Positions 1 through 41,622 of a stretch of 41,622 nucleotides of DNA are shown here, in pieces (position 1 is the stretch's first letter; the number at the start of each line of letters is the position of its first letter). The stretch spans positions 1 through 41,622 of the forward strand of contig NZ_LIPT01000020.1 of NCBI RefSeq assembly GCF_001418225.1, given 5' to 3'. The stretch is from Pannonibacter indicus. Its GTDB lineage: Bacteria; Pseudomonadota; Alphaproteobacteria; Rhizobiales; Stappiaceae. The notes below the pieces were generated by a model. The model made no database searches and had not been told where the DNA came from. It saw only the letters and a program-made list of their open reading frames with translations. The position numbers and the translations under genes were made by a program.

Positions 1-349
1 GAGGGGCTCAGAAGTTTCCCCGCGCAGCCTCCGTCAGGATCAGCTTGTCCAGCGTCAGATCCGCCACCGCCTTGCGAAGCCGTTCGTTCTCCTTCTGGAG
101 ATCCTTCAACTGCCGAAGCTGGTCACGGCTCATGCCGCCATATTGCTTACGCCACCGGTAGAACGTCAGCTCGGAAACGCCGATCTGGCGAACGGCATCC
201 GCCATCGCCATGCCTTGGCCGCGCAAAACCTCAACCTGCCGAAGCTTCGTGACGATCTCGTCGGGCTTGTGTCGCTTGTTTGCCATTGTGGTCCTCCTTC
301 AGGGTCAAAACCATACTTCAAGGTGGACCCGTTCAATGGGGGTGGATCA
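1..349 (-). mobile_element. IS3-family (IS407-group) insertion sequence, left copy, 5' part only
   Basis: The terminal sequence reads inward on the minus strand from position 349 as TGATCCACCCCCATTGAACG, followed by a Shine-Dalgarno sequence and orfA. The IS3-family hallmarks visible are a TGA-type tip, a short orfA ending in AARGNF, and the start of an orfB frame (LLSP) overlapping the orfA stop and running off the window at position 1. The same 341 bases recur in inverted orientation at the right edge. The element cuts an ABC permease gene at 349/350. The far end and any target-site duplication lie outside the window. Confidence 0.9.
8..286 (-). CDS. IS3-family transposase OrfA (IS407 group)
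   Basis: A 92-residue DNA-binding subunit of an IS3-type transposase. The N-terminal half is a helix-turn-helix (EIVTKLRQVEVLRGQG, then a recognition helix near SELTFYRWRKQYGG). The C-terminal half is a leucine-zipper-like coiled coil (QLKDLQKENERLRKAVADL) typical of IS3 OrfA. It ends in AARGNF, as IS407-group OrfA proteins do. The active transposase in this family is usually an OrfAB fusion made by programmed -1 frameshifting near this stop. The overlapping orfB frame (LLSP) is visible in the first bases of the window. A GGAGG lies 7 bases before the ATG. The protein is identical to the partial copy at the right edge, so the two insertions are recent or the copies are kept identical. Confidence 0.93.
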   Translation of the reverse strand: MANKRHKPDEIVTKLRQVEVLRGQGMAMADAVRQIGVSELTFYRWRKQYGGMSRDQLRQLKDLQKENERLRKAVADLTLDKLILTEAARGNF

Positions 350-700
350 GGTGCGGAACACCGCCTCGCCACGCACATTCTGGTCGATGAAAATCGCCAG
401 CAGAAAGCCGAGGATCAGGCAGCCGGCGATGAAGAGCAGGCCGAAGACGGCGATGTTTTCGACCGAGAGCAGGAAGCGTTCGTTGGCGAAGAGGCGGAAA
501 TATTGCTGCAGACCCACCCAGTCCAGCACAGGCAGAAGCTTGGAACTGGTGAAGGACAGGCGGATGGTCCAGAGCAGGCAGCCCACAAAGACCACCAGAA
601 CGATGAGTGCCGTGGGAACGAGGGCCAGCGTGGCTGCCAGATTCCGCCGCCTGCGCATGCGCACCCGTTCCGGCCGGCTGGCCGGTAGAGCTATGGTCAT
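350..700 (-). pseudogene. CUT1 sugar ABC transporter permease (MalF/UgpA-like), truncated by IS
   Basis: Only the first 117 or so codons remain. The start MTIALPASRPERVRMRRRRNL is a basic cytoplasmic tail, followed by membrane segments at about residues 22-44 (ATLALVPTALIVLVVFVGCL) and 82-105. This is the usual N-terminus of a MalF-type inner-membrane permease, which is normally near 300 residues with six helices. The EAA loop and all later helices are missing because the frame runs into the insertion sequence at 349. It lies downstream of the binding-protein gene on the same strand. The rest of the gene, a second permease and an ATPase may continue beyond the IS, but nothing here shows it. 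As it stands the importer cannot be assembled from this fragment. Confidence 0.85.
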
Positions 701-744
701 GACGAGTACCCCTTGATGGGCTCCGGTTCACGGCTCCGGAGGAT

Positions 745-780
745 GGGCTCCGGCAGTGTCAGGGTGACATGCCGGAGCCC
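745..780 (-). other. Intergenic hairpin between binding-protein gene and permease gene
   Basis: A near-perfect stem: GGGCTCCGGCA (745-755) pairs with TGCCGGAGCCC (770-780), and inside it TGTCA (757-761) pairs with TGACA (765-769) around a GGG loop, leaving one bulged G. It has no U-run. Such hairpins after a periplasmic binding-protein gene typically block 3' exonucleases and raise its mRNA over that of the permeases. That role is inferred here. Confidence 0.6.
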
Positions 781-810
781 TGGCCGGGAGCCTTGGGAGC
801 CTGTGCCGGT

Positions 811-2043
811 TCAGCCGGCGGATTGCATCGCGGAAATGAACCGGGCGATGAAGTCATCCGGGGTCATGGACGGGGTGCTCCAGAACTGGGTCACCACATC
901 GCGGGTCGCGCCGACAAGGTCGGGTGATGCGATGAAGTTGATGCTGGGCACCTGCTGCTCGGGATCCTTCAGGGCGGCCATGCCGGTCTGTGCGCAGCTG
1001 TCCATGCCGCTCACATCCACATCCAGCCGCACCGGAACCGAGCCTTTTTTCATGTTGAAGGTGATCTGGGTTTCGGGATCCAGCATCAGCGCGGCCATGA
1101 CGGCCTGTGCTTCCTGGGCGCCCTTGTCACTGACCTTGGGGAAGACGAAGACGTCGCCGCCCATGACATAGCCGCCGGGCATGACTGTGCAGCCGAAGTC
1201 CTTGCCAGCTGTAAGCCCTGCGGCCGTGAATTCACCCTTGGCCCAGTCGCCCATGACCTGCATGGCTGCCTTGCCGGTGATCACCATGCTGGTGGTGTCG
1301 TTCCAGTTGCGGCCCGGGCTGCCTTCGTCAGTCAGTGCGCGCAGGGCGGCGAAGGTTTCAGCTGCCTTGCGGAAGCCTTCGCTTTTGGCGGCCTCCGTAT
1401 CGCGGTCAGCATAGACCTTGTGGAACACGTCCTTGCCCGCTTCCGCCACCAGGACGGCATCGAACAGCAGATGGTCCTGCCAGTTCTGGCCGCCATGCCC
1501 GAAGGGGATGATGCCTGCCTCGCGCAGCTTGGGGCCCGCTGCAATGACTTCGGCGAAGGTCTTCGGCGGTTCGACGCCGGCCTTGGCGAGAGCTTCCGGA
1601 TTGTACCAGAGCCAGTTCTGGCCATGGATATTGACCGGGACAGCATAGAAACTGCCATTGCGCGTCGTCGCGGTGACAATGTCCGGCGGCAGCACGTCGC
1701 GCCACTTGTTGGCTTCCGCGACCTCGTCCATCGGGCGCAGCATGCCGGTTGCGACCAGCTCATCGAACTGAAGGCCGGTGTTGAACTGCATCACGGTCGG
1801 AGGATTGCCGCCGACAATGCGGTTGATGCCGGCAGTGCGGGCATTGGGGCCGCCGGCAATGGCGGAATCAATCCACTCACCGCCCTTGGCCTTGAAAGAA
1901 TCTGCAAAAACCTTGATGGATTCGGACTCTCCCCCCGATGTCCACCAATGCAGCACTTCCGCCTTCATCTCGGCGGCCTGACCGGCCGCGGGCATAACCA
2001 GGCACATCGCCGTGGCCAGAAGGGCATGACGAAACTTTTTCAT
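811..2043 (-). CDS. CUT1 sugar ABC transporter substrate-binding protein (family 1)
   Basis: A 410-residue periplasmic receptor for an unidentified sugar. The signal peptide spans about residues 1-22 (MKKFRHALLATAMCLVMPAAGQAA). The mature protein starts with EVLHWWTSGGESESIKVF, the motif found in glucose/mannose-type CUT1 receptors, and keeps the NPPTVMQF and GNWNDTTSM-like ligand-region patterns (GRNWNDTTSMVITGKAAMQV). The start at 2043 is chosen because GGGAGGAG lies just before it and the signal peptide begins there. The frame stays open further upstream, but that part is not signal-like. The gene is first in an operon with the truncated permease and lies downstream of two LacI-type operators. 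The substrate cannot be read from sequence. The neighbouring isomerase and dehydrogenase suggest a sugar or glycoside that is oxidised before catabolism. Confidence 0.9.
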   Translation of the reverse strand: MKKFRHALLATAMCLVMPAAGQAAEMKAEVLHWWTSGGESESIKVFADSFKAKGGEWIDSAIAGGPNARTAGINRIVGGNPPTVMQFNTGLQFDELVATGMLRPMDEVAEANKWRDVLPPDIVTATTRNGSFYAVPVNIHGQNWLWYNPEALAKAGVEPPKTFAEVIAAGPKLREAGIIPFGHGGQNWQDHLLFDAVLVAEAGKDVFHKVYADRDTEAAKSEGFRKAAETFAALRALTDEGSPGRNWNDTTSMVITGKAAMQVMGDWAKGEFTAAGLTAGKDFGCTVMPGGYVMGGDVFVFPKVSDKGAQEAQAVMAALMLDPETQITFNMKKGSVPVRLDVDVSGMDSCAQTGMAALKDPEQQVPSINFIASPDLVGATRDVVTQFWSTPSMTPDDFIARFISAMQSAG

Positions 2044-2058
2044 ATGGTCTCCTCCCAG

Positions 2059-2103
2059 TGAAACGATTTCATGGCCTCTTTGGATCTTTTGTAATCGTTT
2101 ACA
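2059..2103 (-). promoter_or_regulatory. Two LacI-type operators before the binding-protein operon
   Basis: TGTAATCGTTTACA (2090-2103) has perfect TGTAA/TTACA arms around a CG-containing centre, the classic LacI/GalR-family half-site pattern. A second site, TGAAACGATTTCA (2059-2071), has TGAAA/TTTCA arms and lies 15 bases before the start codon. Both are well placed for repression by the adjacent LacI regulator. The assignment is by pattern only. Confidence 0.65.
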
Positions 2104-2292
2104 TTGAAATTCATAGCACAGGCTTACGGCGCTTGAAAAGGGTAAATTTTCGGAGGGCAACCGGGAGGGCTGCGGGGCAGGAAGGACGTAGCGCCGATTT
2201 CCCGGGTGCTGCCCTGATGCGCCCTCGTGCAGAGACAGCCTCTGCGCGGATGGAGGTCTGGGGCCCCTACATGAGCCTGCCTGCTTGCGCGC

Positions 2293-3312
2293 TCACCTTG
2301 TGCCGGCGGGCATCCCCGTGCTGCCGCGTACGACAAGTTCGACCGGCAGGAGCCGGTGAAGGCTGGGCGGGGTGCCGGTTTCGATCAGGTCCAGCAGCAC
2401 GCCCATGGCTTCCTCGCCGATTTCGCGGCGGGGCTGGCGCACGGTGGTCAGCGGCGGAGTGGTGCAGCTGGAGAACTGGATATCGTCAAAGCCCATTACG
2501 GCCACATCTTCCGGCACCTTCAGGCCGCGCCGGGTCAGTTCCATAATCACGCCGATGGCCATTTCATCATTGGCGCAGAAGAAGGCCGTCGGGGGCTCCT
2601 CCATGCCATCCATGCTGGCTGCGGCCCTGACACCGCTTTCGATGGAAAAGTCGCCGGGCAGCAGCAGGCCCGGGTCGAGCGGAATGCCCGCTGCCGCTAG
2701 CGCAGCAGCATAGCCGTCCTGCCGCTGGCGCGTCAGGATGTTGCGCGCCGGGCCTGCCACATAGGCAATGCGGCGGTGGCCGGCGGCGATCAGATGTTCC
2801 GTGGCGAGCCGTGCCGCGGCCTGATTGTCGATGCCGATGAAGGGCAGCCCGGGCATTTCGATTTCCTCGCAGACCGAAATCATCGGCGGCGGATTGGCCG
2901 GAATGCTGCCCGCGGGCCAGGGCAGGCGGCCCGAAAGCAGCACCAGCCCGTCCACCTTGCCCGAGCGCAGGTAGGAAACATAGGTTTCCTCGATGGCTGG
3001 ATCATTCTCGCTGTTGCCGATGAGCAGACCATAGCCGCGCTGCTGGGCCACGGCCTCCAGCCCGCGCAGGATGCTGGCGAAGAAGGTGTTGCCGATATCA
3101 GGCACGATGACGAGAATCATGCGCGTGCTTTTCAGCCGCAGGCTCTGCGCCATGGCGTTTGCGGTGAAGCCAGTGCTGTCGATGGCCGCCAGCACTTTCT
3201 TGCGCGTGGCCTCCGCCACCTTCGCCGGATGGTGCAATGCGCGGCTGACGGTGGCGATGGAAACACCGGCGAGGCGCGCAACGTCCTCGATCGTGGCGGT
3301 CTTGCTCTGCAT
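2293..3312 (-). CDS. LacI-family transcriptional repressor of the sugar locus
   Basis: A 339-residue LacI/GalR-family regulator. The N-terminal helix-turn-helix is textbook ([20 protein letters not shown], residues 7-26), followed by the hinge ([10 protein letters not shown]) and a periplasmic-binding-protein-like effector domain from about residue 63. Conserved effector-domain patterns are present ([17 protein letters not shown]-like, [30 protein letters not shown]). The start ATG at 3312 gives the normal LacI N-terminus, and length is typical. It sits between the binding-protein operon (same strand) and the divergent isomerase/dehydrogenase operon, and both have palindromic LacI-type sites in front of them, so it probably controls both arms and itself. 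The inducer is unknown, presumably the transported sugar or a catabolite. Confidence 0.92.
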
Positions 3313-3382
3313 GCTGTTCCCTGTCTCTGCCTTGATGCAAGCCTATATGCAACCTCTGACCTATGCCTTGCCAAGCTGTGTC

Positions 3383-3416
3383 TGTAAATGTTTACATCAA
3401 CAGTAAAAAGGTTTAC
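3383..3416. promoter_or_regulatory. LacI-type operators in the divergent promoter region
   Basis: TGTAAATGTTTACA (3383-3396) has perfect TGTAAA/TTTACA arms. A second site at 3403-3416 has GTAAA/TTTAC arms around AAGG. They lie between lacI (minus) and the isomerase gene (plus), about 70 bases from the lacI start. The half-site matches the one before the binding-protein operon, so one regulator probably reads all of them. Confidence 0.65.
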
Positions 3417-3581
3417 ATATGCCATGTAGGCCGTCTGGAGCATGATAATCCACGGCTTGCATCCGCGTTACCCCTGCCGGATGAAATGCAGAAACATGTT
3501 CCAGCACGCCAGACCCGGCGCCTCTCCTCGCAGCAGGAGAAGCCCGGACCAGGGGATTTTGTCATCGCTCGGGAGGTGCGC

Positions 3582-4652
3582 ATGAAAACGATGAAGGGTC
3601 CGGGACTGTTTCTGGCCCAGTTCGCCGGGGATACGGCGCCGTTCAACTCGCTCAGGTCCATGGTGACCTGGGCGGCGAGCCTCGGCTATCGCGGGGTTCA
3701 GATTCCAACCTGGGACATCCGCCTGTTCGATCTGGACAAGGCCGCAGACTCTGCTGGTTATTGCGAGGACGTTGCCGGCATCTGCCGGGAAGCGGGTGTC
3801 GAGATCACCGAGCTTGCAACGCATCTTCAGGGCCAGCTCGTGGCCGTTCATCCGGCCTATGACGCGCCATTTGATGGATTTGCCCCGGCGGCGGTGCATG
3901 GCAATCCGGCTGCGAGGCAAGCCTGGGCGGTGGATCAGATGCTGAAGGCGGCCAAGGCTTCGCGCCATTTCGGCCTCAATGCCAGTGTCAGCTTCTCCGG
4001 TGCGCTGGCCTGGCCCTATGTCTATCCCTGGCCGCAGCGGCCTGCGGGCTTGATCGAGACGGCCTTTGATGAACTGGCCCGGCGCTGGCGGCCGATCCTT
4101 GATGCCTATGACGAGGCGGGCGTTGACCTGTGCTACGAAATTCATCCCGGCGAGGACATCTTCGATGGTGCAAGCTTCGAGATGTTCCTGGAGCGCGTTG
4201 GCGGCCATCCGCGCTGCTGCATCAACTATGACCCCTCGCATTTCGTGCTGATGCAGCTCGATTATCTGGCCTTCATCGACATCTATCACGAGCGTATCCG
4301 CGCCTTCCATGTGAAGGATGCCGAGTTCAATCCGGACGGGCGGCAGGGTGTCTATTCCGGCTATCAGCCGTGGATCAACCGCGCCGGGCGTTTCCGCTCG
4401 CTGGGCGACGGACAGGTGGATTTCGCCGGTGTCTTCTCCCGCCTCACGGCCCATGGCTATGACGGCTGGGCCGTGCTGGAATGGGAATGCTGCATCAAGC
4501 ACCCGGAAGACGGCGCGGCCGAAGGGGCGCCCTTCATCGCGGATCACATCATCCGGGTGACGGAAAAGGCCTTTGACGACTTTGCCGCCAGCGGTGCGGA
4601 TGACGCTGCCAACCGGCGGATGCTGGGCCTTGCCCCGGCTGCGGCCGGCTGA
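3582..4652 (+). CDS. Sugar phosphate isomerase/epimerase family protein (xylose isomerase-like TIM barrel)
   Basis: A 356-residue AP-endonuclease/xylose-isomerase-like TIM barrel. The metal-ligand pattern of the family can be read along the chain: an acidic residue after YEIHPGEDI, NYDPSH, the His/Asp of FHVKDAEF, and the terminal Glu of VLEWEC. These usually bind one divalent metal for keto-sugar isomerisation, epimerisation or beta-elimination. The start at 3582 is chosen because GGGAGGT lies 4 bases upstream and the domain begins directly after it. The frame is open for 73 more codons upstream, but these run back through the operator region. It is followed after 14 bases by a Gfo/Idh/MocA dehydrogenase, a pairing common in pathways that oxidise a sugar and then isomerise or cleave the keto intermediate. 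The exact substrate is unknown. Confidence 0.82.
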   Translation: MKTMKGPGLFLAQFAGDTAPFNSLRSMVTWAASLGYRGVQIPTWDIRLFDLDKAADSAGYCEDVAGICREAGVEITELATHLQGQLVAVHPAYDAPFDGFAPAAVHGNPAARQAWAVDQMLKAAKASRHFGLNASVSFSGALAWPYVYPWPQRPAGLIETAFDELARRWRPILDAYDEAGVDLCYEIHPGEDIFDGASFEMFLERVGGHPRCCINYDPSHFVLMQLDYLAFIDIYHERIRAFHVKDAEFNPDGRQGVYSGYQPWINRAGRFRSLGDGQVDFAGVFSRLTAHGYDGWAVLEWECCIKHPEDGAAEGAPFIADHIIRVTEKAFDDFAASGADDAANRRMLGLAPAAAG

Positions 4653-4666
4653 GGGAGGACGGGAAC

Positions 4667-5839
4667 ATGGCAATTGAAGCAAGGGGCGATGCGGGGCAAG
4701 GCGCCCGCGTGCGCCTTGGTATGGTCGGCGGCGGGCAGGGCGGCTTCATCGGCGCCGTCCACCGCATGGCCGCGAGGCTGGATGGTGACTTTGACCTCGT
4801 GGCCGGCGCCTTCTCTTCGGATCCGGAACGGGCACGCCAGTCCGGCCTTGAGCTGGGCGTCGATCCGGCCCGCTGTTATGACAGCTTTGACGCGATGGCG
4901 GCGGCGGAAGCGGCCAGGCCGGACGGCATCGAGGCGGTGTCCATCGTCACGCCCAACCATCTGCATTTCCCTGTGGCCCGCGCCTTTCTGAACGCTGGCA
5001 TCCACGTGATCTGCGACAAGCCGCTGACCTCGACGCTGGAGGATGCGGAAGAGCTGGTGAAGCTGGGTGAGGCCAGCGGGCGGCTGTTCGTGCTCACGCA
5101 TAACTATTCCGCCTATCCCATGGTGCGGCAGGCGCGGGAAATGATCGCCAGTGGCGAGCTCGGCACCTTGCGCCTGGTTCAGGTGGAATATCCGCAGGAC
5201 TGGCTGACCGAGGCGGTGGAGGAAAGCGGCCAGAAACAGGCCGCCTGGCGTACCGATCCGGCCCGTTCGGGCGCAGGCGGCTGCATTGGCGACATCGGTA
5301 CTCATGCCTTCCAGCTGGCCACCTTCGTGACGCAGCTTGCCCCTTCGCAAGTTCTGGCCGATCTCAGCACCTTCGTTCCGGGCCGCCGGGTGGATGACAA
5401 TGTCAACGTGCTGCTGCGGTTTGCCGGCGGGGCGCGCGGCATGCTCTGGGCCAGTCAGGTTGCACCGGGCAACGAGAATGGCCTGCGCCTGCGTGTCTAT
5501 GGAGACAAGGGCGGGCTTGAGTGGGAGCAGGAGAATCCGAACCATCTGTGGTTCACCCCCTTCGGCGAGCCGCGCCGCCGCCTTACACGCGGCGGGGCAG
5601 GCACGGGGCCGGCGGCCGCAGCCGTAACGCGGGTGCCCTCGGGCCATCCGGAAGGCTATCTGGAGGCCTTCGCCACGCTCTACCGAGAGGCGGCGGGTGC
5701 CATCCGCACGGCACGCGACGGCGGACCGGTGGCCCTGCCGGAGCATCTGCCGGGCCTCAGCGACGGGCTTGCCGGCCTGCGCTTCATCGATGCCTGCATC
5801 CGCTCGTCCTCTGCGGGCGGGGTGTGGACGGAGCTGTAA
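4667..5839 (+). CDS. Gfo/Idh/MocA-family NAD(P)-dependent sugar dehydrogenase
   Basis: A 390-residue oxidoreductase. The Rossmann nucleotide loop is GMVGGGQGGFIGAVHR near residues 18-33. The family's conserved lysine is in CDKPL, which follows the SIVTPNHLHFPVA segment. The catalytic Asp/His pair is in GGCIGDIGTHAFQLA. Longer insertions (DWLTEAVEESGQKQAAWR) resemble glucoside 3-dehydrogenase-like members rather than inositol dehydrogenase, but this is a weak inference. GAGGGAGG overlaps the end of the upstream gene and serves as ribosome site. It forms an operon with the TIM-barrel protein. Together they probably oxidise and rearrange a sugar imported by the LacI-controlled ABC system. Confidence 0.87.
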   Translation: MAIEARGDAGQGARVRLGMVGGGQGGFIGAVHRMAARLDGDFDLVAGAFSSDPERARQSGLELGVDPARCYDSFDAMAAAEAARPDGIEAVSIVTPNHLHFPVARAFLNAGIHVICDKPLTSTLEDAEELVKLGEASGRLFVLTHNYSAYPMVRQAREMIASGELGTLRLVQVEYPQDWLTEAVEESGQKQAAWRTDPARSGAGGCIGDIGTHAFQLATFVTQLAPSQVLADLSTFVPGRRVDDNVNVLLRFAGGARGMLWASQVAPGNENGLRLRVYGDKGGLEWEQENPNHLWFTPFGEPRRRLTRGGAGTGPAAAAVTRVPSGHPEGYLEAFATLYREAAGAIRTARDGGPVALPEHLPGLSDGLAGLRFIDACIRSSSAGGVWTEL

Positions 5840-5980
5840 GCCGTTGAAAAATAGGGGCCGGAACATCTGCTGTTCCAGTCCACGCTGGAGGAAAAACCTC
5901 TCCTTCGCCATCCCGGCTCGCGCCCCGCTTGGCCGGAAGACGACGGAGAGGGGAGGGGCGGAAAGATCGCATCCAAGCAA

Positions 5981-6011
5981 GGCCGGAGCAGGTGTTGCTC
6001 CGGCCTTCTTG
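5981..6011. terminator. Hairpin terminator between convergent operons
   Basis: GGCCGGAGCA (5981-5990) pairs perfectly with TGCTCCGGCC (5996-6005) around a 5-base loop, followed by TTCTTG on the plus strand. It lies between the plus-strand dehydrogenase (ends 5839) and the minus-strand dehydrogenase (stop at 6018). The U-run is imperfect, and the minus-strand side has only a short A/T-rich flank, so efficiency is uncertain. Confidence 0.6.
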
Positions 6012-6017
6012 CTGATC

Positions 6018-7133
6018 TTAGACACGCACCCGCGTGCCGCTGCGGGCGGCTTCTGCGATGGCGTGGATGACCTTTTCGAATTCCAGTGCCGCTGCGAAAT
6101 CTGGCCAGGGACGGGTGCCGGTTTCGATGGCGCGCAGGAAATCGGCGGCCTCGATGATCTTCAGGTCGTTGAAGCCGATCTGGTGGCCGGGGGCGGGGCA
6201 GAAGGCGCCGTAACCATCGTGATCCGGCCCAGTGAGGATGGTGCGGAAGCCCTGTTCGGCCTTCGGGCCCTCGTTGACGAAGAGCTGCAGCTCGTTCATC
6301 CGCTCCTGATCATAGATGATCATGCCCTTGGTGCCGTGGATCTCGAAGCCGAGGCGGTTTTTGCGGCCCCAGGCGGAGCGTGAGGCGGCAAAGGAGCCCT
6401 GTGCGCCATTGGCAAAGCGCAGGATGGCCGTAGCCGTATCCTCGTTTTCCACCTTCCCCCGGCCGGTGCCATCAGGCAGGGGGCGGGTTTCATGCACGGT
6501 CTGCATGTCGGCGATGAGGCTTTCGATGGGGCCGCAGATGCCGCAGAGCAGGCTGATCAGATGGCAGCCGATATCCCCCAGCGCGCCAAGACCTGCTTCA
6601 CCCAGCTTCGCCCGCCAGGTCCAGGGCAGGTCCGGGTCGGCCTGATAATCCTCGTCCACCGCGCCGCGCGCATGCACGATGCGGCCAATGCGGCCTTGCC
6701 TCACCAGCTTCTGCGCATGACGGTAGGCGGGATTGCGGGTGTAGTTGTAGCCGGTCATGGTCAGCTTGCCGGTGCGGGCGGCGGCCTCGGCCATCTCTTC
6801 GGCTTCGGTCAGCGTCAGCCCCATCGGCTTCTCGCACCACACGTGCTTGCCCGCTTCAAGAGCGGCGATGGCCATCTCCTTGTGGAAACGGTTCGGCGTG
6901 GTGATCGACACCACATCAACTTTCGGGTCAGTGACCAGCGCCTGCCAGTCTCCGGTGGAACGGGCAAAGCCGAACTGGCTGGCGAAGGCGGCGGCCTTGT
7001 CTTCCGGCGTGTCGCACAGCACCTCCAGCCGCACGTCCTGCACATCACCCATGACGGCACGGGCATTGCGCCAGGCAAGCGCATGCGCCTTGCCCATGAA
7101 GCCTGTTCCGATCAGGCCAATCCCCAGGGTCAT
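6018..7133 (-). CDS. iolY: Gfo/Idh/MocA-family dehydrogenase, IolY-like
   Basis: A 371-residue NAD(P)-dependent dehydrogenase. It has the nucleotide loop GLIGTGFMGKAHA (residues 6-18), the conserved lysine in WCEKPMGL near residue 97, and the Asp/His motif in LGALGDIGCHLISLL. The long C-terminal half (VENEDTATAILRFANGAQGSFAASRSAWGRKNRLGFEIHGTKG, broken here by loops) is typical of a family clade found beside inositol genes. It is divergent from the iolR-like regulator with a shared promoter region, the position occupied by iolY in Sinorhizobium meliloti. The symbol is given on that synteny. A role on an inositol isomer such as scyllo- or D-chiro-inositol is plausible but not shown. Confidence 0.8.
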   Translation of the reverse strand: MTLGIGLIGTGFMGKAHALAWRNARAVMGDVQDVRLEVLCDTPEDKAAAFASQFGFARSTGDWQALVTDPKVDVVSITTPNRFHKEMAIAALEAGKHVWCEKPMGLTLTEAEEMAEAAARTGKLTMTGYNYTRNPAYRHAQKLVRQGRIGRIVHARGAVDEDYQADPDLPWTWRAKLGEAGLGALGDIGCHLISLLCGICGPIESLIADMQTVHETRPLPDGTGRGKVENEDTATAILRFANGAQGSFAASRSAWGRKNRLGFEIHGTKGMIIYDQERMNELQLFVNEGPKAEQGFRTILTGPDHDGYGAFCPAPGHQIGFNDLKIIEAADFLRAIETGTRPWPDFAAALEFEKVIHAIAEAARSGTRVRV

Positions 7134-7155
7134 TGATTTCCTCCCGAAATCAAAT

Positions 7156-7169
7156 AGAATTTTTATTCC
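7156..7169. promoter_or_regulatory. Candidate IolR box between iolY-like gene and iolR
   Basis: AGAA-TTTTTA-TTCC differs at one base from the GGAA-N6-TTCC motif reported as the IolR site in Sinorhizobium. It lies 23 bases before the minus-strand dehydrogenase start and 63 bases before iolR, so it could control both. The flanking bases resemble the perfect copy at 8079-8096. Confidence 0.5.
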
Positions 7170-7231
7170 ATTATTGTCATCCTGCGGCTATCCTGTTTTG
7201 TCAAGCAGGATCAACGAACTGGCAAACCGCA

Positions 7232-8053
7232 ATGTCGCACCTCTCCGCCCCGCGCAACATCGAAGCCTTCCATGCCCGTCTGCTGGAGGCGGCGGAAACC
7301 CTGCCGAAACGCCTGCGCCAATGCGCGGAATATCTGGCGGCAAACACGGACCGGATCGCGGTTTCGACGGTGGCCGAGATGGCGCTGGCGGCCGGAGTGC
7401 AGCCCTCGGCGCTGATGCGATTCTGCAAGATCCTCGGTTTTTCCGGCTATTCGGAGATGCAGCGCCTGTTCCGCGATGCTTATGCGCAGGGCTGGCCGGA
7501 CTACGCGACACGGCTCAGAAACCTGCGGGAAAGCGGTGCTGGCAGCCCCTCTGCCTTGCTGGCGGAGTTCATCGATGCGGGCCGCATGTCGCTGGAAAAT
7601 CTCGCCAGCAGCGTCGACAGCCGTAATCTGGACAGGGCGGTGAAGATCCTTTCCGGGGCTGGAATGGTGCATCTCGTGGGTCTGCGCCGTGCCTTCCCGG
7701 TGGCGTCCTATCTCGCATATGCCTTTGAAAAAATGGATGTTCCGGCGTTTTTGCATGATGGGGTGGGCAAGCTGGATCACCGCCATGCCATCCGTCCGGG
7801 CGATGCGCTGGTGGCCATCACCTTCTCGCCCTACAGCGGGGAAACGGTGGAACTGGCGGAGTTTGCCCGCAGCCAGGAGGTTCCGGTCATCGCCATCACC
7901 GACACGGTGATGAGTCCGCTGCAGAAACTGGATGCCACAGTGCTGAGTGTGGCGGAAGTTGACTTCGGTGCCTTCCGTGCGCTGTCGGCGACGCTCTCGC
8001 TTGCCATCACGCTGGCGGTGGCCGTTGGTGCGGGACGAAAAGCCGCGCCATAA
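7232..8053 (+). CDS. iolR: RpiR-family transcriptional regulator of inositol catabolism, IolR
   Basis: A 273-residue RpiR-family regulator. An N-terminal HTH_6 domain covers about residues 10-85 (LPKRLRQCAEYLAANTDRIAV, then VAEMALAAGVQPSALMRFCKILGFSGY). A C-terminal SIS sugar-phosphate-binding domain follows from about residue 115 (VHLVGLRRAFPVASYLAYAFE, VAITFSPYSGETVELAEFA). The start at 7232 is chosen where the domain begins; an upstream in-frame ATG would add 33 residues reading through the operator. The Shine-Dalgarno is weak. The gene opens an inositol cluster and is flanked by palindromic GGAA-N6-TTCC-type boxes, as expected for an IolR that represses until an inositol intermediate binds the SIS domain. 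Confidence 0.85.
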   Translation: MSHLSAPRNIEAFHARLLEAAETLPKRLRQCAEYLAANTDRIAVSTVAEMALAAGVQPSALMRFCKILGFSGYSEMQRLFRDAYAQGWPDYATRLRNLRESGAGSPSALLAEFIDAGRMSLENLASSVDSRNLDRAVKILSGAGMVHLVGLRRAFPVASYLAYAFEKMDVPAFLHDGVGKLDHRHAIRPGDALVAITFSPYSGETVELAEFARSQEVPVIAITDTVMSPLQKLDATVLSVAEVDFGAFRALSATLSLAITLAVAVGAGRKAAP

Positions 8054-8061
8054 AAAAACTG

Positions 8062-8096
8062 TTGCATCAAACTTAAAAATGGAATAAATATTCCAT
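8062..8096 (+). promoter_or_regulatory. Promoter of the inositol operon overlapped by a perfect IolR-type palindrome
   Basis: A -35-like TTGCAT (8062-8067) and a -10-like TAAATA (8085-8090) are 17 bases apart. The 18-bp inverted repeat ATGGAATA-AA-TATTCCAT (8079-8096) covers the -10 element and contains GGAA-N6-TTCC exactly. Binding there would block RNA polymerase. It lies 75 bases before the importer binding-protein gene. Confidence 0.7.
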
Positions 8097-8170
8097 ACCC
8101 GAAGTCCGGACATATCCGGGCCGGGTGGCCGCCGGGGGGAGCCGGCGGATCCGCACTCTGGGAGGTTATG

Positions 8171-9112
8171 ATGAGAAAAGCGCTTACCGCCGTCGCCGCT
8201 GCGGCCATCGCCGTGGCAGGCCTGTCTGCTCCGGCTTCTGCCGAAGGTGAAAAGTTCGTCCTGGTCAGCCATGCGCCGGACAGTGACAGCTGGTGGAACA
8301 CGATCAAGAATGCCATCGCCGTTGCCGGCGAGCAGATGAAGGTCAGCGTCGAATACCGCAACCCGCCGACCGGTGATCTCGCCGACATGGCCCGCATCGT
8401 CGAGCAGGCGGCTGCATCCAACCCGAATGGCATCATCGTCACCATCGCTGACTATGACGTGCTGTCCGGCCCGATTTCCAGCGCTGTGGCCAAAGGCATT
8501 CCGGTCATCACCATCAACTCCGGCACCGTCGAGCAGTCCAAGAAGCTTGGCGCGCTGCTGCATGTGGGCCAGCCGGAATATGACGCAGGCTTCGGCGCGG
8601 GCGAAAAGGCCAAGGCAGCCGGTGCCAAGTCGTTCCTGTGTGTGAACCACTACATCACCAACCCGGCCTCCGTGGAGCGCTGCCAGGGCTTTGCTGCCGC
8701 GCTCGGCGTGGAGCTCGGCAACCAGATGATCGACGCCGGTCAGGATCCGTCCGAAATCCAGAACAAGGTCTCGGCCTATCTGCAGACCAACCCGGACACG
8801 GGCGCCATCCTTGCCCTCGGCCCCACCTCGGCGCATCCGACTCTGGCGGCGCTGGAGCAGTCGGGCAAGGCTGGCCAGATCTTCTTCGGCACCTTTGATC
8901 TGTCGCCGGAAATCGCCAATGCCATCAAGGCTGGCACCATTGCCTTCGCCATCGACCAGCAGCCCTATCTGCAGGGCTACCTGCCGGTCGTCATCCTCAC
9001 CAACTACGCCCGTTATGGCGTCGTGCCGGGCAACTCGATCAACTCGGGCCCCGGCTTTGTCACCAAGGACAACATCGAACTGGTTGAGAAATACGCCGGT
9101 CAGTACCGCTAA
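8171..9112 (+). CDS. Inositol-type ABC transporter periplasmic binding protein (CUT2, RbsB-like)
   Basis: A 313-residue periplasmic receptor of the ribose-binding class. A signal peptide ends near ALTAVAAAAIAVAGLSAPASA. The mature chain has the class features: FVLVSHAPDSDSWWNTIKNA, PNGIIVTIADYDVL, GIPVITINSG and FFGTFDLSPEIANAIKAGTIAFAID with its aspartate. Two adjacent ATGs are possible. The second (8171) is preferred because GGAGG at 8161-8165 is 5 bases away rather than 2. It is the first gene after the IolR-type operator and is followed by a permease, an ATPase and iolG, so the ligand is most likely myo-inositol. Related CUT2 receptors bind fructose, ribose and others, so the ligand is inferred from context. 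Confidence 0.88.
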   Translation: MRKALTAVAAAAIAVAGLSAPASAEGEKFVLVSHAPDSDSWWNTIKNAIAVAGEQMKVSVEYRNPPTGDLADMARIVEQAAASNPNGIIVTIADYDVLSGPISSAVAKGIPVITINSGTVEQSKKLGALLHVGQPEYDAGFGAGEKAKAAGAKSFLCVNHYITNPASVERCQGFAAALGVELGNQMIDAGQDPSEIQNKVSAYLQTNPDTGAILALGPTSAHPTLAALEQSGKAGQIFFGTFDLSPEIANAIKAGTIAFAIDQQPYLQGYLPVVILTNYARYGVVPGNSINSGPGFVTKDNIELVEKYAGQYR

Positions 9113-9142
9113 GCGCCTGACTCGAGCTGAAATTCCAGCCCC

Positions 9143-9171
9143 GGCCGGGGCGGTGTGAAAGCGCCCCGGCC
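9143..9171 (+). other. Intergenic hairpin after inositol binding-protein gene
   Basis: GGCCGGGGCG (9143-9152) pairs perfectly with CGCCCCGGCC (9162-9171) around a 9-base loop. No U-run follows, so it is more likely an mRNA-stabilising or partially attenuating stem that raises receptor over permease expression than a full terminator. Confidence 0.55.
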
Positions 9172-9208
9172 CCTTGCAACTGACGTTTCCTGAAAATCGA
9201 GGCAACTC

Positions 9209-10306
9209 ATGACGGACGAGCGCATCAAGCAGGTCTCGGCCCTGCGCCGTGCCATGATCCGGCCCGAGCTGGGTGCGACCACCGGCACCGTTCTGGTCTT
9301 CCTTTTCTTCCTTCTGATCGCGGGCAACTCCGGCATGTTCGCGCCGGAAGGCATCTTGAACTGGACCGTGGTGTCCGCCCAGTTTGCCATCATCGCCGTG
9401 GGCGCCTGCCTGCTGATGATCTCCGGTGAATTCGATCTTTCCGTCGGCTCCATGATCGGCTTTGCCGGCATCGTGATCGCCATTCTCAGTGTCAAGATGG
9501 GCTGGCCTATCTGGCTGGCCATCATCGCTGCATTCGTTATCTGTGTGTCGCTGGGCTGGCTCAATGGCATGCTGGTGATCAAGACCGGGCTGCCATCCTT
9601 CATCGTGACGCTCGCCTTCCTCTACATTCTGCGTGGCCTCACCATCTGGCTGTCGATCCTTACCACCCGTCAGACCATCATCGGCGGCGTCAAGGAACTG
9701 GCCGCAAACGACTGGCTCGCCTTCCTCTTCGGCGGCGTCATTCTGAAGGATCTCTTCGTCTGGTTCGCGGATCTCGGCCTTGTTGGCAAGTTCGTGGCCG
9801 GTCCCAAGGCCGGGCTGCCAGTGGTTGAAGGCGTGCCGATGCTGGTGGTCTGGGCGATGGTTCTGGTCGCCTTCGGTCACATCCTTCTCACCCGCACCAA
9901 GTTCGGCAACTGGATTTTTGCCTCCGGCGGAGATGCGCAGGCGGCCCGCTATGTGGGCGTGCCGGTCAACCGTGTGAAGGTACTGATGTTCATGTTCACC
10001 GCCTTCTGCGCCACCGTGTTTGCCACCTGCCAGGTGATCGAATTCGGCTCGGCGGCGGCAGACCGTGGCCTGTTGAAGGAGTTCGAGGCGATCATCTGCG
10101 TGGTCATCGGCGGGGCGCTGCTCACCGGCGGCTATGGCTCGGTCATCGGCGCGGCGCTGGGCGCCATCATCTTCGGTGTGGTGCAGCAGGGTCTGTTCTT
10201 CTCGGGCGCTGAAAGCTCGCTCTTCCGGGTGTTCCTCGGCACGATCCTGATCCTCGCCGTGATCCTCAACACCTACATCCGACGCATGATCACGGGAGAA
10301 CGCTGA
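9209..10306 (+). CDS. CUT2 sugar/inositol ABC transporter permease
   Basis: A 365-residue inner-membrane permease of the RbsC/BPD_transp_2 family with about 8-10 membrane segments. The first is at about residues 28-48 ([20 protein letters not shown]). The characteristic [17 protein letters not shown] stretch follows the second helix, and the cytoplasmic coupling region reads [25 protein letters not shown]. The C-terminus ends in a helix and RRMITGER. Length is slightly above the usual 320-340. A longer loop around [22 protein letters not shown] may account for it. Its stop overlaps the ATPase start by one base (TGATG), so translation is coupled. Confidence 0.9.
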
Positions 10307-11085
10307 TGTCCGCCCCGCTCATCGAACTGCGCAACATCGAAAAGCATTTCGGTCCCGTGATCGCGCTGGCAGGCGTCAGCTTCGACGTGAAGGCCGGAGA
10401 ATGTCACTGCCTGCTGGGCGACAATGGCGCCGGCAAGTCCACCTTCATCAAGACCATGGCTGGCGTGCACAAGCCGACCAAGGGCGAGATCCTGGTGGAT
10501 GGCAGGGCTACGGCCTTCAACAGCCCGCGTGACGCGATGGGCGCAGGCATTGCCACGGTCTATCAGGATCTGGCGATGATCCCGCTGATGTCGGTCACCC
10601 GGAATTTCTGGATGGGCCGCGAGCCGGAGAAGAAGTTCGGCCCGTTCCGCTTCATCGATTTCGAAAAGGCCAACCGGGTGACTCTGGAGGAAATGGCCAA
10701 CATGGGCATTCACCTGCGCGAGCCGGAACAGGCGGTCGGCACGCTTTCGGGCGGCGAGCGCCAGACGGTGGCCATCGCCCGTGCGGTTTATTTCGGCGCG
10801 AAGGTGCTGATCCTCGACGAGCCGACGTCCGCGCTCGGTGTGCGTCAGACCTCCAACGTACTGGCAACCATCGACAAGGTGCGCAAGCGCGGGATTGGTG
10901 TCGTCTTCATCACCCACAATGTGCGCCATGCCATGGCGGTGGGGGACCGGTTCACCGTGCTGAACCGCGGCAAGACGCTGGGCACCGCAAAACGCGGGGA
11001 AATCAAGCCGGAAGAATTGCAGGACCTCATGGCAGGGGGCAAGGAACTGGCTGAACTAGAGGGTTCGCTCGGCGGCACGATCTAA
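10306..11085 (+). CDS. CUT2 sugar/inositol ABC transporter ATP-binding protein, single domain
   Basis: A 259-residue ABC ATPase. Walker A is GDNGAGKST (residues 38-46), the Q-loop is in [11 protein letters not shown], the signature is LSGGERQ near residue 145, Walker B with catalytic Glu is [12 protein letters not shown], and the H-loop is VFITHN. Most RbsA-type CUT2 ATPases are double-domain proteins of about 500 residues. This one has a single domain, as in the FrcA-type systems of rhizobia, so it must act as a homodimer. It is translationally coupled to the permease and lies 31 bases before iolG. Confidence 0.9.
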
Positions 11086-11116
11086 GGTGTTGCGGGTTAA
11101 TTTAGGAAAGACCGAC

Positions 11117-12121
11117 ATGACAATGCGTTTCGCAGTATTGGGGGCAGGGCGGATTGGCCGCGTCCATGCCAAGGCGATCGCTGCGACGGAAGGAGCCACG
11201 CTGATTGCCGTGGCCGATCCCGTCGCTGCGGCGGCTCAGTCGCTGGCGGCGGAGCATGGCTGCTCCATCCGCACCATCGGCGAGATTGAAGCGGCAAAGG
11301 ATGTGGATGCGGTCATCATCTGCACTCCGACAGACACCCACGCTGACCTGATCGAGCGCTTTGCCCGCGCCGGCAAGGGCATCTTCTGCGAGAAGCCGGT
11401 GGATCTGAACGTCCAGCGCGTCAAGGACTGCCTGAAGACGGTGAAGGAAACCGGCGCCACGCTGATGGTCGGCTTCAACCGCCGCTTCGATCCGCATTTC
11501 GCCGCGCTCAAGGCCACCATCGACAGCGGCCGCATTGGCGATGTGGAGATGGTGACGATCACCTCCCGCGATCCTTCGCCCCCTCCGTATGAGTATATCT
11601 CCCGGTCGGGCGGCATCTTCCGCGACATGACCATCCATGACTTCGACGTGGCCCGCTGGCTGCTGGGCGAGGAAGTGGAAACGGTGATGGCCTCTGCTTC
11701 CGTTCTGGTCGATCCGGAAATCGGCAAGCGCGGGGATTTTGACAGCGTCAACATCATCCTGCGCACCGCGTCGGGCCGTCAGGCGATCATCACCAACACC
11801 CGCCGCGCGGTCTATGGCTATGACCAGCGCATCGAGGTGCTGGGGGCCAAGGGCATGGTGGCTGCTGAGAATCTGCGCGAAGCCAACATCGAGGTGGCTG
11901 ATGCCAGCGGCTATCACAAGCCGCCACTGCTCGACTTCTTCATGACCCGCTACACGGCAGCCTATGCCGCTGAAATCACCGCCTTCATCAAGGCCGTGAC
12001 GGACAAAACCGTGCCGCCGACCACGGGCGAGGACGGGCTGAAGGCACTGGCTCTGGCGGAAGCGGCGTTGAAGTCGGTTGCGGAAGGGCGGGCCGTGCGC
12101 CTCTCGGAAATCACGGGCTGA
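11117..12121 (+). CDS. iolG: Inositol 2-dehydrogenase
   Basis: A 334-residue Gfo/Idh/MocA-family enzyme that oxidises myo-inositol to 2-keto-myo-inositol with NAD. The nucleotide loop is VLGAGRIGRVHAKAI (residues 7-21). The conserved lysine is in FCEKPVDL. The substrate loop GFNRRFDPHFAALKATIDSGRIG and the catalytic GGIFRDMTIHDFDVARWLLG (Asp and His) are those of IolG/IdhA. The start at 11117 follows AGGAAAG at 11104-11110. The frame is open 10 codons further upstream without a better ribosome site. It follows the importer genes and precedes iolC, so uptake and first oxidation are co-transcribed. Confidence 0.93.
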   Translation: MTMRFAVLGAGRIGRVHAKAIAATEGATLIAVADPVAAAAQSLAAEHGCSIRTIGEIEAAKDVDAVIICTPTDTHADLIERFARAGKGIFCEKPVDLNVQRVKDCLKTVKETGATLMVGFNRRFDPHFAALKATIDSGRIGDVEMVTITSRDPSPPPYEYISRSGGIFRDMTIHDFDVARWLLGEEVETVMASASVLVDPEIGKRGDFDSVNIILRTASGRQAIITNTRRAVYGYDQRIEVLGAKGMVAAENLREANIEVADASGYHKPPLLDFFMTRYTAAYAAEITAFIKAVTDKTVPPTTGEDGLKALALAEAALKSVAEGRAVRLSEITG

Positions 12122-12134
12122 AGGACCAACGCGG

Positions 12135-14045
12135 ATGAGCAAGACCCTCGATCTCATCACCATCGGCCGGTCCTCGGTCGATCTCTATGGCTCCCAGGTG
12201 GGTGGCCGTCTCGAGGATATGGGCAGCTTCCAGAAATATATCGGAGGCTCGCCAACCAACATTGCCGCCGGTTCCGCGCGGCTTGGCCTCAAGGCTGGCC
12301 TCATCACCCGCGTGGGGGATGAGCACATGGGCCGCTTCATCCGCGAACAGCTGGTGCGCGAGGGCGTGGATGTGACGGGCGTGAAGACCGACCCGGAACG
12401 CCTCACCGCCCTCGTGCTGCTGGGCATCCGTGACGACAAGCAGTTCCCGCTGATTTTCTACCGTGAGAACTGCGCGGACATGGCGATCTGCGAGGACGAC
12501 ATCGACCCCGCCTTCATCGCCAGCGCAAGGGCTATTGTGGCCACAGGCACGCACCTGTCCCATCCGCGCACTGAAGCTGCCGTTCTGAAGGCCCTGCGCC
12601 TTGCCCGCGAAAGCGGCGGCCAGACGGCGCTCGACATTGATTACCGCCCCAACCTCTGGGGCCTGTCCGGCCATGGCGATGGCGAAAACCGCTTCATCGC
12701 TTCGGCCAAGGTGACGGCCCGCCTGCAGCAGCACCTGCCGCTGTTCGACCTGATCGTCGGCACGGAAGAAGAGTTCCATATTGCAGGCGGCTCCACCAAC
12801 ACCATCGAGGCGCTTCGTGCTGTGCGGGCGCTGACGGGGGCCACGCTGATCTGCAAGCGCGGCCCCATGGGCGCAGCTGCCTTTGCCGGGGCCATTCCCG
12901 ATACGCTGGATGAAGGCGAGGCGGGGCCTGGCTTCCCCATCGAGGTGTTCAACGTGCTGGGCGCGGGCGACGGCTTCATGGCGGGTCTGCTGAAGGGCTG
13001 GCTCGACGGTGAGACCTGGCCGCGTGCGCTGACCTATGCCAATGCCTGCGGTGCCTTTGCCGTGTCGCGCCACGGCTGCACGCCGGCCTATCCGTCGTGG
13101 GAGGAGCTGCAGTTCTTCCTGAAGCGCGGTGTCGTCACGCCTGCGCTGCGCAAGGATGCGGAACTGGAACAGGTGCACTGGTCTACCAACCGCTCCTATG
13201 ACTGGCCGTCGATGCATGTCTTTGCCTTCGACCACCGCCGCCAGATGGAAGAGCTGCCGGGGGCAACGCCGGAGAAGATCGGCGCCTTCAAGAAGCTCTG
13301 CCTTGCTGCCGTGGAAGAAGTGGCCGCCGGCAAGACCGGGTACGGTCTTCTGTGTGACAGCCGCCTGGGCCGCGATGCGCTGTATCAAGCGGCCGGCAAG
13401 GGGCTGTGGATTGGCCGTCCGGTCGAGTGGCCCGGCTCGCGTCCGCTGACGCTGGAGCCGGAGTTGGGGCCGGATTATGGCGGGCTCACCGAATGGCCGC
13501 TGGAGCATGTGGTCAAGGTGCTCTGTTTCTGCCACCCGGAGGATGACGCGGGGATGTGGGCCGAGCAGGAAGCCGTGATCCAGCGCCTGTTTGCTGCTGC
13601 CCGCCGCAACCGGCTGGAATTCCTGCTCGAGGTCATCCCTTCCAAGGTTGGCCCGGTGGATGATGACACGACCGCCCGCATCATCGAACGTTTCTACAAG
13701 CTCGGGATCTATCCGGACTGGTGGAAGCTGGAGCCAATGCGCTCGGATGCCGCCTGGAAGCGCACCTGTGACATGATCAAGGCCTATGATCCGCGTGTGC
13801 GCGGCATCGTGGTGCTGGGTCTTGATGCGCCGGAAGACGAGCTTGCGGCCTGCTTTGCCACGGCGGCGCAGCATGATCTGGTCAAGGGCTTTGCCGTGGG
13901 GCGCACCATCTACAGCGAGGCGGCACGCGGCTGGCTTGCCGGAACGATGACGGATGCTGAGGCCATCGCGCAGATGGCCGGAAAATTCGCCCGCCTGTCC
14001 GCCACTTGGGATGCGGCACGCGGTTCAACGGGAGTTGCGGCATGA
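12135..14045 (+). CDS. iolC: Bifunctional 5-dehydro-2-deoxygluconokinase / DUF2090 aldolase-like protein
   Basis: A 636-residue two-domain fusion. Residues 1 to about 325 are a PfkB-family kinase: an N-terminal GRSSVDLYGSQ, substrate-loop GGSPTNIAAGSARLG, and the ATP/anion-hole signature NVLGAGDGFMAGLLKGWL with catalytic Asp. This phosphorylates 5-dehydro-2-deoxygluconate. Residues from about 345 are a DUF2090 domain (MHVFAFDHRRQMEELPG, LLCDSRLGRDALY, DWWKLEPM, VLGLDAPEDEL), a class I aldolase-like TIM barrel. Fused forms are commonly annotated as also carrying the IolJ aldolase step, consistent with no separate iolJ here. The stop overlaps the iolD start in ATGA. The start at 12135 is where the kinase domain begins. 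Confidence 0.92.
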   Translation: MSKTLDLITIGRSSVDLYGSQVGGRLEDMGSFQKYIGGSPTNIAAGSARLGLKAGLITRVGDEHMGRFIREQLVREGVDVTGVKTDPERLTALVLLGIRDDKQFPLIFYRENCADMAICEDDIDPAFIASARAIVATGTHLSHPRTEAAVLKALRLARESGGQTALDIDYRPNLWGLSGHGDGENRFIASAKVTARLQQHLPLFDLIVGTEEEFHIAGGSTNTIEALRAVRALTGATLICKRGPMGAAAFAGAIPDTLDEGEAGPGFPIEVFNVLGAGDGFMAGLLKGWLDGETWPRALTYANACGAFAVSRHGCTPAYPSWEELQFFLKRGVVTPALRKDAELEQVHWSTNRSYDWPSMHVFAFDHRRQMEELPGATPEKIGAFKKLCLAAVEEVAAGKTGYGLLCDSRLGRDALYQAAGKGLWIGRPVEWPGSRPLTLEPELGPDYGGLTEWPLEHVVKVLCFCHPEDDAGMWAEQEAVIQRLFAAARRNRLEFLLEVIPSKVGPVDDDTTARIIERFYKLGIYPDWWKLEPMRSDAAWKRTCDMIKAYDPRVRGIVVLGLDAPEDELAACFATAAQHDLVKGFAVGRTIYSEAARGWLAGTMTDAEAIAQMAGKFARLSATWDAARGSTGVAA

Positions 14046-15868
14046 GCAAGGTAAGACTGACCGCCGCCCAGGCCATGGTGCGCTGGCTTTCCAGCCAGAT
14101 GACCGAAGACGGTGTGCCCTTCATTGCCGGGGTCTGGGCCATCTTCGGCCATGGCAATGTGGCCGGCATTGGTGAAGCGCTGTACGGTGTGCGCGATACG
14201 CTGCCCACGTGGCGCGGCCACAACGAGCAGGGTATGGCCCATGCGGCCATCGCCTATGCCAAGCAGCTTGGCCGCCGCCGTGCCATGGCAGTGACTTCTT
14301 CCATCGGCCCCGGTGCCACCAACATGGTGACGGCGGCAGCGCTCGCCCATGTCAACCGCCTGCCGGTGCTGTTCGTGCCGGGCGATGTCTTCGCCAATCG
14401 CGGGCCGGACCCGGTGCTGCAGCAGATTGAGGATTTCGGCGACGGCACCATCAGCGCCAACGACTGCTTCCGCCCAGTCTCGCGCTATTTCGACCGCATC
14501 ATGCGGCCCGAACAGCTGCTGACGGCCCTGCCGCGCGCCATGGCGGTGATGACCGATCCGGCCGATTGCGGCCCGGTGACGCTGGCTTTCTGTCAGGATG
14601 TGCAGGCGGAAGCCTATGACTGGCCGGAAGAGTTCTTCGCCCCGCGTGTCTGGCGCCAGCGCCGCCAGCGCCCGGACGAGGCGGAACTGGCCGAAGTGGC
14701 GGCCCTGATCCGCGCCGCGAAGAAGCCAGTGCTGATCGCAGGCGGCGGCGTGCATTATTCCGGCGCCACGGAAGCGCTGAAGGCCTTTGCCGAGGCGCAT
14801 CAGATTCCGGTGGTGGAAAGCCAGGCGGGCAAGTCGGCCTTGCCGTGGGATCATCCGCTCAACCTTGGGCCCGTCGGTGTTACCGGATCGGAAAGCGCCA
14901 ACAGCACCGCGAAGGATGCCGATCTCGTCATTGGCGTTGGCACGCGCTTTCAGGATTTCACCACCGGCTCCTGGGGCCTGTTCCGCAATCCGGCGCGCAA
15001 GCTCGTCTCCATCAACGTTGCGGCCTATGACGCCATGAAGCATGGCGCAGTGCCGTTGCAGGGCGATGCCCGCGTTTGCCTTGGCGAGCTGTCGGCGCAG
15101 CTGGGTGCCCACAAGGGCCCGGCCATTGCCGCAAGCCTCAAGGCGGACTGGTTCGCCAAGGTCGATCCGCTGACGGCTGCTCCGGAAGCGGATGCAAACG
15201 GCCTGCCCACGGATCAGCAGGTCATCGGCGCCGTGCAGCGTGCCGCTGGTCCTGATACGGTGGTGATGTGCGCCGCCGGCACCATGCCGGGCGAACTCCA
15301 CAAACTCTGGAAGGCGAGCCGCCCGATGTCCTATCACATGGAATACGGCTTCTCCTGCATGGGCTACGAAATCGCCGGGGCGCTGGGCATCAAGATGGCG
15401 GAGCCGGAGCGCGATGTCATCTGCATGGTCGGTGACGGCAGCTACATGATGATGAATTCCGAACTCGCCAGCGCCGTGATGCTGGGCCAGAAGATCACCG
15501 TCGTCATCACTGACAACCGGGGCTACGGCTGCATCAACCGGCTGCAGATGGGCACCGGTGGGGCCGAGTTCAACAACCTTCTCGACCACACCAACCACAC
15601 CAACCCCAGCCATATCGACTTCGTCGCCCATGCAGGCGCCATGGGGGCGAAGGCGGTGAAGGCTGGGTCTATCGCCGAACTTGAGGCAGCTCTTGCCGAA
15701 GCGAAGACGGCGAGCGGCCCGTTTGTGGTGGTCATCGACACCGATCCCTACCCCTCCACGCCCCATGGCGGCCACTGGTGGGATGTGGCGGTGCCGGAAG
15801 TTTCCGCCCGTGCCGAAGTGCGGGCGGCGCGCGAGTCCTACGAACGTTCGCTTCAGGAAAGAAACTGA
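14042..15868 (+). CDS. iolD: 3D-(3,5/4)-trihydroxycyclohexane-1,2-dione hydrolase
   Basis: A 608-residue thiamine-diphosphate enzyme that opens the six-membered ring of the inositol dione to give 5-deoxy-glucuronate. The N-terminal Pyr domain has the catalytic glutamate E62 in RGHNEQGMAHAA. The PP domain has the ThDP/Mg motif starting at G464 (GDGSYMMMNSE) and ending near ITDNRG (491-494). The IolD-specific segment CINRLQMGTGGAEFNNLL and terminal GGHWWDVAVPEVS are present. Length matches the family. It overlaps iolC by 4 bases and precedes iolE by 3. Confidence 0.95.
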   Translation: MSKVRLTAAQAMVRWLSSQMTEDGVPFIAGVWAIFGHGNVAGIGEALYGVRDTLPTWRGHNEQGMAHAAIAYAKQLGRRRAMAVTSSIGPGATNMVTAAALAHVNRLPVLFVPGDVFANRGPDPVLQQIEDFGDGTISANDCFRPVSRYFDRIMRPEQLLTALPRAMAVMTDPADCGPVTLAFCQDVQAEAYDWPEEFFAPRVWRQRRQRPDEAELAEVAALIRAAKKPVLIAGGGVHYSGATEALKAFAEAHQIPVVESQAGKSALPWDHPLNLGPVGVTGSESANSTAKDADLVIGVGTRFQDFTTGSWGLFRNPARKLVSINVAAYDAMKHGAVPLQGDARVCLGELSAQLGAHKGPAIAASLKADWFAKVDPLTAAPEADANGLPTDQQVIGAVQRAAGPDTVVMCAAGTMPGELHKLWKASRPMSYHMEYGFSCMGYEIAGALGIKMAEPERDVICMVGDGSYMMMNSELASAVMLGQKITVVITDNRGYGCINRLQMGTGGAEFNNLLDHTNHTNPSHIDFVAHAGAMGAKAVKAGSIAELEAALAEAKTASGPFVVVIDTDPYPSTPHGGHWWDVAVPEVSARAEVRAARESYERSLQERN

Positions 15869-15871
15869 ACC

Positions 15872-16774
15872 ATGATCCTCTACGGCACCAACCCCATTGC
15901 CTGGTCCAACGACGACGACCAGACCCTCGGCGCCCATATTCCGCTTGAGCAGTGCCTCGACGAAGCCGCCAAGATCGGTTTCGACGGTATCGAGAAGGGG
16001 CACAAGCTGCCCGCGACGCCGGAAGGCATCGCCAGGGAACTGGGCGGGCGCGGCCTGAAGTATATCTCCGGCTGGCATTCGCTGAACCTTCTGACCAACT
16101 CCATCGAGGACGAGAAGGCCGCGATGCAGCCCTTCCTCGACCTGCTGAAGGCGGTCGGCTCGAAGGTGATCATCACCTGCGAAACCTCCAATGCCATTCA
16201 TGGCAATGACGGCGTGCCGGTGAACAACAAGCCGGTGCTGGCCGCCTCCGAGTGGGCTGACTTTGGCCGGGGCGTCGAGGCGCTGGCGGCCTTTGCGGCA
16301 GAGCAGGGCATCACGCTGGTCTATCACCACCACATGGGCACGGTGGTGGAGAGCGAGGCGGAAATCGATCTGTTCATGCAGCACACGGGACCGGCCACCA
16401 AGCTGCTGTTCGACACGGGCCACTGCTATTTCGGCGGCGGCAATCCGGCAGCCGTGGCCGAGCGTCACATGGCACGGGTGCGCCATATCCATGCCAAGAA
16501 CGTGCGCCCGGACATCATGCGTCAGGTGCGTGAGGAAAACCTCTCCTTCCTCGAAGGCGTGCGCCGCGGTGTCTTCACCGTTCCGGGCGATGCGGAAGGC
16601 GGCGTGGATTTCCTGCCCGTGCTGAAGAGCGCAGCGGCACAGGGCTACGAAGGCTGGCTCGTCATCGAGGCCGAGCAGGACCCGAGCGTGCGCAATCCTT
16701 TCGAATACCAGAGCATGGGCTTCAACGCCCTGCGCAGCTTTGCCCGCGAGGCTGGTCTCGACAAGGGAAGGTGA
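15872..16774 (+). CDS. iolE: Inosose dehydratase (2-keto-myo-inositol dehydratase)
   Basis: A 300-residue xylose-isomerase-like TIM barrel that dehydrates 2-keto-myo-inositol to the dione used by IolD. It starts with the IolE motif [13 protein letters not shown]. It has metal-site segments [33 protein letters not shown] and the terminal VIEAEQDPS, the usual Glu/Asp/His/Glu set. The ribosome site is AGGAAAG at 15855. It belongs to the iolCDE run. A 343-base non-coding stretch with a poly-C palindrome follows before the next gene. Confidence 0.94.
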
Positions 16775-16840
16775 TGGAGGGGGCGGATCTACATATCAGG
16801 TCCGGGGATTGCCCGCAGTGATGCGTTTGATCTATGGCAG

Positions 16841-16894
16841 GGCCTCTCCGCCCCCCCCCCCCCCCCCCCCCCCCCAAGGGGGAGCGGAGAGGCC
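16841..16894. repeat. Inverted repeat interrupted by a 25-base cytosine tract
   Basis: GGCCTCTCCGC (16841-16851) pairs with GCGGAGAGGCC (16884-16894). Between them lie an uninterrupted run of 25 C (16851-16875), AA, then GGGGGA. The G5 can pair with part of the C-run, giving a long hairpin. The tract lies in the 343-base gap 16775-17117 between iolE and the DUF3329 gene. Apart from this and a small CCGAAG-TTAC-CTTCGG hairpin near 16925-16942, I see nothing coding in the gap. Such a homopolymer is prone to replication slippage and to sequencing error. Confidence 0.75.
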
Positions 16895-17117
16895 CCGCCT
16901 GAGTGATCAGGCTTCAGACTTTCACCGAAGTTACCTTCGGCTTCAGGTACGATGTGTGCATGCAGTAAAAGGGGGGAGAGGGGTGCTGCGGCAAAAGGCA
17001 GAGCGAGGGAAACATGGCATGAAGCTCCGGACGGGATATGTTTCAGCACAGGCCCCGGACATCTGCTACCCTCGGCGCACCCGCTTTCCCCTGATCCCAG
17101 GCAGCAAAGAGACCTTG

Positions 17118-17324
17118 ATGAAGATTATCGACCCGACCCATTCCTTCTATGGTCCGCTGTGGCGGCGTATTGCCATTGTCGTTGTCACGGCTGGTTGGGC
17201 CGGGTTTGAATACTGGAACGGCTCCACGGGCTGGGCGCTGTTCTTCACAGCCATTGCGGTCTATGCCGCGTGGGCTCTGATCATCACCTACAAGCCGCAA
17301 CAGGGCGGAGACGGAACGGCATGA
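17118..17324 (+). CDS. Small DUF3329-like membrane protein
   Basis: A 68-residue protein beginning MKIIDPTHSFYGPLWRRIAI, with two membrane helices at about residues 17-34 and 38-57, and a short hydrophilic tail ending GGDGTA. The D-x-H-x-F-x-x-P-L-W-x-R start and paired helices match the DUF3329 family of small alphaproteobacterial inner-membrane proteins, whose function is unknown. Its stop overlaps the iolB start in ATGA, so the two are translationally coupled. The Shine-Dalgarno is weak (AGAGACC). Its presence inside an inositol operon is unusual and its role there is unknown. Confidence 0.72.
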   Translation: MKIIDPTHSFYGPLWRRIAIVVVTAGWAGFEYWNGSTGWALFFTAIAVYAAWALIITYKPQQGGDGTA

Positions 17325-18133
17325 GCAAGCTTCTGAGAAAGCCGCAAGGCACCCACGGCAAGACCCACGCCATCACGCCGGAAAGCGCCGGCTGGGGCTA
17401 TGTGGGATTTGATCTTTACCGCCTGAAGGCGGGCGAGACTGTTGGCGAAGCGACCGGCGGACGTGAAGTCATTCTTGTGCTGGTCGAGGGCAAGGCCCGT
17501 CTTTCCGCATCGGGCAAGGACTTCGGCGCGATGGGCCTGCGCATGGACGTGTTTGAGCGCCTGCCGCCCGCCTGTCTCTATGTGCCGGACCAGTCGGACT
17601 GGTCCGCCACCGCCACCACGGACCTGACGCTGGCCGTCTGCTCGGCACCGGGCAAGGGCACTCATGAAGCGCAGGTGCTGGGGCCGGATGGCATCCAGCT
17701 CGATCAGCGCGGGCAGGGCACCAACACCCGCTACATCCACAACATCGCCATGGAAGGGCGGGATGTGGCCGGCAGCCTGCTGGTGACGGAAGTCTTCACC
17801 CCCTCCGGCCACTGGTCGTCCTATCCGCCGCACCGGCATGACGAGGACAACTATCCGGACATGACCTATCTGGAAGAGACCTATTACCACCGGCTCAATC
17901 CGGCGCAGGGCTTCGGCATCCAGCGTGTCTTCACCGAAGACGGCTCCCTCGACGAAACGATGGCCGTTTCCAACCACGACGTGGTTCTGGTCCCCAAGGG
18001 CCACCATCCCTGCGGCTCGCCCTATGGCTACGAGATGTATTATCTCAACGTCATGGCCGGCCCCTTGCGCAAGTGGCGCTTCAAGAACCACCCGGACCAC
18101 GACTGGATCTACCAGCGCGACATGGTGAAGTGA
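17321..18133 (+). CDS. iolB: 5-deoxy-glucuronate isomerase
   Basis: A 270-residue double-cupin enzyme that converts 5-deoxy-glucuronate to 5-dehydro-2-deoxygluconate, the substrate of the IolC kinase. Hallmarks include the N-terminal WGYVGFDLYRLKAGE, the metal-binding SSYPPHRHDEDNYPDMTYLEETYYH (two His, a downstream Glu) in the second cupin, and the terminal KGHHPCGSPYGYEMYYLNVMAG and HDWIYQRDM. Length is typical. The start at 17321 overlaps the DUF3329 stop. It closes the inositol cluster. The convergent DUF1850 gene ends 21 bases further on. Confidence 0.94.
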   Translation: MSKLLRKPQGTHGKTHAITPESAGWGYVGFDLYRLKAGETVGEATGGREVILVLVEGKARLSASGKDFGAMGLRMDVFERLPPACLYVPDQSDWSATATTDLTLAVCSAPGKGTHEAQVLGPDGIQLDQRGQGTNTRYIHNIAMEGRDVAGSLLVTEVFTPSGHWSSYPPHRHDEDNYPDMTYLEETYYHRLNPAQGFGIQRVFTEDGSLDETMAVSNHDVVLVPKGHHPCGSPYGYEMYYLNVMAGPLRKWRFKNHPDHDWIYQRDMVK

Positions 18134-18154
18134 GGAATAGGGGGGCAGCCGCTC

Positions 18155-18511
18155 CTACTCACACGGCGCAATTCTGACCGGTTCCGACGCATCTGCCCCG
18201 ATCACGTGGCAGGTGCCGTCTGCGCAGAGGGTCCAGCCGGAGACGGTGGCGCCGGAGGCGGCGAGCAGGAGTTCCGGTTGCGGTGGCAGGGTGGGTGTCC
18301 AGATCCACCAGCCGTCCTGAAGCCGGGCGCCATCGCCCGGTTCCATGCCCGCGCCCGAGCCGCGCACACGGGCCTCCTGAAGTTTGAGGCCGTCCTGCGT
18401 CACCACCCAGGTTTCCTGCCACTGCGTTTTCTCGACGGAGTGGGTCCATTCCAGCGTGAAGGGGCCGGAGAGGCTGAGCGTCAGCGCTCCGGCCAGAAGG
18501 CAGGCGCTCAT
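18155..18511 (-). CDS. DUF1850 protein, TAXI TRAP transporter accessory
   Basis: A 118-residue exported or membrane-anchored protein. A hydrophobic N-terminus (MSACLLAGALTLSLSGPF) looks like a short signal or anchor. It is followed by the DUF1850 pattern FTLEWTHSVEKTQWQETWVV. Conserved E/H/S in WTHSVE and the later GMEPGDGARLQDGWWIW are family features. DUF1850 genes are found almost only beside TAXI-type TRAP permeases and have no established function. Its start overlaps the stop of the permease gene in ATGA, so it is translated as part of the transporter operon. It is the last gene of that operon. Confidence 0.85.
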   Translation of the reverse strand: MSACLLAGALTLSLSGPFTLEWTHSVEKTQWQETWVVTQDGLKLQEARVRGSGAGMEPGDGARLQDGWWIWTPTLPPQPELLLAASGATVSGWTLCADGTCHVIGADASEPVRIAPCE

Positions 18512-20619
18512 GCGCCTGCGTTCGGGGTGGCCTTGTTGCCTGCCGCCATGTTGGCCCTCCAGACGAGGAAGGCGAAGAGGGCGAAGAGCCCCAGTCCCAC
18601 TTCATCCGTGACCGGCAGGGCCGCCACCAGCGTGAAGGCGGAAGCCATGGCAAGTGCGCGCATCCACAGGGGCAGCGGCACGCCGAGCCAGCCGATGACG
18701 GCTGCGCCCCACAGGCTGATGGCGATGGCGACCTTGAGGACGATGTAGACCACCGCCGGGACATAGCCGATGCTTTCTGCCAGCGCCCCGCCATCCTGCA
18801 GCATCAGGGCCGGGGTATAGACGGCCATGAAGGGGATGACGAACCCGGCTGCCGCCACCTTCACCGCCTCGAAGGAGATCTTCAGCCCGCTTTCCTTGGC
18901 AATGGGGCTTGCGGCAAAGCAGGCGAGCGCCACGGGCGGGGTGAGGTCGGCGAGGATGCCGAAATAGAACACGAACATGTGGCTGACGATCAGCGGCACG
19001 CCGAGTTCCAGCAGGGCAGGGCCTGCGATGGACGAGGTGATGATGTAGTTCGGGATGGTCGGGATACCCATGCCCAGCACGATGCAGGTGATCATCGTCA
19101 GAAGCAGCGAGAGGAACAGGCTGTTCTGGCCGACGCTGACAATGAACTGGCCGAAGGTGGTGGCTGCACCCGTCAGCGTCATGGTGCCGATGATGATGCC
19201 GACGAGGGCACAGGCGACGCCGACGGGCAGGGCGGTGCGGGCGCCTTCTCCAAGGCTGTCGCGGCACAGGGCCAGCGTGTTGCGCCCGCCCTTGGTGAAG
19301 ATGTTGAGGAGAATGAGCGCCGAGATCGCGATCAGCAGCACCTTGATGCCGAGGGAGAAGAAGGCAGCCCCCGTCAGCCCGAGGCCGATCCAGAAAATCG
19401 TGCGGATGACACCCTGCGGCAGGCCGAGGGCAACGGAGCCGCCGAGGATCAGCAGGACGGTCAGTCCCAGACCAATGGTACCGGCAAACAGCGGCGTGTA
19501 GCCGCCGAAGAGGAGATAGACCAGCACGCCGAGCGGCAGCAGCAGGAACCAGCCTTCCTTCAGCGCCTTCACGGCGGAGGGCAGTTCGTCCTTCGGCAGG
19601 CCGCGCAGGTTCCGCTTGCCCGCTTCCAGATGCACCATCCAGAAGGCAGAGGCGAAATAGAGCACGGCAGGAATGAGGGCCGCCTGCACCACCTCGTAAT
19701 ATTCGACGCCCAGCGTTTCGGCCATGATGAAGGCCACCGCACCCATGACCGGCGGCATGATCTGACCGCCCATGGAGGAGGTGGCCTCCACACCACCGGC
19801 AAAGGCCGGGCGGTAGCCGAAGCGCTTCATCAGGGGAATGGTGAACTGGCCGGTGGTGACCACATTGGCAACGCCCGAGCCGGAAATCGTGCCCATCAGC
19901 CCGGAGGAAATGACCGACACCTTGGCGGCCCCGCCCGTGGCATGGCCGACGAGGCCGAGGCTGACATCGGTGAAAAGCTTGATCATCCCGGCCCGCTCCA
20001 GGAAGGAGCCGAAGAGGATGAACAGGAAGATGAAGCTGGAGCTGACATAGACCGGAATGCCGTAGATGCCTTCCGTGCCATAGGTCATGTGCTCGACAAC
20101 CTGCGCAAAGTCATAGCCGCGATGGTCCAGCGGCGCGGGCAGATACTGGCCGAAGAGGCAGTAGGCGAGAAACAGCCCTGCAATGATGGGCAGCGCCAGC
20201 CCCATCATGGCCCAGGCGGCGGCAAATACCGTCACAAGCGCGATGACACCCATGACCAGATCCCGCGGCAGCGGGTCACCGGAACGGATCAGAAGGTCCG
20301 TATAGTCCCACCACTGATAGGCCGCGACGGACACTGCCGCAAAAGCCATGAGCCAGGCCAGAACGCGCACCGGCAGCTTGTCGTGCCGGGCGGCGGCGAT
20401 CAGGGGAAAGGTGAGCAGGCCGAGAAAGCCGACATGGACAGCGCGCACGATCTGGCTCGGCAGGTCGATCACATGGGCGGCCGTGGCGATCTGGAAGGCG
20501 GAAAAGGCAAAGGCGATCCAGAACAGCAGGCGGCCCTCGAAGCCTTCCTGAAAACCGGCACCATGCGGGTCTTCCTGAGGGGGGGGAACCTGTGTCTGCG
20601 GTGATGGGGCTGTGCTCAT
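18508..20619 (-). CDS. TRAP transporter fused permease (4TM/12TM), TAXI type
   Basis: A 703-residue integral membrane protein fusing the small DctQ-like and large DctM-like TRAP subunits, typical of TAXI systems. The hydrophilic N-terminus (to about residue 25) is followed by helices throughout. DctM-like hallmarks are the GSFLERAGMIKLFTDVSLGLVGHATGGAAKVSVISS region, then MGTISGSGVANVVTTGQFTIPLMKR and GGQIMPPVMGAVAFIMAE, and later LGMGIPTIPNYIITSS with LADLTPPVALACFAAS. TRAP transporters are ion-gradient-driven symporters of carboxylates and related solutes. The substrate is unknown. It lies about 100 bases downstream of the receptor gene behind a hairpin. Confidence 0.93.
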   Translation of the reverse strand: MSTAPSPQTQVPPPQEDPHGAGFQEGFEGRLLFWIAFAFSAFQIATAAHVIDLPSQIVRAVHVGFLGLLTFPLIAAARHDKLPVRVLAWLMAFAAVSVAAYQWWDYTDLLIRSGDPLPRDLVMGVIALVTVFAAAWAMMGLALPIIAGLFLAYCLFGQYLPAPLDHRGYDFAQVVEHMTYGTEGIYGIPVYVSSSFIFLFILFGSFLERAGMIKLFTDVSLGLVGHATGGAAKVSVISSGLMGTISGSGVANVVTTGQFTIPLMKRFGYRPAFAGGVEATSSMGGQIMPPVMGAVAFIMAETLGVEYYEVVQAALIPAVLYFASAFWMVHLEAGKRNLRGLPKDELPSAVKALKEGWFLLLPLGVLVYLLFGGYTPLFAGTIGLGLTVLLILGGSVALGLPQGVIRTIFWIGLGLTGAAFFSLGIKVLLIAISALILLNIFTKGGRNTLALCRDSLGEGARTALPVGVACALVGIIIGTMTLTGAATTFGQFIVSVGQNSLFLSLLLTMITCIVLGMGIPTIPNYIITSSIAGPALLELGVPLIVSHMFVFYFGILADLTPPVALACFAASPIAKESGLKISFEAVKVAAAGFVIPFMAVYTPALMLQDGGALAESIGYVPAVVYIVLKVAIAISLWGAAVIGWLGVPLPLWMRALAMASAFTLVAALPVTDEVGLGLFALFAFLVWRANMAAGNKATPNAGA

Positions 20620-20672
20620 GCGCGGCTCGAACTTTCGCGGAGGGGCGTTAAGGCAACGGGATAAAGGGGCAA

Positions 20673-20706
20673 TAAGAACGAAAGGGAGCGCAGATGCTGC
20701 GCTCCC
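20673..20706 (-). terminator. Hairpin terminator/attenuator after the TAXI receptor gene
   Basis: On the minus strand GGGAGCGCA pairs with TGCGCTCCC (20684-20692 with 20698-20706, 5-base loop), followed by the U-rich stretch TTTCGTTCTTATT (down to about 20674). It lies between receptor and permease genes. A partial terminator here would let most transcripts end after the receptor, which is needed in excess. Confidence 0.6.
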
Positions 20707-20721
20707 CCGTCAGCCGGGGCC

Positions 20722-21675
20722 TTACATCAGGCCCTTTTCCTTGTAGAAGCGCTCTGCACCCGGATGCAGCGGAACGGGCATGCCGGTCAGCGCCTTGTCG
20801 AGGCTGATGGCCTTGGCAGCCGCATGGGCAGCGACCATTTCCGGCAGATTTTCGAACAGCTGCTTGGTCATCTGGTAGGCGGTCTCTTCCGGGACATCCT
20901 CATGGGTGATGAGGAAGTTGACGACCGCGACCGTCGGCACATCGGCGCTCTGGCCGTCATAGGTGCCTGCCGGAATGGTGGCGGCGATATAGGGGGCACC
21001 CAGTTTTGCGACCACGTCTTCCGGGACGGCCACCATGTTGACCGGAACCGAGGTGGCAAGGTCCTTCAGCGAGGCAACGCCAAGGCCTGCGGACTGCAGG
21101 GTGGCGTCGAGCTGGCGGTTCTTCATCAGTTCCACGGACTCGGCGAAGGGCAGGTATTCTGTCTTGGACAGATCCGAGTAGCCCATGCCTGCGGCGGCAA
21201 AGATGGCGCGGGCGTTCAGCTCGGTGCCGGACTTGGCTGCACCTACGGACAGGCTCTTGCCCTTCAGACCGGCCAGATCGGTGATGCCGCTGTCCTTGGA
21301 GGCAACGATCTGGATGTAGTTCGGATAGATGGCGGCAATGCCGCGCAGCTTGGTCAGGGGCGCCTTGAAACCGGCCTCGGCATCGCCTTCCCAGGCGAGC
21401 TTGACGGAATCACCGAGGGCAAAGCCGATCTCGCCCTTGCCCTGCTGCAGCAGATTGAGGTTTTCGACCGAGGCCTTGGTGGCCTGCACCTGCGGGCGGG
21501 CGCCTTCGATCTTGTCGCCATAGATTTTCGACAGGGCAACGCCCAGCGGATAGTAGACGCCGGATGTGCCGCCCGTGAGCACGTTGATGAATTCGGCCTT
21601 GGCCGGGGCCATGGCAACGCCCATGGCGGTGGCAGCGATGGCAGCAGCGCCAAGCGAACGCTTGATCAGGTTCAT
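20722..21675 (-). CDS. TAXI-family TRAP transporter solute receptor
   Basis: A 317-residue periplasmic receptor. A signal peptide covers about residues 1-26 (MNLIKRSLGAAAIAATAMGV, cleavage near AKA-EF). The mature N-terminus FINVLTGGTSGVYYPLGVAL is the TAXI family signature. Further features are VQATKASVENLNLLQQGKGEIGFALGDSV, the LKGKSLSVGAAKSGTELNAR loop, and terminal PLHPGAERFYKEKGLM. The start at 21675 is chosen from GGGAGG 7 bases upstream and the signal peptide; the frame is open for 28 more codons upstream. The ligand is unknown (characterised relatives bind glutamate or other carboxylates). It heads the operon with the fused permease and DUF1850 protein. Confidence 0.93.
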   Translation of the reverse strand: MNLIKRSLGAAAIAATAMGVAMAPAKAEFINVLTGGTSGVYYPLGVALSKIYGDKIEGARPQVQATKASVENLNLLQQGKGEIGFALGDSVKLAWEGDAEAGFKAPLTKLRGIAAIYPNYIQIVASKDSGITDLAGLKGKSLSVGAAKSGTELNARAIFAAAGMGYSDLSKTEYLPFAESVELMKNRQLDATLQSAGLGVASLKDLATSVPVNMVAVPEDVVAKLGAPYIAATIPAGTYDGQSADVPTVAVVNFLITHEDVPEETAYQMTKQLFENLPEMVAAHAAAKAISLDKALTGMPVPLHPGAERFYKEKGLM

Positions 21676-21885
21676 GAATATGCCTCCCTTTTGGTTCCGG
21701 TCTTTTCGTCCGGCATGCAGCGCGGCTGGGGCCGAAACTGCCTTCTGGCTCATGGCCACACGGGCACAAGGTCTCCTCCCGTGAGCCTTACCGGCAGCAA
21801 ACGTAGCGGGGGAAACGGCGCAAGAGCAACCGTGTTTATACCGAGACCATCCGGGGGAGGGTGCCTGTGGAACGAGGTGCGTTGC

Positions 21886-23031
21886 TCAGCCGCCGAGGGC
21901 TGTCTCGATCAGCCGGGGAAGGCCCAGCCTTGCGGCGCCTGTCAGCGGGGCGACGCCGCCGAGCTGCGAGCGGCGGATTTCCGGCGGAGCCGGATGACAC
22001 AGCGGCAGAAGCATGCTGACGCGGGCGATGAAATCCGGCCTTGCGCCGATCGAGCCGCCCAGCACCACAAGGGCGGGGTTGGTGATGGCGGCAAGGGCGG
22101 CGATGGCGCGGGCGGCCAGCCGGGCCGTTTCGTCCAGAACGGCTTCGGCGGCGGCATCGCCTTGTTCTGCCCGGGCGAAAATCTCCGGCACGGTGATGTC
22201 TTCACCGCTCAGCGCATGGTAGCGGCGGCGCATGCCGTGCGAGCCTGCTTCCTGCTCCAGCGCACCGCAGTCCCGCGAGTGCGGGTCGAACGGATCAGCG
22301 CCGAAGGGCAGGAAGGCGATTTCTCCGGCCGCATGCGCGGCGCCGCGCAAGAGACGGCCATCGCAGATGAGGCCGCAGCCGATGCCGGTACCGATGGAGA
22401 CATAGGCCATGTCCAGAACAGGAGCGGCGGCGGACAATGCCCACCGCTCGCCTTCGGCGGAGAGGTTCACGTCATTTTCCAGTTGCACGCTGCACCCAAG
22501 CGCTTCGGCAAAGGCGGTACGCACGTCGAATGTATCGAAGGCCGGAATGTTGGGGGCCATCATCACCCGGCCGGTCGTGAGGTCCGGTGCGCCGGGCACA
22601 CCGATCACGGCATGGCGCACCCGGCTCCAGTCAAGCCCTGCAGCCGCAGCCGCTTCCCGGCACAGGCGGGCGATCTGGGTGATGACGTGCTGGCCGCCCC
22701 GCCCATCCGTTGGCTCCGTCATGCCGGGCAGAAGCTTGCCGGCGAGGGTTGAGAGCGCAACCGCCACCTTGGTGCCGCCCAGATCCACCACGGCGCAGCA
22801 GGCTGCGTCCGCAATGGGCGCGAAAACGCAGGCGCGCCGCCCGATATGACCTTCGGTCTCGCCGGTCTGGCAGATGAGGCCTGCGGTCTCCAGCGCCCGG
22901 CAGATGAGCGTCAGCGTCTGTTTCGACAAGCCGCAGCGGCGCGCCAGTTCAGCCCGGGACATGGGGCCATCCGAGAGAAGCTGCCGGAACACGGCGTGAT
23001 GCGTGGCCGGATGTTGCGGGAGTGGTGACAT
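21886..23031 (-). CDS. ROK-family transcriptional regulator (XylR/NagC-like)
   Basis: A 381-residue ROK protein with an N-terminal winged helix-turn-helix (residues 14-60: VFRQLLSDGPMSRAELARR, then LSKQTLTLICRALETAGLI). A C-terminal actin-like domain has the phosphate loop VVDLGGTKVAVAL and the IGVPGAPDLTTGRV segment. It also has ENDVNLSAEGE, SIGTGIGCGLICDG, and GEIAFLPFG leading to a CGALEQEAGS metal-like region. The usual ROK zinc cluster (CxCGxxGCxE) is reduced to RDCGALEQEAG, so zinc binding is probably lost. A 27-bp palindrome lies just before its start, consistent with autorepression. The sugar effector and other targets are not evident. The downstream TAXI operon on the same strand and the divergent CobW gene are candidates. 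Confidence 0.9.
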   Translation of the reverse strand: MSPLPQHPATHHAVFRQLLSDGPMSRAELARRCGLSKQTLTLICRALETAGLICQTGETEGHIGRRACVFAPIADAACCAVVDLGGTKVAVALSTLAGKLLPGMTEPTDGRGGQHVITQIARLCREAAAAAGLDWSRVRHAVIGVPGAPDLTTGRVMMAPNIPAFDTFDVRTAFAEALGCSVQLENDVNLSAEGERWALSAAAPVLDMAYVSIGTGIGCGLICDGRLLRGAAHAAGEIAFLPFGADPFDPHSRDCGALEQEAGSHGMRRRYHALSGEDITVPEIFARAEQGDAAAEAVLDETARLAARAIAALAAITNPALVVLGGSIGARPDFIARVSMLLPLCHPAPPEIRRSQLGGVAPLTGAARLGLPRLIETALGG

Positions 23032-23042
23032 ATTAGGTGCTT

Positions 23043-23069
23043 TTTAGTTCGTCAGGCTGACGAACTAAA
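23043..23069. promoter_or_regulatory. 27-bp perfect palindrome, ROK-regulator operator
   Basis: TTTAGTTCGTCAG and CTGACGAACTAAA form a perfect inverted repeat around a single G, ending 12 bases before the ROK start codon. The TTAGTTyGT/ACrAACTAA arms closely resemble the xyl operator recognised by XylR of the ROK family. It could also influence the divergent CobW gene, whose start is 188 bases away. Confidence 0.75.
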
Positions 23070-23124
23070 TTCCTGCGCTTCCTTGTTGTCAAGCGCCTGA
23101 CCGTCTTGCAGCGCTGGAACGCAT

Positions 23125-23137
23125 GTAATAATGTAAC
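23125..23137. promoter_or_regulatory. Weak Zur-box-like palindrome before the CobW gene
   Basis: On the minus strand this reads GTTACATTATTAC, which agrees at 10 of 13 positions with the alphaproteobacterial Zur-type box GTTATGTTATAAC. It is 120 bases upstream of a COG0523 GTPase, a family often under Zur control. The match is suggestive only. Confidence 0.3.
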
Positions 23138-23256
23138 GCCGTCGCGCGCGCTTGCCAGCACGTTCCAGATGCTTATCTCTAACCGGGTTCTTGGCCGATT
23201 GCCTCAAGGCAGGACAGGATAAAGTGCAGCCGCCGGTGCGAGGAATTGGGGACGGA

Positions 23257-24396
23257 ATGCCAAAGATCACGCAGAAAATCCCCGTCATCGTCCTCACCGG
23301 CTTTCTGGGCTCAGGCAAATCCACGCTCTTGCAGGAGTTGCTGACCCGGGAGAACGGGCAGGACACGGCGGTCATCATCAACGAATTCGGCGAGGTGCCG
23401 ATTGACCATGATCTGGTCCGGGTGGGCCGGGGTGAGCTGATGCGCACCTCCACCGGCTGCCTGTGCTGCACCGCCGGGGCCGATGTGCGCGCAACCCTTT
23501 ATGAGCTGTATGAAGCGGTGGAGAGCGGTGATGTCGGCCCGTTCTCCCGCGTCATCATCGAAACCACCGGCCTTGCCGATCCCGCACCGCTGGTCAACCA
23601 GCTGGTGGCCGGGGCCATGCCTGCCATGGGGCTGCGTGATCATGTGGTGGCGCGGCACTTCGTGCTCGCAGGTGTCGTCACCACGGTAGACATCATCACC
23701 GGCGAAATCACGCTGGAGAACCATTTCGAAGCGGCCAAGCAGGTGGCCTTTGCCGACCGGATCGTGCTGACCAAGACGGATCTGGCGCAGGATCCGGCGA
23801 GCAAACACGATATCGCTCTGCTGGCAGAAGGCCTGCGGCAGCTGAACCCTGCGGCTGAACTCATCGACCGGCACGGGGAGGGTGTTGATCCCGGCAGCCT
23901 GTTCGTGCCGCGCAACTATCAGCCGGCCAGCCTTGGCGAGGATGTGCTGGGGTGGCTCGCCATGGATCAGGCGGTCAGCGCCGAAGGCGGCCATGCGCAT
24001 GGCAAGAGCGGCCTTTCCCGCCACGCCGCGCGGGTGAACAGCTTCGTGCTGACCTCCGATACCCCCTTTGCCGAGGCCAATTACAGGCGCTTCATGGATG
24101 TGCTGGTCAAGGCAGCCGGGCCGCGCCTCCTGCGCGTCAAGGGGCTGATCGCGCTGGAAGATGCGCCGGACAAGCCGCTGGTCATCCATGCGGTGCAGCA
24201 TGCGGTGTTTCCGGCCGTGCGGCTGGAGGCCTGGCCGAGCGAAGACCGCCGCGGGCGGCTCGTCTTCATCACGGATGAGCTGGAGGAAAAGCCCGTCCGT
24301 GAGTTGTTTGAAGCGGTGCTCGTCGGCCGTCCCTCGGCCATGGAGCGACTGCGCAATGCAATCGGGCTGGGGCCCAAACCAACACGGGACGCCTGA
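23257..24396 (+). CDS. CobW-family (COG0523) metal-trafficking GTPase
   Basis: A 379-residue G3E GTPase. The P-loop is GFLGSGKST (residues 15-23), Walker B/Mg region IIETTGLADPAPL, and the NKxD-type guanine motif is TKTD. The family's metal-binding CxCC is GCLCC with C68, C70 and C71. A short His-containing linker (EGGHAHGKSGLSRHAARVNSF) leads to the CobW C-terminal domain (FMDVLVKAAGPRLLRVKGLIALEDAP). These proteins deliver Zn or Co to client enzymes. The start at 23257 gives the compact N-terminus used by the family; an upstream ATG would add 35 residues. It is followed after 3 bases by a small gene it is usually paired with. Metal and client are unknown. Confidence 0.9.
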   Translation: MPKITQKIPVIVLTGFLGSGKSTLLQELLTRENGQDTAVIINEFGEVPIDHDLVRVGRGELMRTSTGCLCCTAGADVRATLYELYEAVESGDVGPFSRVIIETTGLADPAPLVNQLVAGAMPAMGLRDHVVARHFVLAGVVTTVDIITGEITLENHFEAAKQVAFADRIVLTKTDLAQDPASKHDIALLAEGLRQLNPAAELIDRHGEGVDPGSLFVPRNYQPASLGEDVLGWLAMDQAVSAEGGHAHGKSGLSRHAARVNSFVLTSDTPFAEANYRRFMDVLVKAAGPRLLRVKGLIALEDAPDKPLVIHAVQHAVFPAVRLEAWPSEDRRGRLVFITDELEEKPVRELFEAVLVGRPSAMERLRNAIGLGPKPTRDA

Positions 24397-24399
24397 CAC

Positions 24400-24672
24400 A
24401 TGACGGCATTCATCAATCCGCTCAAGCCGCGTTCGCGCGGTATTCCGCAGAAGATCGCCGAGATCAAGGGCTGGGTCCGCACGGCCTTTGCCCTTGAGGA
24501 GGGCGTGGCCATTTCCTTGTCTGAGCTGAGCTGCCGCGATGAGGGCTGTCCGGATGTGGAAACGGTCATTGGCCTGTTGCGCGAGGGGCATCCCATCGAA
24601 GTGCACCGTCTGCACATGCCGCTGACGGAGGTGAGCGAAGCGGATGTGCTGAAACTGGCGGCAGGTGGCTGA
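24400..24672 (+). CDS. Small conserved protein paired with CobW GTPase
   Basis: A 90-residue protein of unknown function. It begins MTAFINPLKPRSRGIPQKIAEIKGWV (split here at 'IPQ' for reading) and carries LSELSCRDEGCPDVETVIGLL, a C-x5-C-P-x-V-E pattern conserved in alphaproteobacterial homologues, often loosely annotated as 'nitrate reductase'. It has no signal peptide or membrane segment. The two cysteines could hold a metal transferred by the adjacent CobW protein, which is inference from the pairing. It starts 3 bases after the CobW stop, so the two are certainly co-translated. Confidence 0.8.
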   Translation: MTAFINPLKPRSRGIPQKIAEIKGWVRTAFALEEGVAISLSELSCRDEGCPDVETVIGLLREGHPIEVHRLHMPLTEVSEADVLKLAAGG

Positions 24673-24723
24673 ACTTCCGGCGTTTTTCGGGTTGACGTCG
24701 CACGAGGGCGAATAAGGCGGTAT

Positions 24724-24743
24724 GTCTTTGGGAAACCAAAGAC
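24724..24743 (+). other. GNRA-tetraloop hairpin in the leader of the hybrid kinase gene
   Basis: GTCTTTGG (24724-24731) pairs perfectly with CCAAAGAC (24736-24743) around a GAAA tetraloop, 18 bases before the start codon. It may be an RNA element affecting translation, or a protein-binding palindrome. Nothing decides between them. Confidence 0.45.
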
Positions 24744-24761
24744 CTGCGCAGGCTCGATTCG

Positions 24762-27371
24762 ATGAGTACGCAACCCGCCCACGGCCTTCCTGCATCACGG
24801 CTGTTCAGATGGACCGGTGAATTCCGGAACCGTGAGCAGGAAGACGCCTATTGCACGGCGTCTCTCCGCGAGACGCTGGGGACGGCCAAACTCTGCGTCG
24901 GGGCAACAACGATAGCCAGTCTGGCCTTCGCGCCGATGGATATCATGATGCTTGAGGAGCCGCGCCTGCTGCTCTTTCTTGGCATCCGGGCGGTTCTGGG
25001 CGTGCTCTGTGTCGTGGTGCTCTACTTTCTGGTCAAGGCGGAAAACCATCACCGGATCGTTGTGCTGACCTATGCGCATATCCTGCCGTTCTTCTTTCTC
25101 AATGCGCTGATTTTCGACCATCCGGCGCTGACCCGCCATGGCGGTCTGCTGCTGCCGCTGATCGCCATGTCCATGGCAATGTATCTGCCTGGGCGCTTCC
25201 GGGTTGTGGCACTGACCAGCGCCTATGCGCCGCTGGTCAGCCTGCTGTTCTGGGGCGTGTTGCGGCCGCAGCCTGAAACGCCGCTGGATCTGGCCTCCAT
25301 CGTCCTGGTGATCACGGTGGCTTACGTGGCGGGCAGCGTGGCCAGAGTGCAGCTGAACAGGATGCGCCGCGAGGAGTTTCTGCATATCGAGCGGGAGCGG
25401 CAGATCAATGAGGAGCTGCGCCAGGCCAAGGACGCGGCGGAGGCCGGTGCCCGTGCAAAGGCTGACTTCCTTGCAGTCATGAGCCATGAGATCCGCACGC
25501 CTCTCAATGGCGTGCTTGGCATGGTGCGGCTGGCGCAGGCCGAAGAGTTGCCGCCGGTCGCCCGCACGCGGCTGGAAATCCTGCAGCAATCCGCCGAGGC
25601 TCTGGCCACCATTCTGGATGACGTGCTGGACCTGTCCAAACTGGAGACGGGAACGGCGGAACATGAAAATGTGCCGCTGGACCTGCATCAGATCCTCAAG
25701 GATGTGGTGACGCTGGTCAGTTCCAAGGCGCAGGAGAAGGGGCTTTCCGTCCGTCTGGATTTCCATCCCGATGTGCCGCGCAAGGTGATGGGGGATCCGG
25801 CAAGGCTGCGCCAGATCCTGCTCAATCTGGCCGGCAATGCGGTGAAGTTCACGGAGCAGGGCTTTGTCACCATTACGGTGGACCTGCAGGGGCAGCTGTC
25901 CGGCGGAACACAGGCGGGCTGCGGGATTCTGCCGCTGCGCTTTTCCGTCCGGGATACGGGCATCGGCATTTCGGAGGAAGAGATGCCTCGCCTGTTCCAG
26001 CCCTTCTCGCAGGCCGATGCTTCGATCCGCCGCCGCTATGGCGGCTCGGGGCTGGGCCTTGTCATCTGCCGCCGGCTGGCCGAGGCCCTGGGCGGCAGCA
26101 TCTCAGTGACCAGTATCAAGGGAGAGGGCAGCTGTTTTCAGCTCAATCTGCCCATGGCACGGGCGCCTGAAGGAGCGCTGGAGGCAGCGGCAGCAGAGCT
26201 GGGTGCCGGCACTCATGCCGGGCTGGTGCCGCTGCACAGCCTGGCGATCCTTCTGGTGGAGGACAATCCGGTGAACCAGCTGGTCGCCAGCGGGTTGCTG
26301 GAACGCGAGGGGCATGCCTGCACTGTGGCAGACAGCGGCGAGGAGGCACTGAAGCTGGTGCAGGCACGGCCCTTTGATGTGGTGCTGATGGACCTGCAGA
26401 TGCCGGGCATGGACGGATATGAAACCTGCCGCGCCATCCGGGCGCTGGGCGGGGCCTTCCGCCATCTGCCCATCATCGCGCTGACGGCCAATGCGCTTCC
26501 GGAGGACCGCCAGCGGTCGCAGGAGGCGGGCATGGACGGGCACCTGGAAAAGCCAGTGCGGCCGGAGATTCTGAACGATACGCTGCACCGGGCCGCCAGC
26601 CGCAGACAGGCGCAGGAGCGCTCCTTGGCGGAGCGGCGGCCCATGCGGCCGCTCAACATCCTGCCGGGTGCCGATATTCTGATTGCAGGTGACGTTCCCC
26701 CCGGCCTGCCCGAGGGCCTCACGGGCCTTGGTTACCGCGTGTTTCCGCTCCCGGACATCAAGGCAGCCCAGCATATCCTGGCTGTCCGGCCGTTTCCTGT
26801 GATGATCCTCTTCCCATGCCGCATGGGCGATGTGGCGGCGGCGCAGAAGCTTTGTGAAGGCGGCATGCAGCTGGTTATCTGCGCTTGCGGGCCTGCGGCG
26901 CTGGATGAACTGCAGCGGCTTGGGGCCGACGCGGTCTTCGATTGCGGCCGTGCGGAAGGCAAGCGCGTGCAGAATCTGGCTGAAGACCTGGGGCAGATGC
27001 TGAGCGGCCCTGTGGTGTCCGGGGAGGCGGAACATATGGTCACAGCCCCAGCCCAGCTTCTGGGGCCTGACCGGCTTGCGCAGCTCAAAATCCTGTTCCT
27101 TGAGAACTTGAAGGAGCAGCTTCAAGCTTTGCGTAAGGCGGATGGTGATAGCGTGAAACTGCAGCGTGTTGCTCACCGCGTGAAGGGCAGTGCGGCCAAC
27201 ATGGGTTACACTGGCCTTCAGCATGCTGCCGGGCTCTTGTTGACAGAAAGAACCGCGCCAAGTAACGGCGCTATTGAGAAGCTTTCAACTGCACTTAGTG
27301 CGGCGATTGCAGAGCTTGAAACGAATACAGGCGCCAAGGCAACTGAAGCGCCCGGGAAGACAGCACGCTGA
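24762..27371 (+). CDS. Hybrid sensor histidine kinase with receiver, pseudo-receiver and Hpt domains (TorS-like)
   Basis: An 869-residue phosphorelay kinase. An N-terminal membrane domain of about six helices covers residues 40-195 with almost no periplasmic loop. A short coiled linker (EEFLHIERERQINEELRQAK) leads to HisKA with H242 in MSHEIRTPLN. The ATPase domain shows NLAGNAVKFTE, DTGIGI and GGSGLGL. A receiver at about 505-620 has phosphoacceptor D544 in VVLMDLQMPGMDG and the lysine in LEKPV. Residues about 626-740 look like a second receiver fold lacking its Asp (VMILFPCRMGD). A C-terminal Hpt has H805 in VAHRVKGSAANMG. The stop overlaps the response-regulator start, so the two form one relay. 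The stimulus is unknown. Confidence 0.9.
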   Translation: MSTQPAHGLPASRLFRWTGEFRNREQEDAYCTASLRETLGTAKLCVGATTIASLAFAPMDIMMLEEPRLLLFLGIRAVLGVLCVVVLYFLVKAENHHRIVVLTYAHILPFFFLNALIFDHPALTRHGGLLLPLIAMSMAMYLPGRFRVVALTSAYAPLVSLLFWGVLRPQPETPLDLASIVLVITVAYVAGSVARVQLNRMRREEFLHIERERQINEELRQAKDAAEAGARAKADFLAVMSHEIRTPLNGVLGMVRLAQAEELPPVARTRLEILQQSAEALATILDDVLDLSKLETGTAEHENVPLDLHQILKDVVTLVSSKAQEKGLSVRLDFHPDVPRKVMGDPARLRQILLNLAGNAVKFTEQGFVTITVDLQGQLSGGTQAGCGILPLRFSVRDTGIGISEEEMPRLFQPFSQADASIRRRYGGSGLGLVICRRLAEALGGSISVTSIKGEGSCFQLNLPMARAPEGALEAAAAELGAGTHAGLVPLHSLAILLVEDNPVNQLVASGLLEREGHACTVADSGEEALKLVQARPFDVVLMDLQMPGMDGYETCRAIRALGGAFRHLPIIALTANALPEDRQRSQEAGMDGHLEKPVRPEILNDTLHRAASRRQAQERSLAERRPMRPLNILPGADILIAGDVPPGLPEGLTGLGYRVFPLPDIKAAQHILAVRPFPVMILFPCRMGDVAAAQKLCEGGMQLVICACGPAALDELQRLGADAVFDCGRAEGKRVQNLAEDLGQMLSGPVVSGEAEHMVTAPAQLLGPDRLAQLKILFLENLKEQLQALRKADGDSVKLQRVAHRVKGSAANMGYTGLQHAAGLLLTERTAPSNGAIEKLSTALSAAIAELETNTGAKATEAPGKTAR

Positions 27372-28057
27372 TGACCGCAACAGTCCTTGTCGTTGAAGAT
27401 GCCCCCGAAAGCCTAGAGATGATTTCCGGCTTCCTCAAGGATAATGGCATGACGGTGATCGCTGCGCGCAGCGGTGCAGATCTGCGGGCCCGGTTGCAGG
27501 GTTTGCAGCCGGATATCATCCTGCTCGATGTCAATCTGCCAGACGAGGACGGCATCGAACTGGCGCGGCAGCTGCGCCTCGGCGAGCGGTTCGGTCTCAT
27601 CTTCGTCACGGGGCGGGATTCCGATGATGATGTTCTGGCCGGGCTCGATGCGGGCGGGGATGACTATGTCACCAAGCCGATCAACCTGCGCACGCTGCTG
27701 GCCCGCATCCGCAGCGTGCTGCGCCGCTCGCGCGAGCCGGTGATCACCTTTGACGGGTGGATCCTGGACGTGGTGCGCCGCGAATTGTTCCGCCCCAACG
27801 GTCAGCTGGTGGAGCTGACGGCCGGTGAGTTCAATATTCTCGTGGCGCTGGCCTCCCGCCAGATGCAGCCGCTGAGCCGTGATTTTCTGCTGGATGTGAT
27901 TTCCAACCGCGACCCGCGCGATATCAGCGGCCATACGGTGGATAATCTCATCGCGCGCCTGCGCAAGAAGATGCAGCATGAAGGAAAAGACGCGCCGATC
28001 GTCACCATCCGCGGTGTCGGCTATGCGCTGATGCCCTCGCAGCACAAGGTGGACTGA
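27371..28057 (+). CDS. OmpR/PhoB-family response regulator (TorR-like)
   Basis: A 228-residue response regulator. The receiver domain (residues 1-115) has the acidic pair in VVEDAPES, phosphoacceptor D53 in IILLDVNLPDEDG, conserved Thr/Ser in FVTGRDS and Lys in YVTKPI. The C-terminal winged helix (about 125-225) contains LTAGEFNILVALASR, the recognition region DISGHTVDNLIARLRKKM and the wing IVTIRGVGYALM. The start overlaps the kinase stop in a TGATG arrangement (27371), so stoichiometry is coupled. The next genes are convergent GNATs of the RiPP cluster. Whether this pair controls the cluster is open, and no operator repeat was recognised. Confidence 0.92.
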   Translation: MTATVLVVEDAPESLEMISGFLKDNGMTVIAARSGADLRARLQGLQPDIILLDVNLPDEDGIELARQLRLGERFGLIFVTGRDSDDDVLAGLDAGGDDYVTKPINLRTLLARIRSVLRRSREPVITFDGWILDVVRRELFRPNGQLVELTAGEFNILVALASRQMQPLSRDFLLDVISNRDPRDISGHTVDNLIARLRKKMQHEGKDAPIVTIRGVGYALMPSQHKVD

Positions 28058-28108
28058 GGGAAGACGGGCCTCCTTGCAGAGTTCCGTGCTGCGTTGAGAC
28101 CCGCCCGC

Positions 28109-29125
28109 TCAATCGAGCAGAGGCTTGTGGCTTTCCAGGATGCTGTCGGCCCACATGGCATAGGGGCGGAAGCGGCGGTCGAGAAGGCGGCAGACCTTGG
28201 CGCCTTCCGTTGTGGTGGGCTGCAGGATGAGGCTGGACTGGGGGCCGCGTATCTCTTCCAGCCGGGCCAGAAGCTCACCCATCCCGGCAATCAGAGCAAC
28301 ATGCCAGTGGACGGACGGCGACAGCCAGCCGCAGGGCAATGTCCAGCGCCCGGGCGCCGAATGATGTTGCGCCAGAAGCCAGCCCAAAGGCTCTCCGGCG
28401 GTATCGAGCAGGACTTGCGAAACTTCCCGGTCCAGCCCCTCCTGCCACAGCTGCGGATCGGCCCAGGCGGGCGGGGCGTGCAGGGCGGTGAGCCGGGCCG
28501 TGGCGGCGGAAAGGCCTGCCTCCTCGCGAGCGTCCAGACTGGCCAGAGATTTCAGAACGAGGCCCCGGCGCTGAAGCTGCTGCATCAGCAACCCGTGCTG
28601 CGGCAGGGCATCGTGCCTTTCGCCTACGTGAAAGGCCATGCGCAGCCGCGCCTTGGCCGCAGGCTGCCAGCCGGAGGCGGTCAGCAGACCGGCGAAGGCC
28701 TCGCCCTGCGGCAGCCGTTCGGACCATTGGGTGGCGAGCTGCGTGCGCCCTTCCGCCTTCATTCTTGCGGCAAAGGCTTCCAGCAGGCGGAGCGCCAGAT
28801 GCCGGCGGCGCAGAAGCGGCAGCACCATCACGGACAGAAGCTCCTGCTCGCCGGGCACCATGCTGCTGCGCCGGGACAGTAGCAGTCCTGCGGGAATGTC
28901 GCCCAGCCACAGGCCGAGATGGCAGTAGCGGTCCTGCTCCGCGCCGGTGATCCCGTCACGCAGCGCCGGCGAAAGGCCCTGCGCCGTCAGCGGCGCGAAG
29001 CGGGGCAGGTCGTCCGGCCTGCAAGGTCTGATCTCAATCGGCTCCGTCAGATGCATCGATGGGGGCCTGGCTGGTGTCGGGGACATGCACGTGCTCACAG
29101 TGGTGTTGTACGGGCTCCGGAGCAT
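28109..29125 (-). CDS. Tandem-GNAT-like protein of the RiPP cluster, degenerate CoA loop (paralogue A)
   Basis: About 338 residues with an N-terminal GNAT fold (IEIRPCRPDDLPRFAPLT, then GLWLGDIPAGLLLS and LLSVMVLPLLRRRHLALRLL) and a second, looser half (QVLLDTAGEPLGWLLAQHHS, WTLPCGWLSPS). It aligns along its length with the upstream gene product. The CoA pyrophosphate loop that reads QWRGRG in that paralogue is LLRRRH here (about residues 104-109), losing both glycines. It may be a catalytically altered acyltransferase or a scaffold partner. Its ATG directly abuts the stop of the upstream gene (TGAATG). Starts at 29086 or 29056 are also possible and would align better with the paralogue. GNAT-like enzymes are the acylating maturases of NHLP-type lipopeptides (selidamides). 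Confidence 0.75.
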   Translation of the reverse strand: MLRSPYNTTVSTCMSPTPARPPSMHLTEPIEIRPCRPDDLPRFAPLTAQGLSPALRDGITGAEQDRYCHLGLWLGDIPAGLLLSRRSSMVPGEQELLSVMVLPLLRRRHLALRLLEAFAARMKAEGRTQLATQWSERLPQGEAFAGLLTASGWQPAAKARLRMAFHVGERHDALPQHGLLMQQLQRRGLVLKSLASLDAREEAGLSAATARLTALHAPPAWADPQLWQEGLDREVSQVLLDTAGEPLGWLLAQHHSAPGRWTLPCGWLSPSVHWHVALIAGMGELLARLEEIRGPQSSLILQPTTTEGAKVCRLLDRRFRPYAMWADSILESHKPLLD

Positions 29126-30082
29126 TCAGTCTGCGCTGAATATGTATTCGCTCTCGAAGAGATAATCGGTGGAAGCTGTGTGGCTGCCGAAGTGCTTGTA
29201 GAGCATCTGCTCCATGCCGCCGGGCACATCGGCGGGCGGTTGGCAGATGAGGAGGGTGTCGGGCCCGGCCTCTTTCTCCAGCACCTGCACCAGCCGGGCA
29301 ATGCCGCCCAGAAGCCAGCCCTGCTGGATCCGCTCGGGCACGACCCAGCCCTGCGGAATATACCAGCGCTGGAAGGCGGATTGCTGCACGCACACAAGCC
29401 AGCCCTGCACCGCGCCCGTTCCATCAAACAGGATCTGGCTCAGGCCTGCCCCTTCGCTTTGCGCCCAGTATGCGGGATTGGACCATTCCGGGGCGCGTCC
29501 CTGCGCAATCAGGTCCTGCCCCTCCTGCACAAGCTGCCGGCGTCCGGCGTCATCCAGAGCGTCGAGGCGGGTGCAGCGCAGCCCCTTGGCCTCCAGCCGC
29601 GTGAGGATACGGTCGCGCGAGGGAAAGCCTTTGGGCCAGTCACGAATGCGCCAGGACATGCGGCGGCGCGAGACTTCGGGCTGGCCCCATCCGGAGGAGG
29701 CCAGCAGCCGGGCAAATTCGGCTGCGCGCGGCAGGCGGCTGGACCAGCGGGCATAGATGCCGCGCCGCCCGCCCTTGCGCAGGATCTGGCTCAGCCGGGC
29801 CAGCAGCATCATGGCGATGCCCCGGCCACGCCACTGTGGTGCCACCATGATGGAGGTGAGCTCCTGCAGGCCGCCTTCGCCAGCACAGGAGAGGATCAGT
29901 CCGGCGGGCTCATCGCCGATGAAGGCGGCAAGGCGCAGCACACGCATGTCCTCCACGGGTGCGGCAAGCATCCACTGCAGCGCGCCTGCGGTCAGCGCGG
30001 CAAGGGCCGGTGCTTCTTCGGGTCTGGTTTCGCGGATCTGCGGCACATGCGTCTCCAGATCCTGTGCTGTCATGGTGTCCAT
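29126..30082 (-). CDS. GNAT-family acyltransferase, candidate RiPP maturase (paralogue B)
   Basis: A 318-residue GNAT-like protein. The N-terminal GNAT domain has strands and loops AAFIGDEPAGLILS and ELTSIMVAPQWRGRGIAMMLL. The acyl-CoA motif Q83-W-R-G-R-G88 is intact. The C-terminal half mirrors that of its neighbour (LSQILFDGTGAVQGWLVCVQ, WYIPQGWVVPE). The start at 30082 is chosen because GGCAGG precedes it by 5 bases and it aligns with the domain. The open frame extends 95 codons further through the divergent promoter. It is transcribed away from the NHLP precursor gene across a 262-base gap. By analogy with selidamide pathways it would acylate a lysine or ornithine side chain of the precursor core. 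The acyl chain length cannot be read from sequence. Confidence 0.82.
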   Translation of the reverse strand: MDTMTAQDLETHVPQIRETRPEEAPALAALTAGALQWMLAAPVEDMRVLRLAAFIGDEPAGLILSCAGEGGLQELTSIMVAPQWRGRGIAMMLLARLSQILRKGGRRGIYARWSSRLPRAAEFARLLASSGWGQPEVSRRRMSWRIRDWPKGFPSRDRILTRLEAKGLRCTRLDALDDAGRRQLVQEGQDLIAQGRAPEWSNPAYWAQSEGAGLSQILFDGTGAVQGWLVCVQQSAFQRWYIPQGWVVPERIQQGWLLGGIARLVQVLEKEAGPDTLLICQPPADVPGGMEQMLYKHFGSHTASTDYLFESEYIFSAD

Positions 30083-30344
30083 TCGGGCCTGCCGCCATAG
30101 ACCGGCCGCCCCGCGGCAGCCCGGTTTGTCTGCCCTCTTACTAGCGCAGGCGCGGCGGTTTGTTTTGGCACTTTTGAGGTCCAATCCGTCTCTGTGCCAT
30201 CCGCCGCGCCTATAACAGCGATCAGATGATTTCTGCACTCTGGGCGCCTTCCGAGGGCCCTGAAGCCCGGCATGCAGGATGACTGCTTGGCCCGCCGCAA
30301 CGGCAGGCCCCTGATTGTCTTTCCAACGCAAAGGCGGAGTGAAA
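30083..30344. promoter_or_regulatory. Divergent promoter region between GNAT maturase genes and precursor gene
   Basis: A 262-base gap holding the promoters of both arms of the RiPP cluster. On the plus strand a -10-like TATAAC lies at 30211-30216 with no convincing -35 at 17 bases. The precursor's ribosome site is GGCGGAG at 30334-30340. An in-frame TTG at 30315 would add 10 residues but has no ribosome site. I recognised no operator palindrome. Confidence 0.45.
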
Positions 30345-30692
30345 ATGTCCCACGTTCCCGATCCCATGACGCAGGCCCGTCAGCATATCGAGCGCGCGCT
30401 GATCGAGCAGGCGCAGTCCGACGAGGCCTTCCGCAAGCTGTTGCTGCAGGACCCGCGCGCGGCGCTGAAGCAGCTGATCGGCGTCGATCCGATCCCCGGT
30501 TTCAAGATCCGTGTGCTGGAAGAAGTGCCGGGCGAAGTGGTTCTGGTGCTGCCGCGCGCCATCGCGCAGGACGAGCTTCCGGATGAAATGCTTGACTATG
30601 CAGCCGGCGGCTCCGAGGGCAACCCCTGCCCGGACCCGCGCGGCGGACAGCGCGGCACCATCGTCAAGATCCGTCCTGCGTCCAGCAACTGA
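30345..30692 (+). CDS. NHLP-family (nitrile hydratase-like leader) RiPP precursor peptide
   Basis: A 115-residue precursor. The leader (residues 1-89) resembles the alpha subunit of nitrile hydratase: IERALIEQAQSDEAFRKLLL, QDPRAALKQLIGVDPIPGF, then the strand-rich IRVLEEVPGEVVLVLPRA. It ends in DELPDEMLDYAAGG, a double-glycine site for a C39 peptidase. The predicted core is residues 90-115, with one Cys (C95), three Arg (R99, R103, R110) and a single Lys (K108) in GTIVKIRP. A second Gly-Gly at 100-101 (DPRGG) could give a 14-residue product. It should not be taken for a nitrile hydratase, since it has no metal motif and is too short. It is divergent from two GNAT genes and precedes a dedicated exporter. 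Lysine acylation is the favoured hypothesis. Confidence 0.9.
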   Translation: MSHVPDPMTQARQHIERALIEQAQSDEAFRKLLLQDPRAALKQLIGVDPIPGFKIRVLEEVPGEVVLVLPRAIAQDELPDEMLDYAAGGSEGNPCPDPRGGQRGTIVKIRPASSN

Positions 30693-30715
30693 CGGAAGCT
30701 TTCTTCTCCTTCGTT

Positions 30716-30782
30716 ATGGCCGGGCTTGTCCCGGCCATCTGCAAATCATTGATTTGTGTAGATCCTCGGCACAAGGCCGAGG
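30716..30782. repeat. REP pair (BIME-like) after the precursor gene
   Basis: Two hairpins: ATGGCCGGG-CTTGT-CCCGGCCAT (30716-30738) and CCTCGGC-ACAAG-GCCGAGG (30764-30782). The loops CTTGT and ACAAG are reverse complements, so the two units are in inverted orientation, as in a bacterial interspersed mosaic element. The first is a very common alphaproteobacterial intergenic palindrome. Located 24 bases after the precursor stop, it probably protects the short precursor mRNA or ends it. Confidence 0.75.
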
Positions 30783-30860
30783 AGGACGATGGAGAGGCTG
30801 AAGGGTTGTCAGCAAACTCAGGCGCCGGCCGTCTGGCTGGCGCCCTTTCTATGTCTGGAA

Positions 30861-31874
30861 TCAGACAGTGGCGAGCAGGTAAGCAAAGTTGCCGGTCAGC
30901 CAGATGTCCATCGCGTCCCAGGCGCTCTGCCGGACTTCGATGTCGCGGCCGCCGCGTGCGTGCAGCTGAACGAGGCCCAGCGTTTCGGCCTGTTCCATCA
31001 GCAGGCGGGCGTGGGTTCTGGAAATGCCGGCATGCTCGGAGATGGATTCATAACCCATCTGGATGCGGCTGCTGCCGGTCTGGGCAGCCTCATGCAGCAG
31101 CATCAAAAGTGTAAGGTAGCCGCCGTCCCGCTCTGCCAGCGCCGAAATGGACCGGTGCTGCATCCGCATGCCGAAGTAATCCTGCAGCAGGGGGGCAAAG
31201 CTGCGGCGCCAGTTGCGGTGGCCTGCCGTTGCCGGGGCGATGCTGCGCTCCGACCAGGCCGGTGCCATCGGGTCGGCATGCTGGTGCAGGCTGCCATTTG
31301 CCTCGCCACTATGGCTGAGACGTGCCAGAAGCTGGCTGGCTCCAGCAGACGTTTCTTCCTGGCCCTGCTCCCGGCACAGGGGAGACAGGTGCATTTCAGT
31401 GAAAAGCGCATCGGCGGACCACATGCGGGCTGTCGGCATCAGGATGCTGATCCGCAGATCCTCTTCAGCCTTGCGCCGCTCGATGAAGCCATAGCGCTCG
31501 AAAATGGCCACCAGCGCTTCGATCCGGTTGCGGCTTGTCAGGCCCGACGAGGAGAGGCGCGCCTGAAGGCGCCCGAGTGTCAGCCAGCTGTCCCGGTCTT
31601 CCGGGTTCTGGGCGGCGCTCAGGCACAGGATGGCCTGAAACACCATGAAGCGGCCTTCCTCCAGCATCAGCCGTGCCAGCAGATAGTCACCGCGGAAGAG
31701 GGACACGAGGTTCTGGATAACGGCGTCGCGGACGGGGGGCGTGATGACCTGCTGCCCGGCGTTGAGGATCTCAAGAGCTGCAGCGTTCTGAGGCTCCGTG
31801 CCCTCCCACAGGCATCCAGCCGCGGCACGGATCGTGCCCGGAACAAGGTGCTTGAGAGGGGCTGCAGCATTCAT
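30861..31874 (-). CDS. Putative regulator with two winged-helix domains
   Basis: A 337-residue protein I do not recognise as a named family. Two winged helix-turn-helix-like regions can be seen: around DSWLTLGRLQARLSSSGLTS with RIEALVAIFERYGFIERR near the middle, and ESISEHAGISRTHARLLMEQ with AETLGLVQLHARGGRDIEV near the C-terminus. Between and before them lie helical segments without membrane spans. The start at 31874 follows GGAG by 8 bases. The frame continues upstream for 42 codons to a TTG with no ribosome site. It is divergent from the export operon over an AT-rich 435-base gap and convergent with the precursor gene, so a role as cluster regulator is the simplest inference. A replication-initiator-like origin of the double-wHTH layout cannot be excluded. 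Confidence 0.6.
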   Translation of the reverse strand: MNAAAPLKHLVPGTIRAAAGCLWEGTEPQNAAALEILNAGQQVITPPVRDAVIQNLVSLFRGDYLLARLMLEEGRFMVFQAILCLSAAQNPEDRDSWLTLGRLQARLSSSGLTSRNRIEALVAIFERYGFIERRKAEEDLRISILMPTARMWSADALFTEMHLSPLCREQGQEETSAGASQLLARLSHSGEANGSLHQHADPMAPAWSERSIAPATAGHRNWRRSFAPLLQDYFGMRMQHRSISALAERDGGYLTLLMLLHEAAQTGSSRIQMGYESISEHAGISRTHARLLMEQAETLGLVQLHARGGRDIEVRQSAWDAMDIWLTGNFAYLLATV

Positions 31875-32309
31875 CAGGTGATCTCCAGACCGGCTTCCGC
31901 TGATCAGCACCTTGCGCTTGGCAAAGGCTTCGACGATCGCACGTACTCTGTCCGATATTGATACCACGTAATTTGATGTGCTGAAGTAGTGGAATATCAA
32001 TGGCCGTTGATCTATGGCTTATTCGATTTTATTTCATATATATCTATTCTTGTGATCTTTGATATTCTTTTGTATCTAAGTATTTTTTATTTGTTTTTGT
32101 TCAATTTTCAGATGATTTTTTGCCGACTTTAATAGTTTTTCCTGCTTGTTTTCGATGTGTGTTGAACGCCGCCGGGATTGCCAGTGCCTGCTCTTTGATG
32201 CTGGATGCGGCTGGCGTTTTTTGGGTGCTTTCGGGGTTGCTCCGCCGCCGGGTGTTACGTGTTTGGGGAATGTGGGGCTGGTATGTGGCGTGTCGGGCGG
32301 CTTGGAGTG
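31875..32309. promoter_or_regulatory. AT-rich divergent intergenic region upstream of the export operon
   Basis: A 435-base gap. The part from about 31960 to 32155 is strikingly AT-rich against a GC-rich surround, with long T runs (for example TATTTTTTATTTGTTTTTGTT near 32079, broken here). GAATATCAA (31992-32000) and TTGATATTC (32059-32067) form a 9-bp inverted repeat separated by 58 bases, possible sites for the adjacent regulator. No gene is seen in it. AT-rich promoters like this are typical targets of nucleoid-associated silencers and of transferred DNA. Confidence 0.55.
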
Positions 32310-33848
32310 ATGCATAAGGGGATTTCGCTCCCGCTTGCCGGGGTGAGGCGCGCAGGGGCTGTGGGGCTTCTGGGTGCTCTGCTGTCCGGCTGCGCGCTGG
32401 TGGGCAATCCGCTTGTGCCGTCCGATGATTTTTATCCAGCGATGCCGTCCGCCTATATCCATCAGGACCCGCGCAGTCAGGCGCTGATGCGTGCACCGGT
32501 TGCCGCGCCTGCGTTCTGGGCGGCCTTTGGCTCGCCGGAGCTTGCCGCGTTCGTTTCCCGTGCCGAAGAGGGGAGCAAGGATATCGCAGCTGCGATTGCC
32601 CGCGTCCGTCAGGCAGAATGGGGTGCGCTGCAGGCCGGAACGGGGCTGCTGCCGTCGGGAGCGCTCAGCGGAACGGCAACGGCCTACCGGTCATCCGCCA
32701 CGGCGGCGGGGCTGGAAAGTGGACGCCTGCCGCAGCAGCAGCTGCGCCGTGCGGGCCTGTCTGCTTCCTGGGAACTGGACTTCTGGGGCAAGAATGCCGC
32801 GCTCTACTCCGCCGCCGCCCGCCGTGAGGAGGCGGGTGTCTTCGCGCTTGCCGCAACACGCTTGGCTGTGACGGCGGAAACGGCGCAGACCTATGTGACG
32901 GTGCTCTCCCTGCGTGACCGGCTGGCGATTGCGCGGCAGAACCTCACGCTTGCCCGCAAGGTGATGGACAGCATCCGCGAGCGGGTGGAGGCAGGTTCTG
33001 CCACACAGGTGACGCTGGCTCAGCAGGAAACCGTGGTGCGCCAGCAGGAGGCCGCGATCGTCAGCCTCAGAAGGTCGGCGTCGCAGGCGGAATTGTCGCT
33101 GGCGCTGCTCGTGGGCACCCGACCGGGGGAGGTCCGCCTTGGCAAGGGCGGGCTGAAGGGCCTGAAGCTGCCGCCTCTGACCGCCGGGCTGCCCTCGGAT
33201 GTGCTGAGCCGCCGGCCGGACGTGCGTCAGGCCGAAGCGCAGATTCTGGCTGCCTCGCAGGATGTGGGTGCTGCCCGGGCGGCGATGCTGCCCAGCCTCA
33301 GTTTCTCGCTGCAGCGCGGCTTCGAGAGCTTGACCACGAGCACGCTGATCTCTCCCGCTTCCGGCGTTGCCAACTTCACCAGCCAACTGACCCAGCCACT
33401 TTTCGATGCGCCCCGGCTGGCGGCGCAGATGAAGGGGGCCGAGGCCCGGCGGGAGGAGTTGATTGCCACCTACGAACAGGCGGTTCTCTCCTCCCTGTCC
33501 GATGTGGAGAAGGCGCTGGTGGCGCTGAACACGAGCGGGGAGGAGCTGGCAATTGCCGGAAAGGCCGTGGATGCGGCGCGCCGGGCCTATGAGCTGACAC
33601 AGGAGCAGCTGGAGGCGGGGCAAGTGGACATGACGACGGTGCTGAACACCCAGCGGGAATATTTCTCCGCCTCTGACAGTCTGGAACAGCTGCGCCTTGC
33701 GCGCTTCCAGGCCGCAATCGCGCTTTACCGGGCGCTGGGCGGGGGATGGTCGCCGGAAGATGCAAGGCTGCTGATGCAGCCGAAGGAAACGCCGTCCGCA
33801 AGCGGAACGAAGACCGTAGCCGCCGCAAGTGCGGCTGCGGCGCAGTAA
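32310..33848 (+). CDS. NodT/TolC-type outer-membrane efflux lipoprotein of the RiPP exporter
   Basis: A 512-residue outer-membrane factor. The signal peptide ends in the lipobox LLSGC, with C28 as lipidated residue if translation starts at 32310 (GGAG at 32304). A start at 32283 is also possible. Two OEP domains follow: SPELAAFVSRAEEGSKDIAAA, then SWELDFWGKNAALYSAAARRE and VSRRPDVRQAE-type LSRRPDVRQAEAQILAAS in the second. C-terminal LEAGQVDMTTVLNTQREYFSASDSL (read in two parts) is typical of NodT proteins. Alanine-rich tail. It provides the outer-membrane tunnel for the HlyD/ABC exporters encoded just downstream and is the first gene of their operon. Confidence 0.88.
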   Translation: MHKGISLPLAGVRRAGAVGLLGALLSGCALVGNPLVPSDDFYPAMPSAYIHQDPRSQALMRAPVAAPAFWAAFGSPELAAFVSRAEEGSKDIAAAIARVRQAEWGALQAGTGLLPSGALSGTATAYRSSATAAGLESGRLPQQQLRRAGLSASWELDFWGKNAALYSAAARREEAGVFALAATRLAVTAETAQTYVTVLSLRDRLAIARQNLTLARKVMDSIRERVEAGSATQVTLAQQETVVRQQEAAIVSLRRSASQAELSLALLVGTRPGEVRLGKGGLKGLKLPPLTAGLPSDVLSRRPDVRQAEAQILAASQDVGAARAAMLPSLSFSLQRGFESLTTSTLISPASGVANFTSQLTQPLFDAPRLAAQMKGAEARREELIATYEQAVLSSLSDVEKALVALNTSGEELAIAGKAVDAARRAYELTQEQLEAGQVDMTTVLNTQREYFSASDSLEQLRLARFQAAIALYRALGGGWSPEDARLLMQPKETPSASGTKTVAAASAAAAQ

Positions 33849-33863
33849 GAGAAGGCAGGGGCC

Positions 33864-35168
33864 ATGTCATCGCAACCGAGCCCGGCGCCGCAGGAAGGCG
33901 CGCCCAATCCGGCAAACCGTCTGTTCCGGCAGGCCGCGCTCGACCGGCTTTCTTCTCCCGAGCAGCTGGACCAGCTGATCTCGCTGACGCGCCCGCGTGA
34001 TCTTCTGGCCATGCTGACGCTGTTTGCCCTCATTGCGCTGGCGATTGGCTGGTCCATTCTGGGGCGTGTGCCCGAACGGGTGAAAGGCTCCGGCATTCTG
34101 ATCGCCACGGGCGGACGTGTTGTCGATGCGGTGGCAACGGGCGATGGCACGCTGACGGATATTCTGGTGGAGGTCGGCGGCGGCGTGCAGCAGGGGCAGG
34201 TGGTGGCGCGGGTGATCCAGCCCGCCCTGCGCCAGCAGCTCGACAACATCAACGCGGTGATTGCGGAGCGCAAGGCGCTTCTGGAGGAACTGAAGGGGCA
34301 GGTGGCGGAGCGCACCCGTGCCGCCGATCAGACGCAGGCCGCCCGCGTCAACGCCCTGACCATGCGTGTCAGCGATGCGCAGGAGCGGGTGCGGGTGCTG
34401 GACGAGCAGGAAAAGCGCGATACGGCGCTGTTCGACCGGCGGCTCATCACCTGGCAGCAATTGCTGGAAACCCGCAGGGCGCTGGCCGAGGCGCGGCAGA
34501 GCGAGCTCGAAGCGCGCAGCCAGATCTCGCAGGTGGAAAGCGACGCCATCGTGCAGCGCAATTCCAACGACCGGGACATCCGCTCCTCCGAGGAGCGGCT
34601 GGCAGATGCAGAACGGCAGAAGGCCGAGCTGGAAATCCAGCTGCGCCAGCAGGAAACCATCACCAGCCCGGCAAGTGGCCGCGTGGTGGAATGGAAGGCC
34701 GTGCCCGGCACCCGCATCGCGCCGGGGCAGGCGCTGCTGAGCATCGAGAGCGGGGCGGCCGGGCTGGAGCTTCTGCTGTACCTTCCGCCCAATGATGGCA
34801 AGCGCGTGGTCTCCGGCATGCCGGTGCAGATTGCACCCTCCACGGTGCGGCGCGAGGAATATGGCATGATGGAAGGCACGGTGGCAGCGGTCTCCGACTT
34901 CCCCACCACGGCACAGGCGATGCAGGCCATCCTGCGCAATGACCAGCTGGTGCAGAGTTTCTCGTCCAAGGGCGCGCCCTTTGCCGCGCGGGTGCTGCTG
35001 ACACCGGACGCCAATACGCCGAGCGGATTCGCCTGGAGCGGCGGTTCCGGGCCTGAGCAGCAGTTCAGCAGCGGCTCGATGGCGGAAGCGGAAGTGACTG
35101 TCGCCTGGCGGCGCCCGATCAGCTACGTCATTCCCTGGCTGCGCAAGGTCTCGGGGCTGGCAGGGTGA
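33864..35168 (+). CDS. NHLP bacteriocin system secretion protein (HlyD-family adaptor)
   Basis: A 434-residue periplasmic adaptor. A cytoplasmic N-terminus of about 45 residues (NRLFRQAALDRLSSPEQLDQ, LISLTRPRDLL) is the hallmark of HlyD proteins of NHLP systems. One membrane helix lies at about residues 47-66, followed by a lipoyl-like segment (VVDAVATGDGTLTDILVEVG, GGVQQGQVVARVI). A long coiled coil covers about residues 120-260. The return half-lipoyl is TSPASGRVVEWKAVPGTRIA with a beta-barrel region after it. It links the inner-membrane ABC exporters with the NodT-type tunnel. It lies 15 bases after the outer-membrane gene and its stop overlaps a possible GTG start of the next gene. Confidence 0.9.
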   Translation: MSSQPSPAPQEGAPNPANRLFRQAALDRLSSPEQLDQLISLTRPRDLLAMLTLFALIALAIGWSILGRVPERVKGSGILIATGGRVVDAVATGDGTLTDILVEVGGGVQQGQVVARVIQPALRQQLDNINAVIAERKALLEELKGQVAERTRAADQTQAARVNALTMRVSDAQERVRVLDEQEKRDTALFDRRLITWQQLLETRRALAEARQSELEARSQISQVESDAIVQRNSNDRDIRSSEERLADAERQKAELEIQLRQQETITSPASGRVVEWKAVPGTRIAPGQALLSIESGAAGLELLLYLPPNDGKRVVSGMPVQIAPSTVRREEYGMMEGTVAAVSDFPTTAQAMQAILRNDQLVQSFSSKGAPFAARVLLTPDANTPSGFAWSGGSGPEQQFSSGSMAEAEVTVAWRRPISYVIPWLRKVSGLAG

Positions 35169-35176
35169 GCGGCCGC

Positions 35177-37351
35177 ATGAGCACGGATACGCCCCCCAAA
35201 CCCGCAAAGCGCCGCCGCAAGGCCACGCCGTCCATCCTGCAGATGGAGGCGGTGGAATGCGGTGCGGCCAGCCTTGCCATGATCCTGGCTCACCATGGTG
35301 CCTGGATTCCGCTGGAGCAGCTGCGCGTTGCCTGCGGCGTTTCGCGCGATGGCTCCAAGGCCAGCAGCCTGCTGAAAGCTGCCCGGCAATATGGCTTCAC
35401 CGCCAAGGGCTTCCGCAAGGAGCCGGAGGCGCTGACCGATCTGCCCTGGCCCGCCATCCTGCACTGGAACTTCAACCACTACGTGGTTTTCGAGGGCATG
35501 ACGGAGACCCATGCCTATATCAACGATCCGGCGCTGGGGCCGCGTGTCATCACCCGTGAGGAGCTGAGCGAAGCCTTCACCGGTGTGGTCCTGACCTTCG
35601 AGAAGACGGATGCCTTCCGCAAGACGCGCAAGCCCGAGGGGCTGCTGTCCGCCTTCCGCGCGCGTGTCTCGTCGTCCCATGGGGCGCTGTGGCTGATCGG
35701 ACTTCTGAGCCTTGCGCTCGTCATCCCCGGTGTGGTGCTGCCGGTCTTCGCCAAGATCTTCGTCGATGGCATCCTGATGCAACAGCAGGAGCATCTGACG
35801 CGCCCGCTGCTGATTGCGCTGGGTCTGACGGCCCTGATCAAGACTGGCCTCACATGGCTCAGATCCTCGCTGATCCTGAGATTGCGCACCAAGCTGACGA
35901 TTTCCGGCGCGGGCGCCTTCGTCTGGCGGGTGCTGCATCTGCCCATGTCCTTCTTCTCCCAGCGCAGTGCCGGTGAGATTGCGTCCCGCGTCGAGGCGAG
36001 CGAGCGGGTGGCGGAGGTCATCTCCGCCGACATGGCCAATGCGGTGCTGAACTGGGGCACGCTCGTCTTCTTTGCCGTGGTATTGGTCAGCTACGATCCG
36101 GTGCTGGGTGCGCTGACCATTGCGCTCAGCCTTCCGAATCTCGTGGTGCTGCGCGTGGTGCAGGAGCGGTTGAAGCAATCCTCCATCCGCCTTGCCGTGG
36201 AGCATGGTAAACTTGGCGGCACTACGGTTGGCCTGATCTACAACATTGAGACCATCAAGGCCTCGGGCCTTGAAACCTCCTCCTTCGGGCGCTGGGCCGG
36301 CATTCATGCAAGGCTGCTCAATGCGGTGCAGGAATCGGGCTCGCGGGCGCTGATCACCTCGCTGGCCCCGGCGCTGCTCACCGGCCTGGTGGATGTGGCC
36401 ATTCTGGGGGCTGGCGCCTTCCGCGTGATGCAGGGCGCGATGACGCTGGGCGATCTCGTGGCCTTCCAGCTTCTGGCCGCCAGCTTCTCCGCGCCGCTCG
36501 TCAGCCTCGTGGCCCTGTCGCCGAAGCTTGCCAACATCCGGGCCGATCTCAACCGTGTCGATGATGCCATGCGCAACCAGCCCGATCCGCTGACGCAGAG
36601 CCCGGCCGGTGGCGCCTCCCGGCTGATGAGCGGCGCGCTGGAAGTGGATGCCATCCGCTATGGCTACAATCCGCTGGATGAGCCGCTGTTCGAGCGCATT
36701 TCTCTGTCCGCCCGTCCGGGGGAGCGCATCGCCCTTGTCGGCCGCTCGGGCTGCGGCAAGTCCACGCTGGGGCGGCTGATCTGCGGGCTTGTGGCGCCCT
36801 GGGAAGGGGAAATCCGCCTTGATGGCGTGCCGCTTTCCCAAATGGACCAGTTTCAGCGTGCAGCCAACATTGCCTATGTGGATCAGGACATCTTCCTCTT
36901 TGAAGGCACCGTGCGCGAAAACCTGACGCTCTGGAACCCGGATGTGCCGGATGATGCCATCACCCGGGCGCTGGAAGACGCGGCGGTCCTCGATGACATC
37001 GTGTCGCGCCCCGGTGAACTCGATGCCCATGTCGAAGAGGGCGGGCGCAACTTCTCCGGCGGCCAGCGCCAGCGGCTGGAACTGGCCCGTGCCCTTGTCG
37101 GCGACCCGGCCATTCTGGTGCTGGATGAAGCCACCGCTGCCCTCGATCCGCAGACGGAAAAGGCCATCGATGACAACCTGCGCCGCCGCGGCTGCACCTG
37201 CATCATCATCGCCCACCGGCTCAGCACCGTGCGCGATTGCTCGGAGATCATCGTGATGGAGCGGGGCGAAATCGTCGAGCGCGGCACCCATGACAGCCTG
37301 ATGGCCGCCAATGGTGCCTATGCGGATCTCATCCAGACGGGGGCGCAGTGA
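35177..37351 (+). CDS. NHLP-family peptide export ABC transporter: C39 peptidase/permease/ATPase
   Basis: About 724 residues. The N-terminal C39 double-glycine peptidase has C28 in QMEAVECGAASLAM, H101 in WNFNHYVVFEG and D117 in INDPALG, a complete catalytic triad. A six-helix exporter domain follows (about 160-440), then an ATPase with Walker A GRSGCGKSTL, signature FSGGQRQRLELARAL, Walker B ILVLDEATAALD and H-loop IIIAHRL. It should cut the precursor after the leader Gly-Gly and pump the modified core out. The ATG at 35177 has GGGTGAG upstream. A GTG at 35165, overlapping the HlyD stop, is the alternative. Confidence 0.94.
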   Translation: MSTDTPPKPAKRRRKATPSILQMEAVECGAASLAMILAHHGAWIPLEQLRVACGVSRDGSKASSLLKAARQYGFTAKGFRKEPEALTDLPWPAILHWNFNHYVVFEGMTETHAYINDPALGPRVITREELSEAFTGVVLTFEKTDAFRKTRKPEGLLSAFRARVSSSHGALWLIGLLSLALVIPGVVLPVFAKIFVDGILMQQQEHLTRPLLIALGLTALIKTGLTWLRSSLILRLRTKLTISGAGAFVWRVLHLPMSFFSQRSAGEIASRVEASERVAEVISADMANAVLNWGTLVFFAVVLVSYDPVLGALTIALSLPNLVVLRVVQERLKQSSIRLAVEHGKLGGTTVGLIYNIETIKASGLETSSFGRWAGIHARLLNAVQESGSRALITSLAPALLTGLVDVAILGAGAFRVMQGAMTLGDLVAFQLLAASFSAPLVSLVALSPKLANIRADLNRVDDAMRNQPDPLTQSPAGGASRLMSGALEVDAIRYGYNPLDEPLFERISLSARPGERIALVGRSGCGKSTLGRLICGLVAPWEGEIRLDGVPLSQMDQFQRAANIAYVDQDIFLFEGTVRENLTLWNPDVPDDAITRALEDAAVLDDIVSRPGELDAHVEEGGRNFSGGQRQRLELARALVGDPAILVLDEATAALDPQTEKAIDDNLRRRGCTCIIIAHRLSTVRDCSEIIVMERGEIVERGTHDSLMAANGAYADLIQTGAQ

Positions 37352-37358
37352 GGCGGAC

Positions 37359-40055
37359 ATGACGCAAGGCTCCCATCCCGCTCTGACCTCTGGCGCTTAC
37401 CTGCCCTCCGGCAGTGCCCATCCGCATGTGCTTGATGACCCGGCACAGTGGATCCTCATCGAGCGCGGCTATCTCGACGTGTTCGCCGTCTTCGGCGCGC
37501 CGCTGGAAGGCCGCCGCCTGTTCCTGTTCCGGCTGGAAGAAGGGGCGCTTGCGCGTGGCATCGCCGCTGCTGCGCTGAGCGATGGCCGCAGCCTGGCCCT
37601 TGTTGGCGTTGGCGGTGCGGACAGTGCCTTGCGCCTCTGTGCCCCCGGCGAGCCGGTGGCCGCAGAAGCGGTGCAGCGCTGGCAGGAGGTTCTGGCCCAG
37701 ACTGCGGACCTGCCGCCGGTGCCTGATGACGCCGCAGACGGCGTTGAACGCTGCGACGCCGTGCTGCTGCTGGCGCTGGCCAACAGCCTTGCCGAACGCG
37801 AAGCCTTGCGCAGCCAGCACGACTGGCGCAGCGAAAGGCGCAAGCTGGGCGAAGCGCGCAAGACGCAGGCTCTTTCCGAACTCGCCTCTGCTGCTGCCGG
37901 GCACGCAATCGAGGCGGCCGTTACTCCGGCCGCCGCCGAAGATCCTGATCCGCTGCGCTCCAGCCTGTTGCGCATCTTTGGCGCCTTGAAGGTTGCGCCG
38001 AAGCTGGAGGCCTTCGAGACGCCGGGCGGGCTTGAGGAGGGGCGCAGCCGCCTCGACATCATCGTCTCGCGCCACCAGATGACCCGGCGCACGGTGCTGC
38101 TGCGGCCCGGCTGGACGCTGCTGCCCGGCCTGCCGCTGATCGGCTTCATGGGGGAAGAGCGCCGCCCCGTGGCGCTGCTGTTCCGCAAGGGGCGCTGGCA
38201 TGTGCATGACGGCCCGCGTGTGACGCCGATTGCCAGCGACGGCGCGGAAGGCAGCGGCACCACCGGCCTTGCGGCCGATGCCGTGCAGATCTATCCGGCG
38301 CTGCCCGCCAGATCCCTGCGCTTCCGTGACCTCTTTGCCTTCGGCTTCGCCAGCCTTGCGGTGGACCGGGTGCGGCTGGTGCTGCTGATGCTGGCCGCCG
38401 CCATTCTGGCAACGCTGGTGCCCTATGGCTCGCGCTTCCTTGTCAGCGACGCGATCCCCTATGCCAATCTCAACCTCACCTGGGTGATCATCGGCGGTTT
38501 GCTGGCCGCAGCGCTGGCCCGGGCGGTGTTTGATGCGGGCAAGGGCCTGACCATGCTGCGCTCCGAACTGGGCTTTGAAAGCCGGCTGCAACCGGCGATG
38601 CTGCTGCGTCTGCTGCGGCTGCCGCCCGCCTTCTTCCGCCGCTATGCGGTGGGCGACATTTCCGACCGTGTGCTCGGCATTCAGGCCGCACGCGAGGTGA
38701 TCACCTCCAGCTTTACGAGCGCGGCGGCGAGCAGCGTGTTCTCCATCATCAGCCTCGTGCCGATCCTCACGGTGGACAAAAGGCTGGCGCTGATCGTGCT
38801 TCTTCTGGCGGTGTTCATCGGGCTTATCAACGTGGCGATCAGCTACCGCGCGCTCATTCACGAGCGCCAGCGCATGGCGCTGAAGGGGCGGATCGAGAGC
38901 CTCGTGGTGCAGATGCTGATGGGCATCACCAAGCTCAAGGCCTCCGCCAGCGAGGCGATGGGCTTTGGCCGCTGGTCGGGCCTTTTCGCGCAGAACATGC
39001 GCCACTCGGTGAGGGCCGGGCGCTGGACCAATCTGCAGGGCGCAGCCGATGCCCTCCTGCCGCAACTCGCCACCATCGTGCTCTATGCCATGATCCTCTA
39101 TTTCCTGAAGGCGGACATGGAGAAGGCAGCGAGCGGCGGCGATGCTGGCAAAGGCTTCTCGCTGGCCGATTTCATCACCGTCTCGACGGCCTTTGCCCAG
39201 GTGCTTGGCGGCATTTCGGCGCTGGCCGGGGCGCTGATCCAGTCGCTTTCTGCGGTGCCGCTGATCGAGCGTGCCGGGCCGATCATCGAGGCCGTGCCGG
39301 ATGCTCCGCCGCCGGAAAGCCGCCCGGTGAAACTGTCTGGCGCCATCGACATCCGCAATGTCTCCTTCCGTTATTCGGAGAAAGCCCCGCTGGCGCTCAA
39401 CGAGCTGAGCGTGCGCATCGGCAAGGGCGAGTTCGTTGCCATCGTCGGGGCATCGGGCTCCGGCAAGTCTACGCTCCTGCGGCTGCTGCTCGGCTTCGAC
39501 CGGCCGGAGCTGGGCGACATCTTCTTTGATGGCCATTCCCTCAGCCGGCTGGATCTGGCGCAGGTGCGCCGCCAGATCGGCGTGGTGCTGCAGCATGGCC
39601 GCATCATGGCCGGCAGCATCCATGACAACATCTCCGGAGAGAGCGGCCTCGGCATGGATGCCTCGCTGGAGGCGGCGAAGATGGTCGGCCTCGACAAGGA
39701 CATCGAGCAGATGCCCATGGGCCTGCACACGGTGATGCTGGACGGCGGCGGCACGCTGTCGGGCGGCCAGCGGCAGCGCATTCTTCTGGCGCGGGCGCTG
39801 ATCAGCAAGCCGGCGGTGCTGTTCCTCGATGAGGCGACAAGCGCCCTCGACAACCGCACGCAGGCCATCGTCACCGAAACCCTGCAGCGGCTGCCGGTGA
39901 CAAGGCTCGTCATCGCCCACCGGCTCAGCACCATCGAAAGCGCCGGCCGCATCATCATGCTGGACAAGGGCCGGGTGGTGGAGACCGGAAGCTACGCCGA
40001 ACTCATGGCACTCAATGGACATTTTGCGGCGCATGCCCGCCGCCAGCTGGTTTGA
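37359..40055 (+). CDS. NHLP-family export ABC transporter permease/ATPase without peptidase
   Basis: An 898-residue exporter. The first roughly 320 residues are a non-membrane domain special to these NHLP proteins (SAHPHVLDDPAQWILIERGY, then VFAVFGAPLEGRRLFLFRLE, and a LVGVGGADSALRLC segment). It has no C39 catalytic residues. The membrane domain covers about residues 335-640 and the ATPase follows: Walker A GASGSGKSTL, signature LSGGQRQRILLARAL, Walker B VLFLDEATSALD, H-loop VIAHRL. It probably pairs as a heterodimer with the peptidase-bearing exporter. The start at 37359 sits 7 bases after the previous stop, with AGGCGG upstream. The N-terminal domain may sense substrate, since its fold resembles cyclic-nucleotide-domain strand patterns. 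Confidence 0.92.
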   Translation: MTQGSHPALTSGAYLPSGSAHPHVLDDPAQWILIERGYLDVFAVFGAPLEGRRLFLFRLEEGALARGIAAAALSDGRSLALVGVGGADSALRLCAPGEPVAAEAVQRWQEVLAQTADLPPVPDDAADGVERCDAVLLLALANSLAEREALRSQHDWRSERRKLGEARKTQALSELASAAAGHAIEAAVTPAAAEDPDPLRSSLLRIFGALKVAPKLEAFETPGGLEEGRSRLDIIVSRHQMTRRTVLLRPGWTLLPGLPLIGFMGEERRPVALLFRKGRWHVHDGPRVTPIASDGAEGSGTTGLAADAVQIYPALPARSLRFRDLFAFGFASLAVDRVRLVLLMLAAAILATLVPYGSRFLVSDAIPYANLNLTWVIIGGLLAAALARAVFDAGKGLTMLRSELGFESRLQPAMLLRLLRLPPAFFRRYAVGDISDRVLGIQAAREVITSSFTSAAASSVFSIISLVPILTVDKRLALIVLLLAVFIGLINVAISYRALIHERQRMALKGRIESLVVQMLMGITKLKASASEAMGFGRWSGLFAQNMRHSVRAGRWTNLQGAADALLPQLATIVLYAMILYFLKADMEKAASGGDAGKGFSLADFITVSTAFAQVLGGISALAGALIQSLSAVPLIERAGPIIEAVPDAPPPESRPVKLSGAIDIRNVSFRYSEKAPLALNELSVRIGKGEFVAIVGASGSGKSTLLRLLLGFDRPELGDIFFDGHSLSRLDLAQVRRQIGVVLQHGRIMAGSIHDNISGESGLGMDASLEAAKMVGLDKDIEQMPMGLHTVMLDGGGTLSGGQRQRILLARALISKPAVLFLDEATSALDNRTQAIVTETLQRLPVTRLVIAHRLSTIESAGRIIMLDKGRVVETGSYAELMALNGHFAAHARRQLV

Positions 40056-40072
40056 ACTGAGGACGGATTTTC

Positions 40073-40594
40073 ATGCGCAAGGTTCTTTACATACTGGGTC
40101 AGCTGGATGACGCGGACATCGCCTGGATGGCCCAGACCGGCGAGCGCCGGACCGTGGCTGCGGGCGCCGTGCTCATTCAGGAAGGCCGCGCCACGGCCGA
40201 TCTCTTCATCGTGCTGGACGGGCAGGTGGATGTGCAGGTGACCGGTGTCGGCACCGTCGCCAGCCTGTCGAGCGGCGAAATCCTCGGCGAAATGTCATTC
40301 GTCGACAAGGCGCCGCCCTCGGCCACCGTCGTGGCCGCCCGCGACACCCGTGTTCTGGCACTTGAGAAGCGCAGCATCGAGCAGCGGCTGGAGGAGAATG
40401 CAGCCTTTGCCGCCCGCTTCTACAAGGCGCTGGCCGTGTTTCTGGCCGACCGCCTGCGCACCACGACCCTGCGCGGCAAGGGCGGCGGCGGCCAGGCCGA
40501 GGACGAGCTGGACGACATGGTGCTGGACGGGGTTTCCATGGCCGGGCTCCGTTTCCAGCACCTTCTGGAAATCCTGAACGGCGGCAACGGCTGA
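40073..40594 (+). CDS. Cyclic nucleotide-binding-domain protein of the NHLP cluster
   Basis: A 173-residue protein made of a CNMP-binding beta barrel (about residues 10-115): VAAGAVLIQEGRATADLFIVL, DGQVDVQVTGVG, the phosphate-binding-cassette-like LSSGEILGEMSFVDKAPPSATVVA (read in two parts) and FYKALAVFLADRL helices. The cassette's usual Arg after GE-(x)-(A/S) is absent, with PPSATVVA in its place, so classical cAMP binding is doubtful. There is no DNA-binding helix-turn-helix, unlike CRP. Such stand-alone domains recur at the end of NHLP export operons and may act on the exporter's N-terminal domain. It is the last gene before a strong terminator. Confidence 0.85.
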   Translation: MRKVLYILGQLDDADIAWMAQTGERRTVAAGAVLIQEGRATADLFIVLDGQVDVQVTGVGTVASLSSGEILGEMSFVDKAPPSATVVAARDTRVLALEKRSIEQRLEENAAFAARFYKALAVFLADRLRTTTLRGKGGGGQAEDELDDMVLDGVSMAGLRFQHLLEILNGGNG

Positions 40595-40615
40595 CATCAA
40601 GCCCTTGGCACCCTC

Positions 40616-40658
40616 AGAAAAAAAAGGCCGTGCAGAGGTGGGTCTGCACGGCCTTTTT
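40616..40658 (+). terminator. Rho-independent terminator of the RiPP export operon
   Basis: GGCCGTGCAGA (40626-40636) pairs perfectly with TCTGCACGGCC (40643-40653) around a 6-base loop, followed by TTTTTGG and preceded by an A8 run, so it can work in both directions. It lies 32 bases after the last gene of the operon. Confidence 0.93.
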
Positions 40659-40750
40659 GGTGATTGGAATGGTGTTGGAGGGAGGCAGGCTTTCCGTTTG
40701 ACTGCGTGCGGGACAGCAGTCTTGCAAAGTTTGAACTGTAAGCCTCTCTA

Positions 40751-40876
40751 ACAGGTCCCGGCACGGAGGCCGGGACGGCGCGGAGAATGTGACTGGTTTG
40801 GAAACCAACGGACGCAGTTATAAAGCTCTGCCAGAACATCCCCCCACGCTGTCCCGGCCTCCGTGCCGGGACCTGT
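40751..40876. repeat. Inverted pair of REP-like elements
   Basis: Two 30-base units, 40751-40780 and 40847-40876, are reverse complements with one mismatch. Each contains its own hairpin GTCCCGGC-ACGGAG-GCCGGGAC. The pair flanks a 66-base spacer, a BIME-like layout. It lies in the 349-base gap 40659-41007 between the terminator and the DUF1127 gene, in which I see no gene or other feature. Confidence 0.8.
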
Positions 40877-41007
40877 CAGGGACTAGCTGCCTTCCCGTTT
40901 TCCAGGTCTCACCCTTTCCAATATCCTGCTCTTTGGAGACCTGATGCAGGTTGTTTGGTTTGGCCTATCAAAATCAGGTGAGCCCAATTTGGATAACGTC
41001 GGCCTGC

Positions 41008-41211
41008 TCACCTGCCGCGCCGCCCGTTTTTGCCATCAGTCAGGCCTATGTCTTGCTGCAGGTGCTCCGGCAAGGCATCCTTGCGGGGAACCCAGACCCT
41101 GTGCTGGTCTTCCAGTCGTGCGGATGTGGCGGCTTCCTGTGTGGAAGAGGCGGACAGAAGCTTGAGAACAAGACGGAAAATCAGGTTTCCTGCGCTGCCG
41201 TGGAGCGTCAT
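41008..41211 (-). CDS. Small DUF1127-like protein
   Basis: A 67-residue protein whose C-terminus reads LPEHLQQDIGLTDGKNGRRGR, the L-x(5)-DIGL motif of the DUF1127 family of small, often basic alphaproteobacterial proteins that include RNA-binding regulators of phosphate and carbon metabolism. The N-terminal half (SAGNLIFRLVLKLLSASST) is less typical. The ATG at 41211 has GGGAC about 11 bases upstream, a poor fit, so the start may differ slightly. Its promoter side has been replaced: the insertion sequence starts 70 bases upstream, so native control may be lost. The assignment rests on the short motif alone. Confidence 0.55.
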   Translation of the reverse strand: MTLHGSAGNLIFRLVLKLLSASSTQEAATSARLEDQHRVWVPRKDALPEHLQQDIGLTDGKNGRRGR

Positions 41212-41281
41212 TTCGGTTCATGTCCCGGTTGAAGTTGCCCGCACCATACGTTTGATGCATTGTTCCGATCCAATCAAAGCT

Positions 41282-41622
41282 TGATCCACCCCCATTGAAC
41301 GGGTCCACCTTGAAGTATGGTTTTGACCCTGAAGGAGGACCACAATGGCAAACAAGCGACACAAGCCCGACGAGATCGTCACGAAGCTTCGGCAGGTTGA
41401 GGTTTTGCGCGGCCAAGGCATGGCGATGGCGGATGCCGTTCGCCAGATCGGCGTTTCCGAGCTGACGTTCTACCGGTGGCGTAAGCAATATGGCGGCATG
41501 AGCCGTGACCAGCTTCGGCAGTTGAAGGATCTCCAGAAGGAGAACGAACGGCTTCGCAAGGCGGTGGCGGATCTGACGCTGGACAAGCTGATCCTGACGG
41601 AGGCTGCGCGGGGAAACTTCTG
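41282..41622 (+). mobile_element. IS3-family (IS407-group) insertion sequence, right copy, 5' part only
   Basis: Begins with the same tip as the left copy (TGATCCACCCCCATTGAACG at 41282-41301) and reads outward to the window end through orfA. It is inverted relative to the left copy, with every base I compared identical. The distal part lies outside. The tip follows CCAATCAAAGCT with no gene interrupted on this side that I can recognise. Confidence 0.9.
41345..41622 (+). CDS. IS3-family transposase OrfA (IS407 group), stop codon cut by window end
   Basis: All 92 codons are present and the encoded protein is identical to the left-edge copy. Only the last base of the TGA stop is missing. The helix-turn-helix and the coiled-coil second half are as described there. 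GGAGG at 41334-41338 is the ribosome site. orfB would follow outside the window. Confidence 0.92.
   Translation, partial: MANKRHKPDEIVTKLRQVEVLRGQGMAMADAVRQIGVSELTFYRWRKQYGGMSRDQLRQLKDLQKENERLRKAVADLTLDKLILTEAARGNF

Follow-up and report, generated by a model that had tools for sequence, protein, structure and literature searches.

Paired GNAT-like proteins and a dispersed family of single-cysteine NHLP precursors in Pannonibacter suggest a selidamide-like RiPP system

The closest described systems are the selidamides kamptornamide, phaeornamide and the nostolysamides, with their enzymes KspN, PhaN and NpuN, as presented in the sections of PMC9505594 and PMC13060382 that we draw upon here. In these sections, selidamides combine an NHLP or Nif11 leader, a GG site, a GNAT and a C39-type exporter, and the characterised ones are lanthipeptides bearing an acylated Orn, hydroxy-Orn or Lys. 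NpuN, which adds fatty acids to Lys1 of its Nif11-leader precursor, is described as a tandem GNAT whose only clear P-loop is in the N-domain; the same part of PMC13060382 already mentions GNAT/NHLP clusters without a lanthionine synthetase, and NpuN-related clusters, like the locus analysed here, hold a GNAT, an NHLP or Nif11 precursor and a transporter. The single-Cys rule and the GNAT pair that distinguish our locus were not found in that part of the paper. Goadvionins, microvionin and lipoavitides also join a ribosomal peptide to acylation by a GNAT, but they appear there as class III lanthipeptides with the acyl group on the N-terminus (PMC13060382), whereas here leader removal appears to be coupled to export, so that the core probably has no free N-terminus inside the cell. 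Prochlorosin-type and NHLP combinatorial families resemble our system in applying one enzyme set to many hypervariable cores, but use LanM or a cyclodehydratase in the sections consulted (PMC2887384, PMC10783134), where we find GNATs only. The locus encodes a tandem GNAT with an NHLP precursor, the combination by which a selidamide locus is recognised, and differs from the characterised selidamides in having no LANC-like protein, no detected arginase (PF12640, control silent), paired GNATs, many precursors and an invariant Cys. We consider the label 'selidamide-like' reasonable, the locus being a candidate member that is set beside KspN, PhaN and NpuN by their descriptions.

The window, that is the whole stretch of DNA analysed, is an entire contig (C20) of 41,622 bases from the genus Pannonibacter, and both of its ends carry identical 341-bp inverted copies of a sequence that reads as an IS3-type transposase. 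We called genes with a simple rule based on composition and collect the features of interest in Table 1. A precursor with an NHLP leader and a GG site lies divergent from two tandem GNAT genes, as the earlier note had described. The export line it listed is present gene for gene: the NodT factor and, together with the leader, the HlyD adaptor and the C39-ABC protein by which the NHLP class is recognised all exceed their cut-offs, while the second ABC protein, 2 bits short, and the CNB protein fall below theirs. The exporter matched by TIGR03796 occurs once per genome in all five Pannonibacter genomes (limit E 1e-120). The predicted terminator after the export line was recovered by folding as a G+C-rich hairpin of 16 base pairs between an A run and five U, within a 171-nt stretch of folding z -3.3; a simple consensus scan gave no excess of terminators (8 sites versus 9.8 in shuffles) and found a weak form of this hairpin only. 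The kinase-regulator pair and the 379-aa gene were absent from the earlier gene list. The pair adjoins the GNATs in 5/5 Pannonibacter loci, and the 379-aa protein has a sub-cut-off Pfam match only, no NCBIfam match and an orthologue of 92% identity in P. phragmitetus.

Table 1. Features of the NHLP locus, in positions of the window
Feature	Position	Strand	Basis or remark
Hybrid histidine kinase	24762-27371	+	Pfam; possible control gene
OmpR-type response regulator	27371-28057	+	Pfam; possible control gene
GNAT2, tandem-GNAT fold (predicted)	28109-29125	-	model; start codon uncertain
GNAT1, tandem-GNAT fold (predicted)	29126-30082	-	PF00583; model and Foldseek
NHLP precursor	30345-30692	+	TIGR03793 64.2 bits (cut-off 50.9)
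Precursor leader	30345-30611	+	GG at 30606-30611
Precursor core SEGNPCPDPRGGQRGTIVKIRPASSN	30612-30689	+	
Single Cys codon of core	30627-30629	+	
Single Lys codon of core	30666-30668	+	
379-aa conserved protein, between precursor and exporter	30861-32000	-	regulator guessed
NodT-type outer-membrane factor	32205-33848	+	TIGR01845 306.8 bits (cut-off 210.05)
NHLP-type HlyD adaptor	33864-35168	+	TIGR03794 304.4 bits (cut-off 156.2)
C39 peptidase-ABC exporter	35165-37351	+	TIGR03796 972 bits (cut-off 853.3)
Second NHLP-type ABC protein	37311-40055	+	TIGR03797 707.4 bits, below cut-off 709.4
Cyclic-nucleotide-binding-domain (CNB) protein	40073-40594	+	PF00027; TIGR03896 143.7 bits, below cut-off 161.05
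Terminator hairpin	40621-40658	.	folding; could act in both directions

GNAT1 matches Acetyltransf_1 (PF00583) with 25.9 bits, above the cut-off of 20.7, and GNAT2, for which Pfam and NCBIfam gave no family match at E 0.1, is tied to GNAT1 and its orthologues by 31-36% identity. AlphaFold2 models both as tandem GNATs (mean pLDDT 83.1 and 87.9), the fold reported for NpuN. The best Foldseek match in the PDB is for both 2wpw, a tandem GNAT of the clavulanic-acid pathway (E 7.8e-14 and 9.9e-14; 12-14% identity). The fold does not fix the donor, since Foldseek also returns acetyltransferases and, for GNAT2, MprF and the aminoacyl-tRNA-dependent Sbb17. The P-loop of GNAT1, RGRGIA, is intact; in GNAT2 a Gly is replaced by His (RRRHLA in the window, RRQHLA in P. 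phragmitetus), and the five remaining GNAT2 orthologues read RRQG[LI]A. The His makes it doubtful that the two proteins are equal maturases, as had been supposed, and GNAT1 is likely to be the catalytic acyltransferase. Despite its altered P-loop GNAT2 is still under purifying selection, with a pairwise dN/dS against P. phragmitetus of 0.22, next to 0.18 for GNAT1 and 0.15 for the precursor; GNAT1 of P. phragmitetus DSM 14782 is 92% identical. GNAT homologues were found in 5/5 Pannonibacter genomes, with two matches each, and in 0/32 genomes of other genera in the family and 0/24 others of the order searched, the genus-level family search being a single draw.

The two GNATs remain the only linked candidate maturases, as first proposed. 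A Pfam scan of 28 proteins of the window, a subset of the ORFs, found no radical SAM or YcaO protein, and neither LANC-like (PF05147; control matched in 1/14) nor SPASM (PF13186; control matched in 8/14) proteins were found in the five Pannonibacter genomes. PF12640, which we take to be the peptide-arginase model, matched none of these five genomes, and its control was likewise silent. With PF05147 at 0/5, the lanthionine synthetase that defines a lanthipeptide selidamide was not found; a lanthipeptide was also set aside on the absence of both Ser and Thr from 6/49 unique cores of the window's class. YcaO and MNIO (PF05114) each occur once per genome in 5/5 Pannonibacter genomes, at other loci, and YcaO is therefore not encoded with the precursor, as it would be for a thiazole/oxazole peptide.

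The precursor of the window is one of many. The NHLP leader model gives 11-13 matches, some of them weak, in each of five Pannonibacter genomes, and the genome of the window itself carries more NHLP precursors on other contigs. We parsed 52 precursors from 18 loci and sorted them by leader end, which places 40 in the window's class; core starts at loci lacking a clear GG, and those of some of the Rhizobium precursors considered below (RU36D), were set by judgement. Counted over the fetched loci only, class precursors number at least 7, 9, 7, 9 and 8 in genomes G000 to G004. In G001, G003 and G004 precursor arrays follow the GNAT pair and the exporter stands about 13-20 kb away, with other genes between, which on inspection of G001 and G003 are mostly chemotaxis-like; G004 has a further class member about 850 kb off on the same contig, and in G000 and G002 the arrays lie on other contigs among ordinary genes. 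No known maturase was found among ten scanned neighbours of the precursors on contigs C4 and C19 of G000, two of which had no match. The neighbours of the C22 array of G002 look similar on inspection. Instead of the single precursor first described, one exporter and two GNATs were found to accompany a dispersed family of 7-9 class precursors per genome.

What is invariant in these cores is a single Cys rather than a Lys or Orn, a main feature that the earlier note had missed. All 40 Pannonibacter class cores (36 unique) contain exactly one Cys, and the 12 other Pannonibacter NHLP cores, which were separated by leader and not by core, contain none. Rhizobium sp. RU36D and one Rhizobium MAG show the same layout of kinase, regulator, two GNATs and precursor (by inspection for the control genes), and add 13 one-Cys cores together with one Cys-free core of another subtype, so that exactly one Cys is present in 49/49 unique class cores. 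These fall into 25 core families; when the 25 Cys of one representative each (581 residues in total) were dealt randomly, all-ones arose in 0/200,000 permutations (mean 9.4, maximum 21). With a looser clustering, in which one cluster takes 73/80 cores, five representatives gave 6995/200,000, which is not significant. Lys is present in 46/49 class cores, and the one Lys of the window core is conserved in four Pannonibacter counterparts; the three Lys-free cores, such as VSFSSFVDYSTLLRASPNTRACPR, have one Cys each. Lys count and place vary among class cores, whereas the Cys count is constant. The single-Cys rule, the paired GNATs and the dispersed family were not found in print in open-licence PubMed Central.

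Relatives of the GNATs adjoin Nif11 or NHLP precursors in other Alphaproteobacteria and place the Cys in a wider setting. In a tree of 34 rows, drawn with a midpoint root, GNAT1 and GNAT2 form two clades with seven members each that share one branch (100/99), which is joined next by a sister clade (99/99) whose GNAT adjoins NHLP precursors in four genomes of genus g102 and in Shinella H4-D48. All six sister-clade cores start xxFxxF, end KP[AR][KR], lack Cys and keep a Lys at the fourth position from the end (-4), while the class cores from two-GNAT loci that share the xxFxxF start, a pattern picked after the cores were seen, have a Cys within the last four residues in 17/17 cases. Lys and Cys are thus shown to be exchanged between sister clades. 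On the tree, Cys needs two changes of label and Lys three. A different branch holds Ensifer PDNC004, whose two GNATs go with three one-Cys cores behind Nif11 leaders and with one core that lacks Cys, and the genomes G788 and G802, each with a single GNAT match and together with seven cores, all one-Cys and Lys-free; the other GNAT relatives have Lys only, save for two mixed g102 Nif11 loci. The second GNAT and the Cys are not strictly coupled, since G788 and G802 combine a single GNAT with Cys and Shinella has two unlinked GNATs and cores without Cys; we accordingly rejected the notion that two GNATs always mean Cys. Cys-free cores at two-GNAT loci number three: P. phragmitetus, RU36D and Ensifer contribute one apiece, and one of the three lacks Lys too. 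Over all 80 unique GNAT-linked cores (84 rows), a set gathered by GNAT or leader similarity and not a random sample, 61 have one Cys, 19 none and none has two, and 79/80 contain Lys or Cys, one having neither. Precursor loci of Rhizobium SSA_523 and Tistrella, with no GNAT among the annotated features, were left out, and long Nif11 cores were excluded from the counts at Mesorhizobium loci, which also have radical SAM enzymes. G355:C12 and G796 have a GNAT and no callable precursor. An internal TGA was flagged in four g102 genomes; with a wider profile the flag stays in G355 alone, and each of the four loci offers an open frame, of 316-341 aa.

What might such a system do? We propose, with a probability of roughly 0.6, a multi-substrate NHLP RiPP system in which acylation of the core by one or both GNATs, on the Cys and/or on a Lys close by, precedes export through the C39-ABC protein. 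The NHLP leader would dock the precursor, and one or both tandem GNATs would then move an acyl group, probably fatty and donated by acyl-CoA or acyl-ACP, onto a core side chain, be it the invariant Cys and/or the neighbouring Lys. GNAT1 would be catalytic and GNAT2 a partner or an altered enzyme. The GNATs probably act on the leader-bearing precursor, by analogy with NpuN, which was co-expressed with its precursor. The C39-ABC protein would cut after GG and export the product with HlyD and NodT, and the same GNATs and exporter would serve the 7-9 class precursors found in a genome. We infer the acyl transfer, the acyl length, the acceptor residue, the action in trans on distant precursors and the division of labour between the GNATs.

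Which residue would accept the acyl group is the point on which the readings part. Involvement of the Cys is favoured because Lys-free cores exist and Lys and Cys are exchanged between clades; precedent favours Lys. The system could be an ordinary selidamide of the Lys type, with Lys alone acylated and the Cys put to another use after export, such as dimerisation through a disulfide or the binding of a metal, an account that overlaps with core acylation as we propose it and that we hold to be possible, if somewhat improbable: NpuN acylates Lys1 in the part of PMC13060382 used here, and Lys is both frequent in the class cores and kept in the counterparts of the window core, but three class cores and all seven of G788 and G802 offer one Cys and no Lys, and the number and place of Lys vary where the number of Cys does not. 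More tentative and rather doubtful is the boldest reading, in which the two-GNAT branch moved the acceptor from Lys to Cys and its GNATs S-acylate the single core Cys on about 25 core types; the exported products would then be, as doubtfully, thioester (or S-to-N shifted) lipopeptides. No report of an S-acyl bond made by a RiPP GNAT was found in open-licence PubMed Central.

Other readings deny the GNATs this role. Since the fold is common to acetyltransferases and, for GNAT2, to MprF and Sbb17, the pair might comprise self-protection acetyltransferases or aminoacyl-type enzymes beside an otherwise unmodified peptide; this seems unlikely to us, as members of this GNAT family are found repeatedly, in several genera, next to leaders of unrelated types, and the cores track the GNAT clade. 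It is still harder to credit that the Cys is modified in trans, to a thiazoline by the YcaO of the genome or else by its MNIO, with the GNATs secondary. Each of the five Pannonibacter genomes does encode one enzyme of either kind, but the YcaO of G000 and G003 and the MNIO of G000 adjoin precursor-like genes of another type, YcaO has a match to the NHLP model no more than about 2 kb away in 4/5 genomes, and no link of YcaO or MNIO to the class arrays was seen in Pannonibacter.

Lipidated RiPPs are a small group, and little is known about what governs the choice of acceptor. This family is a natural experiment, in which related tandem GNATs meet the same leader type and core start with either Lys or Cys at the matching place, and its Lys-free natural cores bear on the question of thiol acylation by a RiPP GNAT. 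With its many natural cores, the enzyme pair would offer a way to make peptide lipids by recoding. A single lone Cys where cousins have Lys hints at an unusual acyl attachment to ribosomal peptides.

A second GNAT-RiPP locus is present in the window's own genome, on contig C23 of Pannonibacter indicus. Its two precursor-like genes encode cores with Lys and without Cys (MLVPSYKFTTPKHTPENSVTIGR, SSHQKLHLAIKSDGDRRHV), and C39-ABC-like and ABC-like genes adjoin these and the GNAT gene. Other NHLP precursors with Cys-free cores lie in tandem on contig C17 and at related loci, where no recognised maturase accompanies them. A YcaO gene occurs once per genome in all five Pannonibacter genomes compared; in two of them (G000, the window's genome, and G003) the neighboring precursor-like gene encodes 89-90 aa with the C-terminal end KALG[AI]CFY[DE]ILPE.

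IS3-type sequence is found as identical, inverted 341-bp copies at both ends of the window's contig; copies of the element are probably where the assembly was interrupted. A protein annotated as DUF3307 in Shinella adjoins the CNB protein of NHLP exporters, and similar-looking genes recur in loci L130 and L132 of the g102 genus. A cyanobacterial GNAT relative is carried by a plasmid of Microcoleus vaginatus PCC 9802, with HlyD- and C39-like frames nearby; in the record examined it is split into two overlapping frames.

Coordinates of the features (G, genome; C, contig; L, locus read)
Feature	Contig	Position
GNAT (333 aa) locus	G000:C23	L127 5806-7555
YcaO and adjoining precursor-like gene	G000:C14	L086 7482-9460
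YcaO and adjoining precursor-like gene	G003:C23	L088
Short Nif11-type cores beside single GNAT		L128 7864-9121
Short Nif11-type cores beside single GNAT		L136 8109-9214, 14681-15055
Tandem Cys-free NHLP precursors	G000:C17	L049 8839-10308
IS3-type copies	window	8-349, 41281-41622
DUF3307 gene (Shinella)		L094 17432-17770
Microcoleus GNAT relative		L138 8275-9181

The Nif11-type cores beside single GNATs contain one Cys and no Lys in seven of seven cases, and these Lys-free cores may perhaps be the cleanest substrates with which to test thiol acylation.
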